This document shows positions 1-35,475 of a stretch of 35,475 bases of DNA, in pieces (position 1 is the first letter of the stretch; the number at the start of each line of letters is the position of its first letter). Origin of the DNA: a virus. Under the pieces are notes generated by a model. The model had not been told where the DNA came from. It saw nothing but the letters and a program-made list of their open reading frames with translations, and ran no database searches. Where the stretch lies: the IMG/VR virus record IMGVR_UViG_3300013115_000515, positions 1 to 35,475 of that record. One strand, written 5' to 3'. Both the position numbers and the translations under genes were made by a program.

Positions 1-118
1 TCTCCTGTTTCAGAAACACGTCCAGCCAGCCCTGGCAGCCCTTTCGGCCAGACCGGCAGATATCTGCGTGTCGGTGAAGCGCGCGCCATTAGTGGCAATC
101 GCGCCGGAAGGCAAGCGA
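1..118. other. Probable host flank left of the prophage
   Basis: These bases precede the proposed left terminus. Several short frames are open across part of the stretch on both strands, but none has a start or a recognisable protein signature, so I assign no gene. If the terminus at 119 is right, this is host DNA. Its length would also fit the short host segment that Mu-type phages package on the left, which is an inference from Mu biology and not something the sequence proves. Confidence 0.4.
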
Positions 119-364
119 TGTTAGTTGACACAAGGGATTAGAGGGCCGCGGAGGCGGGATTATCCGGGCTTGGCCGGGATCGCGTGGGACTGTAACGGCG
201 GAATTCTGCGGTTTCGATCACTTCGGGCCTCGCGCGGCTGGTCGGTCTGACTGTCTAGAGCGACGGTTAATTTAGTCGATCCGCTGACAGGTCTAGCTGG
301 AGTCCGCGATTCTGAGAAGTCGGCGCCAAAGGGGCTTCTTAATGGCGGTTTTCCGGCCTCTGAG

Positions 365-381
365 GCACCTCTGAGAGGTGC
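365..381. repeat. Perfect inverted repeat, 8-bp arms, 1-base loop
   Basis: GCACCTCT, then a single G, then AGAGGTGC. With a one-base spacer it reads better as a protein-binding dyad than as an RNA hairpin. It lies in the non-coding left end, 22 bases before the larger inverted repeat at 403-444. A role in transposase or regulator binding is possible but unproven. Confidence 0.5.
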
Positions 382-402
382 GTGAGCGGCGCGGGGCGGC
401 GT

Positions 403-444
403 GCGAACCGGGACGAAACCGGGGCAAAGCGTGTCCCGGTTCGC
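403..444. repeat. Perfect inverted repeat, 12-bp arms, 18-base loop
   Basis: Arms GCGAACCGGGAC (403-414) and GTCCCGGTTCGC (433-444) are exact reverse complements. The repeat sits in the gene-free left end, with no following T-run, so it is not a typical terminator. It may be a binding site for two protein dimers or a structured element at the phage end. It is not related in sequence to the late-promoter palindrome found elsewhere in the window. Confidence 0.55.
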
Positions 445-564
445 GATTTGGGGCCTCAAACTGGGCACTCATTGAAAGATAACGGATAATTGGCGGCCGC
501 CTCGACAGATGCTGCCGGCTGGGCGCGGTCGAACTGGGACAAGTTTCGACGGGCGCTCTGAAGC

Positions 565-592
565 GTGACAGCGCTCGGCTGGGTGCTATAAC
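565..592 (+). promoter_or_regulatory. Candidate sigma-70 promoter of the lipoprotein gene
   Basis: GTGACA (565-570) and TATAAC (587-592) are separated by 16 bases and resemble -35 and -10 boxes. Transcription would start near 599, giving a leader of about 20 bases. A G-run ribosome-binding site (610-616) precedes the ATG at 620. A short C6...G6 inverted repeat (592-616) overlaps the leader and could mask the ribosome-binding site. Confidence 0.5.
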
Positions 593-619
593 CCCCCGGT
601 CCAAGCTAGGGGGGACTAC

Positions 620-1102
620 ATGAAGAAGATGATCGTGTGCGCCGCACTGGCGCTGAGCCTTTCCGCATGCGCCAACAGCGCGCTCACCATCGAATCCGCC
701 GATCGCTCGGATTACCGATCGATCACCGCCATGGTCGAGCGCGACCGCGAGATGGTTGTGCCGGTGGACGCCGAGAACCTGACCTACACTCAGAAGCAGC
801 TCGAGGAGGCCCTGTTCGCCGGCGACGCTCCGCTCTTCAAGCGTGGTGATGGTCTGACGGTTCGCTATCGCTACGTCGGCTTCAATGAGGGCAGCCGCGT
901 CGGCCGGTATCTCACCGCCGGCCTCACGGGCGGGTCCAAGGTCGTGCTTGAAGTCGACTTCGTCGGTCCCGATGGCACTGTGCTCTCGACAGTTCGCGGT
1001 GAAGGAAGTGTCAGCGGCGGTATGTTCGGCGGCTCGAACAAGAGCGGCATCGACAAGGCGGTCGATCGCGTCGCTGAATACGCGGCCATGCACTACCGCT
1101 GA
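620..1102 (+). CDS. Small outer-membrane-type lipoprotein (prophage cargo)
   Basis: A 160-residue protein. Residues 1-17 form a lipoprotein signal peptide (MKK, hydrophobic stretch, then LSAC), so Cys17 should be lipidated after cleavage. The mature part has no transmembrane segment; it contains a Gly-rich segment and a Gly/Ser-rich stretch (GGMFGGSNKSG) before a helical C-terminus. It resembles small DUF4410-like lipoproteins, but that assignment is from general appearance only. It is transcribed alone, with a promoter-like sequence before it and a strong inverted repeat after it, opposite to the lysogeny operon. That arrangement is typical of a cargo gene expressed in the lysogen, where cell-surface lipoproteins often change phage adsorption or envelope properties. 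That role is inference. It could instead be a host gene if the left end lies further right. Confidence 0.75.
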   Translation: MKKMIVCAALALSLSACANSALTIESADRSDYRSITAMVERDREMVVPVDAENLTYTQKQLEEALFAGDAPLFKRGDGLTVRYRYVGFNEGSRVGRYLTAGLTGGSKVVLEVDFVGPDGTVLSTVRGEGSVSGGMFGGSNKSGIDKAVDRVAEYAAMHYR

Positions 1103-1123
1103 GACGCATTGAACGAGACTAAG

Positions 1124-1155
1124 GCGGGCCGCAGCGGGAGTACCCCGCGGCCCGC
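1124..1155. terminator. Bidirectional hairpin between converging genes
   Basis: GCGGGCCGC (1124-1132) and GCGGCCCGC (1147-1155) are perfect reverse complements with a 14-base loop, followed by CAAAAC on the plus strand. The hairpin lies between the stop of the plus-strand lipoprotein gene (1102) and the stop of the minus-strand operon (1161), so it can end transcription from both sides. The T/A-run is short on either side. Confidence 0.6.
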
Positions 1156-1160
1156 AAAAC

Positions 1161-1490
1161 TCAATCCCAGATGCGCTCGCCATCTGGCCCAACCCATGCC
1201 TGTATGCCGCAGTCGTAGCGTTGGCCGGCGAGCTCGCGAGCCTCGATCCAGACGTCTTTGATCAGCAGGCTTAGATAATGGTCCCAGCGCGATAGGCCGA
1301 AGAGGCGCTTGTACTCGTCCAGGACGACCCGGTGTTGCCGAGCGGCCTGGTCCTGATCGAGAACCAGTTTGTCGAATTCTTTGATCCGCTGCGACGGCCG
1401 CTAGGCGCGATAGAGCGCGCGGAGGTAGCGTCCCTTCTCCTCGTTCGGCCGATCGGGTGTGATCGACGGACCGGCAGATCGTTCGGCCAT
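1161..1490 (-). pseudogene. Small unknown gene interrupted by in-frame amber codon
   Basis: Reading the minus strand from ATG at 1490 gives 29 sense codons, a TAG at 1403-1401, then 79 sense codons in the same frame to TGA at 1163-1161. The part after TAG looks like real protein: it has balanced composition, helical stretches (IKEFDKLVLDQDQ, DHYLSLLIKDVWIEARELAG) and an ordered C-terminus (WVGPDGERIWD). It has no ATG, GTG or TTG near its beginning. The part before TAG is also protein-like (EEKGRYLRALYRA). The simplest reading is one gene of about 109 residues broken by a single nonsense change. Amber readthrough or a sequence error are alternatives. It is the last gene of the leftward lysogeny operon. 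I recognise no family. Confidence 0.55.
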
Positions 1491-1503
1491 CCAATGTCGC
1501 GCA

Positions 1504-1725
1504 TCACATCTCGCGCCCTACGGTTACGGTGCGCGAGCGCGGATACCTTCGTTCGCCCACCTCGATCCAAGCGAGGGGCCCCAGGGTGACGCGGCCGCGA
1601 CCATCTTCGAATGTGACCTTGTGGGGCACGCCAGCCTCGAACGCCTCCGCTCTGCTGGGCAGCCACCCGCTATAGCGTTTGCGGCCGCACCACAGGCGGT
1701 AAAACTTGAGCGGCTGACGGGACAC
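1504..1725 (-). CDS. Small basic protein of unknown function
   Basis: A 73-residue protein starting with GTG at 1725, chosen because a clear AGGAGG ribosome-binding site lies seven bases upstream; the frame is open further upstream but that part reads like non-coding sequence. The protein is rich in Arg, Tyr and Trp, with a segment FYRLWCGRKRYSGW near the start and a C-terminal half that looks like a small beta fold (KVTFEDGRGRVTLGPL). No signal peptide or membrane segment is seen. It lies in the leftward operon behind the exported protein and before the amber-broken gene. I do not recognise it. Confidence 0.6.
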   Translation of the reverse strand: MSRQPLKFYRLWCGRKRYSGWLPSRAEAFEAGVPHKVTFEDGRGRVTLGPLAWIEVGERRYPRSRTVTVGREM

Positions 1726-1783
1726 GGAACCTCCTCTCGGCGAGTCGGCTCCGCGCACTAGAACAAATTGAGAACAACAGCAA

Positions 1784-2122
1784 TCACAAGCACCCTCGGG
1801 CCCACTTCTCTGCCTTGCCGTCCCACGAGGAATGTCCCTGCACCGCAACGGCTCGGCGTTCGCCCTCGTCGCGCACTGAGATCACGAAGAGCACGGGTTC
1901 CCCGCCCATCGACGCGTAGATCAGCACCCGGCGTTCTCCATGCAGCGTAGCCGGCAAGACGGATTTGGCGGCCGCGAGCCCGATGCAGTACTCCAGTGCC
2001 TCAAGGCTCTTCGCGCTCGACATGGTCGGCGCCGGCAGTTTCGCTACCCGTTCGTCCAAGGTGTCCGCCGAGGCCGGAGCGGTCAGCGCTATCGCCAGCG
2101 CAGCAGTAATGGACTTCCTCAT
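1784..2122 (-). CDS. Small exported (periplasmic) protein
   Basis: A 112-residue protein. The start at 2122 is preferred over an in-frame codon 27 bases upstream because a GGGGGAG ribosome-binding site precedes it and because it gives a clean signal peptide: MRK, then a hydrophobic Ala/Leu/Ile stretch, then a likely cleavage after PASA near residue 20. The mature part has two Cys residues (near positions 46 and 111) that could form a disulfide in the periplasm. It follows the HIRAN gene by 11 bases in the repressor operon, so it should be made in the lysogen. Exported small proteins in this position in other prophages often act in superinfection exclusion; that is inference here, and no family is recognised. 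Confidence 0.7.
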   Translation of the reverse strand: MRKSITAALAIALTAPASADTLDERVAKLPAPTMSSAKSLEALEYCIGLAAAKSVLPATLHGERRVLIYASMGGEPVLFVISVRDEGERRAVAVQGHSSWDGKAEKWARGCL

Positions 2123-2133
2123 CGTTCTCCCCC

Positions 2134-2544
2134 TCAGTCGTCTGGCCATATCTCGTCCGGATAGAAGTCAGGCTCGTCCGGTGCATCTTCGGCCGCACCT
2201 CGATCTTCGACGCTCGGGCTCTCTCCGTCGAACGCGACGCGGATCCACGCGCCAAAGGGCGACTGTGCCTGGAACACTGCCTGCAGCTCGCGCCCTTCGC
2301 GAATAAGGCCGCCGATGCGTCCGCAGCGCTCGGCGGTCAGATAGCCGATCTGCACTCCGCGGTTCGAATATACCGCAACCGCTCGCTCATCCCGCTTGTT
2401 CTTCGGTTCCGGTCGCAACTCGACCGGCTCGCCGGCCTCGCACAGCAGTATCTCGAATCGCCGGTTGGACCCATCGCGGTTCGGATACCTCGCCCCGACC
2501 ACCGCCAGTGAGATCGGAGGAAGCGGACGTTTTGCCTCCTGCAT
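2134..2544 (-). CDS. Stand-alone HIRAN-domain protein
   Basis: A 136-residue protein from ATG 2544, which overlaps the repressor stop (TGATG), so it is translationally coupled to the repressor. Residues about 12-80 match the HIRAN domain: an opening VVGARYPNRDG strand, then EPVELRPEPKNKRDERAVAV, then the GVQIGYL strand and an ERCGRIGGLI helix. HIRAN domains, known from HLTF and Rad5 helicases and from bacterial stand-alone forms, bind single-stranded DNA or 3' ends at stalled forks and breaks. The C-terminal 30 residues are strongly acidic (ends PDEIWPDD). Co-expression with the repressor suggests action in the lysogen on DNA ends or forks, possibly as a block to incoming DNA or a repair helper. 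That part is inference. Confidence 0.78.
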   Translation of the reverse strand: MQEAKRPLPPISLAVVGARYPNRDGSNRRFEILLCEAGEPVELRPEPKNKRDERAVAVYSNRGVQIGYLTAERCGRIGGLIREGRELQAVFQAQSPFGAWIRVAFDGESPSVEDRGAAEDAPDEPDFYPDEIWPDD

Positions 2545-3209
2545 CAATGACGCCGCACCGTAGCCACGACGCGGCCGATGATGTGCAGTTCGTCTCCGGT
2601 CGCGATCTCATCCGGATAGGTGCGATTAGCCGACATGATCTTCACCGTGCCGTCCGGCATCGGACGAAGGCGTTTGATCATGCCGATGTGGCCGTAGGCG
2701 AATACCCACATCTTGTCGCTGAGATGATCTTCAAGCCGCGCCGAGCGGTCGAAGATCACGATGTCACGGTCGTAGATGACCGGCTCCATCGAATCGCCGA
2801 TCCCTTCGGTGCTTCCGAGATCCTCTGGCGGGGCATGGGTAAACCGCCGCAGCCATCTGCGGGAGAACTTGACCTTCTCAACGTCGGCATCCCCCACGTC
2901 GAGAAAGGTCCCGCCCATCCCGTAGGAAAGGTCGATGTTGTCGATCTCCACGTCGTCAGCGTCGTCGGGAGGGCGCGCGGGCCTCCAGCTTCCATCGAAG
3001 TCGCTGCTACGGTGCCCGGTCACGACGTACTGAACGTCCACCCCATGGTCGGCCAATTTCAGCAGGTAGTCGAGCGGGATGGAGGAACTCGCGGTCTCGT
3101 AGGCAAGCTGAGTGTTCTTAGACACATTGGCGAGCTCACCCAACGCCCGTTGGCTCAAACCTATGCGCTCCCGCTCTTCGCGCAGCCGTTGCGGTGCGCC
3201 CTCAGGCAC
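2544..3209 (-). CDS. Phage repressor, XRE-type HTH plus S24 peptidase fold
   Basis: A 221-residue protein that should hold the prophage silent by binding operators in the adjoining divergent region. Residues 5-60 form an XRE-type helix-turn-helix (LREERERIGLSQRALGELANVS). Residues about 100-218 form the LexA/CI S24 domain, with the Ser in GDSMEP (Ser140) and the Lys in GMIKRL (Lys179) as the catalytic pair. No Ala-Gly or Cys-Gly dipeptide is seen in the linker (residues 65-135), so classic RecA-stimulated self-cleavage is doubtful. The start is GTG at 3209; no good ribosome-binding site precedes it, so a weakly translated or leaderless message is possible. It is the first gene of the leftward operon and faces the Ner-like gene, as c faces ner in Mu. 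Confidence 0.9.
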   Translation of the reverse strand: MPEGAPQRLREERERIGLSQRALGELANVSKNTQLAYETASSSIPLDYLLKLADHGVDVQYVVTGHRSSDFDGSWRPARPPDDADDVEIDNIDLSYGMGGTFLDVGDADVEKVKFSRRWLRRFTHAPPEDLGSTEGIGDSMEPVIYDRDIVIFDRSARLEDHLSDKMWVFAYGHIGMIKRLRPMPDGTVKIMSANRTYPDEIATGDELHIIGRVVATVRRH

Positions 3210-3295
3210 GGGCGAATCCCAGAATATTGGGTTGCAAGGTCCAGCCTACTGGTGCATGGTCCAAAAAATAGGGACAACAAATTGGACTCTGCCCC
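3210..3295. promoter_or_regulatory. Divergent control region between repressor and Ner
   Basis: These 86 bases separate the two divergent regulator genes, so they should hold both promoters and the operators for repressor and Ner. Visible elements are a near-palindrome CCCAGAATATTGGG (3218-3231, two mismatched positions) just upstream of the repressor start, and a repeated GGTCCA (3238-3243 and 3260-3265). The A-rich patch around 3266-3273 could belong to a -10 region on either strand. I cannot place the promoters with confidence. Confidence 0.6.
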
Positions 3296-3565
3296 ATGTT
3301 ACTGGACCGCATGCATCCGGAGGATGTGAAGGCCGCGATCAGAAAGCGCTTCGGGACCGTGTCCCGCTTCATTGAGGAGCGGGACCTTCCCGCCACTGGC
3401 GTGAGCGACCTTTTTCGGGGACGGACTAGCGCGCGTGTGCGCGAGGCCGTCGAGCAAGTCCTCGAAGAGCAGGCAGAATCCATAGACTTGGACTCTAGCC
3501 GTGAACGAGCGGCGGCGCATCGGAAAAGTGGCGCGCACTCCGCAGGCAAGGCGGTGTCGGCATGA
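3296..3565 (+). CDS. ner: Ner/Nlp-like DNA-binding regulator
   Basis: An 89-residue protein and the first gene of the rightward early operon. Residues 6-60 match the Ner/Nlp winged-helix family: MHPEDVKAAIRKRFGTVSRF, then helices around GVSDLFRGRTSARVREAVEQVL. In Mu, Ner shuts down both the repressor and early promoters soon after induction, and the divergent position here fits the same job. An alternative start at 3311 (MHPEDV) matches the family N-terminus better, but neither start has a strong ribosome-binding site. The C-terminal 30 residues are polar and probably disordered. Its stop overlaps the next start (ATGA). Confidence 0.85.
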   Translation: MLLDRMHPEDVKAAIRKRFGTVSRFIEERDLPATGVSDLFRGRTSARVREAVEQVLEEQAESIDLDSSRERAAAHRKSGAHSAGKAVSA

Positions 3566-4032
3566 GCGACTTCGTTGATGCGAGGGCCGGCATCGCTGCG
3601 GCTCGGCGGGCTCGTGCCGAGATGCACGAGAGCGCGCTTCGTGCTGCCCGCGAGTTCGAGGCCGCGCAAGATAGCCAGAGCGCATCAGTCGTTCGCCGGC
3701 AGGTGACGGAGCTGCTCGATATCCTCGACGATCGAATCGAGCGCCGCTTGCAAGGGGCCAAGACGATCGAGGCCGCACCTGGTCATCACGGCGGAGGCTA
3801 CGGACGCCGCGCGGCGCGCGCTGCCGGGCGCTTCCTGATCCGCTTGGGACAGGTGGGCCATCAGCAGACCGCGCATGGCGTGGACCCCGATGTCGAGCGC
3901 ATCGAGGCGCTGCTCTATCTGCCAAATTCGCTGGGTATCGCTCGCCATTCCTCGTCTCGCGCTGTTTGTGTCGCAGACGACGCTACCCACGCCTCGACGG
4001 ATGCGCATCGTCTAAGTGGGGACGGGAAATGA
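3562..4032 (+). CDS. Unknown early protein, coupled at both ends
   Basis: A 156-residue frame whose start overlaps the Ner stop and whose stop overlaps the ParB-like start, both as ATGA; this is the main evidence that it is translated. Residues 1-75 are a plausible Ala/Arg/Glu-rich helical region (ARAGIAAARRARAEMHESAL, then VTELLDILDDRIERRL). The second half (GHHGGGYGRRAARAAG onwards) has an odd composition, and a reading on the opposite strand through the same bases looks more protein-like (see findings). Possible explanations are a genuine disordered tail, a frameshift or an overlapping antisense gene. No family is recognised. Confidence 0.6.
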   Translation: MSDFVDARAGIAAARRARAEMHESALRAAREFEAAQDSQSASVVRRQVTELLDILDDRIERRLQGAKTIEAAPGHHGGGYGRRAARAAGRFLIRLGQVGHQQTAHGVDPDVERIEALLYLPNSLGIARHSSSRAVCVADDATHASTDAHRLSGDGK

Positions 4033-5174
4033 GCGGCGCTGGCACCGCGCACCCGCCGTTCTTCGCGAACGCGGCGGTTCTCACCCTTCGTCCGGAAGAT
4101 ATCTTCGTGCCGGAGCGGATCGGCTTCCTGCATGAGGACAAGGCCGTTGCGCTCGGGCGCTTGATGGCGGTCGACGGTCAGCGCGACCCGATCAAAGTGA
4201 AGGCGCGGAAAGGTGCTCAACCCTGGCAGCTCGTGACGGGTCGTCACCGTCTGCGCGGGGCAGAGCTCGAGGGAATGCCGGTCTGTGCCCTGGAGGTCCA
4301 GGGTAACGTTGAGGATCTTGCCGACCTTGAAGCTTCGGAGAACCTGCACAGGCGTCCGCTAGCTCCGATCGAGCGCGCGAAGTTCGTACACGCGCTTTGT
4401 CAGGCCGCGCAGGAGCGTATCGCTCGGCAGCACGGCGAACTCTCGCAGCAGAAGCTGGCGATCAAGGCCCGCTGGGACCGCGTGAAGCACGGCGAGACAC
4501 GGGTCGAAGATGCGCTGCAGGAAGAGAGCGACGATACGGTGGACAAAATGTCCGGCGTATATGGATGGCAGGACAGTGCCGCCGATGCGCTGGGCCTGGA
4601 CAAGCGCACGATCAGGCGATCGCTGGAGCTCTATCGCCTCCTGATCGAGCCGTTTCCCGACCTTATCGAGGCGCTTTCGAAGCACCCTGTCGTCGGCGAG
4701 AACGCGAGCCAGCTCCAGGCGATCGCCAAGGTCAAGGATGAGGCGCGGCGGCGCGAAGTGATCGAGACGCTGCTGGCTGATCCAGAGATCGGCGCGGACG
4801 ACGCGCGCATTCTGACGGGCGTCGATCGCCCGGCCGGGCCTACGCCGGTCGGTTACGAGAAGTTCTACAGCCAGATCACCGGGGGCTGGTCGCGCCTTAA
4901 TGACGGCGAGAAGCGGCGCTTCCTGCCGAACATCGCGGCCATGCTTCCTGCCGGGATGAAACGCGAGCTGCGCGAGCTGCTCGACAAGGACTTGCCTACG
5001 CCGACGCGAGTGCCGGCACAGCAGGCAGCGACGGCGCTGAGCGAGATGGTCCGCGTGGTCAACCGCCTGCTCGAAGGCGGCGGCGTCGACGACGAGGAGT
5101 TGGAGACCCTGCGGCGTCAGGCGCAGGCGGTCGTGTTCGATCTTCCGGAGCGGGAGCCCGCCGATGCGCGGTGA
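4029..5174 (+). CDS. ParB-like DNA-binding protein
   Basis: A 381-residue protein; the ATG at 4029 is chosen because it overlaps the previous stop and begins the conserved region. Residues 18-110 form a ParB/sulfiredoxin-like N-terminal domain with the motifs LVTGRHRLRGAE (the ParB box II position) and SENLHRRPLAPIERA (box III-like). In ParB proteins these bind and hydrolyse CTP and allow spreading on DNA. Residues about 175-205 contain a helix-turn-helix (ADALGLDKRTIRRSLELYRLL). The remaining C-terminal half is helical and not assigned. No ParA-type ATPase lies nearby, so plasmid-like partition is unlikely. A role in early transcription or in organising phage DNA during transposition is more plausible, but this is inference. 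Confidence 0.8.
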   Translation: MSGAGTAHPPFFANAAVLTLRPEDIFVPERIGFLHEDKAVALGRLMAVDGQRDPIKVKARKGAQPWQLVTGRHRLRGAELEGMPVCALEVQGNVEDLADLEASENLHRRPLAPIERAKFVHALCQAAQERIARQHGELSQQKLAIKARWDRVKHGETRVEDALQEESDDTVDKMSGVYGWQDSAADALGLDKRTIRRSLELYRLLIEPFPDLIEALSKHPVVGENASQLQAIAKVKDEARRREVIETLLADPEIGADDARILTGVDRPAGPTPVGYEKFYSQITGGWSRLNDGEKRRFLPNIAAMLPAGMKRELRELLDKDLPTPTRVPAQQAATALSEMVRVVNRLLEGGGVDDEELETLRRQAQAVVFDLPEREPADAR

Positions 5175-5874
5175 AATCTCCTCCGGCCGGCACTCCAAGC
5201 GGCATCCGCTTGACTGGTATGTCGACGAAATTTGGTGCGCGCGACAGCTTGCGACGGCGCTCGGCGACTTCGCGCGCGAGAAGGCGCAGAGACTCGCGGT
5301 CTGGGACCCGAGCTGCGGCATGGGAAACACTCTGCAGGCGGCGTGGGAACTGGGGCTCCAGACCTACGGCTCTGACCTGGTCGACAACTTCGCCTGGGCG
5401 AACTTTGACGAGCTCCCCGAGCTCAAGCGGCCAAAATGGTTCTCCGCCGACTTCCTCGAGCAAACGGCCCCGCCCGATCCATATTGCAGCATCGTCTGCA
5501 ACCCGCCTTATAGCTATCTCAAGGTCCAGGGCGTCGCGATCGCCGAGCTGTTCGCCCGCAAGGCGCTGGAACTCGCCACCGGCCGCGTGTGCCTGCTCGT
5601 ACCGAACAAGTGGCTGTCGAGCCAGGCGCGCTACACCCTGTTCATGGAGGATCATCCTCCGCAGGCGGTTCTCCACCTGTGCCAGCGCCCTTCAATGCCT
5701 CCCGGCGATCGGATCGCGGCGATGGGTAGCCGCGCTTTCCGGGGCGGGATGGTCGATTACTGCTGGGTCGTGTGGGACGTGCAGCGTCCGACCACAGCTA
5801 CCGAGACACGCGCGATCTGGCTGCCGCCGCTCGGCCGCATGCACGAGCTAGGCGCAATCGAGGGACTTGCGTGA
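5164..5874 (+). CDS. SAM-dependent DNA adenine-type methyltransferase
   Basis: A 236-residue protein overlapping the ParB-like gene by 11 bases. The SAM-binding motif I is WDPSCGMGN (residues 47-55), and the catalytic motif IV is NPPY (113-116), which marks N6-adenine or N4-cytosine amino-methyltransferases. A further conserved segment, RVCLLVPNKWLSSQ, follows NPPY and is common in adenine methyltransferases of phages. There is no separate target-recognition domain and no nuclease gene beside it, so it is an orphan enzyme. It may modify phage DNA to escape host restriction, as Mom does in Mu by other chemistry, or may control phage promoters. Target sequence cannot be read from the protein. 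Confidence 0.82.
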   Translation: MRGEISSGRHSKRHPLDWYVDEIWCARQLATALGDFAREKAQRLAVWDPSCGMGNTLQAAWELGLQTYGSDLVDNFAWANFDELPELKRPKWFSADFLEQTAPPDPYCSIVCNPPYSYLKVQGVAIAELFARKALELATGRVCLLVPNKWLSSQARYTLFMEDHPPQAVLHLCQRPSMPPGDRIAAMGSRAFRGGMVDYCWVVWDVQRPTTATETRAIWLPPLGRMHELGAIEGLA

Positions 5875-6110
5875 TGGCGGGTCCCAAGAAGCGCCTGAAC
5901 ATCGATGGGCTCAACGTGAGCGAGCGCCGGATTCTCGACAAGTGGGATGCCGGCATGTCGATCGCCGCCGAGCTCAACTTCGGTCGGCGGTTCGTTTCGA
6001 CGACTGTGTCGCAGTACTGCGAAGGCGACGAAACGCGGTTGCACATTAGGAACATGCGCGAAGGAAGCGCGGCGCTGTTGGCTGCTCAGCGGAGGGCGAC
6101 CCATGCGTAG
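5874..6110 (+). CDS. Small early protein with possible HTH
   Basis: A 78-residue basic protein starting at an ATG that overlaps the methyltransferase stop (TGATG). The central part (ERRILDKWDAGMSIAAELN, then RRFVSTTVSQYC) could form a helix-turn-helix. No family is recognised. The position in a coupled chain of small early genes suggests an accessory role in the early lytic phase. Confidence 0.6.
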   Translation: MAGPKKRLNIDGLNVSERRILDKWDAGMSIAAELNFGRRFVSTTVSQYCEGDETRLHIRNMREGSAALLAAQRRATHA

Positions 6111-6429
6111 CGCGTCGCCGGGCGACCTGATCCTGTTCGCAGATCGAACCGACTACGGCGTGGGGCGCGTCGAGATCGTCCGCGATCGTCACTACACCTC
6201 ATTCCCCTGGCTGCACGAGCATGGCCGGTGGGACCGCCGCTGGTCGCGGGTGTCCCGCAGCCGCGTGCTCGCGGTGTTGCCAGCCACGGCCGATCCCGCG
6301 TCGATCGCCGAGAAGCTCAATCAGTTCGCCAACCAGCGCGCCGGCGAGAAGGCCGCAGCGCAGTCTCGATTCCTACGCCGGGTACAGGGCCTGGCGAACA
6401 CGCTGCACAAGGTTCGGGAGGATGCATGA
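6103..6429 (+). CDS. Small early protein, beta-rich N-terminus
   Basis: A 108-residue protein starting at ATG 6103, supported by a GGAGGG ribosome-binding site at 6091 and an 8-base overlap with the gene before it. The N-terminal half looks like a small beta barrel (SASPGDLILFADRTDYGVGRVEI), with many Trp, Tyr and Arg residues in the middle. The C-terminal half is a basic helix (SIAEKLNQFANQRAGEKAAA). The composition suggests nucleic-acid binding, but no family is recognised. Confidence 0.65.
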   Translation: MRSASPGDLILFADRTDYGVGRVEIVRDRHYTSFPWLHEHGRWDRRWSRVSRSRVLAVLPATADPASIAEKLNQFANQRAGEKAAAQSRFLRRVQGLANTLHKVREDA

Positions 6430-6656
6430 TGGCCCGATTTGCCAGCGAAGCGGAGCGTCTGCGGCATCATCGGAGGTGCTTCGAGTACGCGCTCGCCCAC
6501 GACATGACGCCGAAGGCTGCCGAGAGGGAGATTCGGCGGATCGATGCGCGCGAGGCCAATCGGGCGGCGATGGCTCGGCTCGCGGCCAAGCAGGAGGCAT
6601 TGTCGATGCCGGCGCCGTTCCAGCAGTGGGACGCCCAGTGGATGGCGCGCGACTGA
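6426..6656 (+). CDS. Small helical early protein
   Basis: A 76-residue protein starting in an ATGATG pair (6426 or 6429) that overlaps the previous stop. It is almost entirely helical and charged (SEAERLRHHRRCFEYALAHDM, then KAAEREIRRIDAREANRAAM). No membrane segment or known motif is visible. It ends in an ATGA-type overlap with the next gene, so its translation is coupled on both sides. Function unknown. Confidence 0.65.
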   Translation: MMARFASEAERLRHHRRCFEYALAHDMTPKAAEREIRRIDAREANRAAMARLAAKQEALSMPAPFQQWDAQWMARD

Positions 6657-6814
6657 TGGCCGGAAACGTCAAGCCCGCGCCGCTGCAGCTCACGGAGAGC
6701 GTCGTCGCCAAGCTGGTTGGCGATCGTCCGGCGTACGGCAACGGCGTCGTACGCGTGCCGTTCGAAGGTGTGTTGGTGGACCGTCCGCGCGGCGGAAGCG
6801 CGTCCGATGAGTGA
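6656..6814 (+). CDS. Very small early protein (52 residues)
   Basis: Starts at an ATG sharing one base with the previous stop, and its end overlaps the next gene by 8 bases. The 52-residue product is neutral to basic, with one possible beta hairpin (GNGVVRVPFEGVLVDRP). No family is recognised; the main support is its place in the coupled gene chain and third-position GC like its neighbours. Confidence 0.5.
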   Translation: MAGNVKPAPLQLTESVVAKLVGDRPAYGNGVVRVPFEGVLVDRPRGGSASDE

Positions 6815-7019
6815 GTTCGAACAGATGCGCGCCGGCCTTGTGAGCCGCGGCCTCGTTGCCTTCGATGGCGATTGCTTCCGGCTGACGGACGCCGGGCATC
6901 TGCATGTCGATGAGATGATGTCCGATCTGCGCGAGGCAGAGGCAGGGTGCGATCCGTGCCTGGCGCGGGTCTTCTGGCGTCACAATTTCCGGCAGCGGGA
7001 GAGGTCCTGTGCCGATTGA
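6807..7019 (+). CDS. Small early protein, winged-helix-like
   Basis: A 70-residue protein. The segment MRAGLVSRGLVAFDGDCFRL followed by TDAGHLHVDEMM has the look of the recognition helix and wing of a small winged-helix protein, with the typical LTDAG turn seen in MarR-like and related DNA-binding proteins. The C-terminus carries two further Cys residues. It overlaps both neighbours by 8 to 11 bases. Function unknown. Confidence 0.6.
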   Translation: MSEFEQMRAGLVSRGLVAFDGDCFRLTDAGHLHVDEMMSDLREAEAGCDPCLARVFWRHNFRQRERSCAD

Positions 7020-7302
7020 TCCGCGCATCCAAGCCGCCCTCGACGCGCCCCTACGCGGTCGTCCGAATACGCCGAAGATGAAGGCGAAGCGCGGCTATGC
7101 GTTCCCGCCGGGCACGGGTCCGCACGGCGAAACCTGCCGCACCTGTCGCCATGCGAGGCCGCACGACTGCAGCTATCGCTACTGGAAGTGCGATCGTGTC
7201 GTTCGAAAGCTGGACGGCTACGTTGACTACGAGCCCGGAAGCCCCACGAACATCGTTCTGGGCTCACCTGCTTGCAGTGGCTGGGAGCGCCGCGATGCCT
7301 AA
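7009..7302 (+). CDS. Small Cys-rich, probably zinc-binding protein
   Basis: A 97-residue protein from GTG 7009. The sequence CRTCRHARPHDCSYRYWKC (residues about 45-63) contains four Cys and two His in spacing suited to a zinc site, with a further Cys near the C-terminus. The N-terminal part is basic and Pro-rich. Proteins of this general kind are found in early regions of transposable phages, but I cannot name the family. It overlaps the gene before and after it. Confidence 0.65.
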   Translation: MPIDPRIQAALDAPLRGRPNTPKMKAKRGYAFPPGTGPHGETCRTCRHARPHDCSYRYWKCDRVVRKLDGYVDYEPGSPTNIVLGSPACSGWERRDA

Positions 7303-7753
7303 GGCGAAGGCGCATCCCGATCAGCTCGGTTTCCTGTTCGAGACGCCGCGCGTCGCGACCGGCGAGGCTGCGCTTGCGGGGCTGGAGAAGCGCATCTCCA
7401 GCATGGTCGGGACGATCCTCAACAGCGACGGGCGCTCGCGCGAGGTCATCGCGGCCGAGATGAGCGTGCTCCTGGGCGAGGAAGTCAGCCGGGCGATGCT
7501 CGACGCTTACGCGAGCCCGGCGCGCGACCAGCACAAGGTGATTTTCAGCCGTCTGCTCGCGCTGGTCGCGGTGACGAAGCGGCACGACCTGCTCGACGCA
7601 ATTCTGCGCGAGATCGGCGGTTCGCTGCTGGTCGGCGACGAGATTCTGACGGCCCGCCTGGGCCACATCAAACAGCAGATGAGGGAGCTGCAGGAAGAGG
7701 AGCGAAAACTCCGCGCCTCGGCCCCGCTCATCAGGGGGTCGGACAAAGCATGA
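7295..7753 (+). CDS. Helical protein encoded directly upstream of transposase
   Basis: A 152-residue protein from ATG 7295. It is mainly helical: residues 28-110 carry several amphipathic helices (EVIAAEMSVLLGEEVSRAML, then VIFSRLLALVAVTKRHDLLD), and the C-terminus is a charged helix (MRELQEEERKLR) that could form a coiled coil. It overlaps the transposase start by 4 bases (ATGA), so it is probably made in fixed ratio with the transposase. A role as a DNA-binding or transpososome accessory protein is inference; no family is recognised. Confidence 0.68.
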   Translation: MPKAKAHPDQLGFLFETPRVATGEAALAGLEKRISSMVGTILNSDGRSREVIAAEMSVLLGEEVSRAMLDAYASPARDQHKVIFSRLLALVAVTKRHDLLDAILREIGGSLLVGDEILTARLGHIKQQMRELQEEERKLRASAPLIRGSDKA

Positions 7754-9732
7754 GCAATCGGGGGGCCGTACCAGTGCAGGGGGTCGAGCGGCAGGAGTGG
7801 TTCTCGGCCGCCGAACTCGCGGCACTGGGTTTGCCGGGGCTTCCCGGCGACAAGCGGTCGATCACACGCCGCGTCCGCGAAGAGCGGTGGAACACACGAA
7901 CCAACGCCGAGGGTGAGTTGCTCGTGCGGCCGCGCGCCGGGCGCGGCGGCGGGGTCGAGTTTCATTTCTCGCTGCTGCCCGGTGCGGCCCAGCTCGAGCT
8001 GGCCCAGCGCGGCATTCTCAACGCCTCGGATGCCGATTCCGAAGCCGGCGAGAAGGCCAAGGGCCCGACGTGGGAGTGGTTTGCTGCGCAAAGCGCGAAG
8101 GTCCGTCAGGACGCGGAGCGCCGCCTGGTCATCGTCGAGGAGATCGAGCTGCTGATCGGGGCTGGCCTGACGAAGAGCGCCGCGATCGCGGAGGTCTCGG
8201 GGCGGCACGCGGTCGGCCGGTCGACGCTGTGGTCGTGGCTGGGAGCCGTCGAGGGCATCGCACCCACGAACCGTCTGCCCGCGCTGGCGCCGCGTCGTAC
8301 GGGCGGCGGAAGGGCGGCGGAGATGGATGAGGAACTCTGGCTCATCTTCAAAAGCGACTATCTCCGCCCTTCCGAACCGACACTGACGAGCTGCTATGCC
8401 CGCACCGCCAAGATCGCGGCTGAACGTGGGTTGCCGATGCCGAGCGAGCGCACCTTCCGCCGGCGCTTCGAACGCGAGGTAGATCCGCACATCGTCGAGT
8501 ATCGGCGCAAGGGGCCAGAAGCGTTCCGCCGTGCCATCCCGTCCCAGCGGCGCACAGTCGACGATCTCCACGCCATGGAGCTCGTCAACGTCGACGGCCA
8601 CAAGTTCGACGTGTTCGTGACGCCGCCCGGCGGCGGCAAGCCGATCCGGCCCATGATGGTCGCGATTCAGGACATTCGTAGCAGCAAGGTGCTCGCCTGG
8701 CGCATCGGCGAGACCGAAAGCGCCGCGTTGGCCCGGCTCGCGTTCGCGGACCTGTTTCGCGATTGGGGCATCCCCCATCACGCACTGCTCGACAACGGGC
8801 GCGGCTTCGCAAGCAAGTGGCTGACCGGCGGCGCGGTGAGCCGCTTCCGGTTCAAGATCAAGCCGGAGGAGCCGACCGGTCTCCTCACGGCGTTCGGCAT
8901 CCAGATCCACTGGGCGCTGCCCTATCGCGGCCAGTCGAAGCCGATCGAGCGCGCTTTCCGCGACCTCTGCGACACAATCTCGCGCCATCCGGCAACGGAG
9001 GGCGCCTACACCGGCAACAGCCCGACGAACAAACCGCACAACTATGGCGATCGGGCGATGCCCTGGGAGGCGTTCGTCGCTCACGTCAATCGCGGCGTTG
9101 CCGATCACAACGCGAAGCTGGGCCGCCGCGGACGCGACTATCGCGGGCGCAGCTTCGACGAGGTGTTTGCCGAGAGCTACGCGAACGCGCCGGTCGGCAA
9201 GGCGAGCGATGAGCAACTGCGCATGGCGCTGCTCGCTGCCGAGCAGAAGCGGGTGAATCGCCAGACGGGCGAAATCGAGCTGTTTGGCAACCGCTACTGG
9301 TCGGTCGAGTGCGCGCGCCTCGCCGGCGACCTCGTGACGGTGCGGTTCGATCCGGACAACCTGCATTCGCAGATCCACCTCTATGCCCAGGACGGGCGGT
9401 ATCTGACATCGGCCGAGAACATCGAAGCGCTCGGCTTCCTCGACGTCGAGGGCGCGAAGGCCACCCAGAAGCGGGTTGCCGATGCTCGCAAGCGCATGCG
9501 CGATGGTCTCGAGGCCGAGCGGCTGCTTAGCGCGGAGGAGCTCGCTGCGCTGCAGCCAGGCGCTGTGGAGATCCCGACACCGCAGCCGGGAGCGCTGCGC
9601 CTGGTCCACACGAAGAACACGGCCGGCGCCGCACGCGAAGCGCGCGTGGCGGCACGCAAGGCCGCGATCGACGAACACGAGAGAGAATCCCGACTTTTCG
9701 GCGCCCTTCGCATCGCGACGGGCGGCGAATGA
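7750..9732 (+). CDS. A: MuA-type DDE transposase
   Basis: A 660-residue protein that catalyses phage integration and replicative transposition by nicking the phage ends and joining them to target DNA. Residues about 15-55 (WFSAAELAALGLPGLPG, then ITRRVREERW) match the Mu-type N-terminal helix-turn-helix. The catalytic core carries the DDE triad: Asp282 in NVDGHKF, Asp348 in LLDNGRG and Glu400 in KPIERAF. This is the same local context as in MuA (663 residues), and the length is close. The region after about 490 contains the beta-barrel Mu C-terminal domain and a final basic helical tail, where MuA contacts MuB and ClpX. It lies directly before the MuB-like gene. Confidence 0.97.
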   Translation: MSNRGAVPVQGVERQEWFSAAELAALGLPGLPGDKRSITRRVREERWNTRTNAEGELLVRPRAGRGGGVEFHFSLLPGAAQLELAQRGILNASDADSEAGEKAKGPTWEWFAAQSAKVRQDAERRLVIVEEIELLIGAGLTKSAAIAEVSGRHAVGRSTLWSWLGAVEGIAPTNRLPALAPRRTGGGRAAEMDEELWLIFKSDYLRPSEPTLTSCYARTAKIAAERGLPMPSERTFRRRFEREVDPHIVEYRRKGPEAFRRAIPSQRRTVDDLHAMELVNVDGHKFDVFVTPPGGGKPIRPMMVAIQDIRSSKVLAWRIGETESAALARLAFADLFRDWGIPHHALLDNGRGFASKWLTGGAVSRFRFKIKPEEPTGLLTAFGIQIHWALPYRGQSKPIERAFRDLCDTISRHPATEGAYTGNSPTNKPHNYGDRAMPWEAFVAHVNRGVADHNAKLGRRGRDYRGRSFDEVFAESYANAPVGKASDEQLRMALLAAEQKRVNRQTGEIELFGNRYWSVECARLAGDLVTVRFDPDNLHSQIHLYAQDGRYLTSAENIEALGFLDVEGAKATQKRVADARKRMRDGLEAERLLSAEELAALQPGAVEIPTPQPGALRLVHTKNTAGAAREARVAARKAAIDEHERESRLFGALRIATGGE

Positions 9733-9736
9733 AGCG

Positions 9737-9773
9737 GCGCGCGGGGGCCGCCTAGGAAACCGCCCCCACGCGC
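9737..9773 (+). terminator. Imperfect hairpin between transposase and ATPase genes
   Basis: GCGCGCGGGGGC (9737-9748) pairs with GCCCCCACGCGC (9762-9773) with one mismatch and a 13-base loop. There is no T-run, so it is unlikely to be a full terminator. It may trim or stabilise the message and so set the A:B ratio. The rest of the gap to the next gene holds the AGGAG ribosome-binding site at about 9798. Confidence 0.4.
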
Positions 9774-9811
9774 CTGTCCCACTGAGTGAGTGAAACAGGA
9801 GAACCGGTAGC

Positions 9812-10774
9812 ATGAACGACCCCAAAGCACAGCAGATCGAGATCGAAGAGCAGCGCAACTGGCTGATCGAGCATCGCAAGGCGACCGGCGCGAGCTGGGC
9901 CGAGCTGGCGAAGCGCATCAACATCCCGCAGGGGACACTGAGCCAGTTCGGCAGCGATCGCGGCTACCGCGGCGACGAGAAGTCGCTCGCGGAGAAGATC
10001 TACCGCTATCGCCAGATGCTGGCCGAGCAGGCGCAAATCGACGTCGAGGCGCCGGAGATCCCGAGCTATTTCCAGACCGAGACGAGCGCTCAACTCGAGC
10101 AGCTGCTGAAATGGGCCCAGCGCGGGCGCATCGTTGTCGCTGCCATGAACGCCGGGCTCGGCAAGACGACGACCGCGCGGCACTACGCCGAGTGCTTTTC
10201 CAACGTCTACCTCGCGACGATGAGCCCGAGCACGGCGGGCGTGAACAACATGCAGCAGGAAGTGCTCGAGGCGCTCGGCGAACGCGATGCCGTGGGGACG
10301 CCGCAGAAGCTCTCGCGCCGGATCCGCGAGCGTGTGCGCGACCAGAAGAATCCGCTGATCATCATCGACGAGGCGCAGCACCTTTCGGAGAAGGCGATCG
10401 AGGAGATCCGGAGCTGGCACGACGCGACGGGCGTTGGCATCGCGCTGTTCGGCAATGTCGGCGTGATGCAGCGCCTCACCGGCGGCACGCGGAGCGCGGC
10501 CTTCGCGCAGCTCTTTAGCCGCGTCAGCATGCCGTTGCTGCGGACCACGGCGCTGCGCGGCGATGCCGACGCGCTCGCACTGGCCTGGAATATCCACGGC
10601 AAGGCCGAGGTCGATTTCCTCCGCAAGATCGTGACGCTGCCGGGCGGACTTCGCGGTGCGACGATGGCGCTCGAACTGGCCTCGATGCTCGCCGCGGCGG
10701 ATGGCGAGACGCTTCAAGACCATCACCTGCAGGACGCGTGGGCGCAGCTCTCCACGCGCCGGGTGACGGCATGA
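9812..10774 (+). CDS. B: MuB-type AAA+ ATPase, target DNA selector
   Basis: A 320-residue protein. It carries an N-terminal helix-turn-helix region (residues about 12-60, with ASWAELAKRINIPQGTLSQF), a Walker A loop (AGLGKTTTA, about 114-121) and a Walker B strand (LIIIDEAQHL, 182-191). This is the layout of MuB (312 residues), which coats target DNA in an ATP-dependent way, delivers it to the transposase, and protects the phage's own DNA from insertion. Its C-terminus overlaps the small membrane protein gene by 4 bases (ATGA). Confidence 0.95.
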   Translation: MNDPKAQQIEIEEQRNWLIEHRKATGASWAELAKRINIPQGTLSQFGSDRGYRGDEKSLAEKIYRYRQMLAEQAQIDVEAPEIPSYFQTETSAQLEQLLKWAQRGRIVVAAMNAGLGKTTTARHYAECFSNVYLATMSPSTAGVNNMQQEVLEALGERDAVGTPQKLSRRIRERVRDQKNPLIIIDEAQHLSEKAIEEIRSWHDATGVGIALFGNVGVMQRLTGGTRSAAFAQLFSRVSMPLLRTTALRGDADALALAWNIHGKAEVDFLRKIVTLPGGLRGATMALELASMLAAADGETLQDHHLQDAWAQLSTRRVTA

Positions 10775-10941
10775 ACATCCTCCTCCGGCTGCTCGGTCTG
10801 CCATCGATCGAGAAGGCGAAGCGCGAATACGAGCTGCTCTGCGGCGAGGGCTCCGCGCTTCGCGACGGCCTGACGGTCATGGCGGGCACGGCCCTGTTCT
10901 GGGGCGCCGTTCTCTCAATCGCATTCATGGTGGAGGGCTGA
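10771..10941 (+). CDS. Small single-pass membrane protein
   Basis: A 56-residue protein starting in an ATGA overlap with the MuB-type gene. The N-terminus is amphipathic and basic (NILLRLLGLPSIEKAKREYE), and a single hydrophobic segment (about residues 35-54, MAGTALFWGAVLSIAFMV) ends the protein. It could act on the host membrane early in infection, in the position where Mu carries small host-toxic genes such as kil, but that comparison rests on position alone. Confidence 0.6.
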   Translation: MNILLRLLGLPSIEKAKREYELLCGEGSALRDGLTVMAGTALFWGAVLSIAFMVEG

Positions 10942-10943
10942 TC

Positions 10944-11657
10944 ATGGGCACACCTGCGAACAATTATGCGCACCCGGCGCGGTTCGATCGGGCCACCCAG
11001 CACCGGCGGGCGATGCTCGCCAAGATCAACATCGGCCGTCAGCAAATCGGGATGGTCGAGGACGACTATCGCCAGGTGCTGTTCGAAGAGACCGGCAAGA
11101 TGAGCTTGAAGGAGTGCTCCGACGCGCAGCTCGACGCGATGGTGGGACGCCTGAAACAGCTCGGCTTCAAGCCGATCCCGAAGGCCGGCGGCCGAGGCGT
11201 CGCGCAGCATCCGATGGCGCGCAAGGCGCGGGCGCTGTGGATCTCGCTCCACCATCTCGGCGCCGTGAAAAACCCTTCGGAGGAGGCTCTTGAAGCTTTC
11301 GCCAAACGGCAGATCGGATGCGAGAAGCTGATCTGGGCGCGGCAGTCCGATGCGTACCGGCTGATCGAGGCGCTCAAGGCGATGGCGAAACGTCATGGGT
11401 GGCTGCAGACGGACCCGACCAACGGACGCAAGCTCACCCCGCTGCAGCTCCAGATGCATCTGTGCGAGGTTATCCTGGCCAAGCTGCGGGAGGCGGGCGT
11501 CGCTGATCCGAACTGGACGCTCAACCAGGCGGCGTTCCGTCTCTGCGGCGTCGAGCTCGGCGCGGACGGCCCGATGTCGATCGAGAGCTATGCGCAACTT
11601 GCGGCCGCACTGGGCAAGTCGCTGCGGGACCACGCGCCGCAGGAGGTGGCATCGTGA
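10944..11657 (+). CDS. gemA: GemA (Mu gp16-like, DUF1018) protein
   Basis: A 237-residue protein. The opening motif RAMLAKINIGRQQIGMVEDDYRQ (quoted in part) and the following YRQVLFEETGKMSLKECSDA and LDAMVGRLKQLGFKP segments are the hallmark of the DUF1018/GemA family found at the end of the early region in Mu-like phages. In Mu, GemA changes host gene expression and DNA supercoiling and helps host functions support phage growth; the mechanism is not well defined. The second half (SLHHLGAVKNPSEEALEAF, then AYRLIEALKAMAKRHG) is also typical. Starts 2 bases after the previous stop and overlaps the next gene by 4 bases. Confidence 0.9.
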   Translation: MGTPANNYAHPARFDRATQHRRAMLAKINIGRQQIGMVEDDYRQVLFEETGKMSLKECSDAQLDAMVGRLKQLGFKPIPKAGGRGVAQHPMARKARALWISLHHLGAVKNPSEEALEAFAKRQIGCEKLIWARQSDAYRLIEALKAMAKRHGWLQTDPTNGRKLTPLQLQMHLCEVILAKLREAGVADPNWTLNQAAFRLCGVELGADGPMSIESYAQLAAALGKSLRDHAPQEVAS

Positions 11658-11890
11658 GCGCGCCGCGTTCCACGGCTCGCGTGGCGCCGGTCGCGGTGCT
11701 GCTCGACCAGCTCGTGACGTTCGATCCGCAAGCGCTGGCCGAGCGCGGTTCCTACGCGGTCTATCATCACGGAGAGAGGAACCGCTGTCCGCGGTGTGAT
11801 CGCAGCCATTGGCAGGTCGGCCGCACGATGGCGGAGTGCGCGTTCTGTGAAACCGCTCTGCCGATCGCCGACGACGGGAGGGAGCATTGA
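11654..11890 (+). CDS. Small zinc-ribbon-like protein
   Basis: A 78-residue protein from GTG 11654, overlapping the GemA stop (GTGA). Two Cys-x2-Cys pairs, RCPRCD and ECAFCE, about 19 residues apart form a likely zinc ribbon; the first half is Ala/Val-rich and uncharacterised. It probably binds nucleic acid or a protein partner. It sits between GemA and the late activator, where Mu-like phages often carry small genes of unknown function. Confidence 0.65.
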   Translation: MSAPRSTARVAPVAVLLDQLVTFDPQALAERGSYAVYHHGERNRCPRCDRSHWQVGRTMAECAFCETALPIADDGREH

Positions 11891-12159
11891 GCGCGGGTCC
11901 CCACGTTTCAGATCGCGCGCTTGTGCGGTTTCTCGATCGCGGGGGCGGCTTTGATGTCGAGACGCTGCGGGCCCGGATCGCCGCCTCGCTCGCCCGGGCG
12001 CATGACGCCGCCCGAATCGTCAGCGTCAGCGATTACTTGGTGACCGTCGACGGCATGACGTTCGTCGTTCGCGGCGAGACTGTGACAACCGTCCTGGAGG
12101 ATGCGCAGCCGGGACAGAAGGCGCGTGCTTTGGCGCGAGGCGGACATGAGCCAGCCTGA
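11887..12159 (+). CDS. Unknown small protein, TTG start
   Basis: A 90-residue protein from TTG 11887, which overlaps the previous stop (TTGA) and follows a GGGAGGGAG ribosome-binding site. Residues 1-40 look helical (DRALVRFLDRGGGFDVETLRA cut short here), and residues 50-75 form a likely beta hairpin (DYLVTVDGMTFVVRGETVTTV). No motif identifies a family. It overlaps the Mor/C-like gene by 14 bases. Confidence 0.6.
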   Translation: MSAGPHVSDRALVRFLDRGGGFDVETLRARIAASLARAHDAARIVSVSDYLVTVDGMTFVVRGETVTTVLEDAQPGQKARALARGGHEPA

Positions 12160-12553
12160 GCGAACCCCACCCGATCTCCCCGGCGTGCTCGCCCAAATCG
12201 CCAACGTTGCCGGCGAAGAGGCTGCTGTGGCGATCGCGGAGGCCGTGGGCGGCACACAGGTCTATATCCCGCCAGTACCCGACGCCGACCATTGGATGAG
12301 CCGCCTCGTCGGGCACAAGGCGGCGCTGGCGATCGCCGATCGGCTCACCTTGGGCGTCGGCGGCATTCGCCTGGACATGCCGTCCGGGCCGAGCGGCTAT
12401 GCGGCCAAGACGCGGCAGAAGGTGGACCGCATGATTGCGGCCGGCCGGAGCGAGCGTGACATTGCGCTGGCCACCGGATACACGGGGCGCGGCGTGCGCA
12501 AGAGGCGGCGACTGTCCCGCGAGCGCGATGCACGGCAACCCCGCCTGATCTGA
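12146..12553 (+). CDS. Mor/C-family transcription activator
   Basis: A 135-residue protein from ATG 12146. Residues 10-45 show the Mor/C dimerisation region with its signature GGTQVYIPP (35-43), a glycine-turn followed by a beta strand. Residues 100-120 (GRSERDIALATGYTGRGVRKR) form the helix-turn-helix. In Mu, Mor activates the middle promoter and C activates the late promoters; both belong to this family and bind dyad sites just upstream of weak -10 boxes. Here only one such gene is found, and it lies immediately before the first late gene and the first late-promoter palindrome. It is the best candidate for the activator of all three palindrome-bearing promoters (inference). Confidence 0.85.
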   Translation: MSQPERTPPDLPGVLAQIANVAGEEAAVAIAEAVGGTQVYIPPVPDADHWMSRLVGHKAALAIADRLTLGVGGIRLDMPSGPSGYAAKTRQKVDRMIAAGRSERDIALATGYTGRGVRKRRRLSRERDARQPRLI

Positions 12554-12562
12554 TGACATCTC

Positions 12563-12612
12563 CGCCCCGGAACGCGTTCCGGGGCGAGTGGGCGGCCTTC
12601 GCGCCCCATTAC
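12563..12612 (+). promoter_or_regulatory. Late promoter candidate 1 (lysis/packaging operon)
   Basis: A perfect 24-bp palindrome (12563-12586) with the core CCCCGGAACGCGTTCCGGGG lies 10 bases after the activator gene. A -10-like CATTAC (12607-12612) starts about 32.5 bases after the centre. No good -35 box is present, as expected if an activator dimer on the palindrome replaces it. It precedes the endolysin gene. The same palindrome occurs at 20477 and 26550. Confidence 0.65.
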
Positions 12613-12620
12613 ACGGTCCC

Positions 12621-13268
12621 ATGGACCGGGAACAATCAGACAACGAACCTGAGATCGTAGTGCGCGGATCGCGCCGCTTCGTGCGCGCCTATGCCAAGCT
12701 GCTCGGGATCGAGGGATCGTTCGTCGACGATCCGGTCGATCGGGGCGGCGCGACCAAGTACGGCATCTCGCTCCGCTTCCTCGCCGCCGAGGGCGCATTC
12801 GACGAGAACGGCGACGGCTACGCCGACTACGACCTGGACATGGACGGCGACATCGATGGGCGCGATGTTCGCCTGATCACGATCGACCAGGCCGGCTACC
12901 TCTACCACCGGTTCTTCTGGACCGCGCTCGACTGCGAGAGCTTCCCCGAGCCGATCGGCGAAATGCTGTTCGACCAGGCCGTCAACGGCGGTGCCAAGGC
13001 GGCGCGCAAGCTGCTGCAGCGCGCGATCAACGCATGTCTGGCGCGCACCGGCTATTCCATGATCGAGGTCGACGCGAGGATCGGCCCCGAAACCCGGCGT
13101 GCTCTGGATAGAGTTCTGACGATCGATCGTCTCGGGGGTATGGAGGCTTTCGTCGAAGCCTTCCGCGAGGAGGTGCGCGACCGCTATCGTGCGATCGTCC
13201 GCAGGTATCCCGACCAGAAGCGCTTCCTGCGCGGTTGGCTCAACCGCGCAGACGAGCTCGGCCGATGA
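12621..13268 (+). CDS. Endolysin, glycosyl hydrolase 108 family
   Basis: A 215-residue lysozyme-like enzyme that should cut the glycan strands of peptidoglycan at the end of infection. The motif IEGSFVDDPVDRGGATKYGIS matches the GH108 family, in which the Glu of the EGG-type motif (Glu31 here) is catalytic. Residues about 90-215 form the helical C-terminal half. There is an acidic insertion at 61-82 with two EF-hand-like loops. There is no signal peptide or N-terminal anchor, so it needs a holin. The start is uncertain: no ribosome-binding site precedes ATG 12621, and if promoter 1 is right the transcript would begin within a few bases of it. GTG 12660 is an alternative that still keeps the whole domain. 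Confidence 0.88.
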   Translation: MDREQSDNEPEIVVRGSRRFVRAYAKLLGIEGSFVDDPVDRGGATKYGISLRFLAAEGAFDENGDGYADYDLDMDGDIDGRDVRLITIDQAGYLYHRFFWTALDCESFPEPIGEMLFDQAVNGGAKAARKLLQRAINACLARTGYSMIEVDARIGPETRRALDRVLTIDRLGGMEAFVEAFREEVRDRYRAIVRRYPDQKRFLRGWLNRADELGR

Positions 13269-13891
13269 CCTGGCTCACCGCAATCGGCAGGGGATTTGTG
13301 TCCCTGGGCAAATGGCTGCTCGACCACCCTGCTGCCGCGCTCCTTGTGCTGCTCGCAGCCCATGTGGCCGCGCATCAGCTCGTGATCGATCCGCGCCTGC
13401 GCGACCAGCGTGACGACGCGAAGCGCGACCTAGCTGTGTCGCAATACGCCCACGCCCGGACCATCGCCAATTATCGCGCGGCCGCGCGCCAGGCGCAGCA
13501 GGACGCGCAGGCGAACGCCGATCGCGTGAAGGCCGAACAGGACGCCGCAACCAAGGAAATCGTTGATGACTTTCAAGCTCGCCTTGCCGATGCTCGCCGC
13601 CGCGCTGCTGCTCTCGAGCTGCGCGCGCAATCCCGACCCGCAGCCGATCCCGGCCGTGCCGGAACGACTGATCTGCCCGGCCCCGGCGCAGCCACCGGCC
13701 GAGCTGATCAAGCGGCCAGCGAAGATCGACTTCTTGCCGCCGGCCCCGGCCGCGCTGGAGAGCTGACGGCAAGCGATGCGCTGATCGCGACCGAGCAGGC
13801 GCTCCAGCTCGACGCCTTGATCGACTGGGTCCTCGCGCAAGCTGCGATCGACACGAACGCCGGTGGGGGGCGCGATGAACGAGGGGAATGA
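13265..13891 (+). CDS. Rz: Rz-like inner-membrane spanin subunit
   Basis: A 208-residue protein from ATG 13265, overlapping the endolysin stop. A single N-terminal transmembrane helix (residues about 20-38, PAAALLVLLAAHVAAHQL) is followed by a periplasmic helical, coiled-coil-like region (DQRDDAKRDLAVSQYAHAR to about 110). That is the layout of Rz, which joins with the Rz1 lipoprotein to fuse inner and outer membranes in the last step of lysis. A second reading frame inside it encodes the Rz1 partner (13566-13766); the Rz-frame composition there is Ala/Gly/Pro-rich, as usual for nested pairs. Confidence 0.82.
   Translation: MTWLTAIGRGFVSLGKWLLDHPAAALLVLLAAHVAAHQLVIDPRLRDQRDDAKRDLAVSQYAHARTIANYRAAARQAQQDAQANADRVKAEQDAATKEIVDDFQARLADARRRAAALELRAQSRPAADPGRAGTTDLPGPGAATGRADQAASEDRLLAAGPGRAGELTASDALIATEQALQLDALIDWVLAQAAIDTNAGGGRDERGE
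13566..13766 (+). CDS. Rz1: Rz1-like outer-membrane spanin lipoprotein, nested in Rz
   Basis: A 66-residue protein fully inside the Rz gene in the +1 frame. MTFKLALPMLAAALLLSSC is a lipoprotein signal peptide with lipobox LLSSC; the mature protein starts at that Cys and is Pro-rich (about 12 Pro in 48 residues), as in lambda Rz1. ATG 13566 is chosen over the preceding TTG because it gives a standard signal peptide. Together with Rz it forms the spanin complex. Confidence 0.82.
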   Translation: MTFKLALPMLAAALLLSSCARNPDPQPIPAVPERLICPAPAQPPAELIKRPAKIDFLPPAPAALES

Positions 13892-14093
13892 GCGGCTGCT
13901 CGAAGCGGCCAGCGAGTTCGACGAGCGCCGCCGCGAACTGGCGATCAAGCGCATCCGCGAGGAACTGACGCTGAAGGGCGACGAGTTCTGCCGCGACTGC
14001 GGCGATCATATCGAGGTGGCGCGGCGTGCCGCGCTGCCCTCCGCCACGCGGTGCGTCGATTGCCAGGCAGCGCACGAGCGGAGGCCACGCTGA
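13875..14093 (+). CDS. DksA/TraR-type C4 zinc-finger protein
   Basis: A 72-residue protein. Residues 8-40 form a charged helix, and residues about 42-66 (FCRDCGDHIEVARRAALP, then TRCVDCQAAHE) form the four-Cys zinc finger of the DksA/TraR family. Phage TraR-like proteins are short versions of DksA that can act on RNA polymerase at the secondary channel, changing host transcription without ppGpp. Position in the lysis cassette is common for phages of this type. The ATG at 13875 overlaps the Rz end; its stop overlaps the holin-like gene. Confidence 0.85.
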   Translation: MNEGNERLLEAASEFDERRRELAIKRIREELTLKGDEFCRDCGDHIEVARRAALPSATRCVDCQAAHERRPR

Positions 14094-14533
14094 TGTTCGA
14101 CGCTCCTCTCTCATTCACCAAGTTCCTCTCCGGGTGGCTGCCGGCGCTCGCCGTCACGGCGACCGTCGAGCCGCCGGCGCCGCGGCTTGGAGATCTATTC
14201 CTTGTCGAGTTCGGCGGTCTGCCCGTCCCGATCGTGACGTGCGTGCTTGGCGCGCTGGGCATCTTGCTCGCGCGGCCCTTTGCACGGCGCAGCGAGGCGG
14301 AGCTCGGATGGCCGCTCAAGCTGCTGGTGACCGCGATCATGCTGATCACGGCCGAGCTCTGGATCATCGAATCGCGGCCTGGGTGGTTGTTCGCCTTCAT
14401 CGTCGCGATCGGGATGGGGTTCTCCGGCTACTCGCTCCTCGAGCTCTTCGGGGACCAGGTGAAGGATTTTGCGCGCGACGCATTTTCGAAGGCGCGGGCG
14501 ACGATCGGCATCACGCCGAAGGGAAAGGACTGA
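14093..14533 (+). CDS. Putative holin, three membrane segments
   Basis: A 146-residue membrane protein. Hydrophobic segments at about residues 43-62 (VPIVTCVLGALGILLARP), 78-97 (LKLLVTAIMLITAELWII) and 101-121 (WLFAFIVAIGMGFSGYSLLE) suggest three transmembrane helices. The C-terminal tail is charged and basic. The number of helices, the size and the place between spanins and packaging genes fit a class I holin that would let the endolysin out of the cytoplasm. The extended N-terminal part is longer than in lambda-type holins. No other holin candidate is seen, and the assignment rests on context. Confidence 0.65.
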   Translation: MFDAPLSFTKFLSGWLPALAVTATVEPPAPRLGDLFLVEFGGLPVPIVTCVLGALGILLARPFARRSEAELGWPLKLLVTAIMLITAELWIIESRPGWLFAFIVAIGMGFSGYSLLELFGDQVKDFARDAFSKARATIGITPKGKD

Positions 14534-14535
14534 CA

Positions 14536-14928
14536 GTGTTCGGCAACTATCTCGAGGCGGCGATCATCGTCTTCATTCTCGCCGGGATCGGCGTGGCGAT
14601 CTGGAAGACGGGCGGCGCGAACCCCGTCGGAACAGGCGGGCTCGATCGGCGGGTGTCCCGCATGGACGGCGAGCTGAAGAGGGTCGCAACTCGGGTCGGT
14701 GAGCTTGGCCAGCGTGTCGAGGAGATCGACCAGCGATCGGCGAAGAAGGAAGACATCGAGCGACTGGAGGAGAAGCTCGCCAGACAGGACGACAAGATCG
14801 ACAAGGTGCTCGCGTCGCTCTCCCTCCTCAACCAGTCCGGTGCCGCTCGTGAAGTCCAGATCGCGGCGGTGAGCCGGCAGGTCGACCGACTTTACGACCA
14901 CATCGTCAGGCGGGGGATGGAGAAGTGA
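14536..14928 (+). CDS. Membrane-anchored coiled-coil protein, DUF2730-like
   Basis: A 130-residue protein from GTG 14536 with an AAGGA ribosome-binding site upstream. Residues 5-24 (LEAAIIVFILAGIGVAIWK) are a transmembrane helix; residues about 38-125 are a long charged coiled coil (LKRVATRVGELGQRVEEIDQ and so on). This matches the DUF2730 proteins found between lysis and terminase genes in Mu-like phages (Mu gp25 position). Function is unknown; a role linked to the lysis cassette is possible. Confidence 0.7.
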   Translation: MFGNYLEAAIIVFILAGIGVAIWKTGGANPVGTGGLDRRVSRMDGELKRVATRVGELGQRVEEIDQRSAKKEDIERLEEKLARQDDKIDKVLASLSLLNQSGAAREVQIAAVSRQVDRLYDHIVRRGMEK

Positions 14929-15242
14929 GCCTGGGCCAAGATCTTTCCGGCGCGCACGATCGCCTGACCGAAGACGCTCGGCTGTTCATGCTGAAGGAGC
15001 TGGCGGCGCAGGTCGACGGCCATCTCAACGAGATCTCGCTCAGGAGCATGCTGGAGATGCGCTACGGCGTGAACCGCAGCCGCGAATGGGTAGCGACCCA
15101 GCTCCACAAGCTGGCCGAGCTGGGCGCGATCGAGGTTAAGGGCGACACGGTGCGAATCGCGCATATCCTGCCGGCCGGCCTCGACCACCTGCACGAGCGC
15201 AGCCTGATCGTCGGGATCACGCGGCCACGCGAGGCGCAGTGA
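14925..15242 (+). CDS. Winged-helix phage protein (Mu gp26 position)
   Basis: A 105-residue protein from GTG 14925, overlapping the previous stop. It has the shape of a winged helix: DARLFMLKELAAQVDGHLNE, then a recognition-type helix (NRSREWVATQLHKLAELG), then a wing (AIEVKGDTVRIAHI) and a final GLDHLHERSLIVGI segment. This agrees with the small VpaChn25_0724-type phage proteins encoded just before the small terminase gene in Mu-like phages. It may help packaging, but no function is established to my knowledge. Confidence 0.75.
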   Translation: MSLGQDLSGAHDRLTEDARLFMLKELAAQVDGHLNEISLRSMLEMRYGVNRSREWVATQLHKLAELGAIEVKGDTVRIAHILPAGLDHLHERSLIVGITRPREAQ

Positions 15243-15243
15243 G

Positions 15244-15828
15244 ATGGCGCGCCGGCCGAAAGATCGCCGTGAGGGCCGCGGGCGGTTGTCGACGATCGAC
15301 CTCCTGCCCGAAGACGCCGAACCCGAAATCGTCTGGGCGCTGGAGCAGCTCCGCGAGCGCAAGCTGCCGCAGAACGCCATCCTCGAGGAGTTCAACCTGC
15401 GGCTCGCCGACAAGGGGATCGAGCCGATCAGCAAGTCGGCCTGGAACCGCTATGCGGTGCGCAAGGCCATCCAGTTCCGCCGGCTCGACGAAGTGCAGCG
15501 CATGTCGGCCGAGCTCGTATCGAGCCTGGGCACGGACGGTCCCGACCAGGTGACCGTGGCGGTTGCCGAGATGCTCAAGCTCGCGACCTTCCAGGTGCTC
15601 GAGGCGGGCGAGCTCAAGCCGAAGGAGATCATGGAGCTGTCGCGCGCCGTGCAAAGCGCGGTGAGCGCGCAGAAGGGCTCGGCCGAGTACCGCAAGAAGC
15701 TGGAGAGCGAGGCGGAAGAGCGGCTCAAGAAGGCGGCCGAGGCGGTCGAGGAAGCCGGGGCCAAGGGCGGCGTCGCACCGGCCACCCTGAAGAAAATCAC
15801 GTCTCTGTTGACCACCGGGGCCTATTGA
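15244..15828 (+). CDS. Small terminase subunit, DUF3486 (Mu gp27-like)
   Basis: A 194-residue protein. MARRPKDRREGRGRLSTIDLL at the start, then EIVWALEQLRERKLPQNAI and the Ser-Lys-Ser-AWNRYA segment, are typical of DUF3486 proteins, which sit before the large terminase in Mu-like phages and recognise the packaging start near the left end. The middle region is helical, and the last 60 residues are a Lys/Glu/Ala-rich helix. Its stop shares a base with the large subunit start. Confidence 0.85.
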   Translation: MARRPKDRREGRGRLSTIDLLPEDAEPEIVWALEQLRERKLPQNAILEEFNLRLADKGIEPISKSAWNRYAVRKAIQFRRLDEVQRMSAELVSSLGTDGPDQVTVAVAEMLKLATFQVLEAGELKPKEIMELSRAVQSAVSAQKGSAEYRKKLESEAEERLKKAAEAVEEAGAKGGVAPATLKKITSLLTTGAY

Positions 15829-17393
15829 TGGGCCGCGCACGCATCCGTCCTGCAAATCCGGACGCGATCTTCCTTCCGTTCCAGACGGAATGGATCGAGG
15901 ACGATGCGCGCCTCAAGCTCATGGAGAAGTCGCGTCAGATCGGCATCTCCTGGTCAACCGCCTATGCCGCCGACAAGCGCACGGCGGTGCAGGACGCGCG
16001 GTTCGATCAGTGGGTGTCGTCGCGCGACGATATCCAGGCACGCCTTTTCCTCGAGGACTGCAAATTGTGGGCAGCGGCAATGGACATCGCCGCACGCGAC
16101 CTGGGCGAGCAAGTGCTCGACGACGTCGGGAAGCAGACCGCCTATGTCCTGCGCTTCGGCAACGGCCGCCGCATCCATTCGATGAGCTCCAATCCCGATG
16201 CGCAGGCGGGTAAGCGCGGCAGCCGCATCCTCGACGAGTTCGCCCTGCACCCCGATCCGCGCAAGCTTTGGACGATCGCCTATCCGGGCATCACCTGGGG
16301 CGGCTCGATGGAAGTGATCTCAACCCACCGCGGATCGCACAATTTCTTCAACACGCTCGTTCGCGAAGCCAAGGAAGGCGGTAATCCCAAAGGGCTGAGC
16401 CTTCACACCGTCACCCTGCAGAAGGCGCTCGACGAGGGTTTCCTGTGGAAGCTGCAGCAACACCTGCCCGCCGGAGACGAGCGGCAGGAGATGACCGAGG
16501 CCGAGTACTTCGATTTCGTGAAGTCGGGCGCAGCCGACGAGGAGAGCTTTCTTCAGGAGTATATGTGCCAGCCTGCCGACGACGACGCGGCGTTTCTCGA
16601 GTACGACCTGATCGCGGCCTGCGAGTATCCCGAAGGGGCGAACTGGCAATCCCGAGAAGGCGGAGAGCTCTATGTCGGGATCGACATTGGCCGGAAGCAC
16701 GACCTCACCGTCCTGTGGGTGCTCGAGCGGCTCGGCGATGTCTTCTACACGCGCCATGTCGAAGCGCTGAAGAACATGAGCAAACCGCAGCAGGAGAAGG
16801 TGCTCTGGCCTTGGATCGAACGGGCCGCTCGGACCGCGATCGATTATACCGGCCTCGGCATAGGCTGGGGCGACGACGCCCAGGCGAAGTTCGGCAAGTA
16901 CAAGGTGGAGCTCATCACCTTCACACCCAAGGTCAAAGAAGCGCTGGCCTATCCGGTGCGCGGGGCGATGGAGGATCGCAAACTGCGCATCCCATACAGC
17001 GGGCCCATCCGCGCGGATCTTCGCTCAGTTACCAAGCAAGTCACCGCCGCTGGCAACATCCGTTTCACGGCTGAGCGGACTCCCGACGGCCACGCGGACC
17101 ACTTCTGGGCTCTCGCGCTCGCAGTGCACACGGCCACCGATGCCGTTTCCACCTCGTGGCGCCCTCTGATCGCAACGACGGCTCTCAACGAGATCGAGAA
17201 GCGGGCGCTGCAGTACGTGGTCAATACCGGCTTCAATGCCACTGTCGCCGATTTCGACGAAGATCACGAGCCTATTGGTCCGACGCTGCGTGAACGGCTC
17301 GTCCCCGAATTCATGGCCCCGGATGAGACCGGAGTGCTTCGTCTGACGCCGGCCGGCGCACGGTCGATCGAAGAGAAATGGATACCCGCATGA
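15828..17393 (+). CDS. Large terminase subunit (Mu gp28-like)
   Basis: A 521-residue packaging motor that pumps DNA into proheads using ATP and cuts it at headful length. The ATPase part has a degenerate Walker A (EKSRQIGISWS, residues 33-43) and a Walker B (RILDEFA with Asp136-Glu137). The nuclease part has an RNase H-like first strand, VGIDIGRKHD, with Asp286 as a metal ligand. The degenerate Walker A is common in Mu gp28-type terminases. ATG 15828 is preferred over TTG 15825 as it overlaps the gp27 stop. Its stop overlaps the portal start (ATGA). Confidence 0.92.
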   Translation: MGRARIRPANPDAIFLPFQTEWIEDDARLKLMEKSRQIGISWSTAYAADKRTAVQDARFDQWVSSRDDIQARLFLEDCKLWAAAMDIAARDLGEQVLDDVGKQTAYVLRFGNGRRIHSMSSNPDAQAGKRGSRILDEFALHPDPRKLWTIAYPGITWGGSMEVISTHRGSHNFFNTLVREAKEGGNPKGLSLHTVTLQKALDEGFLWKLQQHLPAGDERQEMTEAEYFDFVKSGAADEESFLQEYMCQPADDDAAFLEYDLIAACEYPEGANWQSREGGELYVGIDIGRKHDLTVLWVLERLGDVFYTRHVEALKNMSKPQQEKVLWPWIERAARTAIDYTGLGIGWGDDAQAKFGKYKVELITFTPKVKEALAYPVRGAMEDRKLRIPYSGPIRADLRSVTKQVTAAGNIRFTAERTPDGHADHFWALALAVHTATDAVSTSWRPLIATTALNEIEKRALQYVVNTGFNATVADFDEDHEPIGPTLRERLVPEFMAPDETGVLRLTPAGARSIEEKWIPA

Positions 17394-19513
17394 GCTGGCT
17401 TCAGAAGGCCCTTACCGCCATCCGCCACCCGCGGCCGTTCATCGCGCCGCGCATGCTGGCCCGTACGAAGTTCGACTATCGCCGCGAGGTCGGCGACTGC
17501 TTGGACGCATCGGTGGTCACCGCGCCGGTGCAGTGGCTGCAGCGGTCGCTGCCGGAGGCGCGGCTCGCCGTGCGGCGGCGGCAGCGGAACGGGATCGTGA
17601 AACCTCTCGACGATCACGACATGCTGGCGCTGGTCCGCAAGCCAAACGAGTTCTACGGCGATATCGCGCTGTGGTTCGGCACCGTGCTCAGCTACTGCAT
17701 CGACGGCAACGCTTATTGGCTGAAAGTCCGCAACCGCGCAGGCCGCGTGGTCGAGCTATGGTACATCCCGCATTGGCTGATCGAGCCTCGTCGGCCAGAT
17801 AGCGGTGACGGCGCGTTTCTCGACTATTACCGCTACAGCCCCGGCGGCGGCTACCAGGCGATGCGCATCGAGCCTGAGGACGTGGTCCACTTCCGTCACG
17901 GCATCAATCCTCACAACCTGCTGAAGGGTCTCTCGCCGATCGACGGCGTGATCCGCGAGATCTTCGCGGATCTCGAAAGCTCCAACTTCGTCTCAAGCCT
18001 GCTGCGTAACATGGGCGTGCCCGGCGTCGTGATCAGCCCGAAGGGCGGTGCAATGCCGACGCCGGACGATGTCGCCGCGACGAAGGCGTGGTTCACCGAA
18101 CAGTTTGGCGGCGATCGGCGCGGTGGGCCGCTGGTGATGGGTGCGCCGACCGAGGTTCATCCCTACGGGTTCAACCCGCAGCAGATGAACATGAGCGAGT
18201 CGCGCGACGTGGCCGAGGAGCGGGTGTGCGCGTGCCTGGGCGTGCCGGCGGCCGTAGTCGGTTTCGGTGCGGGGCTGCAGCAGACGAAAGTCGGCGCGAC
18301 CATGGAGGAGCTGCGCAAGCTCGCCTGGCACAACGGCGTGCTGCCGCTGGCGCGCAGCCTGGCCGACGAGCTCGGCCGCAGCCTGCTGCCGGATTTCGCG
18401 GATGGCGATCGCCTGGAGGCGTATTGGGACACGGACGACGTGCTTGCCCTGTCGGAGGACGAGGACAAGCAGGTCGAGCGCAAGCTGGGCGAGTTCAAGG
18501 CCGGCGCGATCACTCTGTTCGACTATCTCACCGAGACCGGCCGCGACGCCGACGACAGCCACAAGTACTACCTGCGGCCGATCGCGGTGATCGAAGTGCC
18601 GCTCGCCATCGCCGGCCGCGGCCGCGAGCTCGATCCTGCCGATCCCGCTGAAGAACCAGAGCTCGGTAAAGCGCGCGGGACCAAAGATGCCAAGCACGGC
18701 GACGGGGGCGATAATCCTGTCGGCCGCCGCGCGAGCGCGGAGGAGCTGAAGCGCGGCGAGGCTTACGTGCTGATGCTGCAGCGACAGGAAGCCGGGCTGC
18801 GGAAGGCGTTCGAGAAGCCGCTCCTCGCCCTGTTCGGCAAGTGGCGCGGCGAAACGCATCGCGTCGCGGCCGAGATCCTCGGCACCGGCAAGGCGCGGCC
18901 AGGCGCGGCGACAAAGGCAATCGACGATGAGCTGCTCGCCGCGATCCTTGAGAAGCTGGGAATCGAGGCGTGGGCGGCCGAGCTCACCCAGGCTTACGGT
19001 GCCCACTATCTGGAGGTCGCCAAAGCCGTCCAGGACGCGGCCGAACGCGCCGGGCTCGGCACGTCGCTGCCCGATCCGGTGATGCGCGCGATCGTCGCCA
19101 GCGGCGGCCGGCGCGCCGGCCTCGTGGATCTCGACAAGCAAACGCGGCAGGCGGTGTTCGATGCGCTGGCCGAAGGCCGGGCCGAAGGCGAAGGCGTCGA
19201 GCAGCTCGCAGCGCGAATTGCCGACTACGTCGAGGGCGGCGTGTGGAACGAGGCGGAGACGCGCGCGCGGATCATCGCCCGCACCGAGACGAAGTTCGCG
19301 CAGAACATCTCGACGATCGAGACCGGCACGGCGGCCGGCGTGGAAGAGTTCATGGTCTTCGACGGGCGCCTTGGCCCCGGCCGATCGCTGGAGAGCCATA
19401 TCGCGCGCAACGGCTCGATCGTGTCGGCCGACGAGGCCGCGGCGATGGCCGACGCAGAACATCCCAACGGGACGCTGAGCCTCGCGCCCCATTTCGACCT
19501 GGAGAACGACTGA
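17390..19513 (+). CDS. HK97-type portal fused to Mu F-like head protein
   Basis: A 707-residue protein. Residues about 1-400 are a phage portal of the HK97 family, with segments such as DGNAYWLKVRNRAGRVVELW, YRYSPGGGYQAM, PEDVVHFRHGINPHNLLKGL (cut to part) and the stem/crown region ending near LLPDFADGDR. A charged low-complexity linker (about 415-450) follows. Residues about 455-707 resemble a Mu F-like minor head domain, with a long helical region and then ARIIARTETKFAQN and the final Gly/His-containing segment. In Mu, portal and F are separate genes and the portal is of another family. One start is used here: ATG 17390 overlaps the terminase stop; ATG 17378 is less likely. Confidence 0.85.
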   Translation: MSWLQKALTAIRHPRPFIAPRMLARTKFDYRREVGDCLDASVVTAPVQWLQRSLPEARLAVRRRQRNGIVKPLDDHDMLALVRKPNEFYGDIALWFGTVLSYCIDGNAYWLKVRNRAGRVVELWYIPHWLIEPRRPDSGDGAFLDYYRYSPGGGYQAMRIEPEDVVHFRHGINPHNLLKGLSPIDGVIREIFADLESSNFVSSLLRNMGVPGVVISPKGGAMPTPDDVAATKAWFTEQFGGDRRGGPLVMGAPTEVHPYGFNPQQMNMSESRDVAEERVCACLGVPAAVVGFGAGLQQTKVGATMEELRKLAWHNGVLPLARSLADELGRSLLPDFADGDRLEAYWDTDDVLALSEDEDKQVERKLGEFKAGAITLFDYLTETGRDADDSHKYYLRPIAVIEVPLAIAGRGRELDPADPAEEPELGKARGTKDAKHGDGGDNPVGRRASAEELKRGEAYVLMLQRQEAGLRKAFEKPLLALFGKWRGETHRVAAEILGTGKARPGAATKAIDDELLAAILEKLGIEAWAAELTQAYGAHYLEVAKAVQDAAERAGLGTSLPDPVMRAIVASGGRRAGLVDLDKQTRQAVFDALAEGRAEGEGVEQLAARIADYVEGGVWNEAETRARIIARTETKFAQNISTIETGTAAGVEEFMVFDGRLGPGRSLESHIARNGSIVSADEAAAMADAEHPNGTLSLAPHFDLEND

Positions 19514-20217
19514 TGCTTACCAAGGCCCTGACCATCGAGGAGATGGACGAAGCCGGCAAGGGACTGGCGCGGCTCGCGACGCTTTCGGCGATCGACCACG
19601 ACGGCGACACTTACGCGCCGGGCGCATTCGCGTGGAAGGATGGCGAACAGTGGGCGCAGCTCCTCACCGCTCACGATCGCTGGGCGATGCCGTTCGGCAA
19701 GGCCCGTGTCTACGAGGATGGCGACGCGGCGCTGGCCGAGCTGCACCTAAACCTCGAAACGCAGGCCGGCCGTGAGTGGCATGCCGCGCTCAAGTTCGAC
19801 ATCGACACCGGCAAGTCCGTCCAGGAGTGGTCCTACGGCTACGACGTGCTCGAGGCGGATTTCGAGCGGCGCGGCGGCGATCAGGTGCGCGTGCTGAAGA
19901 AGGTCGACGTACACGAAGTCTCGACCGTGGTGCGCGGCGCCGGCTCGGGCACGCGGACGCTGGCGATCAAGAGCGCGGCGCTGAAGGAAGGCTGGTTCGC
20001 CGAGCTGATCGGCGAGCTCGCCACGATGGCGGCCGCTATCGGGGAAGATCCGTCGAAGTTGTCGGCCACCGGGCGCAAGCAGCTCCAGGACATCCATGCA
20101 GCGCTGGGGAAGTCGCTGGCAATCCCGAACAGCGTTACGGACGCGGATCGTGCGGCGACCGAGGCCGCGCTTGCCGGATACTCGAAGGGCCTGACGCGGC
20201 GGCACCTGCCTCGCTAA
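19513..20217 (+). CDS. HK97-type prohead protease (S78)
   Basis: A 234-residue protease that should trim the capsid protein's N-terminal scaffold region during head maturation. The catalytic His lies in LLTAHDRW (His54) and the Ser in QEWSYGYDV (Ser107), the conserved pair of the S78/U35 family; VHEVSTVVRGA is the usual strand after them. The protein has about 80 extra C-terminal residues of helical type (from about 155), with no scaffold gene of its own nearby, so this tail could serve in assembly. ATG 19513 overlaps the portal-F stop. Confidence 0.88.
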   Translation: MLTKALTIEEMDEAGKGLARLATLSAIDHDGDTYAPGAFAWKDGEQWAQLLTAHDRWAMPFGKARVYEDGDAALAELHLNLETQAGREWHAALKFDIDTGKSVQEWSYGYDVLEADFERRGGDQVRVLKKVDVHEVSTVVRGAGSGTRTLAIKSAALKEGWFAELIGELATMAAAIGEDPSKLSATGRKQLQDIHAALGKSLAIPNSVTDADRAATEAALAGYSKGLTRRHLPR

Positions 20218-20337
20218 TCGAATGGCGCCGCAGATCGCCTGTAAGGGCCGTGGAGCCGTTATAGGCCCGGTTCCAGCGGCCATGGACCCGAACTCGCTTC
20301 TTAGCCCCTCTCAAATCGCTTCCTGAGGCAATTCGAC

Positions 20338-20364
20338 CGGCCCGCTTCCCCTGGAGGCGGGCCG
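20338..20364 (+). terminator. Terminator-like hairpin after prohead protease
   Basis: CGGCCCGC (20338-20345) and GCGGGCCG (20357-20364) are perfect reverse complements with an 11-base loop, followed by TTTCGGTT. The hairpin lies in the 342-base gap between protease and capsid genes and would end the first late transcript before the second late promoter. Confidence 0.6.
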
Positions 20365-20476
20365 TTTCGGTTGCCATCGGCGCGCCCGCTGGGTTAGACG
20401 CCTGACATCGCATCGGCGCGGCCGTGCGATCCAGACGGGTTCGCTGGCCTGAAATCCTGCATTCCCAGATCACGAT

Positions 20477-20526
20477 GCCCCGGAACGCGTTCCGGGGCGC
20501 GGCACGTTGCGCGTCACCTCCATACG
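20477..20526 (+). promoter_or_regulatory. Late promoter candidate 2 (capsid operon)
   Basis: A perfect 22-bp palindrome with the core CCCCGGAACGCGTTCCGGGG occupies 20477-20498, and a -10-like CATACG starts at 20521, 33.5 bases after the palindrome centre. Transcription would start near 20533, giving a leader of about 27 bases before the capsid ATG at 20560. It shares palindrome and spacing with the sites at 12563 and 26550. Confidence 0.68.
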
Positions 20527-20559
20527 GCGTCGAGATTAGCGACCCAATGGAGACACGGG

Positions 20560-21867
20560 ATGAGCATCAAGAATTTGACGCTGAAGGAAGCGCGCGAAAA
20601 GCTCGGCGCAAAGCAGGACGAGCTGGGCAAGATCTTCGAAGAGGCGAAGAGCGACGAGGGCTACGACTTCCGCAAGGTGAAATGCCTGGGTGAAGGCCTG
20701 GACTCGATCGGCGTCGCCGAAAAGGTCAAGGCCCTCAACAGCGAGGCCGACGAGCTGGCCGAACATGCGGAGACGCTCGAAGCTGCCGAATACGCGGCCA
20801 AGGGCTACAACCAGCGCGAGAAGGGCATGCGGCGCTTCCCACTGCCGGGCAGCGGTGACGATCGCGGCGGTTATCAGCCGATTAAGTCGCTCGGCGAGAC
20901 GGTCGCCGGGGAGAAGTCGTTCAAGGACTGGGCCGAGAAGGGCGCCGGCGGCGGCATTTCCTTCAGCTATGACGAAATGTGGCCGAGCGACATGCTCGCC
21001 AAGGGCGCCCAGTTCGACACGCTCGGCAGCAAGGCACTGATGAGCCGCACCGCCGGCTACGCGCCGGAGAGCATCCGGCAGCCCGGTTTCGTCGAAGCGG
21101 CCACCCGGCCGATTCAGATGCTCGACATCATTCCGATGTTCCGCACGGGGCAGGCGGCGATCAAGTACATGGAGGAAACCACCCGCGCCCATGCGGCTGC
21201 GGCCAGGGCGGAAGGTGCTGCCTTCGCCGAAAGCGAGTTCGCCTTCACCGAGAAGAGCACGCCGGTCGAGAAGATTACCGACAGCGTGCCCGTCACGGAC
21301 GAGCAGCTCGAGGACGTGCCGATGATGGAGGGCTACATCGATAGCCGTCTCACCTTCGGCCTGCGCCAGAAGCTCGATAGTCAGAGCCTGATCGGCGACG
21401 GCCTGGCTCCGAACCTGCGGGGCCTGAAGAACGTCGCGGGTATCCAGACCCAACTGAAGGGCGCCGATCCGACAATGGACGCCTTCTTCAAGTCCATGAC
21501 GAAGATCCGGCTCGTCGGCCGTGCGATCCCGACCCACCACATCATGCACCCGCTCGACTGGCAGGATATCCGTCTCACACGAACCGCGGACGGGATCTAT
21601 ATCTTCGGCAGCCCGACCGAAGCCGGGCCGGAGCGTCTGTGGGGTCTCCCTGTGGTGCAACAGGATGCCGATGCTCAGGGTGCGGGCTACACCGGATCGT
21701 TCCAGCCCCAGTGGGTCAGCCTGTTCGAAAAGAAGGGCGTCGACATCCAGATCGGCTTCGTCGGCACCCAGTTCGCCGAAGGCAAGCGCACCGTTCGGGG
21801 TGATACCCGTTTCGCGCTGGCATGGTTCCGGCCGGCCGCCTTCTGCGAGGTCAATCTGCTCGGCTGA
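20560..21867 (+). CDS. Major capsid protein, HK97 fold
   Basis: A 435-residue protein. Residues about 1-100 are a charged helical region (LKEAREKLGAKQDELGKIFE) that acts as the built-in scaffold (delta domain) in this family and is normally removed by the prohead protease. The body (about 115-435) carries family features such as ESIRQPGFVEAATRPIQMLDI near the N-arm, YMEETTRAHAAAARAEG, DEQLEDVPMMEGYIDSRL and the C-terminal RFALAWFRPAAFCEV. It is the first gene after late promoter 2 and is followed by two hairpins, which suits a strongly expressed structural gene. Confidence 0.93.
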   Translation: MSIKNLTLKEAREKLGAKQDELGKIFEEAKSDEGYDFRKVKCLGEGLDSIGVAEKVKALNSEADELAEHAETLEAAEYAAKGYNQREKGMRRFPLPGSGDDRGGYQPIKSLGETVAGEKSFKDWAEKGAGGGISFSYDEMWPSDMLAKGAQFDTLGSKALMSRTAGYAPESIRQPGFVEAATRPIQMLDIIPMFRTGQAAIKYMEETTRAHAAAARAEGAAFAESEFAFTEKSTPVEKITDSVPVTDEQLEDVPMMEGYIDSRLTFGLRQKLDSQSLIGDGLAPNLRGLKNVAGIQTQLKGADPTMDAFFKSMTKIRLVGRAIPTHHIMHPLDWQDIRLTRTADGIYIFGSPTEAGPERLWGLPVVQQDADAQGAGYTGSFQPQWVSLFEKKGVDIQIGFVGTQFAEGKRTVRGDTRFALAWFRPAAFCEVNLLG

Positions 21868-21873
21868 TCTCCG

Positions 21874-21901
21874 CCGGGGCCGGCGTGATCGTCGGCCCCG
21901 G
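21874..21901 (+). terminator. Hairpin 1 after the capsid gene
   Basis: CCGGGGCCG (21874-21882) pairs perfectly with CGGCCCCGG (21893-21901) around a 10-base loop, starting 7 bases after the capsid stop. There is no T-run. Together with the second hairpin it probably lowers read-through or protects the capsid message's 3' end. Confidence 0.5.
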
Positions 21902-21909
21902 TTCCTCCG

Positions 21910-21937
21910 AAAGGCGCGGCCTGCGCGCCGCGCCTTT
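21910..21937 (+). terminator. Hairpin 2 after the capsid gene
   Basis: AAAGGCGCGGC (21910-21920) pairs perfectly with GCCGCGCCTTT (21927-21937) around the loop CTGCGC. The 3' arm ends in three T's and is followed by CCGACG, so termination would be partial at most. The next gene's AGGAGAG ribosome-binding site begins about 10 bases later. Confidence 0.5.
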
Positions 21938-21960
21938 CCGACGAGCCAGGAGAGCAGACG

Positions 21961-22224
21961 ATGGGAACGATTTCCGGATTTTCGAAAGCGGTCGGCTGCG
22001 CGCTGATCCCCGGCGGGGCGATCGGCGAGCACACAGTGCCCGGCAGCCTGGCCGATGGCGACACGCTGCTGTCGGTCGAGCACATCACCGATGCCGAGCC
22101 GCCCACCCGCGTCGATCGTACCGACGAATTCGCGATCGTGGCCGGCAAGGCGAACACGATCGAGAACACGACCACGGACACGACGGGCGGCTACCTGCAC
22201 GTCCTGTGGGCGAAGGCGCAGTAA
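21961..22224 (+). CDS. Small probable virion protein after capsid gene
   Basis: An 87-residue protein with a clear AGGAGAG ribosome-binding site. It is rich in Thr, Asp and Gly, with no Cys-rich, coiled-coil or membrane feature besides one Cys; beta structure is likely (DTLLSVEHITDAEPPT, then EFAIVAGKANTIE). In many phages a small beta-rich decoration or head-stabilising protein is encoded directly next to the capsid gene. That is a positional inference; I do not recognise the family. Confidence 0.65.
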   Translation: MGTISGFSKAVGCALIPGGAIGEHTVPGSLADGDTLLSVEHITDAEPPTRVDRTDEFAIVAGKANTIENTTTDTTGGYLHVLWAKAQ

Positions 22225-22239
22225 CCGAGGAGACGAACG

Positions 22240-22725
22240 ATGAAGTGCACCCAGAGGCTCTATCTGACGGCCGACCGGAAGCGGGTCGTGCCGCAGGGCC
22301 ATAAGGCTGCTGCAACGCTTTACGCATCGCCTGGCGACGAAATTCCGAACAGCGCGGCCGAGATGTTCGGCCTGGTCGACGGCGCACTGCCCGAGAAGAA
22401 GGGCGGCAAGGGCAAGCCCGCGCCGGCGAACAAGGAAAAGCAGGCCGGATCGGACAAGCAGAAGGATGCCGGCGGCGACAAGGGCGACGGTGGGAAGCCG
22501 GCCGCTCCGGCCAAAGTATCGCTTACCGATGTCGCAGGCATTGGCGCGGCCACCGCGAAAACCCTGACAGCGGTCGGGATCGATACCGTCGAGAAGCTGG
22601 CCGCTCTCGACCCCGCAGCGCCGCCCGAGGTCACCGGCCTGTCGCCGGCGTTCTCTTGGTCGGCGGTGGTCGAAGCCGCCAAGGCGCGGGTGCCCGAAGC
22701 CGCAGCTGAAGCGCAGGCGAGCTAA
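22240..22725 (+). CDS. Helix-hairpin-helix protein in the head module
   Basis: A 161-residue protein with a GAGGAGA ribosome-binding site. The first 50 residues form a small folded part (LYLTADRKRVVPQGHKAAAT), residues about 50-90 are a Lys/Gly/Pro/Ala-rich disordered linker, and residues about 93-125 contain a helix-hairpin-helix (LTDVAGIGAATAKTLTAVGI), a fold that binds DNA backbone without sequence preference. It may be a virion protein that contacts packaged DNA near the head-tail connector, which is inference from position and motif. Confidence 0.7.
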   Translation: MKCTQRLYLTADRKRVVPQGHKAAATLYASPGDEIPNSAAEMFGLVDGALPEKKGGKGKPAPANKEKQAGSDKQKDAGGDKGDGGKPAAPAKVSLTDVAGIGAATAKTLTAVGIDTVEKLAALDPAAPPEVTGLSPAFSWSAVVEAAKARVPEAAAEAQAS

Positions 22726-22726
22726 G

Positions 22727-23293
22727 ATGCCGCTGCTCGACCGGATCAAGGAACGCACCGGTACGGATCTATCCGATGCTGAGCTGCAGGCGATGATCGA
22801 CGCGATCGCCGCCGAGCTCGACGCGCGCCTTGGTCCGGCCGGGCCGCTTACGGTCGAGCTCGGCGACCCGACCGATCCGCATTCGCGGAACCGGCGGACG
22901 CTGCGGCTCGATCGCCCGGCCGACACGGCCCAGGCGATCGACATCGTCGAGCTCGATCCAGCCAACGTCGGCGATCCGGCGAGCGAGGTCCAGCTCGCCG
23001 CCGGCGACTATCGCGTGCTGCATGGCGGGCGGACGCTGCAGCGGATGCTGGGCGGGCCGAACGGGCGGACGTTCTGGGCGCCGCTCGTGCGCGTCACCTA
23101 CTCGCCGATCGTCAACCAGGCGGCGCGGGACGAAGCGACGATCAAGCTGATCCAGCTCGATCTCTCCTATCGCGGCGGGCTGAAGAGCGAGCGTGCCGGC
23201 GATTACCAGTTCACGCTCTCGGGCGATCCCCAGGTCGACCGCGAGAACATCATCGCAAGCATCGAGCCGAGCGGCGGGATGGTGATGGCATGA
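22727..23293 (+). CDS. Head-tail connector (adaptor) protein
   Basis: A 188-residue protein starting 2 bases after the previous stop. The opening helices RIKERTGTDLSDAELQAMID, then AIAAELDARLG, have the pattern of gp6/gp15-type head-tail adaptors that form a ring under the portal. The remainder is beta-rich and longer than usual. Assignment rests on the N-terminal pattern and on its place between capsid and tail-completion genes. Confidence 0.6.
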   Translation: MPLLDRIKERTGTDLSDAELQAMIDAIAAELDARLGPAGPLTVELGDPTDPHSRNRRTLRLDRPADTAQAIDIVELDPANVGDPASEVQLAAGDYRVLHGGRTLQRMLGGPNGRTFWAPLVRVTYSPIVNQAARDEATIKLIQLDLSYRGGLKSERAGDYQFTLSGDPQVDRENIIASIEPSGGMVMA

Positions 23294-23514
23294 GGGGGTA
23301 TTTGCATGCCGTGGCCTCGTTGGCAGCCGTATCTTTCGGTGCCGGCTTTGACGATCGCGTGGTTTCGCGTCCGGTCGCGCGCCGGCGCGGACCGAACTCG
23401 GCGATGTTCGACATCTGCAGCGGCACCACGAAGCTGTTGCCCGTGCCGTCAAAGGCGCTGTCTAAGCGCCGCCGGCGCCGGCTGCGCGGCAAGGCGAAGG
23501 GAGCTCGTCGATGA
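23290..23514 (+). CDS. Small very basic protein of unknown function
   Basis: A 74-residue protein whose ATG overlaps the previous stop. The C-terminal 20 residues are highly basic (SKRRRRRLRGKAKGARR), and the N-terminus is mildly hydrophobic (LHAVASLAAVSFGAG). It could bind nucleic acid or phosphate. The gene overlaps the next by 4 bases. No family is recognised, and the composition also leaves room for it being a weakly conserved filler gene. Confidence 0.5.
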   Translation: MRGYLHAVASLAAVSFGAGFDDRVVSRPVARRRGPNSAMFDICSGTTKLLPVPSKALSKRRRRRLRGKAKGARR

Positions 23515-24179
23515 TCGACAAGTCTCTCCTCGCCAAGATCCGCAAGTGCTTCGCCCTGGCGAGCAGCTCTAACGAGCACGAAGCCGCGAACGCGCTGGCT
23601 AAAGCGCGCGCGCTAATGGACAGGCACGGCCTCGACGAGGCGCAGCTCGCCATGGCGGAAATTGCCGAGGCGACCGCGCGCGCCTCGCGGACGATCAAGC
23701 CGCCCAAGTGGGAGAACTTCCTGTGCTTCGCGGTGCGCCGCGCTCTGGGCGTCACGGCGTTCATCGATGCTGGCGGTGATCGTACCTATGTCGGGCGCGG
23801 GCCTGCGCCCGAGATCGCCGCCTATGCCTTCGCGGTCCTATTCCGCCGGCTGAAGGCCGCGCGGAAGGAATACATCACCAGCCACCTTCGTCGCTGCCGA
23901 CCCGGCCGCAAGCGCCAGCGCGCCGACATTTTCTGCGAGGCATGGTCCATGGCGGTCTTCTCGAAGATCGCTGCGCTGATGCCGGAGCAGGAAGAGGATG
24001 AACTGGTCGGCCGCTATCTCGCGGAGCATTATCCGGGGCTCGTCGAAGTCAATGCACGATCGGCGGCGATGAAGGGGCGCGGGGTTTGGGACGACTGGTC
24101 CCGTGGTCACCGCGCCGGCAGGGATGTCGATCTGCATTCCGGGGTAGGCGGCGCGCAAGCTCCGCTGGCGATCGCATGA
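23511..24179 (+). CDS. DUF2786-domain protein
   Basis: A 222-residue protein. Residues 6-45 (LLAKIRKCFALASSSNEHEA, then ANALAKARALMDRHGLD) match DUF2786, a short helical domain often found at the N-terminus of phage and bacterial proteins. The middle part (residues about 70-170) is helical and basic, with FEAWSMAVFSKIAALMP-like segments typical of the region that follows DUF2786. No catalytic motif is visible. It is unusual inside a head-tail module and is discussed as an insertion. Function unknown. Confidence 0.75.
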   Translation: MIDKSLLAKIRKCFALASSSNEHEAANALAKARALMDRHGLDEAQLAMAEIAEATARASRTIKPPKWENFLCFAVRRALGVTAFIDAGGDRTYVGRGPAPEIAAYAFAVLFRRLKAARKEYITSHLRRCRPGRKRQRADIFCEAWSMAVFSKIAALMPEQEEDELVGRYLAEHYPGLVEVNARSAAMKGRGVWDDWSRGHRAGRDVDLHSGVGGAQAPLAIA

Positions 24180-24394
24180 GCTGGGTTGCTCCCATCGTCT
24201 GGCTCGTCGTTGCCGCGCTGGTCTTCCTGCTCACGCGGGAGATGATGAATGTCGGGGCGCGATATCGCACGCCGGCGGCGATCGTGGCCGGCGCGCTATG
24301 GCCGCTGTGGACGGTCATGTTCGCCGCATTCCTGCTGGCGGATCTGATCGAATGGATCGTGCGCTCGATCGTGCGGCGCCTGGAGCGGCTATGA
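24176..24394 (+). CDS. Small two-helix membrane protein
   Basis: A 72-residue protein; ATG 24176 overlaps the DUF2786 gene stop. Hydrophobic segments at about residues 4-20 (VAPIVWLVVAALVFLL) and 38-58 (AAIVAGALWPLWTVMFAAFLL) suggest two membrane helices; the C-terminus is basic (RSIVRRLERL). Membrane proteins are not expected among connector genes, so it is likely an accessory gene. It could affect the host envelope late in infection. Confidence 0.65.
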   Translation: MSWVAPIVWLVVAALVFLLTREMMNVGARYRTPAAIVAGALWPLWTVMFAAFLLADLIEWIVRSIVRRLERL

Positions 24395-24738
24395 TCGCGG
24401 GGCGTCTCACGATGCGCGCGCAGATCGAGCGCAACCAGGTGGCGGGGACCGACAGTTGGGGCAACCCGCTGCCGGCCGAGTTCGTGGCGGTCGGCGAACC
24501 GTTGCCGTGCTTCGTGTGGTCCAACAGCTCTCGTGAAGTCGTCGACGGATCGAAGACGGCGATGATCGAGGACATGCGCGCAATGTTCGCGCTGGGCGCC
24601 GACGTGCGCGAGGCCGACGAAATCCCTCAGGTGACCGATCGCCAGGGCAACGTGCTCGTCCCCGGCCGGCTGAAGGTCGAAGGCCCGGTGCAGCGCAAGC
24701 ACACGCACCTCGAAGCTGCATTGCAGAGGATCGGGTGA
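24391..24738 (+). CDS. Head closure / head-tail joining protein
   Basis: A 115-residue protein from ATG 24391. The beginning LTMRAQIERNQVAGTDSWGN and the later PCFVWSNSSREVVDG and DRQGNVLVPGRLKVEG segments form the beta-barrel pattern of SPP1 gp16/HK97 gp9-type stoppers, in which a pattern of the type "r.qi......D.wGn" is common. It would seal the head and provide the tail docking surface. Both ends overlap the neighbouring genes. Confidence 0.65.
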   Translation: MIAGRLTMRAQIERNQVAGTDSWGNPLPAEFVAVGEPLPCFVWSNSSREVVDGSKTAMIEDMRAMFALGADVREADEIPQVTDRQGNVLVPGRLKVEGPVQRKHTHLEAALQRIG

Positions 24739-24974
24739 TGAGCCATCCCTGCCGCGTCCCCGATTGCCCTCGGCCTGCCAAGGACGGCCAGCTCATGTGC
24801 TGGCCCCATTGGCGACGAGTACCGCGCGCGCTCAATCGAGCGATCTTCGACACATTCCGCCACGGACCTCGGTCGGCGTATCTCGACAACGTGAGCGAGG
24901 CGGTGCGTGTGATCCAGGAGAAGGAGGCGGCCGAGCGCGAGCACAGGGACACGGCCTCGGAGGAGCACCGCTGA
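24738..24974 (+). CDS. Small zinc-binding protein between connector genes
   Basis: A 78-residue protein from ATG 24738 (shares a base with the previous stop). HPCRVPDCPRPAKDGQLMC (residues about 3-21) and the following WPHW supply Cys and His in zinc-finger spacing. The second half is a charged helix (EAVRVIQEKEAAEREHRDT). It is reminiscent of short phage proteins that bind zinc and DNA, but no family can be named. It separates two conserved connector genes and may be accessory. Confidence 0.6.
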   Translation: MSHPCRVPDCPRPAKDGQLMCWPHWRRVPRALNRAIFDTFRHGPRSAYLDNVSEAVRVIQEKEAAEREHRDTASEEHR

Positions 24975-25414
24975 TGTCTTCCGCTTCGCTCGTCTGGAAG
25001 GGAAAGGCTCTCACCGATCGCATGCGCCGGGCTCAGAAACTCGGCATCAATGCGACGATGTCGCAGTGCGTGAAGCACGCGAAGGCCAACCACGACTGGA
25101 AGAACCGCACCGGCGTGCTCGAGGGATCGCTGGGGATCGCAGAGTATGCCCGCGAGGACGCGGATGGCGTGGTCGGTCACTGGGGATCGCAGGACGTGAA
25201 GTACGCGCTGATCCACGAGCTCGGCGGGACGATCCAGGCGGTCAACGCCAAAGCGCTCGCCATCCCGATGCCGGACGGCGAGATGGCCTTCGTCAAGTCC
25301 GTGACGATTCCGGCGAGGCCTTACCTGCGGCCGGCGGCCGACGCGCAGTATCCGTCGCTCGTCGACAACATCCGCGCAGCGTTCATGAGGGACACCGGAG
25401 GCACCCGTGCCTGA
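24974..25414 (+). CDS. Tail completion protein, HK97 gp10-like
   Basis: A 146-residue protein from ATG 24974. KNRTGVLEGSLGI (residues about 42-54), then YALIHELGGTIQA and IPARPYLRPAAD, are the three typical blocks of the HK97 gp10 family, which acts at the head-tail interface. The sequence matches this pattern in order and spacing. Its end overlaps the next gene by 8 bases. Confidence 0.85.
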   Translation: MSSASLVWKGKALTDRMRRAQKLGINATMSQCVKHAKANHDWKNRTGVLEGSLGIAEYAREDADGVVGHWGSQDVKYALIHELGGTIQAVNAKALAIPMPDGEMAFVKSVTIPARPYLRPAADAQYPSLVDNIRAAFMRDTGGTRA

Positions 25415-25841
25415 GACGGTGGCCGACCCGATCGGCGCGGTGGTCGCGATGCTCAGCGCGCATGCGCCGCTCGCCTTTGCTCTTGGTGGGCGAGTGTTCG
25501 GCGGCGAGCTGCCGGCCACCGAAGCGGCGAGCATGCCGCGAAAGGCGCTCGTGGTTCGGCCGAGTGGCGGAGTTTCGTTGACCGGCAACACCTTTGCCGA
25601 GGTCGATACTCAAAGGATCGACCTATTCGCGTATGGCGAGACGCCGCGCGAAGCCGACTGGGTGATGAAGGTCGCCGGTCTCCATCTCAGGCGCATGCGG
25701 CCGGGCGTGTGGGCCGGCACCATGCTCCATTCCTGCAACAGCGCCAGCGGCGCCAGCTCCGGCCGGGAGCCCGGCACCGAATGGCCGCGCGAATTCCGTT
25801 CGTTCCAGCTCCTCCACGGACTGGCGGCGATCGGTGAGTGA
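25407..25841 (+). CDS. Tail terminator protein
   Basis: A 144-residue protein from GTG 25407. Order (after gp10-like, before the tail tube), size and the sequence pattern (DPIGAVVAMLSAHAPLAFAL at the start, then ALVVRPSGGVSL and QRIDLFAYGETPREADWVM) fit the gpU/DUF3168 type of protein that ends tail-tube growth and attaches it to the head. The family match is by pattern only. Confidence 0.7.
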   Translation: MPETVADPIGAVVAMLSAHAPLAFALGGRVFGGELPATEAASMPRKALVVRPSGGVSLTGNTFAEVDTQRIDLFAYGETPREADWVMKVAGLHLRRMRPGVWAGTMLHSCNSASGASSGREPGTEWPREFRSFQLLHGLAAIGE

Positions 25842-25868
25842 AGCAAACGATCAGAGGAGATCGCAATC

Positions 25869-26465
25869 ATGAAGCCTTATGAGATCATCGGCACGCCGCT
25901 CGTGCTTTACCTGGCGCCCGAGGGGACAGCCTTTCCCGCGCTGGGCGAGGAACCGGCAGAGCCCTGGGTAAAAGTCGGGACCAATGGTGCGGCCAACTAC
26001 GACGACACCGGCGTCACGGTCGAGCACGGCGAGACGATCGAGGTCGCGCGTCCCGCCGGCACGACGGGCGCGGTGAAGGCGTGGCGCACCGAGGAGAACC
26101 TGACGATCGGCGTAACGCTGTGGGACCTGACGCTGGAGCAGTATGCCAAGGCGCTCAACGATGCGACGGTGAACACGACCGCGGCCGCCGCCGGCACGCC
26201 GGGCACCAAGGCGATCGGCCTTTCGCAGGGTCTCGAAGTGCGTACTCATGCGCTGCTGGCACGCGGCGTTTCGCCCTATGGCCCGCAGTGGCAGGCGCAG
26301 TATGAGGTGCCGCGCTGCTATCAATCGGGCAATCCCAACCCCGCTTATCGCAAGGGCAATCCGGCCGGTCTGGCACTGCAGTTCGCCGCGCTCGAGGATC
26401 TCGAAGCGGCAAGCGAAGCAGAACGCTTCGGGCGCCTGATCGCGCAGCATCAGGCGGCGATCTGA
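25869..26465 (+). CDS. Major tail (tube) protein
   Basis: A 198-residue protein with a GAGGAG ribosome-binding site. It follows the terminator gene and precedes the assembly chaperone, the fixed place of the tube gene. Blocks such as EIIGTPLVLYLAPEGTAFP, DTGVTVEHGETIEV and a helical middle (EQYAKALNDATV) fit tube proteins of long non-contractile tails. A strong terminator follows it, which sets off the tube from the next transcription unit. Confidence 0.85.
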   Translation: MKPYEIIGTPLVLYLAPEGTAFPALGEEPAEPWVKVGTNGAANYDDTGVTVEHGETIEVARPAGTTGAVKAWRTEENLTIGVTLWDLTLEQYAKALNDATVNTTAAAAGTPGTKAIGLSQGLEVRTHALLARGVSPYGPQWQAQYEVPRCYQSGNPNPAYRKGNPAGLALQFAALEDLEAASEAERFGRLIAQHQAAI

Positions 26466-26491
26466 TTGCGGTCTGAGCCGTGATTGCTTAG

Positions 26492-26529
26492 GAAGGGCCG
26501 GCAGCGCGATCGCTCGCTGCCGGCCCTTC
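26492..26529 (+). terminator. Strong terminator after the tail tube gene
   Basis: A perfect 15-bp stem: the 5' arm at 26492-26506 (starts GAAGGGCC) pairs with the 3' arm at 26515-26529, with loop CGATCGCT, followed by TTCTATTC. This is the most convincing intrinsic terminator in the window and separates the capsid/tube transcript from the tail-assembly transcript starting at late promoter 3. Confidence 0.8.
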
Positions 26530-26549
26530 TTCTATTCAGCCCGCCCTTT

Positions 26550-26599
26550 GCCCCGGAACGCGTTCCGGGGCGAGCGGAGGCGCGAGCGACGGGCATAGC
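26550..26599 (+). promoter_or_regulatory. Late promoter candidate 3 (tail assembly operon)
   Basis: A 22-bp perfect palindrome (26550-26571, core CCCCGGAACGCGTTCCGGGG) lies just downstream of the terminator. A -10-like CATAGC starts at 26594, 33.5 bases after the palindrome centre. Transcription would start near 26606, followed by the AGGAG ribosome-binding site at about 26616 and the GTG start at 26627. It matches the sites before the endolysin and capsid genes. Confidence 0.68.
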
Positions 26600-26626
26600 G
26601 GCAGTCTATTCAGACAGGAGCCGCTC

Positions 26627-27112
26627 GTGGGCAAAGCCACAACTTCAGACGAACCGCTGCTCGACCTCGATACGCTGATCAAGCGTCCGACGATCCTGAT
26701 CGACCGCAAAAGGTACGACATTCTCTCACCGGAGGAGCTGTCGATCGAGGACAGCCATCGCTTCATGGTGTGGGGCAAGAGGATCGAGAAGCTCGACAGT
26801 CCGGATGCCGGCGAAGAGGCGGGGGCCGAGCTCGACCGTATTTTCGCCGAAGTGGCGACCAAGGTCATGATCGGCGTCCCCGACGACGTCCAGGCGAAGC
26901 TGACCGGCGCACACAAGCGGCAGGTGGCCGAGGTTTTTACCGGGCTGCTGCTGGGCCACAAGGCGGGCGCAGTAGCAGCGATAGCGAGCGCGATCGGCGC
27001 GCCGATGGGGTTCAAGCCGAACCTGTCGATTGGGGGGAGCTCATTCCCGAGCTCCAGCGCTTCTACGGAGGACAACCAGGCTGGTGGCTCCGAGAAGCCC
27101 CAGTCGCGTTAG
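26627..27112 (+). CDS. Tail assembly chaperone, short form (G-like)
   Basis: A 161-residue protein from GTG 26627, in the place between tail tube and tape measure genes where lambda has gpG. Such chaperones bind the tape measure protein during tail assembly and are absent from the virion. Residues 9-115 are helical and acidic (DLDTLIKRPTILIDRKRY, EELSIEDSHRFMVWGKRIEK). The short tail after about residue 137 (SSFPSSSASTEDNQAGG) is Ser/Gly-rich and looks like the out-of-frame end of the 0-frame. A longer form is probably made by frameshifting into the overlapping frame. Confidence 0.8.
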   Translation: MGKATTSDEPLLDLDTLIKRPTILIDRKRYDILSPEELSIEDSHRFMVWGKRIEKLDSPDAGEEAGAELDRIFAEVATKVMIGVPDDVQAKLTGAHKRQVAEVFTGLLLGHKAGAVAAIASAIGAPMGFKPNLSIGGSSFPSSSASTEDNQAGGSEKPQSR

Positions 27113-27372
27113 TCCGCGCTTATGTCGCCATGCTCCCTCGCCTCAGGGCCCAGGAGCGCCTCGACCGGATCGATGACGGCGCGCTTGCGTCTGGGTTCGT
27201 CAAGCAGGTCGACCGGCAGCGCGCGCTCGCAGCGCTCGAATGTGCGGCCAGAGGCGATGAACCCGAACCGCCCGCGAAGCCCAGCCCGGCCGAGCTTTCG
27301 GGCATGGGGATCGGCTTTGTCGTCGCCAACGATGTCTCACCGGTCGGTGAAGAGGGCATGAGCAATGGCTGA
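26627..27372 (+). CDS. Tail assembly chaperone, frameshifted long form (GT-like)
   Basis: The frame that follows the short form in the -1 direction is open past the short form's stop to 27372 and encodes protein-like sequence: VDWGELIPELQRFYGGQP, then LVRAYVAMLPRLRAQERLD and a C-terminal helical part. It has no start of its own in a credible position. A -1 slip at TGGGGGG (27031-27037) would join 137 residues of the short form to about 111 residues of this frame, giving about 248 residues. The same arrangement is conserved between G and GT in lambda-like tails. The long form should recruit the tail tube to the tape measure. Confidence 0.75.
27031..27037 (+). promoter_or_regulatory. Candidate -1 frameshift site, TGGGGGG
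   Basis: In the short-form frame the codons read ATT GGG GGG AGC. The run of six G allows both tRNAs to slip one base back, after which reading continues as GGG GAG CTC. The next bases hold an inverted GAGCTC pair (GAGCTCATTCCCGAGCTC, 27037-27054) which could form a small stem. The position is where the overlapping frame begins to look like protein. Confidence 0.6.
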
Positions 27373-29965
27373 GAGCCTGGGCGATGCCGTACTCGCGCTG
27401 AGCACGGACGATCGCGGATACACGCAAGGGATCGGGCAGGCCGAAGCGAAGGCGCAGACCCTCGGCCGCACGATGACGGCCGCGAGTGGAAGCGCGGACC
27501 GCTTGACGCGCGAGATCGGTCGCATCCGGGGCTCGGGCTCCGCCTTCGACGCGCATATCCAATCGGCGCGCGCCCATGTTGCGGCGCTCGACGATATGCG
27601 GGCCCGCTTCAATCCGGTGTTCGCCACCATCCGCCAGTACCAGGCGCGCCTGTCCGATATCCGGCAAGCGCATTCCCAAGGCGCGATCTCGACCAATGAG
27701 ATGACGGCCGCGATCGGGCGGGAGCGGCAGCAGGCTCTCTCCTCGATCGCCGCGCTCAAAGGCCGATCGACTGCACATGCCCAGGGGGCGAATTCGGCGC
27801 GGGCGCACAGTGCCGCTTATCAGCAGCTCGGCTTCCAGATGCAGGACGTGTTCCAGCAGGCGGCACTGGGCGTCAATCCGATGGTGATCGCGGCCCAACA
27901 GGGCGGGCAGATGGCGAGCGCGATCGCGCTCATGGGCCAGAACCAGAGCGGCACCCAGAGCCGCATGGTTCGCTTCGCGACCTTCCTCTCAGGTCCCTGG
28001 GGGGCAGCCGTATTCGGCGCAGCCACGATCATCGGTTTTCTGGTCCAAGGCATGCTCGAGGCCGATGACGCCGCGAAGTCGGCCGAAGATGCGAGCTTCG
28101 ACTTCGCGGACGGACTGGACGTGCTGACGCTCAGCGCAGAGCAGTCCAGCGCGGCGATGCGCCAGCTCGTGCAAGAGCTGAAGGCCGCGATCGCCACGCA
28201 GGGCGACTTCCTTCGAAGTTCGGCCCTTGTCGCGGATCAATCCGTGACAAGCCTGGAGACGCGCATCGCGGCCAACTCGAGCGAACTGCAAAGGCTCGAG
28301 CGGCGCCGCAACGGAGTCCTCGCGAACATCCTTCCCAGCTTCGCCGGACCGAGCGCCGCCGATCGCCGCCGGGAGAGCGAGCTGCGCGAACAATTGCAGG
28401 GCGACCGGCGCGCGCTCGCGCTGGCGCGGGAAGCGTCGGCCGCCGGCGCGATCGCGTTGGCGCAGCAAAGAGCGATCGAGGCGAACGACCCACTCGCAGC
28501 CGCGCGCGGAGAGTTCCAGCGCGGCGTGGCTGAGCTCAACAAGAGGCTCCAGTCGACCGTCGAGAATGCGGACGATCCGCTGTTCGCGTTCAACAATCCC
28601 GACCAGGTGATCACGCCGGAGGAGTATCAGCGGGAGTACACCCGGCTTCTGCAGCAGAGGGAGGCCACAGAGGAAGCGGTCCGGTCAAGTCGGCGCCGCA
28701 ACCGCCGTGGGCGGAGGGGGCGCTCGCCCGAGGAACTCGCAGCCATGCGGTACGAGCTCGATCTGGAGCACGAGATCGCTGTTGCCCAGGCACGCGGCGA
28801 CGCGGACACACTGCGCACGCTCGAGCGCGAACAGCAGCTGCGCGGCAGGGTCGAGCGCTACATGCGCGCGGGCCTCGATCTCGCGCAGGCCCGAACGGCG
28901 GCCGAGAAAGACATGCTCGAGCTGGATGAGGCACGTGCCGTTGCGCGCGAGCGGGCGCGTTCCGAGTTCGAAGACGAGATCGATCTGCAACTGGCCCAAG
29001 TGCGCGGCGACCATGAGCACATCAGGGCGCTGGAGGATCAGCAGTTCCTGAAGAAGCGCATCGTCGAGTACCAGGAGCTCGAGTACTCGCTGGCCGAGGC
29101 GCAGAAGCGGGCACAGCAGGATCTTCTCGACCTCGAAACGGCACGTACCGAACAAGCGGCGCGCCGCGCGGCCGACCAGCAACTGGCACACGAGGTCGAG
29201 CTTGCGCGGCTCCGGGGCGATCGGGAGGGCGCGATCCGGCTCGAGGAAGAAGCGCGCCGGCGCAATCGTGCAGAGCAATTGCGCCGAGACGGCATGAACG
29301 AAGCCGACGCGCAAGCGCAGGCCATGGGAGAATCGCTGGAGCGGGACCGAGCGGCGCAGGAGGGCATGTTCCGGGACACGTTCCGCGCTGGCGTCCGGGC
29401 AGCGCTGACCGGCGATTTAAAGGACTTCATCAGCCGCTTCTTCGAGGACGTCATGTCGCGCGCGGCAGACCGGTTCGCGGACGCGCTACTGGACGTGCTC
29501 TACAGCGAGCAGGGCGGCGGTGGCGGAGGGTTCGTCGGCAGTCTGCTGAGCATCGGCACCAGTCTCTTCGGCGGTGGCGGATCGAGCGCCGGCAGTGCGG
29601 CGCACGGCGTCGGAAACTCCGTGGGCGCGGGGTCGACCAACAGCCTCAAGGGCTTCGACACCGGCGGGTCGTTCAAGTTCCTCGGCATGCCGGGCGTCGA
29701 TCGCAACGTGCTGTCCATGAACGGCAACCCGATCGCACGGGTGAGCCGAGGCGAGATCGCGGAAATCCGCCGGCCGGGTGCGAACGAAGACGGTGGAGAG
29801 GGACGTGCGCTTCGCGTGGTGATCGAGGACGTCACCGGCATGTTCAAGGCGCGCGTCGAGGAGATCACGACACCTCTGGCCCAGCGTGAGGCCTCCTCCG
29901 CCGTGGCCAGTTACGACCGTGCGATGCCGGGGCGGTTTCAGAACGAAATGGCGCGGCGCGGGTGA
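27365..29965 (+). CDS. Tail tape measure protein
   Basis: An 866-residue protein that sets tail length and lines the tube. Residues about 155-190 (YQQLGFQMQDVFQQAALG, then NPMVIAAQQGGQMASAI) match the TMP_2/lambda gpH-type N-terminal region. A hydrophobic segment lies at about 209-230 (WGAAVFGAATIIGFLVQGM). Residues about 300-660 are long charged helices (many LERxxQLRGR-type repeats) expected of a rod. The C-terminus has a Gly/Ser-rich stretch (about 715-760) and ends in a compact domain. Starts in an 8-base overlap with the chaperone frame. At about 0.15 nm per residue, the usual tape-measure relation predicts a tail near 130 nm (rule of thumb, not measured). Confidence 0.92.
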   Translation: MAESLGDAVLALSTDDRGYTQGIGQAEAKAQTLGRTMTAASGSADRLTREIGRIRGSGSAFDAHIQSARAHVAALDDMRARFNPVFATIRQYQARLSDIRQAHSQGAISTNEMTAAIGRERQQALSSIAALKGRSTAHAQGANSARAHSAAYQQLGFQMQDVFQQAALGVNPMVIAAQQGGQMASAIALMGQNQSGTQSRMVRFATFLSGPWGAAVFGAATIIGFLVQGMLEADDAAKSAEDASFDFADGLDVLTLSAEQSSAAMRQLVQELKAAIATQGDFLRSSALVADQSVTSLETRIAANSSELQRLERRRNGVLANILPSFAGPSAADRRRESELREQLQGDRRALALAREASAAGAIALAQQRAIEANDPLAAARGEFQRGVAELNKRLQSTVENADDPLFAFNNPDQVITPEEYQREYTRLLQQREATEEAVRSSRRRNRRGRRGRSPEELAAMRYELDLEHEIAVAQARGDADTLRTLEREQQLRGRVERYMRAGLDLAQARTAAEKDMLELDEARAVARERARSEFEDEIDLQLAQVRGDHEHIRALEDQQFLKKRIVEYQELEYSLAEAQKRAQQDLLDLETARTEQAARRAADQQLAHEVELARLRGDREGAIRLEEEARRRNRAEQLRRDGMNEADAQAQAMGESLERDRAAQEGMFRDTFRAGVRAALTGDLKDFISRFFEDVMSRAADRFADALLDVLYSEQGGGGGGFVGSLLSIGTSLFGGGGSSAGSAAHGVGNSVGAGSTNSLKGFDTGGSFKFLGMPGVDRNVLSMNGNPIARVSRGEIAEIRRPGANEDGGEGRALRVVIEDVTGMFKARVEEITTPLAQREASSAVASYDRAMPGRFQNEMARRG

Positions 29966-29975
29966 GGATGAACGC

Positions 29976-30641
29976 ATGACGATCTTCGACTGGCCCGCCA
30001 ATCTGACACCGGCCGACGTGCTGCTCAAACCGCCCCGCAAGACGGTCGGCAACAAGAGCCTGTCGGAAGTCACCCAAGTGGTGCCATCAATCCGGCCGCC
30101 GTTCTCGCTCTCGCTTCGGTTCGACATCCTCGGCGGCGACCAGGTGATCGCCTACCGGGCGCTGCTGGCCTCACTCGAGGGCCGCGCCAACACTGTGCGG
30201 GTGCCACTGTTCGACGTCTTTCGCGCGTCGAATGCGCAGATCGGCGCAGGAGCGGTGACCCATTCGGACGGCACCGCGTTCTCGGACGGCGCGCTTTACC
30301 TCACCGACGATCTCTCGGGCGTGACGGTTACCGGCGCCCAAGGGCAACGCATCATCACCGTCGATTTCGGCGAGTACGGGCAGCTGCTGCAAGGCGGCCT
30401 GTACTTCGGCCTCGGCGATCGGCCGTACATCGCGACGGCGGTGTGGTGGGAAGGCAGCGTGGCGAAGATCCGCTGCTCCCCCACTCTTCGGCAGAACTAC
30501 GTCGACGAGCCGCTCAAGCTGAAGCCGACCATGCTGGGCTTTCTGCCTGACGACGATGCCGGCGAGCATCTGTTGCGCCGCGGCCTCTGGGCGGCGCCCA
30601 CAATCGATCTGGAGGAGGACTTTCGTGTCACTCTTCCCTGA
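29976..30641 (+). CDS. Minor tail protein, probable distal tail protein
   Basis: A 221-residue protein with a GAGGA ribosome-binding site, first gene after the tape measure. It is beta-rich (SIRPPFSLSLRFDILGGDQ, then GVTVTGAQGQRIITVDFGEY). The sequence order tape measure, about 200-residue protein, about 200-residue protein, peptidase-like protein, large tip protein is the same as in gene transfer agents and many alphaproteobacterial siphophages, where this position holds the distal tail (DUF2460-like) protein. I see no motif that proves the family. Confidence 0.6.
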   Translation: MTIFDWPANLTPADVLLKPPRKTVGNKSLSEVTQVVPSIRPPFSLSLRFDILGGDQVIAYRALLASLEGRANTVRVPLFDVFRASNAQIGAGAVTHSDGTAFSDGALYLTDDLSGVTVTGAQGQRIITVDFGEYGQLLQGGLYFGLGDRPYIATAVWWEGSVAKIRCSPTLRQNYVDEPLKLKPTMLGFLPDDDAGEHLLRRGLWAAPTIDLEEDFRVTLP

Positions 30642-31218
30642 GACGATCGCGCTCGCCCTGGCGGGCGGCAAGCCGGAATGCGCCAACCTGGTGAAGTTCG
30701 ATTTCGCTAGTGAGACTGTGCGGCTTTGGACCGGCCCCGGGCCGTTGGAGACCAACGACGGCGCACTCTGGCTCGGTACCGGCGAGCTCGGGGGGATGAG
30801 TGGAATCGAGCAGGCCGTGAACGGTCAGGCGCCTGAGGGGACGTTCACCCTGTCGGCGGTCGACGCGGACATCATGCGTCTGGCGAGGGACGAGTTCGCG
30901 GAGGAAGTGCGTGGCCGGATCGCGCGGGTCTACATTCAGTTCTTCGGCGTCGACGATCCTGACGATCCGGACAACCAGCGTCCGCTCGACAATCCCTATC
31001 CTGTTTGGGCAGGCCGCATGCTGACGCCCACATTCGCTTTCGACGCCGGCGGCGAGCGATCGGTGACAATTTCGGCCGAAAGCCTGTTCTCGCTCCGCTC
31101 GCGGCCGAGACACGCGATGTACACCGACCGGGACCAGCAGCATCGCTTCCCCGGCGATCGCGGTTTCGAGTTCGTTGGGTCGCTCGTGAACAAGGTGCTC
31201 ACATGGCCGGACTGGTGA
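30625..31218 (+). CDS. Minor tail protein, probable baseplate hub
   Basis: A 197-residue protein from GTG 30625, chosen for the GGAGGAGG ribosome-binding site at 30611-30618 and overlap with the previous gene. The region KPECANLVKFDFASETVRLW, then LGGMSGIEQAVNGQAPEG, then VWAGRMLTPTFAFDAGGE resembles DUF2163-type hub proteins of alphaproteobacterial tails (shorter than usual). It would link distal tail and tip protein. Assigned by order and pattern. Confidence 0.6.
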   Translation: MSLFPETIALALAGGKPECANLVKFDFASETVRLWTGPGPLETNDGALWLGTGELGGMSGIEQAVNGQAPEGTFTLSAVDADIMRLARDEFAEEVRGRIARVYIQFFGVDDPDDPDNQRPLDNPYPVWAGRMLTPTFAFDAGGERSVTISAESLFSLRSRPRHAMYTDRDQQHRFPGDRGFEFVGSLVNKVLTWPDW

Positions 31219-31622
31219 GCGATCCGGTGACGGTCGAGCTGCGGCGTTGGGCGTCCGAGCCATTTGGCCTGGCGGATGACAACTGCGGTCTCGCGGTGCT
31301 GGCCTATGTCGAGCGGGCTTTGTCGACACCGGCGCCGGCCTGGCTGTCTGTTCGCCTGTTCGGCCGGCGCGCGGCGCGGAAGATGATCCGCGATCGGCGA
31401 GCATTCATCGACGCCAGCTTGCTTGCAATGCAGCAGCTCGGCTGCGCGCCCACGGAGAACCCGCTGCGGGGCGACGTGGGTCTCGTTGATCTCGACGGCA
31501 GCGGCCTGACGGCGTGCATCTGCCTGGGCAACAATCGCTGGGCCGCGCGGGGCGATCGGGCAGTGGTGATCCAGTCGGCCGAGTCGGTATTCGCCTGGAG
31601 GGTGCCATGCCCCAGGCGATAG
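31203..31622 (+). CDS. Tail-tip peptidase-like protein (DUF6950)
   Basis: A 139-residue protein from ATG 31203. FGLADDNCGLAVLAYVERAL (residues 21-40), the long helix after it, then LRGDVGLVDLDGSGLTACIC and NNRWAARGDRAVV agree with the DUF6950 group, which occupies the place of the NlpC/P60-like peptidase (lambda gpK position) in tails. Cys28 would be the nucleophile if the fold is catalytic, but no His at the expected place is obvious, so activity is uncertain. It overlaps both neighbours by 16 bases. Confidence 0.7.
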   Translation: MAGLVSDPVTVELRRWASEPFGLADDNCGLAVLAYVERALSTPAPAWLSVRLFGRRAARKMIRDRRAFIDASLLAMQQLGCAPTENPLRGDVGLVDLDGSGLTACICLGNNRWAARGDRAVVIQSAESVFAWRVPCPRR

Positions 31623-33703
31623 CATCGTGGCTCCTCACGAAGCTGGCGATCTCGGCCGCGAGCTTCCTCGGTACGCTGATCACCGCTGCCGTTCACGTGG
31701 CAGTCGCCATCGGGCTCAACACGCTGGTCAACGCGGTGTTTGGCCGATCGGGGTCGAAGCCGAGCGATGGGCAGCAGAATATCCGCGTCGCCGTAGGATC
31801 GAGGCGGCGGCACTACGGCATCGTCCACACCGGCGGGCAGGAGAGCTTCCTCGAGAGTGCGAACGGCACCCTGGCTAAGGTCGTGACGCTTGGGACCGGG
31901 AAGGAAGGCGAAGTCCTCGAGGACCGGATCAACGATCGGCCGGTGACGGTAGTCAATGGCACCGTGACCGAGCCAAGCTACCACGGCGCGATCCACATCT
32001 ACCGGCGCGACGGTGATGACAACCAGAGCGCGATCGCCGAGCTGACGGCCAAGTTCCCCCAGTGGACACCGAACCATCGACAGCGAGGTTGCGCCCATGC
32101 GGCGATCATTTGCGACCCGGTCAAGCAGGAGCACTTCAGCGAAGTCTTCAACGGACAGATCCCGGTCTACACGCAAGTGCGCAAGGCGGTGTCCGTCTAT
32201 GATCCGCGGAAGGACTCGACCGCCGTCATCTATGACGATGGGCAAGGCTTCACCGTCAACGGCACCGGCCCGCACAGGCTGAGCGACAGGAGCACCTGGG
32301 AGTGGTCCGACAACTGGGCTTTGGTGACGGCCGACTATTTCGCGCACGAGGACGGGTACGGCGCTGGCTACGGCAACGTGAACTGGGCGAACATCGCGGT
32401 GGAAGCCGATCGCTCCGACGAGCTGGTAACCACCGTCACAGCCGAGACCATCGCTCGGTGGCGTATCTGGGCGAGCTACAGCTTGGCGAGCGAAGAGCGC
32501 CGACAGGTGCTGAGCGACATGCTGAAGGCTGGCGACGGCTTCTGCTGGCAGGATGCCAACGGCAAGTTCAACTTGCTGAGCGGCCGCTACGAGCAACCGA
32601 CCGTCGTGATCACCGACGATCATATCCTCGGTATGACGGCCACGCTCGGCCCGCAGGCGCGGCACCGCGTCAGCGCGATCAAAGCCCTCTATACCGAGGC
32701 GGCGATCGGCTACCGCGAGCAGGAGAGCGCCACAGTCGTCGCCCCCGATGCGGAGGACGATCCCAACACCGACCCGCAGGCCATCGAAGTGTTCTTCGCG
32801 CCTCATCACAACCAGGCGGTGCGGATCGGCAAGCTGATCCTCGCGCGCCTCGGCGATCGTTGGCACATCTCGGCCCAGCTCAATCTCTTCGGGCTCAATC
32901 TTCTGGGCGAGCGGTTCTGCCGCCTCGAGTCCGAGCAGCTGGGCGTGTGGGCGGATTTCATGGTCGCCGATGGCGTGCGGCTCAATCTGGGGGCGCGAAC
33001 GGTGGAAGTGACGCTGGATGAAATCGTGGCGGGGGACTGGGTGTTCGACGCGGCCACGGAGGAAGGGACGCCTCCTCTGGCGCCGGATGCGCCGGCACCG
33101 CCGCCGCCGCTGGCTGCGCCCACGGGGTTGGCGCTCGCGGCCGTGCAGATCGCGCTTGGCGGTGCGACAGGCGTGGCGATCGAAGCGAGCTGGGCCGACC
33201 CCGGACGGGTCGGGCTAGCCTACGAGGCGCAGTATCAGCCGACCGCCGGTGGCACGTGGGTCTCGATCCCAGTCGACCCTGACGCCCGCACAGCGCGAAC
33301 GGGACCGGTGGATAGCGGGACCGAATACGAGCTGCGGGTGCGCGCGATGTCGATCGGCGGGCGTGCGAGCGCTTGGAGCTCCTCGACGATCACGCCGGTC
33401 GCGGAGACCACGTTGGGCGCTCCAACCGGCCTGGCGGCCACTGGAGGCGTTGGTGAGGCGACGGTGACCTTCCGGATGCCCACGTCGCCGAACCTCGCTT
33501 ACGCGCGGCTCTACGGCAGCTCGAGCAACGACTTCGGTACGGCAGCGCCGGTCGGCGATGACATCGTCGCCGGGCTCGGCGACGTCGTGGAAGTGACCGA
33601 CACCGGTCTCTCGGCCGGCACCAAATACTACTGGGCGCGGGCATTCGACGGCCAAGGCGGATCGTCCGCTCTGGTCGGGCCCGCGTCGGCAACGATCAGC
33701 TAG
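31607..33703 (+). CDS. Tail tip / host specificity protein (J-like)
   Basis: A 698-residue protein from ATG 31607. A hydrophobic N-terminal stretch (AIASWLLTKLAISAASFLG, then VHVAVAIGLNTLV) leads into the tip core, with segments such as GKEGEVLEDRINDRPVTVVN and RIWASYSLASEERRQVLSDM typical of J-like central fibre proteins. A Pro/Ala-rich hinge lies near residue 490, and two fibronectin type III domains follow (about 504-592 and 604-698, each opening with APTGLA). These domains usually stand out on the virion surface. It should close the tail tip and contact the host. Confidence 0.85.
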   Translation: MPQAIASWLLTKLAISAASFLGTLITAAVHVAVAIGLNTLVNAVFGRSGSKPSDGQQNIRVAVGSRRRHYGIVHTGGQESFLESANGTLAKVVTLGTGKEGEVLEDRINDRPVTVVNGTVTEPSYHGAIHIYRRDGDDNQSAIAELTAKFPQWTPNHRQRGCAHAAIICDPVKQEHFSEVFNGQIPVYTQVRKAVSVYDPRKDSTAVIYDDGQGFTVNGTGPHRLSDRSTWEWSDNWALVTADYFAHEDGYGAGYGNVNWANIAVEADRSDELVTTVTAETIARWRIWASYSLASEERRQVLSDMLKAGDGFCWQDANGKFNLLSGRYEQPTVVITDDHILGMTATLGPQARHRVSAIKALYTEAAIGYREQESATVVAPDAEDDPNTDPQAIEVFFAPHHNQAVRIGKLILARLGDRWHISAQLNLFGLNLLGERFCRLESEQLGVWADFMVADGVRLNLGARTVEVTLDEIVAGDWVFDAATEEGTPPLAPDAPAPPPPLAAPTGLALAAVQIALGGATGVAIEASWADPGRVGLAYEAQYQPTAGGTWVSIPVDPDARTARTGPVDSGTEYELRVRAMSIGGRASAWSSSTITPVAETTLGAPTGLAATGGVGEATVTFRMPTSPNLAYARLYGSSSNDFGTAAPVGDDIVAGLGDVVEVTDTGLSAGTKYYWARAFDGQGGSSALVGPASATIS

Positions 33704-33716
33704 GAGGGCCCAAGCG

Positions 33717-35475
33717 ATGGGGCAGATCAAGGACGGGTTCGATCAGGTGTGGCGGGACTTCACCATGGATGGTGTTTTGGCATCTGGCCATTGGGAACCC
33801 AGAAAGCGAGACATTCGGCCGCTCGGCTCGGTCATTGAATCGGCGATCAACAACATCGGCGTCTCCGGTCTGGCGACCGTCCGTTATCCGACGCGGGCCG
33901 AGCTGGACGCCGACCTGGCGCACGCGCCGGATACGGTTGCGCTCGTGTTTGCTGACCCCTCTACCGCCAACAATGATCTCTACGTGAAGACGGGTGAAAG
34001 CGGCGCGGGAGCATGGAGCCTCACGACCGTCATCCACGACATTATTGGAGGTTCATCTCAAGCCTATATCGACGAAGCATCGAAAATCATCGCAACTGCG
34101 GTCGGGCGCGCCGCCGTCTATGGGGTGACCGACCCCGCCGCCGACCGTGCATTCGCCAGCAGTACCTTTGAACTCGACTTCACCGAGCAATACTATCGCA
34201 ACGGGTTGGAGCCATACGATAACCTGCGCGAGCCGGACAACCTCACACCCATTGTCCCAGGCTTCAGCTTCGTTCGCAGCTCACCCGCCTGGCACTTCGT
34301 TAACGGCATCCGCGCACAGACTGCAGCAAATCTGATGCGCATCAGCGATGCTGGTCTGCTGATCGAGCGGCAAGCGTTCCAATCCGCAGGCTACTCCACT
34401 GATGTCGAGAACCTGCCAAGCACCAACATTACGTTCAGCGATGCTTCGCTGGACCCCTATGGGGTGCTTTCCACGCGTGTTACCGCGACGGCCAGTGCCG
34501 CGACGACGCTTCAAGTAAATGGTACCGGTACGTCGTCGGGTGTGGGAGACACCGCGTGGTTCTTGGTCAAGAAAGGGAACGGCGCCACGACCGGCAACCG
34601 CTTCGCCTTGAACAACCTGACGTCGGGCCAACCCCTGCTTAACGTCAGCTTCAACTACGACACCGGGCAGATCACCTATAACGTCGGCACCAAAGGCGCG
34701 CGGGCCGTGCCGTTGTCTAATGGATGGTGGCGCATCGAACTGACACCGCCCAGCGGTATCAGTGCAAACGACGGGCTCCGCGCATTCGTCGGGTTCGCGG
34801 GGCTTGCAGCGGCAGCGGGCGACAACTTCCTGCTGAGCCACGTGCAGATCGAGAGCACTGGCAACGCAACAAGCCCGATCGTGACGACGAACGGCGCGGC
34901 GTTCGACCGCAAGGCTGAAGTGGTCAGCTTCGATCTTCCCGCCTCGGGCGACTTCACGCTCGTCGCCGAAGCGCAGTTCCGTGATCGTGTCGGCAGGCAG
35001 GTCGTTGCGAGCGTCGATGACGGGACCGTTCTCAACCGCCTGACGGTCCTACGCGATGCGACTGGCGCGATCGTGCTAGAGCTGGTCGACAACGGCAACG
35101 CATCGAGCTTCACGATAGCGGCGAGGAAGGCAGGCGAGCGGCGCTGCCGGATCGCAATGGCAGCACATGAGGGTAGCGTTCGGGTCTCGGTCGACGGCGC
35201 GCCCGCAGCAGGCCTTGTGCTCGCCCGCCCATCTGGTCTCGACCGGATCATGCTCGGCCAGGACTTCAACGGCGGCCACCTCGACGGCGAAGTGCGGCGC
35301 ATTCTCGTGCTCGACAGCGCAGCAACTGACGCGGACGTTCAGAAGTATGCCACGCTTCAACAGCCCCGCGCACTAGCCGACGCGCCGCTTCACGCACACC
35401 CTCTACAGGGCCGGTTCAACCCCAACACCAGCAATACGCCGACTGGCCCGACCGGGCGGCAGGCAGTGGTGGTCT
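33717..35475 (+). CDS. Tail fibre/receptor-binding protein, cut by window end
   Basis: From ATG 33717, after a TAGGAGGG ribosome-binding site, the frame runs without a stop to the last base (586 complete codons). Residues 1-100 are a tail-attachment-like region (QIKDGFDQVWRDF, then ATVRYPTRAELDADLAHAP), followed by a short helical part. Residues about 220-395 contain a beta-sandwich, carbohydrate-binding-like module (SNGWWRIELTPPSG, HVQIESTGNATSP). Residues about 402-540 resemble a LamG/concanavalin-like domain (SGDFTLVAEAQFRDRVGR, RIAMAAHEGSVRVSVDG, LDRIMLGQDFNGGHLDGEV). The two lectin-like parts imply a sugar receptor. Codon use is more A/T-rich at third positions than in upstream genes. 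Confidence 0.82.
   Translation, partial: MGQIKDGFDQVWRDFTMDGVLASGHWEPRKRDIRPLGSVIESAINNIGVSGLATVRYPTRAELDADLAHAPDTVALVFADPSTANNDLYVKTGESGAGAWSLTTVIHDIIGGSSQAYIDEASKIIATAVGRAAVYGVTDPAADRAFASSTFELDFTEQYYRNGLEPYDNLREPDNLTPIVPGFSFVRSSPAWHFVNGIRAQTAANLMRISDAGLLIERQAFQSAGYSTDVENLPSTNITFSDASLDPYGVLSTRVTATASAATTLQVNGTGTSSGVGDTAWFLVKKGNGATTGNRFALNNLTSGQPLLNVSFNYDTGQITYNVGTKGARAVPLSNGWWRIELTPPSGISANDGLRAFVGFAGLAAAAGDNFLLSHVQIESTGNATSPIVTTNGAAFDRKAEVVSFDLPASGDFTLVAEAQFRDRVGRQVVASVDDGTVLNRLTVLRDATGAIVLELVDNGNASSFTIAARKAGERRCRIAMAAHEGSVRVSVDGAPAAGLVLARPSGLDRIMLGQDFNGGHLDGEVRRILVLDSAATDADVQKYATLQQPRALADAPLHAHPLQGRFNPNTSNTPTGPTGRQAVVV

Follow-up and report, generated by a model that had tools for sequence, protein, structure and literature searches.

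In the Mu-like phage family studied here, the interval between the head-tail adaptor and stopper genes is a swappable cargo pocket, and a second pocket lies between the stopper and the gp10-like gene. The window, that is, the whole 35,475-nucleotide stretch that was analyzed (IMG/VR record IMGVR_UViG_3300013115_000515), comes from a Mu-like phage coding for MuA (DDE_2, 1.4e-45), the MuB C-terminal domain (4e-15), GemA (1.4e-32) and Mor (5.7e-6). We read the interval as a cargo pocket because its contents come and go between neck genes that remain unchanged, and the best overall interpretation, to which we give a probability of about 60%, is of a late, modular pocket that often carries counter-defence genes. 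The relevant features of the window are as follows.

20477..20498, unstranded: 22-nt palindrome starting 83 bp ahead of the capsid gene, proposed as the site where the late unit is activated (putative function)
20560..21867, + strand: major capsid protein (phrog_10, 3.8e-39), first gene past the palindrome
22727..23293, + strand: head-tail adaptor (phrog_442, 0.0041; 68% identity to the annotated Aussie and StopSmel adaptors), upstream border of pocket 1
23290..23514, + strand: basic peptide, 74 aa, hydrophobic N-terminus and Arg-rich C-terminus; similar peptides in the slot of 9 of 82 loci (window counted)
23511..24179, + strand: DUF2786+DUF7168 protein, 222 aa (Pfam 4.7e-16 and 3e-27; PHROG 421, 3.1e-55)
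24176..24394, + strand: two-helix membrane protein, 72 aa, two hydrophobic segments
24391..24738, + strand: stopper, head closure (phrog_7072, 0.0085; phrog_25, 0.013; 69-70% identity to the annotated Aussie and StopSmel stoppers), border between pockets 1 and 2
24738..24974, + strand: Cys/His (putative zinc) protein, 78 aa, pocket 2 (phrog_18063, 2.2e-9; Cys/His spacing)
24974..25414, + strand: gp10-like tail completion / Neck1 protein (phrog_26, 3.9e-7)
25407..25841, + strand: tail terminator (no family match; 44% identity to the annotated Aussie and StopSmel terminators)
25869..26465, + strand: major tail protein (52-53% identity to annotated major tail proteins), last gene ahead of the hairpin
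26490..26531, + strand: strong hairpin with a T-rich stretch behind it, where the unit likely terminates (RNA fold energy -36.2 kcal/mol, z-score -6.4)

An earlier note on this DNA held that the basic peptide, DUF2786, two-helix and Cys/His genes interrupt the order adaptor, stopper, gp10, terminator, and comparison with annotated relatives bears this out. In Aussie and StopSmel the annotated order is adaptor, stopper, morphogenesis protein, tail terminator and major tail protein, with one extra gene between adaptor and stopper in Aussie and none in StopSmel, so a conserved gene order is indeed broken by the window genes. In StopSmel the two neighbours, adaptor and stopper, share 1 nt; the cargo of the window thus sits between genes that lie side by side in relatives. 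The tight packing described in the same note is equally evident, with junctions of the cargo genes being 4-nt or 1-nt overlaps.

We then compared 82 non-redundant loci retained from 121 (separation rule: 97% identity, equal length); these are not independent, the Fisher tests given below ignore kinship, and many of the records may be fragments. Across them the adaptor-stopper interval spans -4 to 2294 bp, measuring at least 90 bp in 60 loci and less than 30 bp in 21. Genes in the pocket were called with our own codon-model script, which misses Arg-rich or short genes, such as the full basic genes and the two-helix gene of L040. Neck genes that are nearly identical can enclose different cargo: locus L041 matches L040 and L044 at 97% in adaptor DNA and 97-100% in the stopper, with an interval of 1121 versus 187 bp, and L103, with a 90% identical adaptor, has a third kind of content. 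The same gene families turn up repeatedly in the slot, and unrelated families replace one another there, including a D12 methyltransferase and a lipid desaturase, for neither of which do we know of a virion role. A Pfam scan of 71 of the 166 called cargo proteins matched 13 families with one to four members each, most of the cargo in this sample being without known function. On a tree of adaptor plus stopper for 81 loci (all but L104, whose adaptor is incomplete), the methyltransferase label changes 6 times against about 6.8 in shuffles, and DUF2786, present in the slot of eight loci, changes 8 times (at least 7 forced; 7.8 when shuffled), i.e. it is scattered over the neck-gene tree as if at random. 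Its absence from the slot in 74 of the 82 loci upholds the accessory status earlier assigned to the inserted genes; of the counter-scenario named alongside, that they occur in all relatives and are virion parts, the first half fails on the same count. GC content through the pocket is 0.656-0.678 in 500-bp windows against a record mean of 0.660, and a recent foreign origin, as judged by base composition, was rejected on this flat profile.

This turnover bears on two other explanations. A role of the cargo products as dispensable components of the virion or its assembly (decoration proteins, neck ornaments or chaperones tuning morphogenesis, for instance) is unlikely, given the patchy presence of DUF2786, the differing cargo under near-identical neck genes, the swapping of unrelated families that include enzymes, and the early position of DUF2786 in five other Mu-like phages examined. 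What this explanation has on its side is the location of the cargo among connector genes, its probably shared transcript and, in the accessible portion of a study of Pseudomonas aeruginosa phages, the mass-spectrometric detection in the virion of ORF h, an accessory head-module protein of PaMx73 (PMC4378225). Alternatively, the slot might be a recombination-prone spot gathering small passenger genes without selected function, as the high turnover and the prevalence of cargo without known function could indicate; this appears improbable in light of the recurrence of the same families and of dN/dS values of 0.09-0.21 for three DUF2786 pairs (0.21 for the window versus L050; stopper 0.24) and 0.17-0.33 for four pairs of the basic peptide family.

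Based on the palindrome before the capsid gene and the hairpin after the major tail gene, we suggest that a single late unit spans this region. The 18-nt core of the palindrome occurs in three exact copies in the window (12566, 20479 and 26552), with 0.09 expected at up to 3 mismatches. The capsid gene is preceded by a similar site, with at most 2 mismatches, in 24 of 75 loci (window counted) versus a 0.7% background, and none of the 82 pockets has one; in the remaining 51 of those 75 loci, among them Aussie, StopSmel and several DUF2786-bearing loci, no such site was found at that position. A consensus terminator scan did not list the hairpin at 26490-26531; over 20300-27400 it recovered no terminator-like site inside the pocket, and a weak match of 5 pairs at 22634-22648, in the gap between capsid gene and pocket, stands beside an average of 4.3 such matches in shuffles. 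Sigma-70 consensus patterns, the only ones covered, gave no promoter-like site in the same region. Moreover, in 58 of the 60 loci with an interval of at least 90 bp the stopper starts with an ATGA or GTGA overlapping a stop codon, as in translational coupling. Taken together, the pocket is very likely co-transcribed late with the capsid, neck and tail genes from a promoter region ahead of the capsid gene; the late co-expression claimed earlier thus holds up indirectly, through the boundaries of the unit and the lack of a promoter-like site within 20300-27400.

These data also speak to the possibility that the pocket genes are morons, for which one could cite their insertion between genes adjacent in relatives and the suitability as exclusion proteins of a peptide that looks exported and of a small membrane protein with two helices. 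We regard it as having a low probability, in view of the results of the promoter and terminator scans, a GC content like that of the flanks and the coupled stopper starts. The classical form of a moron was set aside, as neither a promoter nor a terminator of its own was found with consensus patterns.

The support for counter-defence, as part of the late modular pocket that we favor, comes from the cargo of relatives. The Acb2_Tad1 family (PF24729) exceeds the Pfam cut-off in 5 of 50 relatives' records: three of these genes lie in the pocket (Aussie gene 37, L017 and L134) and two end 40 and 25 bp before the adaptor. A further Acb2-like family, present at seven loci, did not reach the cut-off in any of the three members examined (26.4 bits at best, against 27), and of six Acb2 matches under the threshold, two are located elsewhere than in the pocket. 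D12 DNA methyltransferases occupy the slot neighbouring the adaptor-stopper slot, and Mu Gam occurs once in the latter (L122). Within the window, PF24729 had no match at E up to 0.01, PADLOC, mainly a defence library, yielded no family at E up to 1 for any of the four cargo proteins, and NCBIfam gave none over cut-off among eight proteins scanned, these four included. Hence, of the anti-defence role put forward in the earlier note, the part that concerns the slot is supported by the Acb2/Tad1 proteins, methyltransferases or Gam in or beside it in relatives, and the part that concerns the window's four genes is not. We consider it probable that the pocket is enriched in counter-defence genes and infer such a role for the window's own four; given likely immunity blockers in some relatives' slots, the unknown genes of the slot are good candidates for the same job.

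Both domains of the window's DUF2786/DUF7168 protein score above their curated cut-offs (58.9 and 95.4 bits versus 23.9 and 25.5 for PF10979 and PF23771), and it contains the single DUF7168 match in the whole record. Phage records matching it number 83, six of which were examined: the gene is early in the Mu-like phages JBD24, MuM16-2, Bise (directly after Gam), B23 (directly before GemA) and TJ1; the sixth, phiKM1, perhaps not Mu-like, does not enter this count. StopSmel, too, encodes a DUF2786/DUF7168 protein in the early region, so the family as a whole does not depend on being expressed late. The early genes are related to the window copy over most of the protein, but they lie in the early transposition region at 31-39% identity (tblastn), and the window copy falls into a distinct group of late-slot proteins. 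Slot copies cluster apart from early ones (100/99 with L051/L052 joined), and the eight of them stay together in both trees (95/95 and 92/93), the second of which was built without StopSmel, phiKM1 and L056 on account of the very long StopSmel branch in the first.

No PDB sequence relative of this protein was found. Its structure model has a pLDDT of 86.8, and Foldseek against solved structures returned nothing below E 0.001 for the whole model or the DUF7168 part alone, so a fold-based function was dropped. VIA-align placed unrelated chains (receptor, karyopherins; Z 5.0-5.3) at the top for the whole model, followed by an ATPase chain and KH domains at up to 4.8; for the DUF7168 part alone, KH domains head the list and are the commonest rows, with Z up to 4.8 and an rmsd of 5.1 over 84 residues. 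The GXXG loop is the KH domain motif, and inspection by eye found none in residues 51-125. In a viral structure library there were 29 matches below E 0.001, the named ones being DUF2786, DUF7168 or uncharacterised proteins, and in the accessible portions of the full-text literature we found no functional description of DUF2786, the mentions merely listing it. We put the chance that DUF2786 itself acts in counter-defence or host takeover a little short of even.

Among the other cargo, the basic peptide is the weakest gene, the codon model having scored only its last 36 codons. Two of 11 Arg/Lys-rich slot frames (L022 and L137) were removed by eye and the other nine aligned; the window copy is 44% identical to that of L012 over 70 codons, with a dN/dS of 0.33, and its BLASTP match to L103 has an E of just 0.034. 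The two-helix protein clusters with slot proteins of 17 of the 82 loci (window counted), plus L040 by eye, a grouping that may partly reflect hydrophobic composition; its family evolves loosely (dN/dS 0.56-0.63). The Cys/His protein, with a C-x4-C-x10-C-x2-H spacing and a Pfam zinc-finger match below cut-off, is a putative zinc binder. Neither of these last two matched relatives in the phage collection, and the alignments of the basic and two-helix families have no part conserved well enough for a profile scan. The earlier idea of a small system combining a DNA binder with a membrane protein did not survive: of the 8 DUF2786 loci, 3 also carry a two-helix gene (p=0.21), and a fixed two-part system was dropped. 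The basic and two-helix families, on the other hand, are found together in 6 of the 9 basic-bearing loci (Fisher p=0.002, kinship ignored). This might indicate lysis accessories, i.e. a cationic lysis peptide and a holin-like protein with DUF2786 as an unrelated passenger, which would also accommodate the net charges from +14 to +24 across the basic family (+16 in the window), its hydrophobic N-termini and the failure of lysis-region proteins scanned to match a holin family. Two-helix topology occurs in holins too, which adds to this case. Nonetheless, such a role seems quite unlikely, as a separate lysis region is present, in which the gene of a GH108 endolysin (12621-13268) precedes genes whose products show hydrophobic segments on visual inspection, and the basic and two-helix families were not found in 73 and 64 of the 82 loci, respectively.

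Returning to the late counter-defence pocket, we posit that it would be kept as a means of supplying counter-defence and host-takeover proteins just as virion proteins are made, which is when defences sensing the latter would fire. The DUF2786/DUF7168 protein might be the main cytoplasmic effector, binding nucleic acid or nucleotide, and the basic peptide, with its signal-like N-terminus and Arg-rich tail, could act with the two-helix protein at the envelope, e.g. in superinfection exclusion; the window's cargo genes would then be separate modules sharing a slot rather than a single fixed system. A bolder version, which we hold only tentatively and think rather doubtful, is that late-slot DUF2786/DUF7168 proteins are a new phage counter-defence family of nucleic-acid or nucleotide binders, built on a KH-like core and made while capsid and neck are being synthesised. 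In these Mu-like phages, mostly alphaproteobacterial, the neck pockets would be islands of counter-defence, and the rest of their cargo, exported Arg-rich peptides and two-helix proteins included, would block further defences. Swappable loci already holding known kinds of immune blockers offer a practical route to unknown ones; this slot is easily recognised by its conserved adaptor and stopper, and since it is empty in 21 of the 82 loci, matched phages with and without cargo exist. The widespread, unexplained DUF2786 family thereby becomes a testable counter-defence candidate, and the suggested timing rule has immune blockers accompany those virion proteins by which immunity is triggered.

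In the portions of the searched literature accessible to us we found no description of a cargo pocket among neck genes. The HK97 gp15 moron is a small membrane protein encoded among tail-region genes, and the window's two-helix gene resembles it by description alone, as a small membrane protein, but shows no promoter of its own. Acb2/Tad1 cyclic-nucleotide sponges (reviewed in PMC12043709) have counterparts in hairpin-domain proteins in the same pocket of relatives, with none in the window. The available sections of Cazares et al. 2014 (PMC4378225) describe Mu-like siphophages of P. aeruginosa with plasticity regions mainly in the left arm; anti-CRISPR genes are found in region G, and region H is flanked by the protease-scaffold and major head genes. 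Both cases have variable small genes at fixed places of a Mu-like genome, whereas in the window's lineage the slots lie inside the neck genes and Acb2/Tad1 is among relatives' cargo. The antiviral hotspots of P2-like and P4-like phages, as far as the accessible text of PMC9122126 covers them, likewise occupy fixed places in phage genomes and exchange cargo that is relevant to the conflict between phage and host; those hotspots carry anti-phage systems, whereas the recognisable cargo of the pocket described here is counter-defence-like and sits inside late structural genes.

We examined the whole 35,475-base virus record, which is a Mu-like transposable phage with the following early genes, endolysin and neck region:

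Features of the window (nucleotide positions)
7774-10774: MuA and MuB (MuA DDE_2, 1.4e-45; MuB C-terminal domain, 4e-15)
10944-11657: GemA
12125-12553: Mor-type activator
12621-13268: GH108 endolysin
22727-23293: adaptor
23290-23514: basic peptide
23511-24179: DUF2786/DUF7168 protein
24176-24394: two-helix protein
24391-24738: stopper
24738-24974: Cys/His protein
24974-25414: gp10-like protein

Beyond the endolysin come the genes for terminase, portal and capsid, then those for the neck and the tail. The earlier note had four accessory genes interrupting the neck genes, and this observation is confirmed: their placement is correct and the junctions are 4-nt or 1-nt overlaps. Of the four proteins, DUF2786/DUF7168 alone scores above a Pfam cut-off; the Cys/His protein has a match to a PHROG with no assigned function.

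We gathered 121 loci with adaptor and stopper genes, which were reduced to 82 (numbered with the prefix L) on removal of near-copies. The adaptor-stopper interval has a median of about 236 bp and extremes of -4 and 2294 bp; it is 90 bp or longer in 60 of the 82 loci, less than 30 bp in 21 and 79 bp in one. Between stopper and gp10, 38 of 81 loci have 90 bp or more. Based on these lengths, the genes of the window are a single case of a variable locus, and the slots number two. Named bacterial genomes supply 22 of the collected loci, one an Arenimonas assembly and the other 21 alphaproteobacterial, judging by their names. Close relatives differ in cargo: L041 shares 97% DNA identity with L040 and L044 in the adaptor and 97-100% in the stopper, and its 1121-bp slot holds a basic peptide, DUF2786 and a two-helix gene, against the two-helix gene alone in their 187-bp slots. 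L103, with an adaptor about 90% identical, has genes for a basic peptide, for a protein of 149 aa that matched nothing in Pfam, and for a lipid desaturase. The window's nearest relative on the neck tree, L012 (stopper 76% identical; its near-copy L011 set aside), has the basic peptide and two-helix gene and lacks DUF2786. The neck regions L040 and L044 are related copies in opposite orientation on one 53.7-kb contig, which therefore probably holds two prophages.

DUF2786 occurs inside the slot in 8 of the 82 loci, and the loci bearing it are scattered like random labels on the neck-gene tree: on an adaptor-plus-stopper tree of 81 loci its presence requires 8 changes, at least 7 of them forced, versus 7.8 in shuffles. 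The slot copies nevertheless cluster together on the DUF2786 tree, which was built twice (support 95/95 and 92/93); the group that also takes in the copies of L051 and L052 has a support of 100/99. The L051 neighborhood belongs to another Mu-like family and DUF2786 is again in a late place, flanked by a Mu-type portal gene and a Mu F-like head gene, with some small genes preceding it. The gene is early in all five other Mu-like phages examined:

Early places of DUF2786
Shewanella MuM16-2: between DUF3164 and gp16/Mor
Pseudomonas Bise: immediately 3' of Gam
B23: immediately before GemA
TJ1: after the transposase
JBD24: comparable place, the surrounding genes all annotated hypothetical in the stretch viewed

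Phage StopSmel (L145) is without a late DUF2786 and has a divergent early copy (8803-9504) between transposase B and GemA. At the position of this DUF2786/DUF7168 gene, phage Aussie (L146, 10184-11619) has two opposite-strand genes; as the contents before GemA thus differ, the early place is variable too. A family search recovered DUF7168 in 10 of the 75 relatives' records (some mutual near-copies), in nine inside the slot or immediately upstream of the stopper (L095 and L101 by coordinates only) and in one early (StopSmel); it was never found twice in one of these records, and the window has one copy. Three pairs gave a dN/dS of 0.09-0.21, with dS near saturation in two of them. The structure is predicted confidently (pLDDT 86.8; 91.0 for the DUF7168 part alone), and KH domains are the commonest among its weak fold matches.

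The basic family is found in 9 of 82 loci, its start overlapping the adaptor by 4 nt in five (the window, L012, L041, L094 and L103) and the gene lying further along the slot in four (L037, L125, L127 and L129). Its members have a net charge of +14 to +24 and hydrophobic, signal-peptide-like N-termini, as judged by hydropathy and eye. The two-helix group is found in 17 of 82 loci under permissive clustering, and in L040 by eye; it accompanies the basic gene in six of nine cases (p=0.002). DUF2786 co-occurs with the two-helix gene in three of eight loci and with the basic gene in two of eight (p=0.21 each), and the proposal of a two-part system formed by a DNA binder and a membrane protein is accordingly not supported.

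The window contains a perfect palindrome, 22 nt or longer, at three places (12563-12586, 20477-20498 and 26550-26571), preceding the endolysin, the capsid and the 26627 genes respectively; its 18-nt core has three exact occurrences versus 0.09 expected at up to three mismatches. Of 75 loci, 24 have a like site (up to two mismatches) 79-106 bp upstream of the capsid gene, against a background of 0.7%; it was not found there in the other 51, nor in any of the 82 pockets. The palindrome may be where the Mor-type activator binds. Hairpins lie upstream of the late unit (20338-20364, z -3.85) and downstream of the major tail gene (z -6.4). No sigma-70-like promoter was found by a scan of 20300-27400. 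Between the capsid gene and the pocket the scan gave a single terminator-like match, with 5 pairs, at 22634; 4.3 such matches were expected by chance in the scanned region. We infer that the cargo genes are expressed late, as the earlier note held.

We called 166 cargo proteins and scanned 71 against Pfam, matching 13 families, among them Acb2_Tad1_hairpin (3), D12 methyltransferase (4), lipid desaturase (3), DUF1643 (2) and Mu Gam (1). The D12-type cluster spans seven loci, always in the stopper-gp10 slot, and PADLOC returned methyltransferase models and PD-Lambda-5_B (4 members). The Acb2/Tad1 matches are Aussie gene 37 (8e-19), L134 (1.3e-18) and L017 (5.9e-10). Gene 37 (L001, 5035-5271), annotated as hypothetical, encodes a clear Acb2/Tad1 hairpin protein and lies between adaptor and stopper; Aussie is a sequenced Sinorhizobium phage. 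Searching 50 whole records gave 11 Acb2/Tad1 matches at E<=0.01; three of the five above the cut-off are in the pocket (Aussie placed by coordinates) and the remaining two, L093 and L107, end 40 and 25 bp upstream of the adaptor, while four of the six sub-threshold matches are in the pocket and two elsewhere. A cluster of 56-68 aa proteins occupies the adaptor-stopper slot in seven loci (L031, L035, L036, L065, L127, L129 and L137). The three members tested resemble Acb2/Tad1 below the cut-off of 27 bits, the best scoring 26.4, and the cluster is possibly a divergent sponge family.

Gam is an early gene in Mu. Matches to it occur in 10 of 50 records, and the L122 copy (4057-4587, 6.9e-13), a Mu Gam-like gene, is in the late adaptor-stopper slot. 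A membrane-protein cluster is also seen in the neck pockets (L037 7773-8297, L103 4474-5004, L119 3605-4132). Its L103 member has a lipid desaturase match (PF10520, 2.6e-38), which is strange cargo for a phage to carry.

The accessory status proposed for the window's genes is borne out. An anti-defence role gains support for the slot, through the cargo of relatives, and for the window's own four genes is still a hypothesis. On that view blockers would be produced alongside virion proteins, when defences sensing such proteins would fire. Three things seem to be new, our literature search having found no account of them: the location within the neck genes, the grouping of late-slot DUF2786 copies, and the link to Acb2/Tad1. 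The variable slots themselves have a known precedent in the Mu-like phages of P. aeruginosa, which have variable regions, one of them holding anti-CRISPR genes (PMC4378225).
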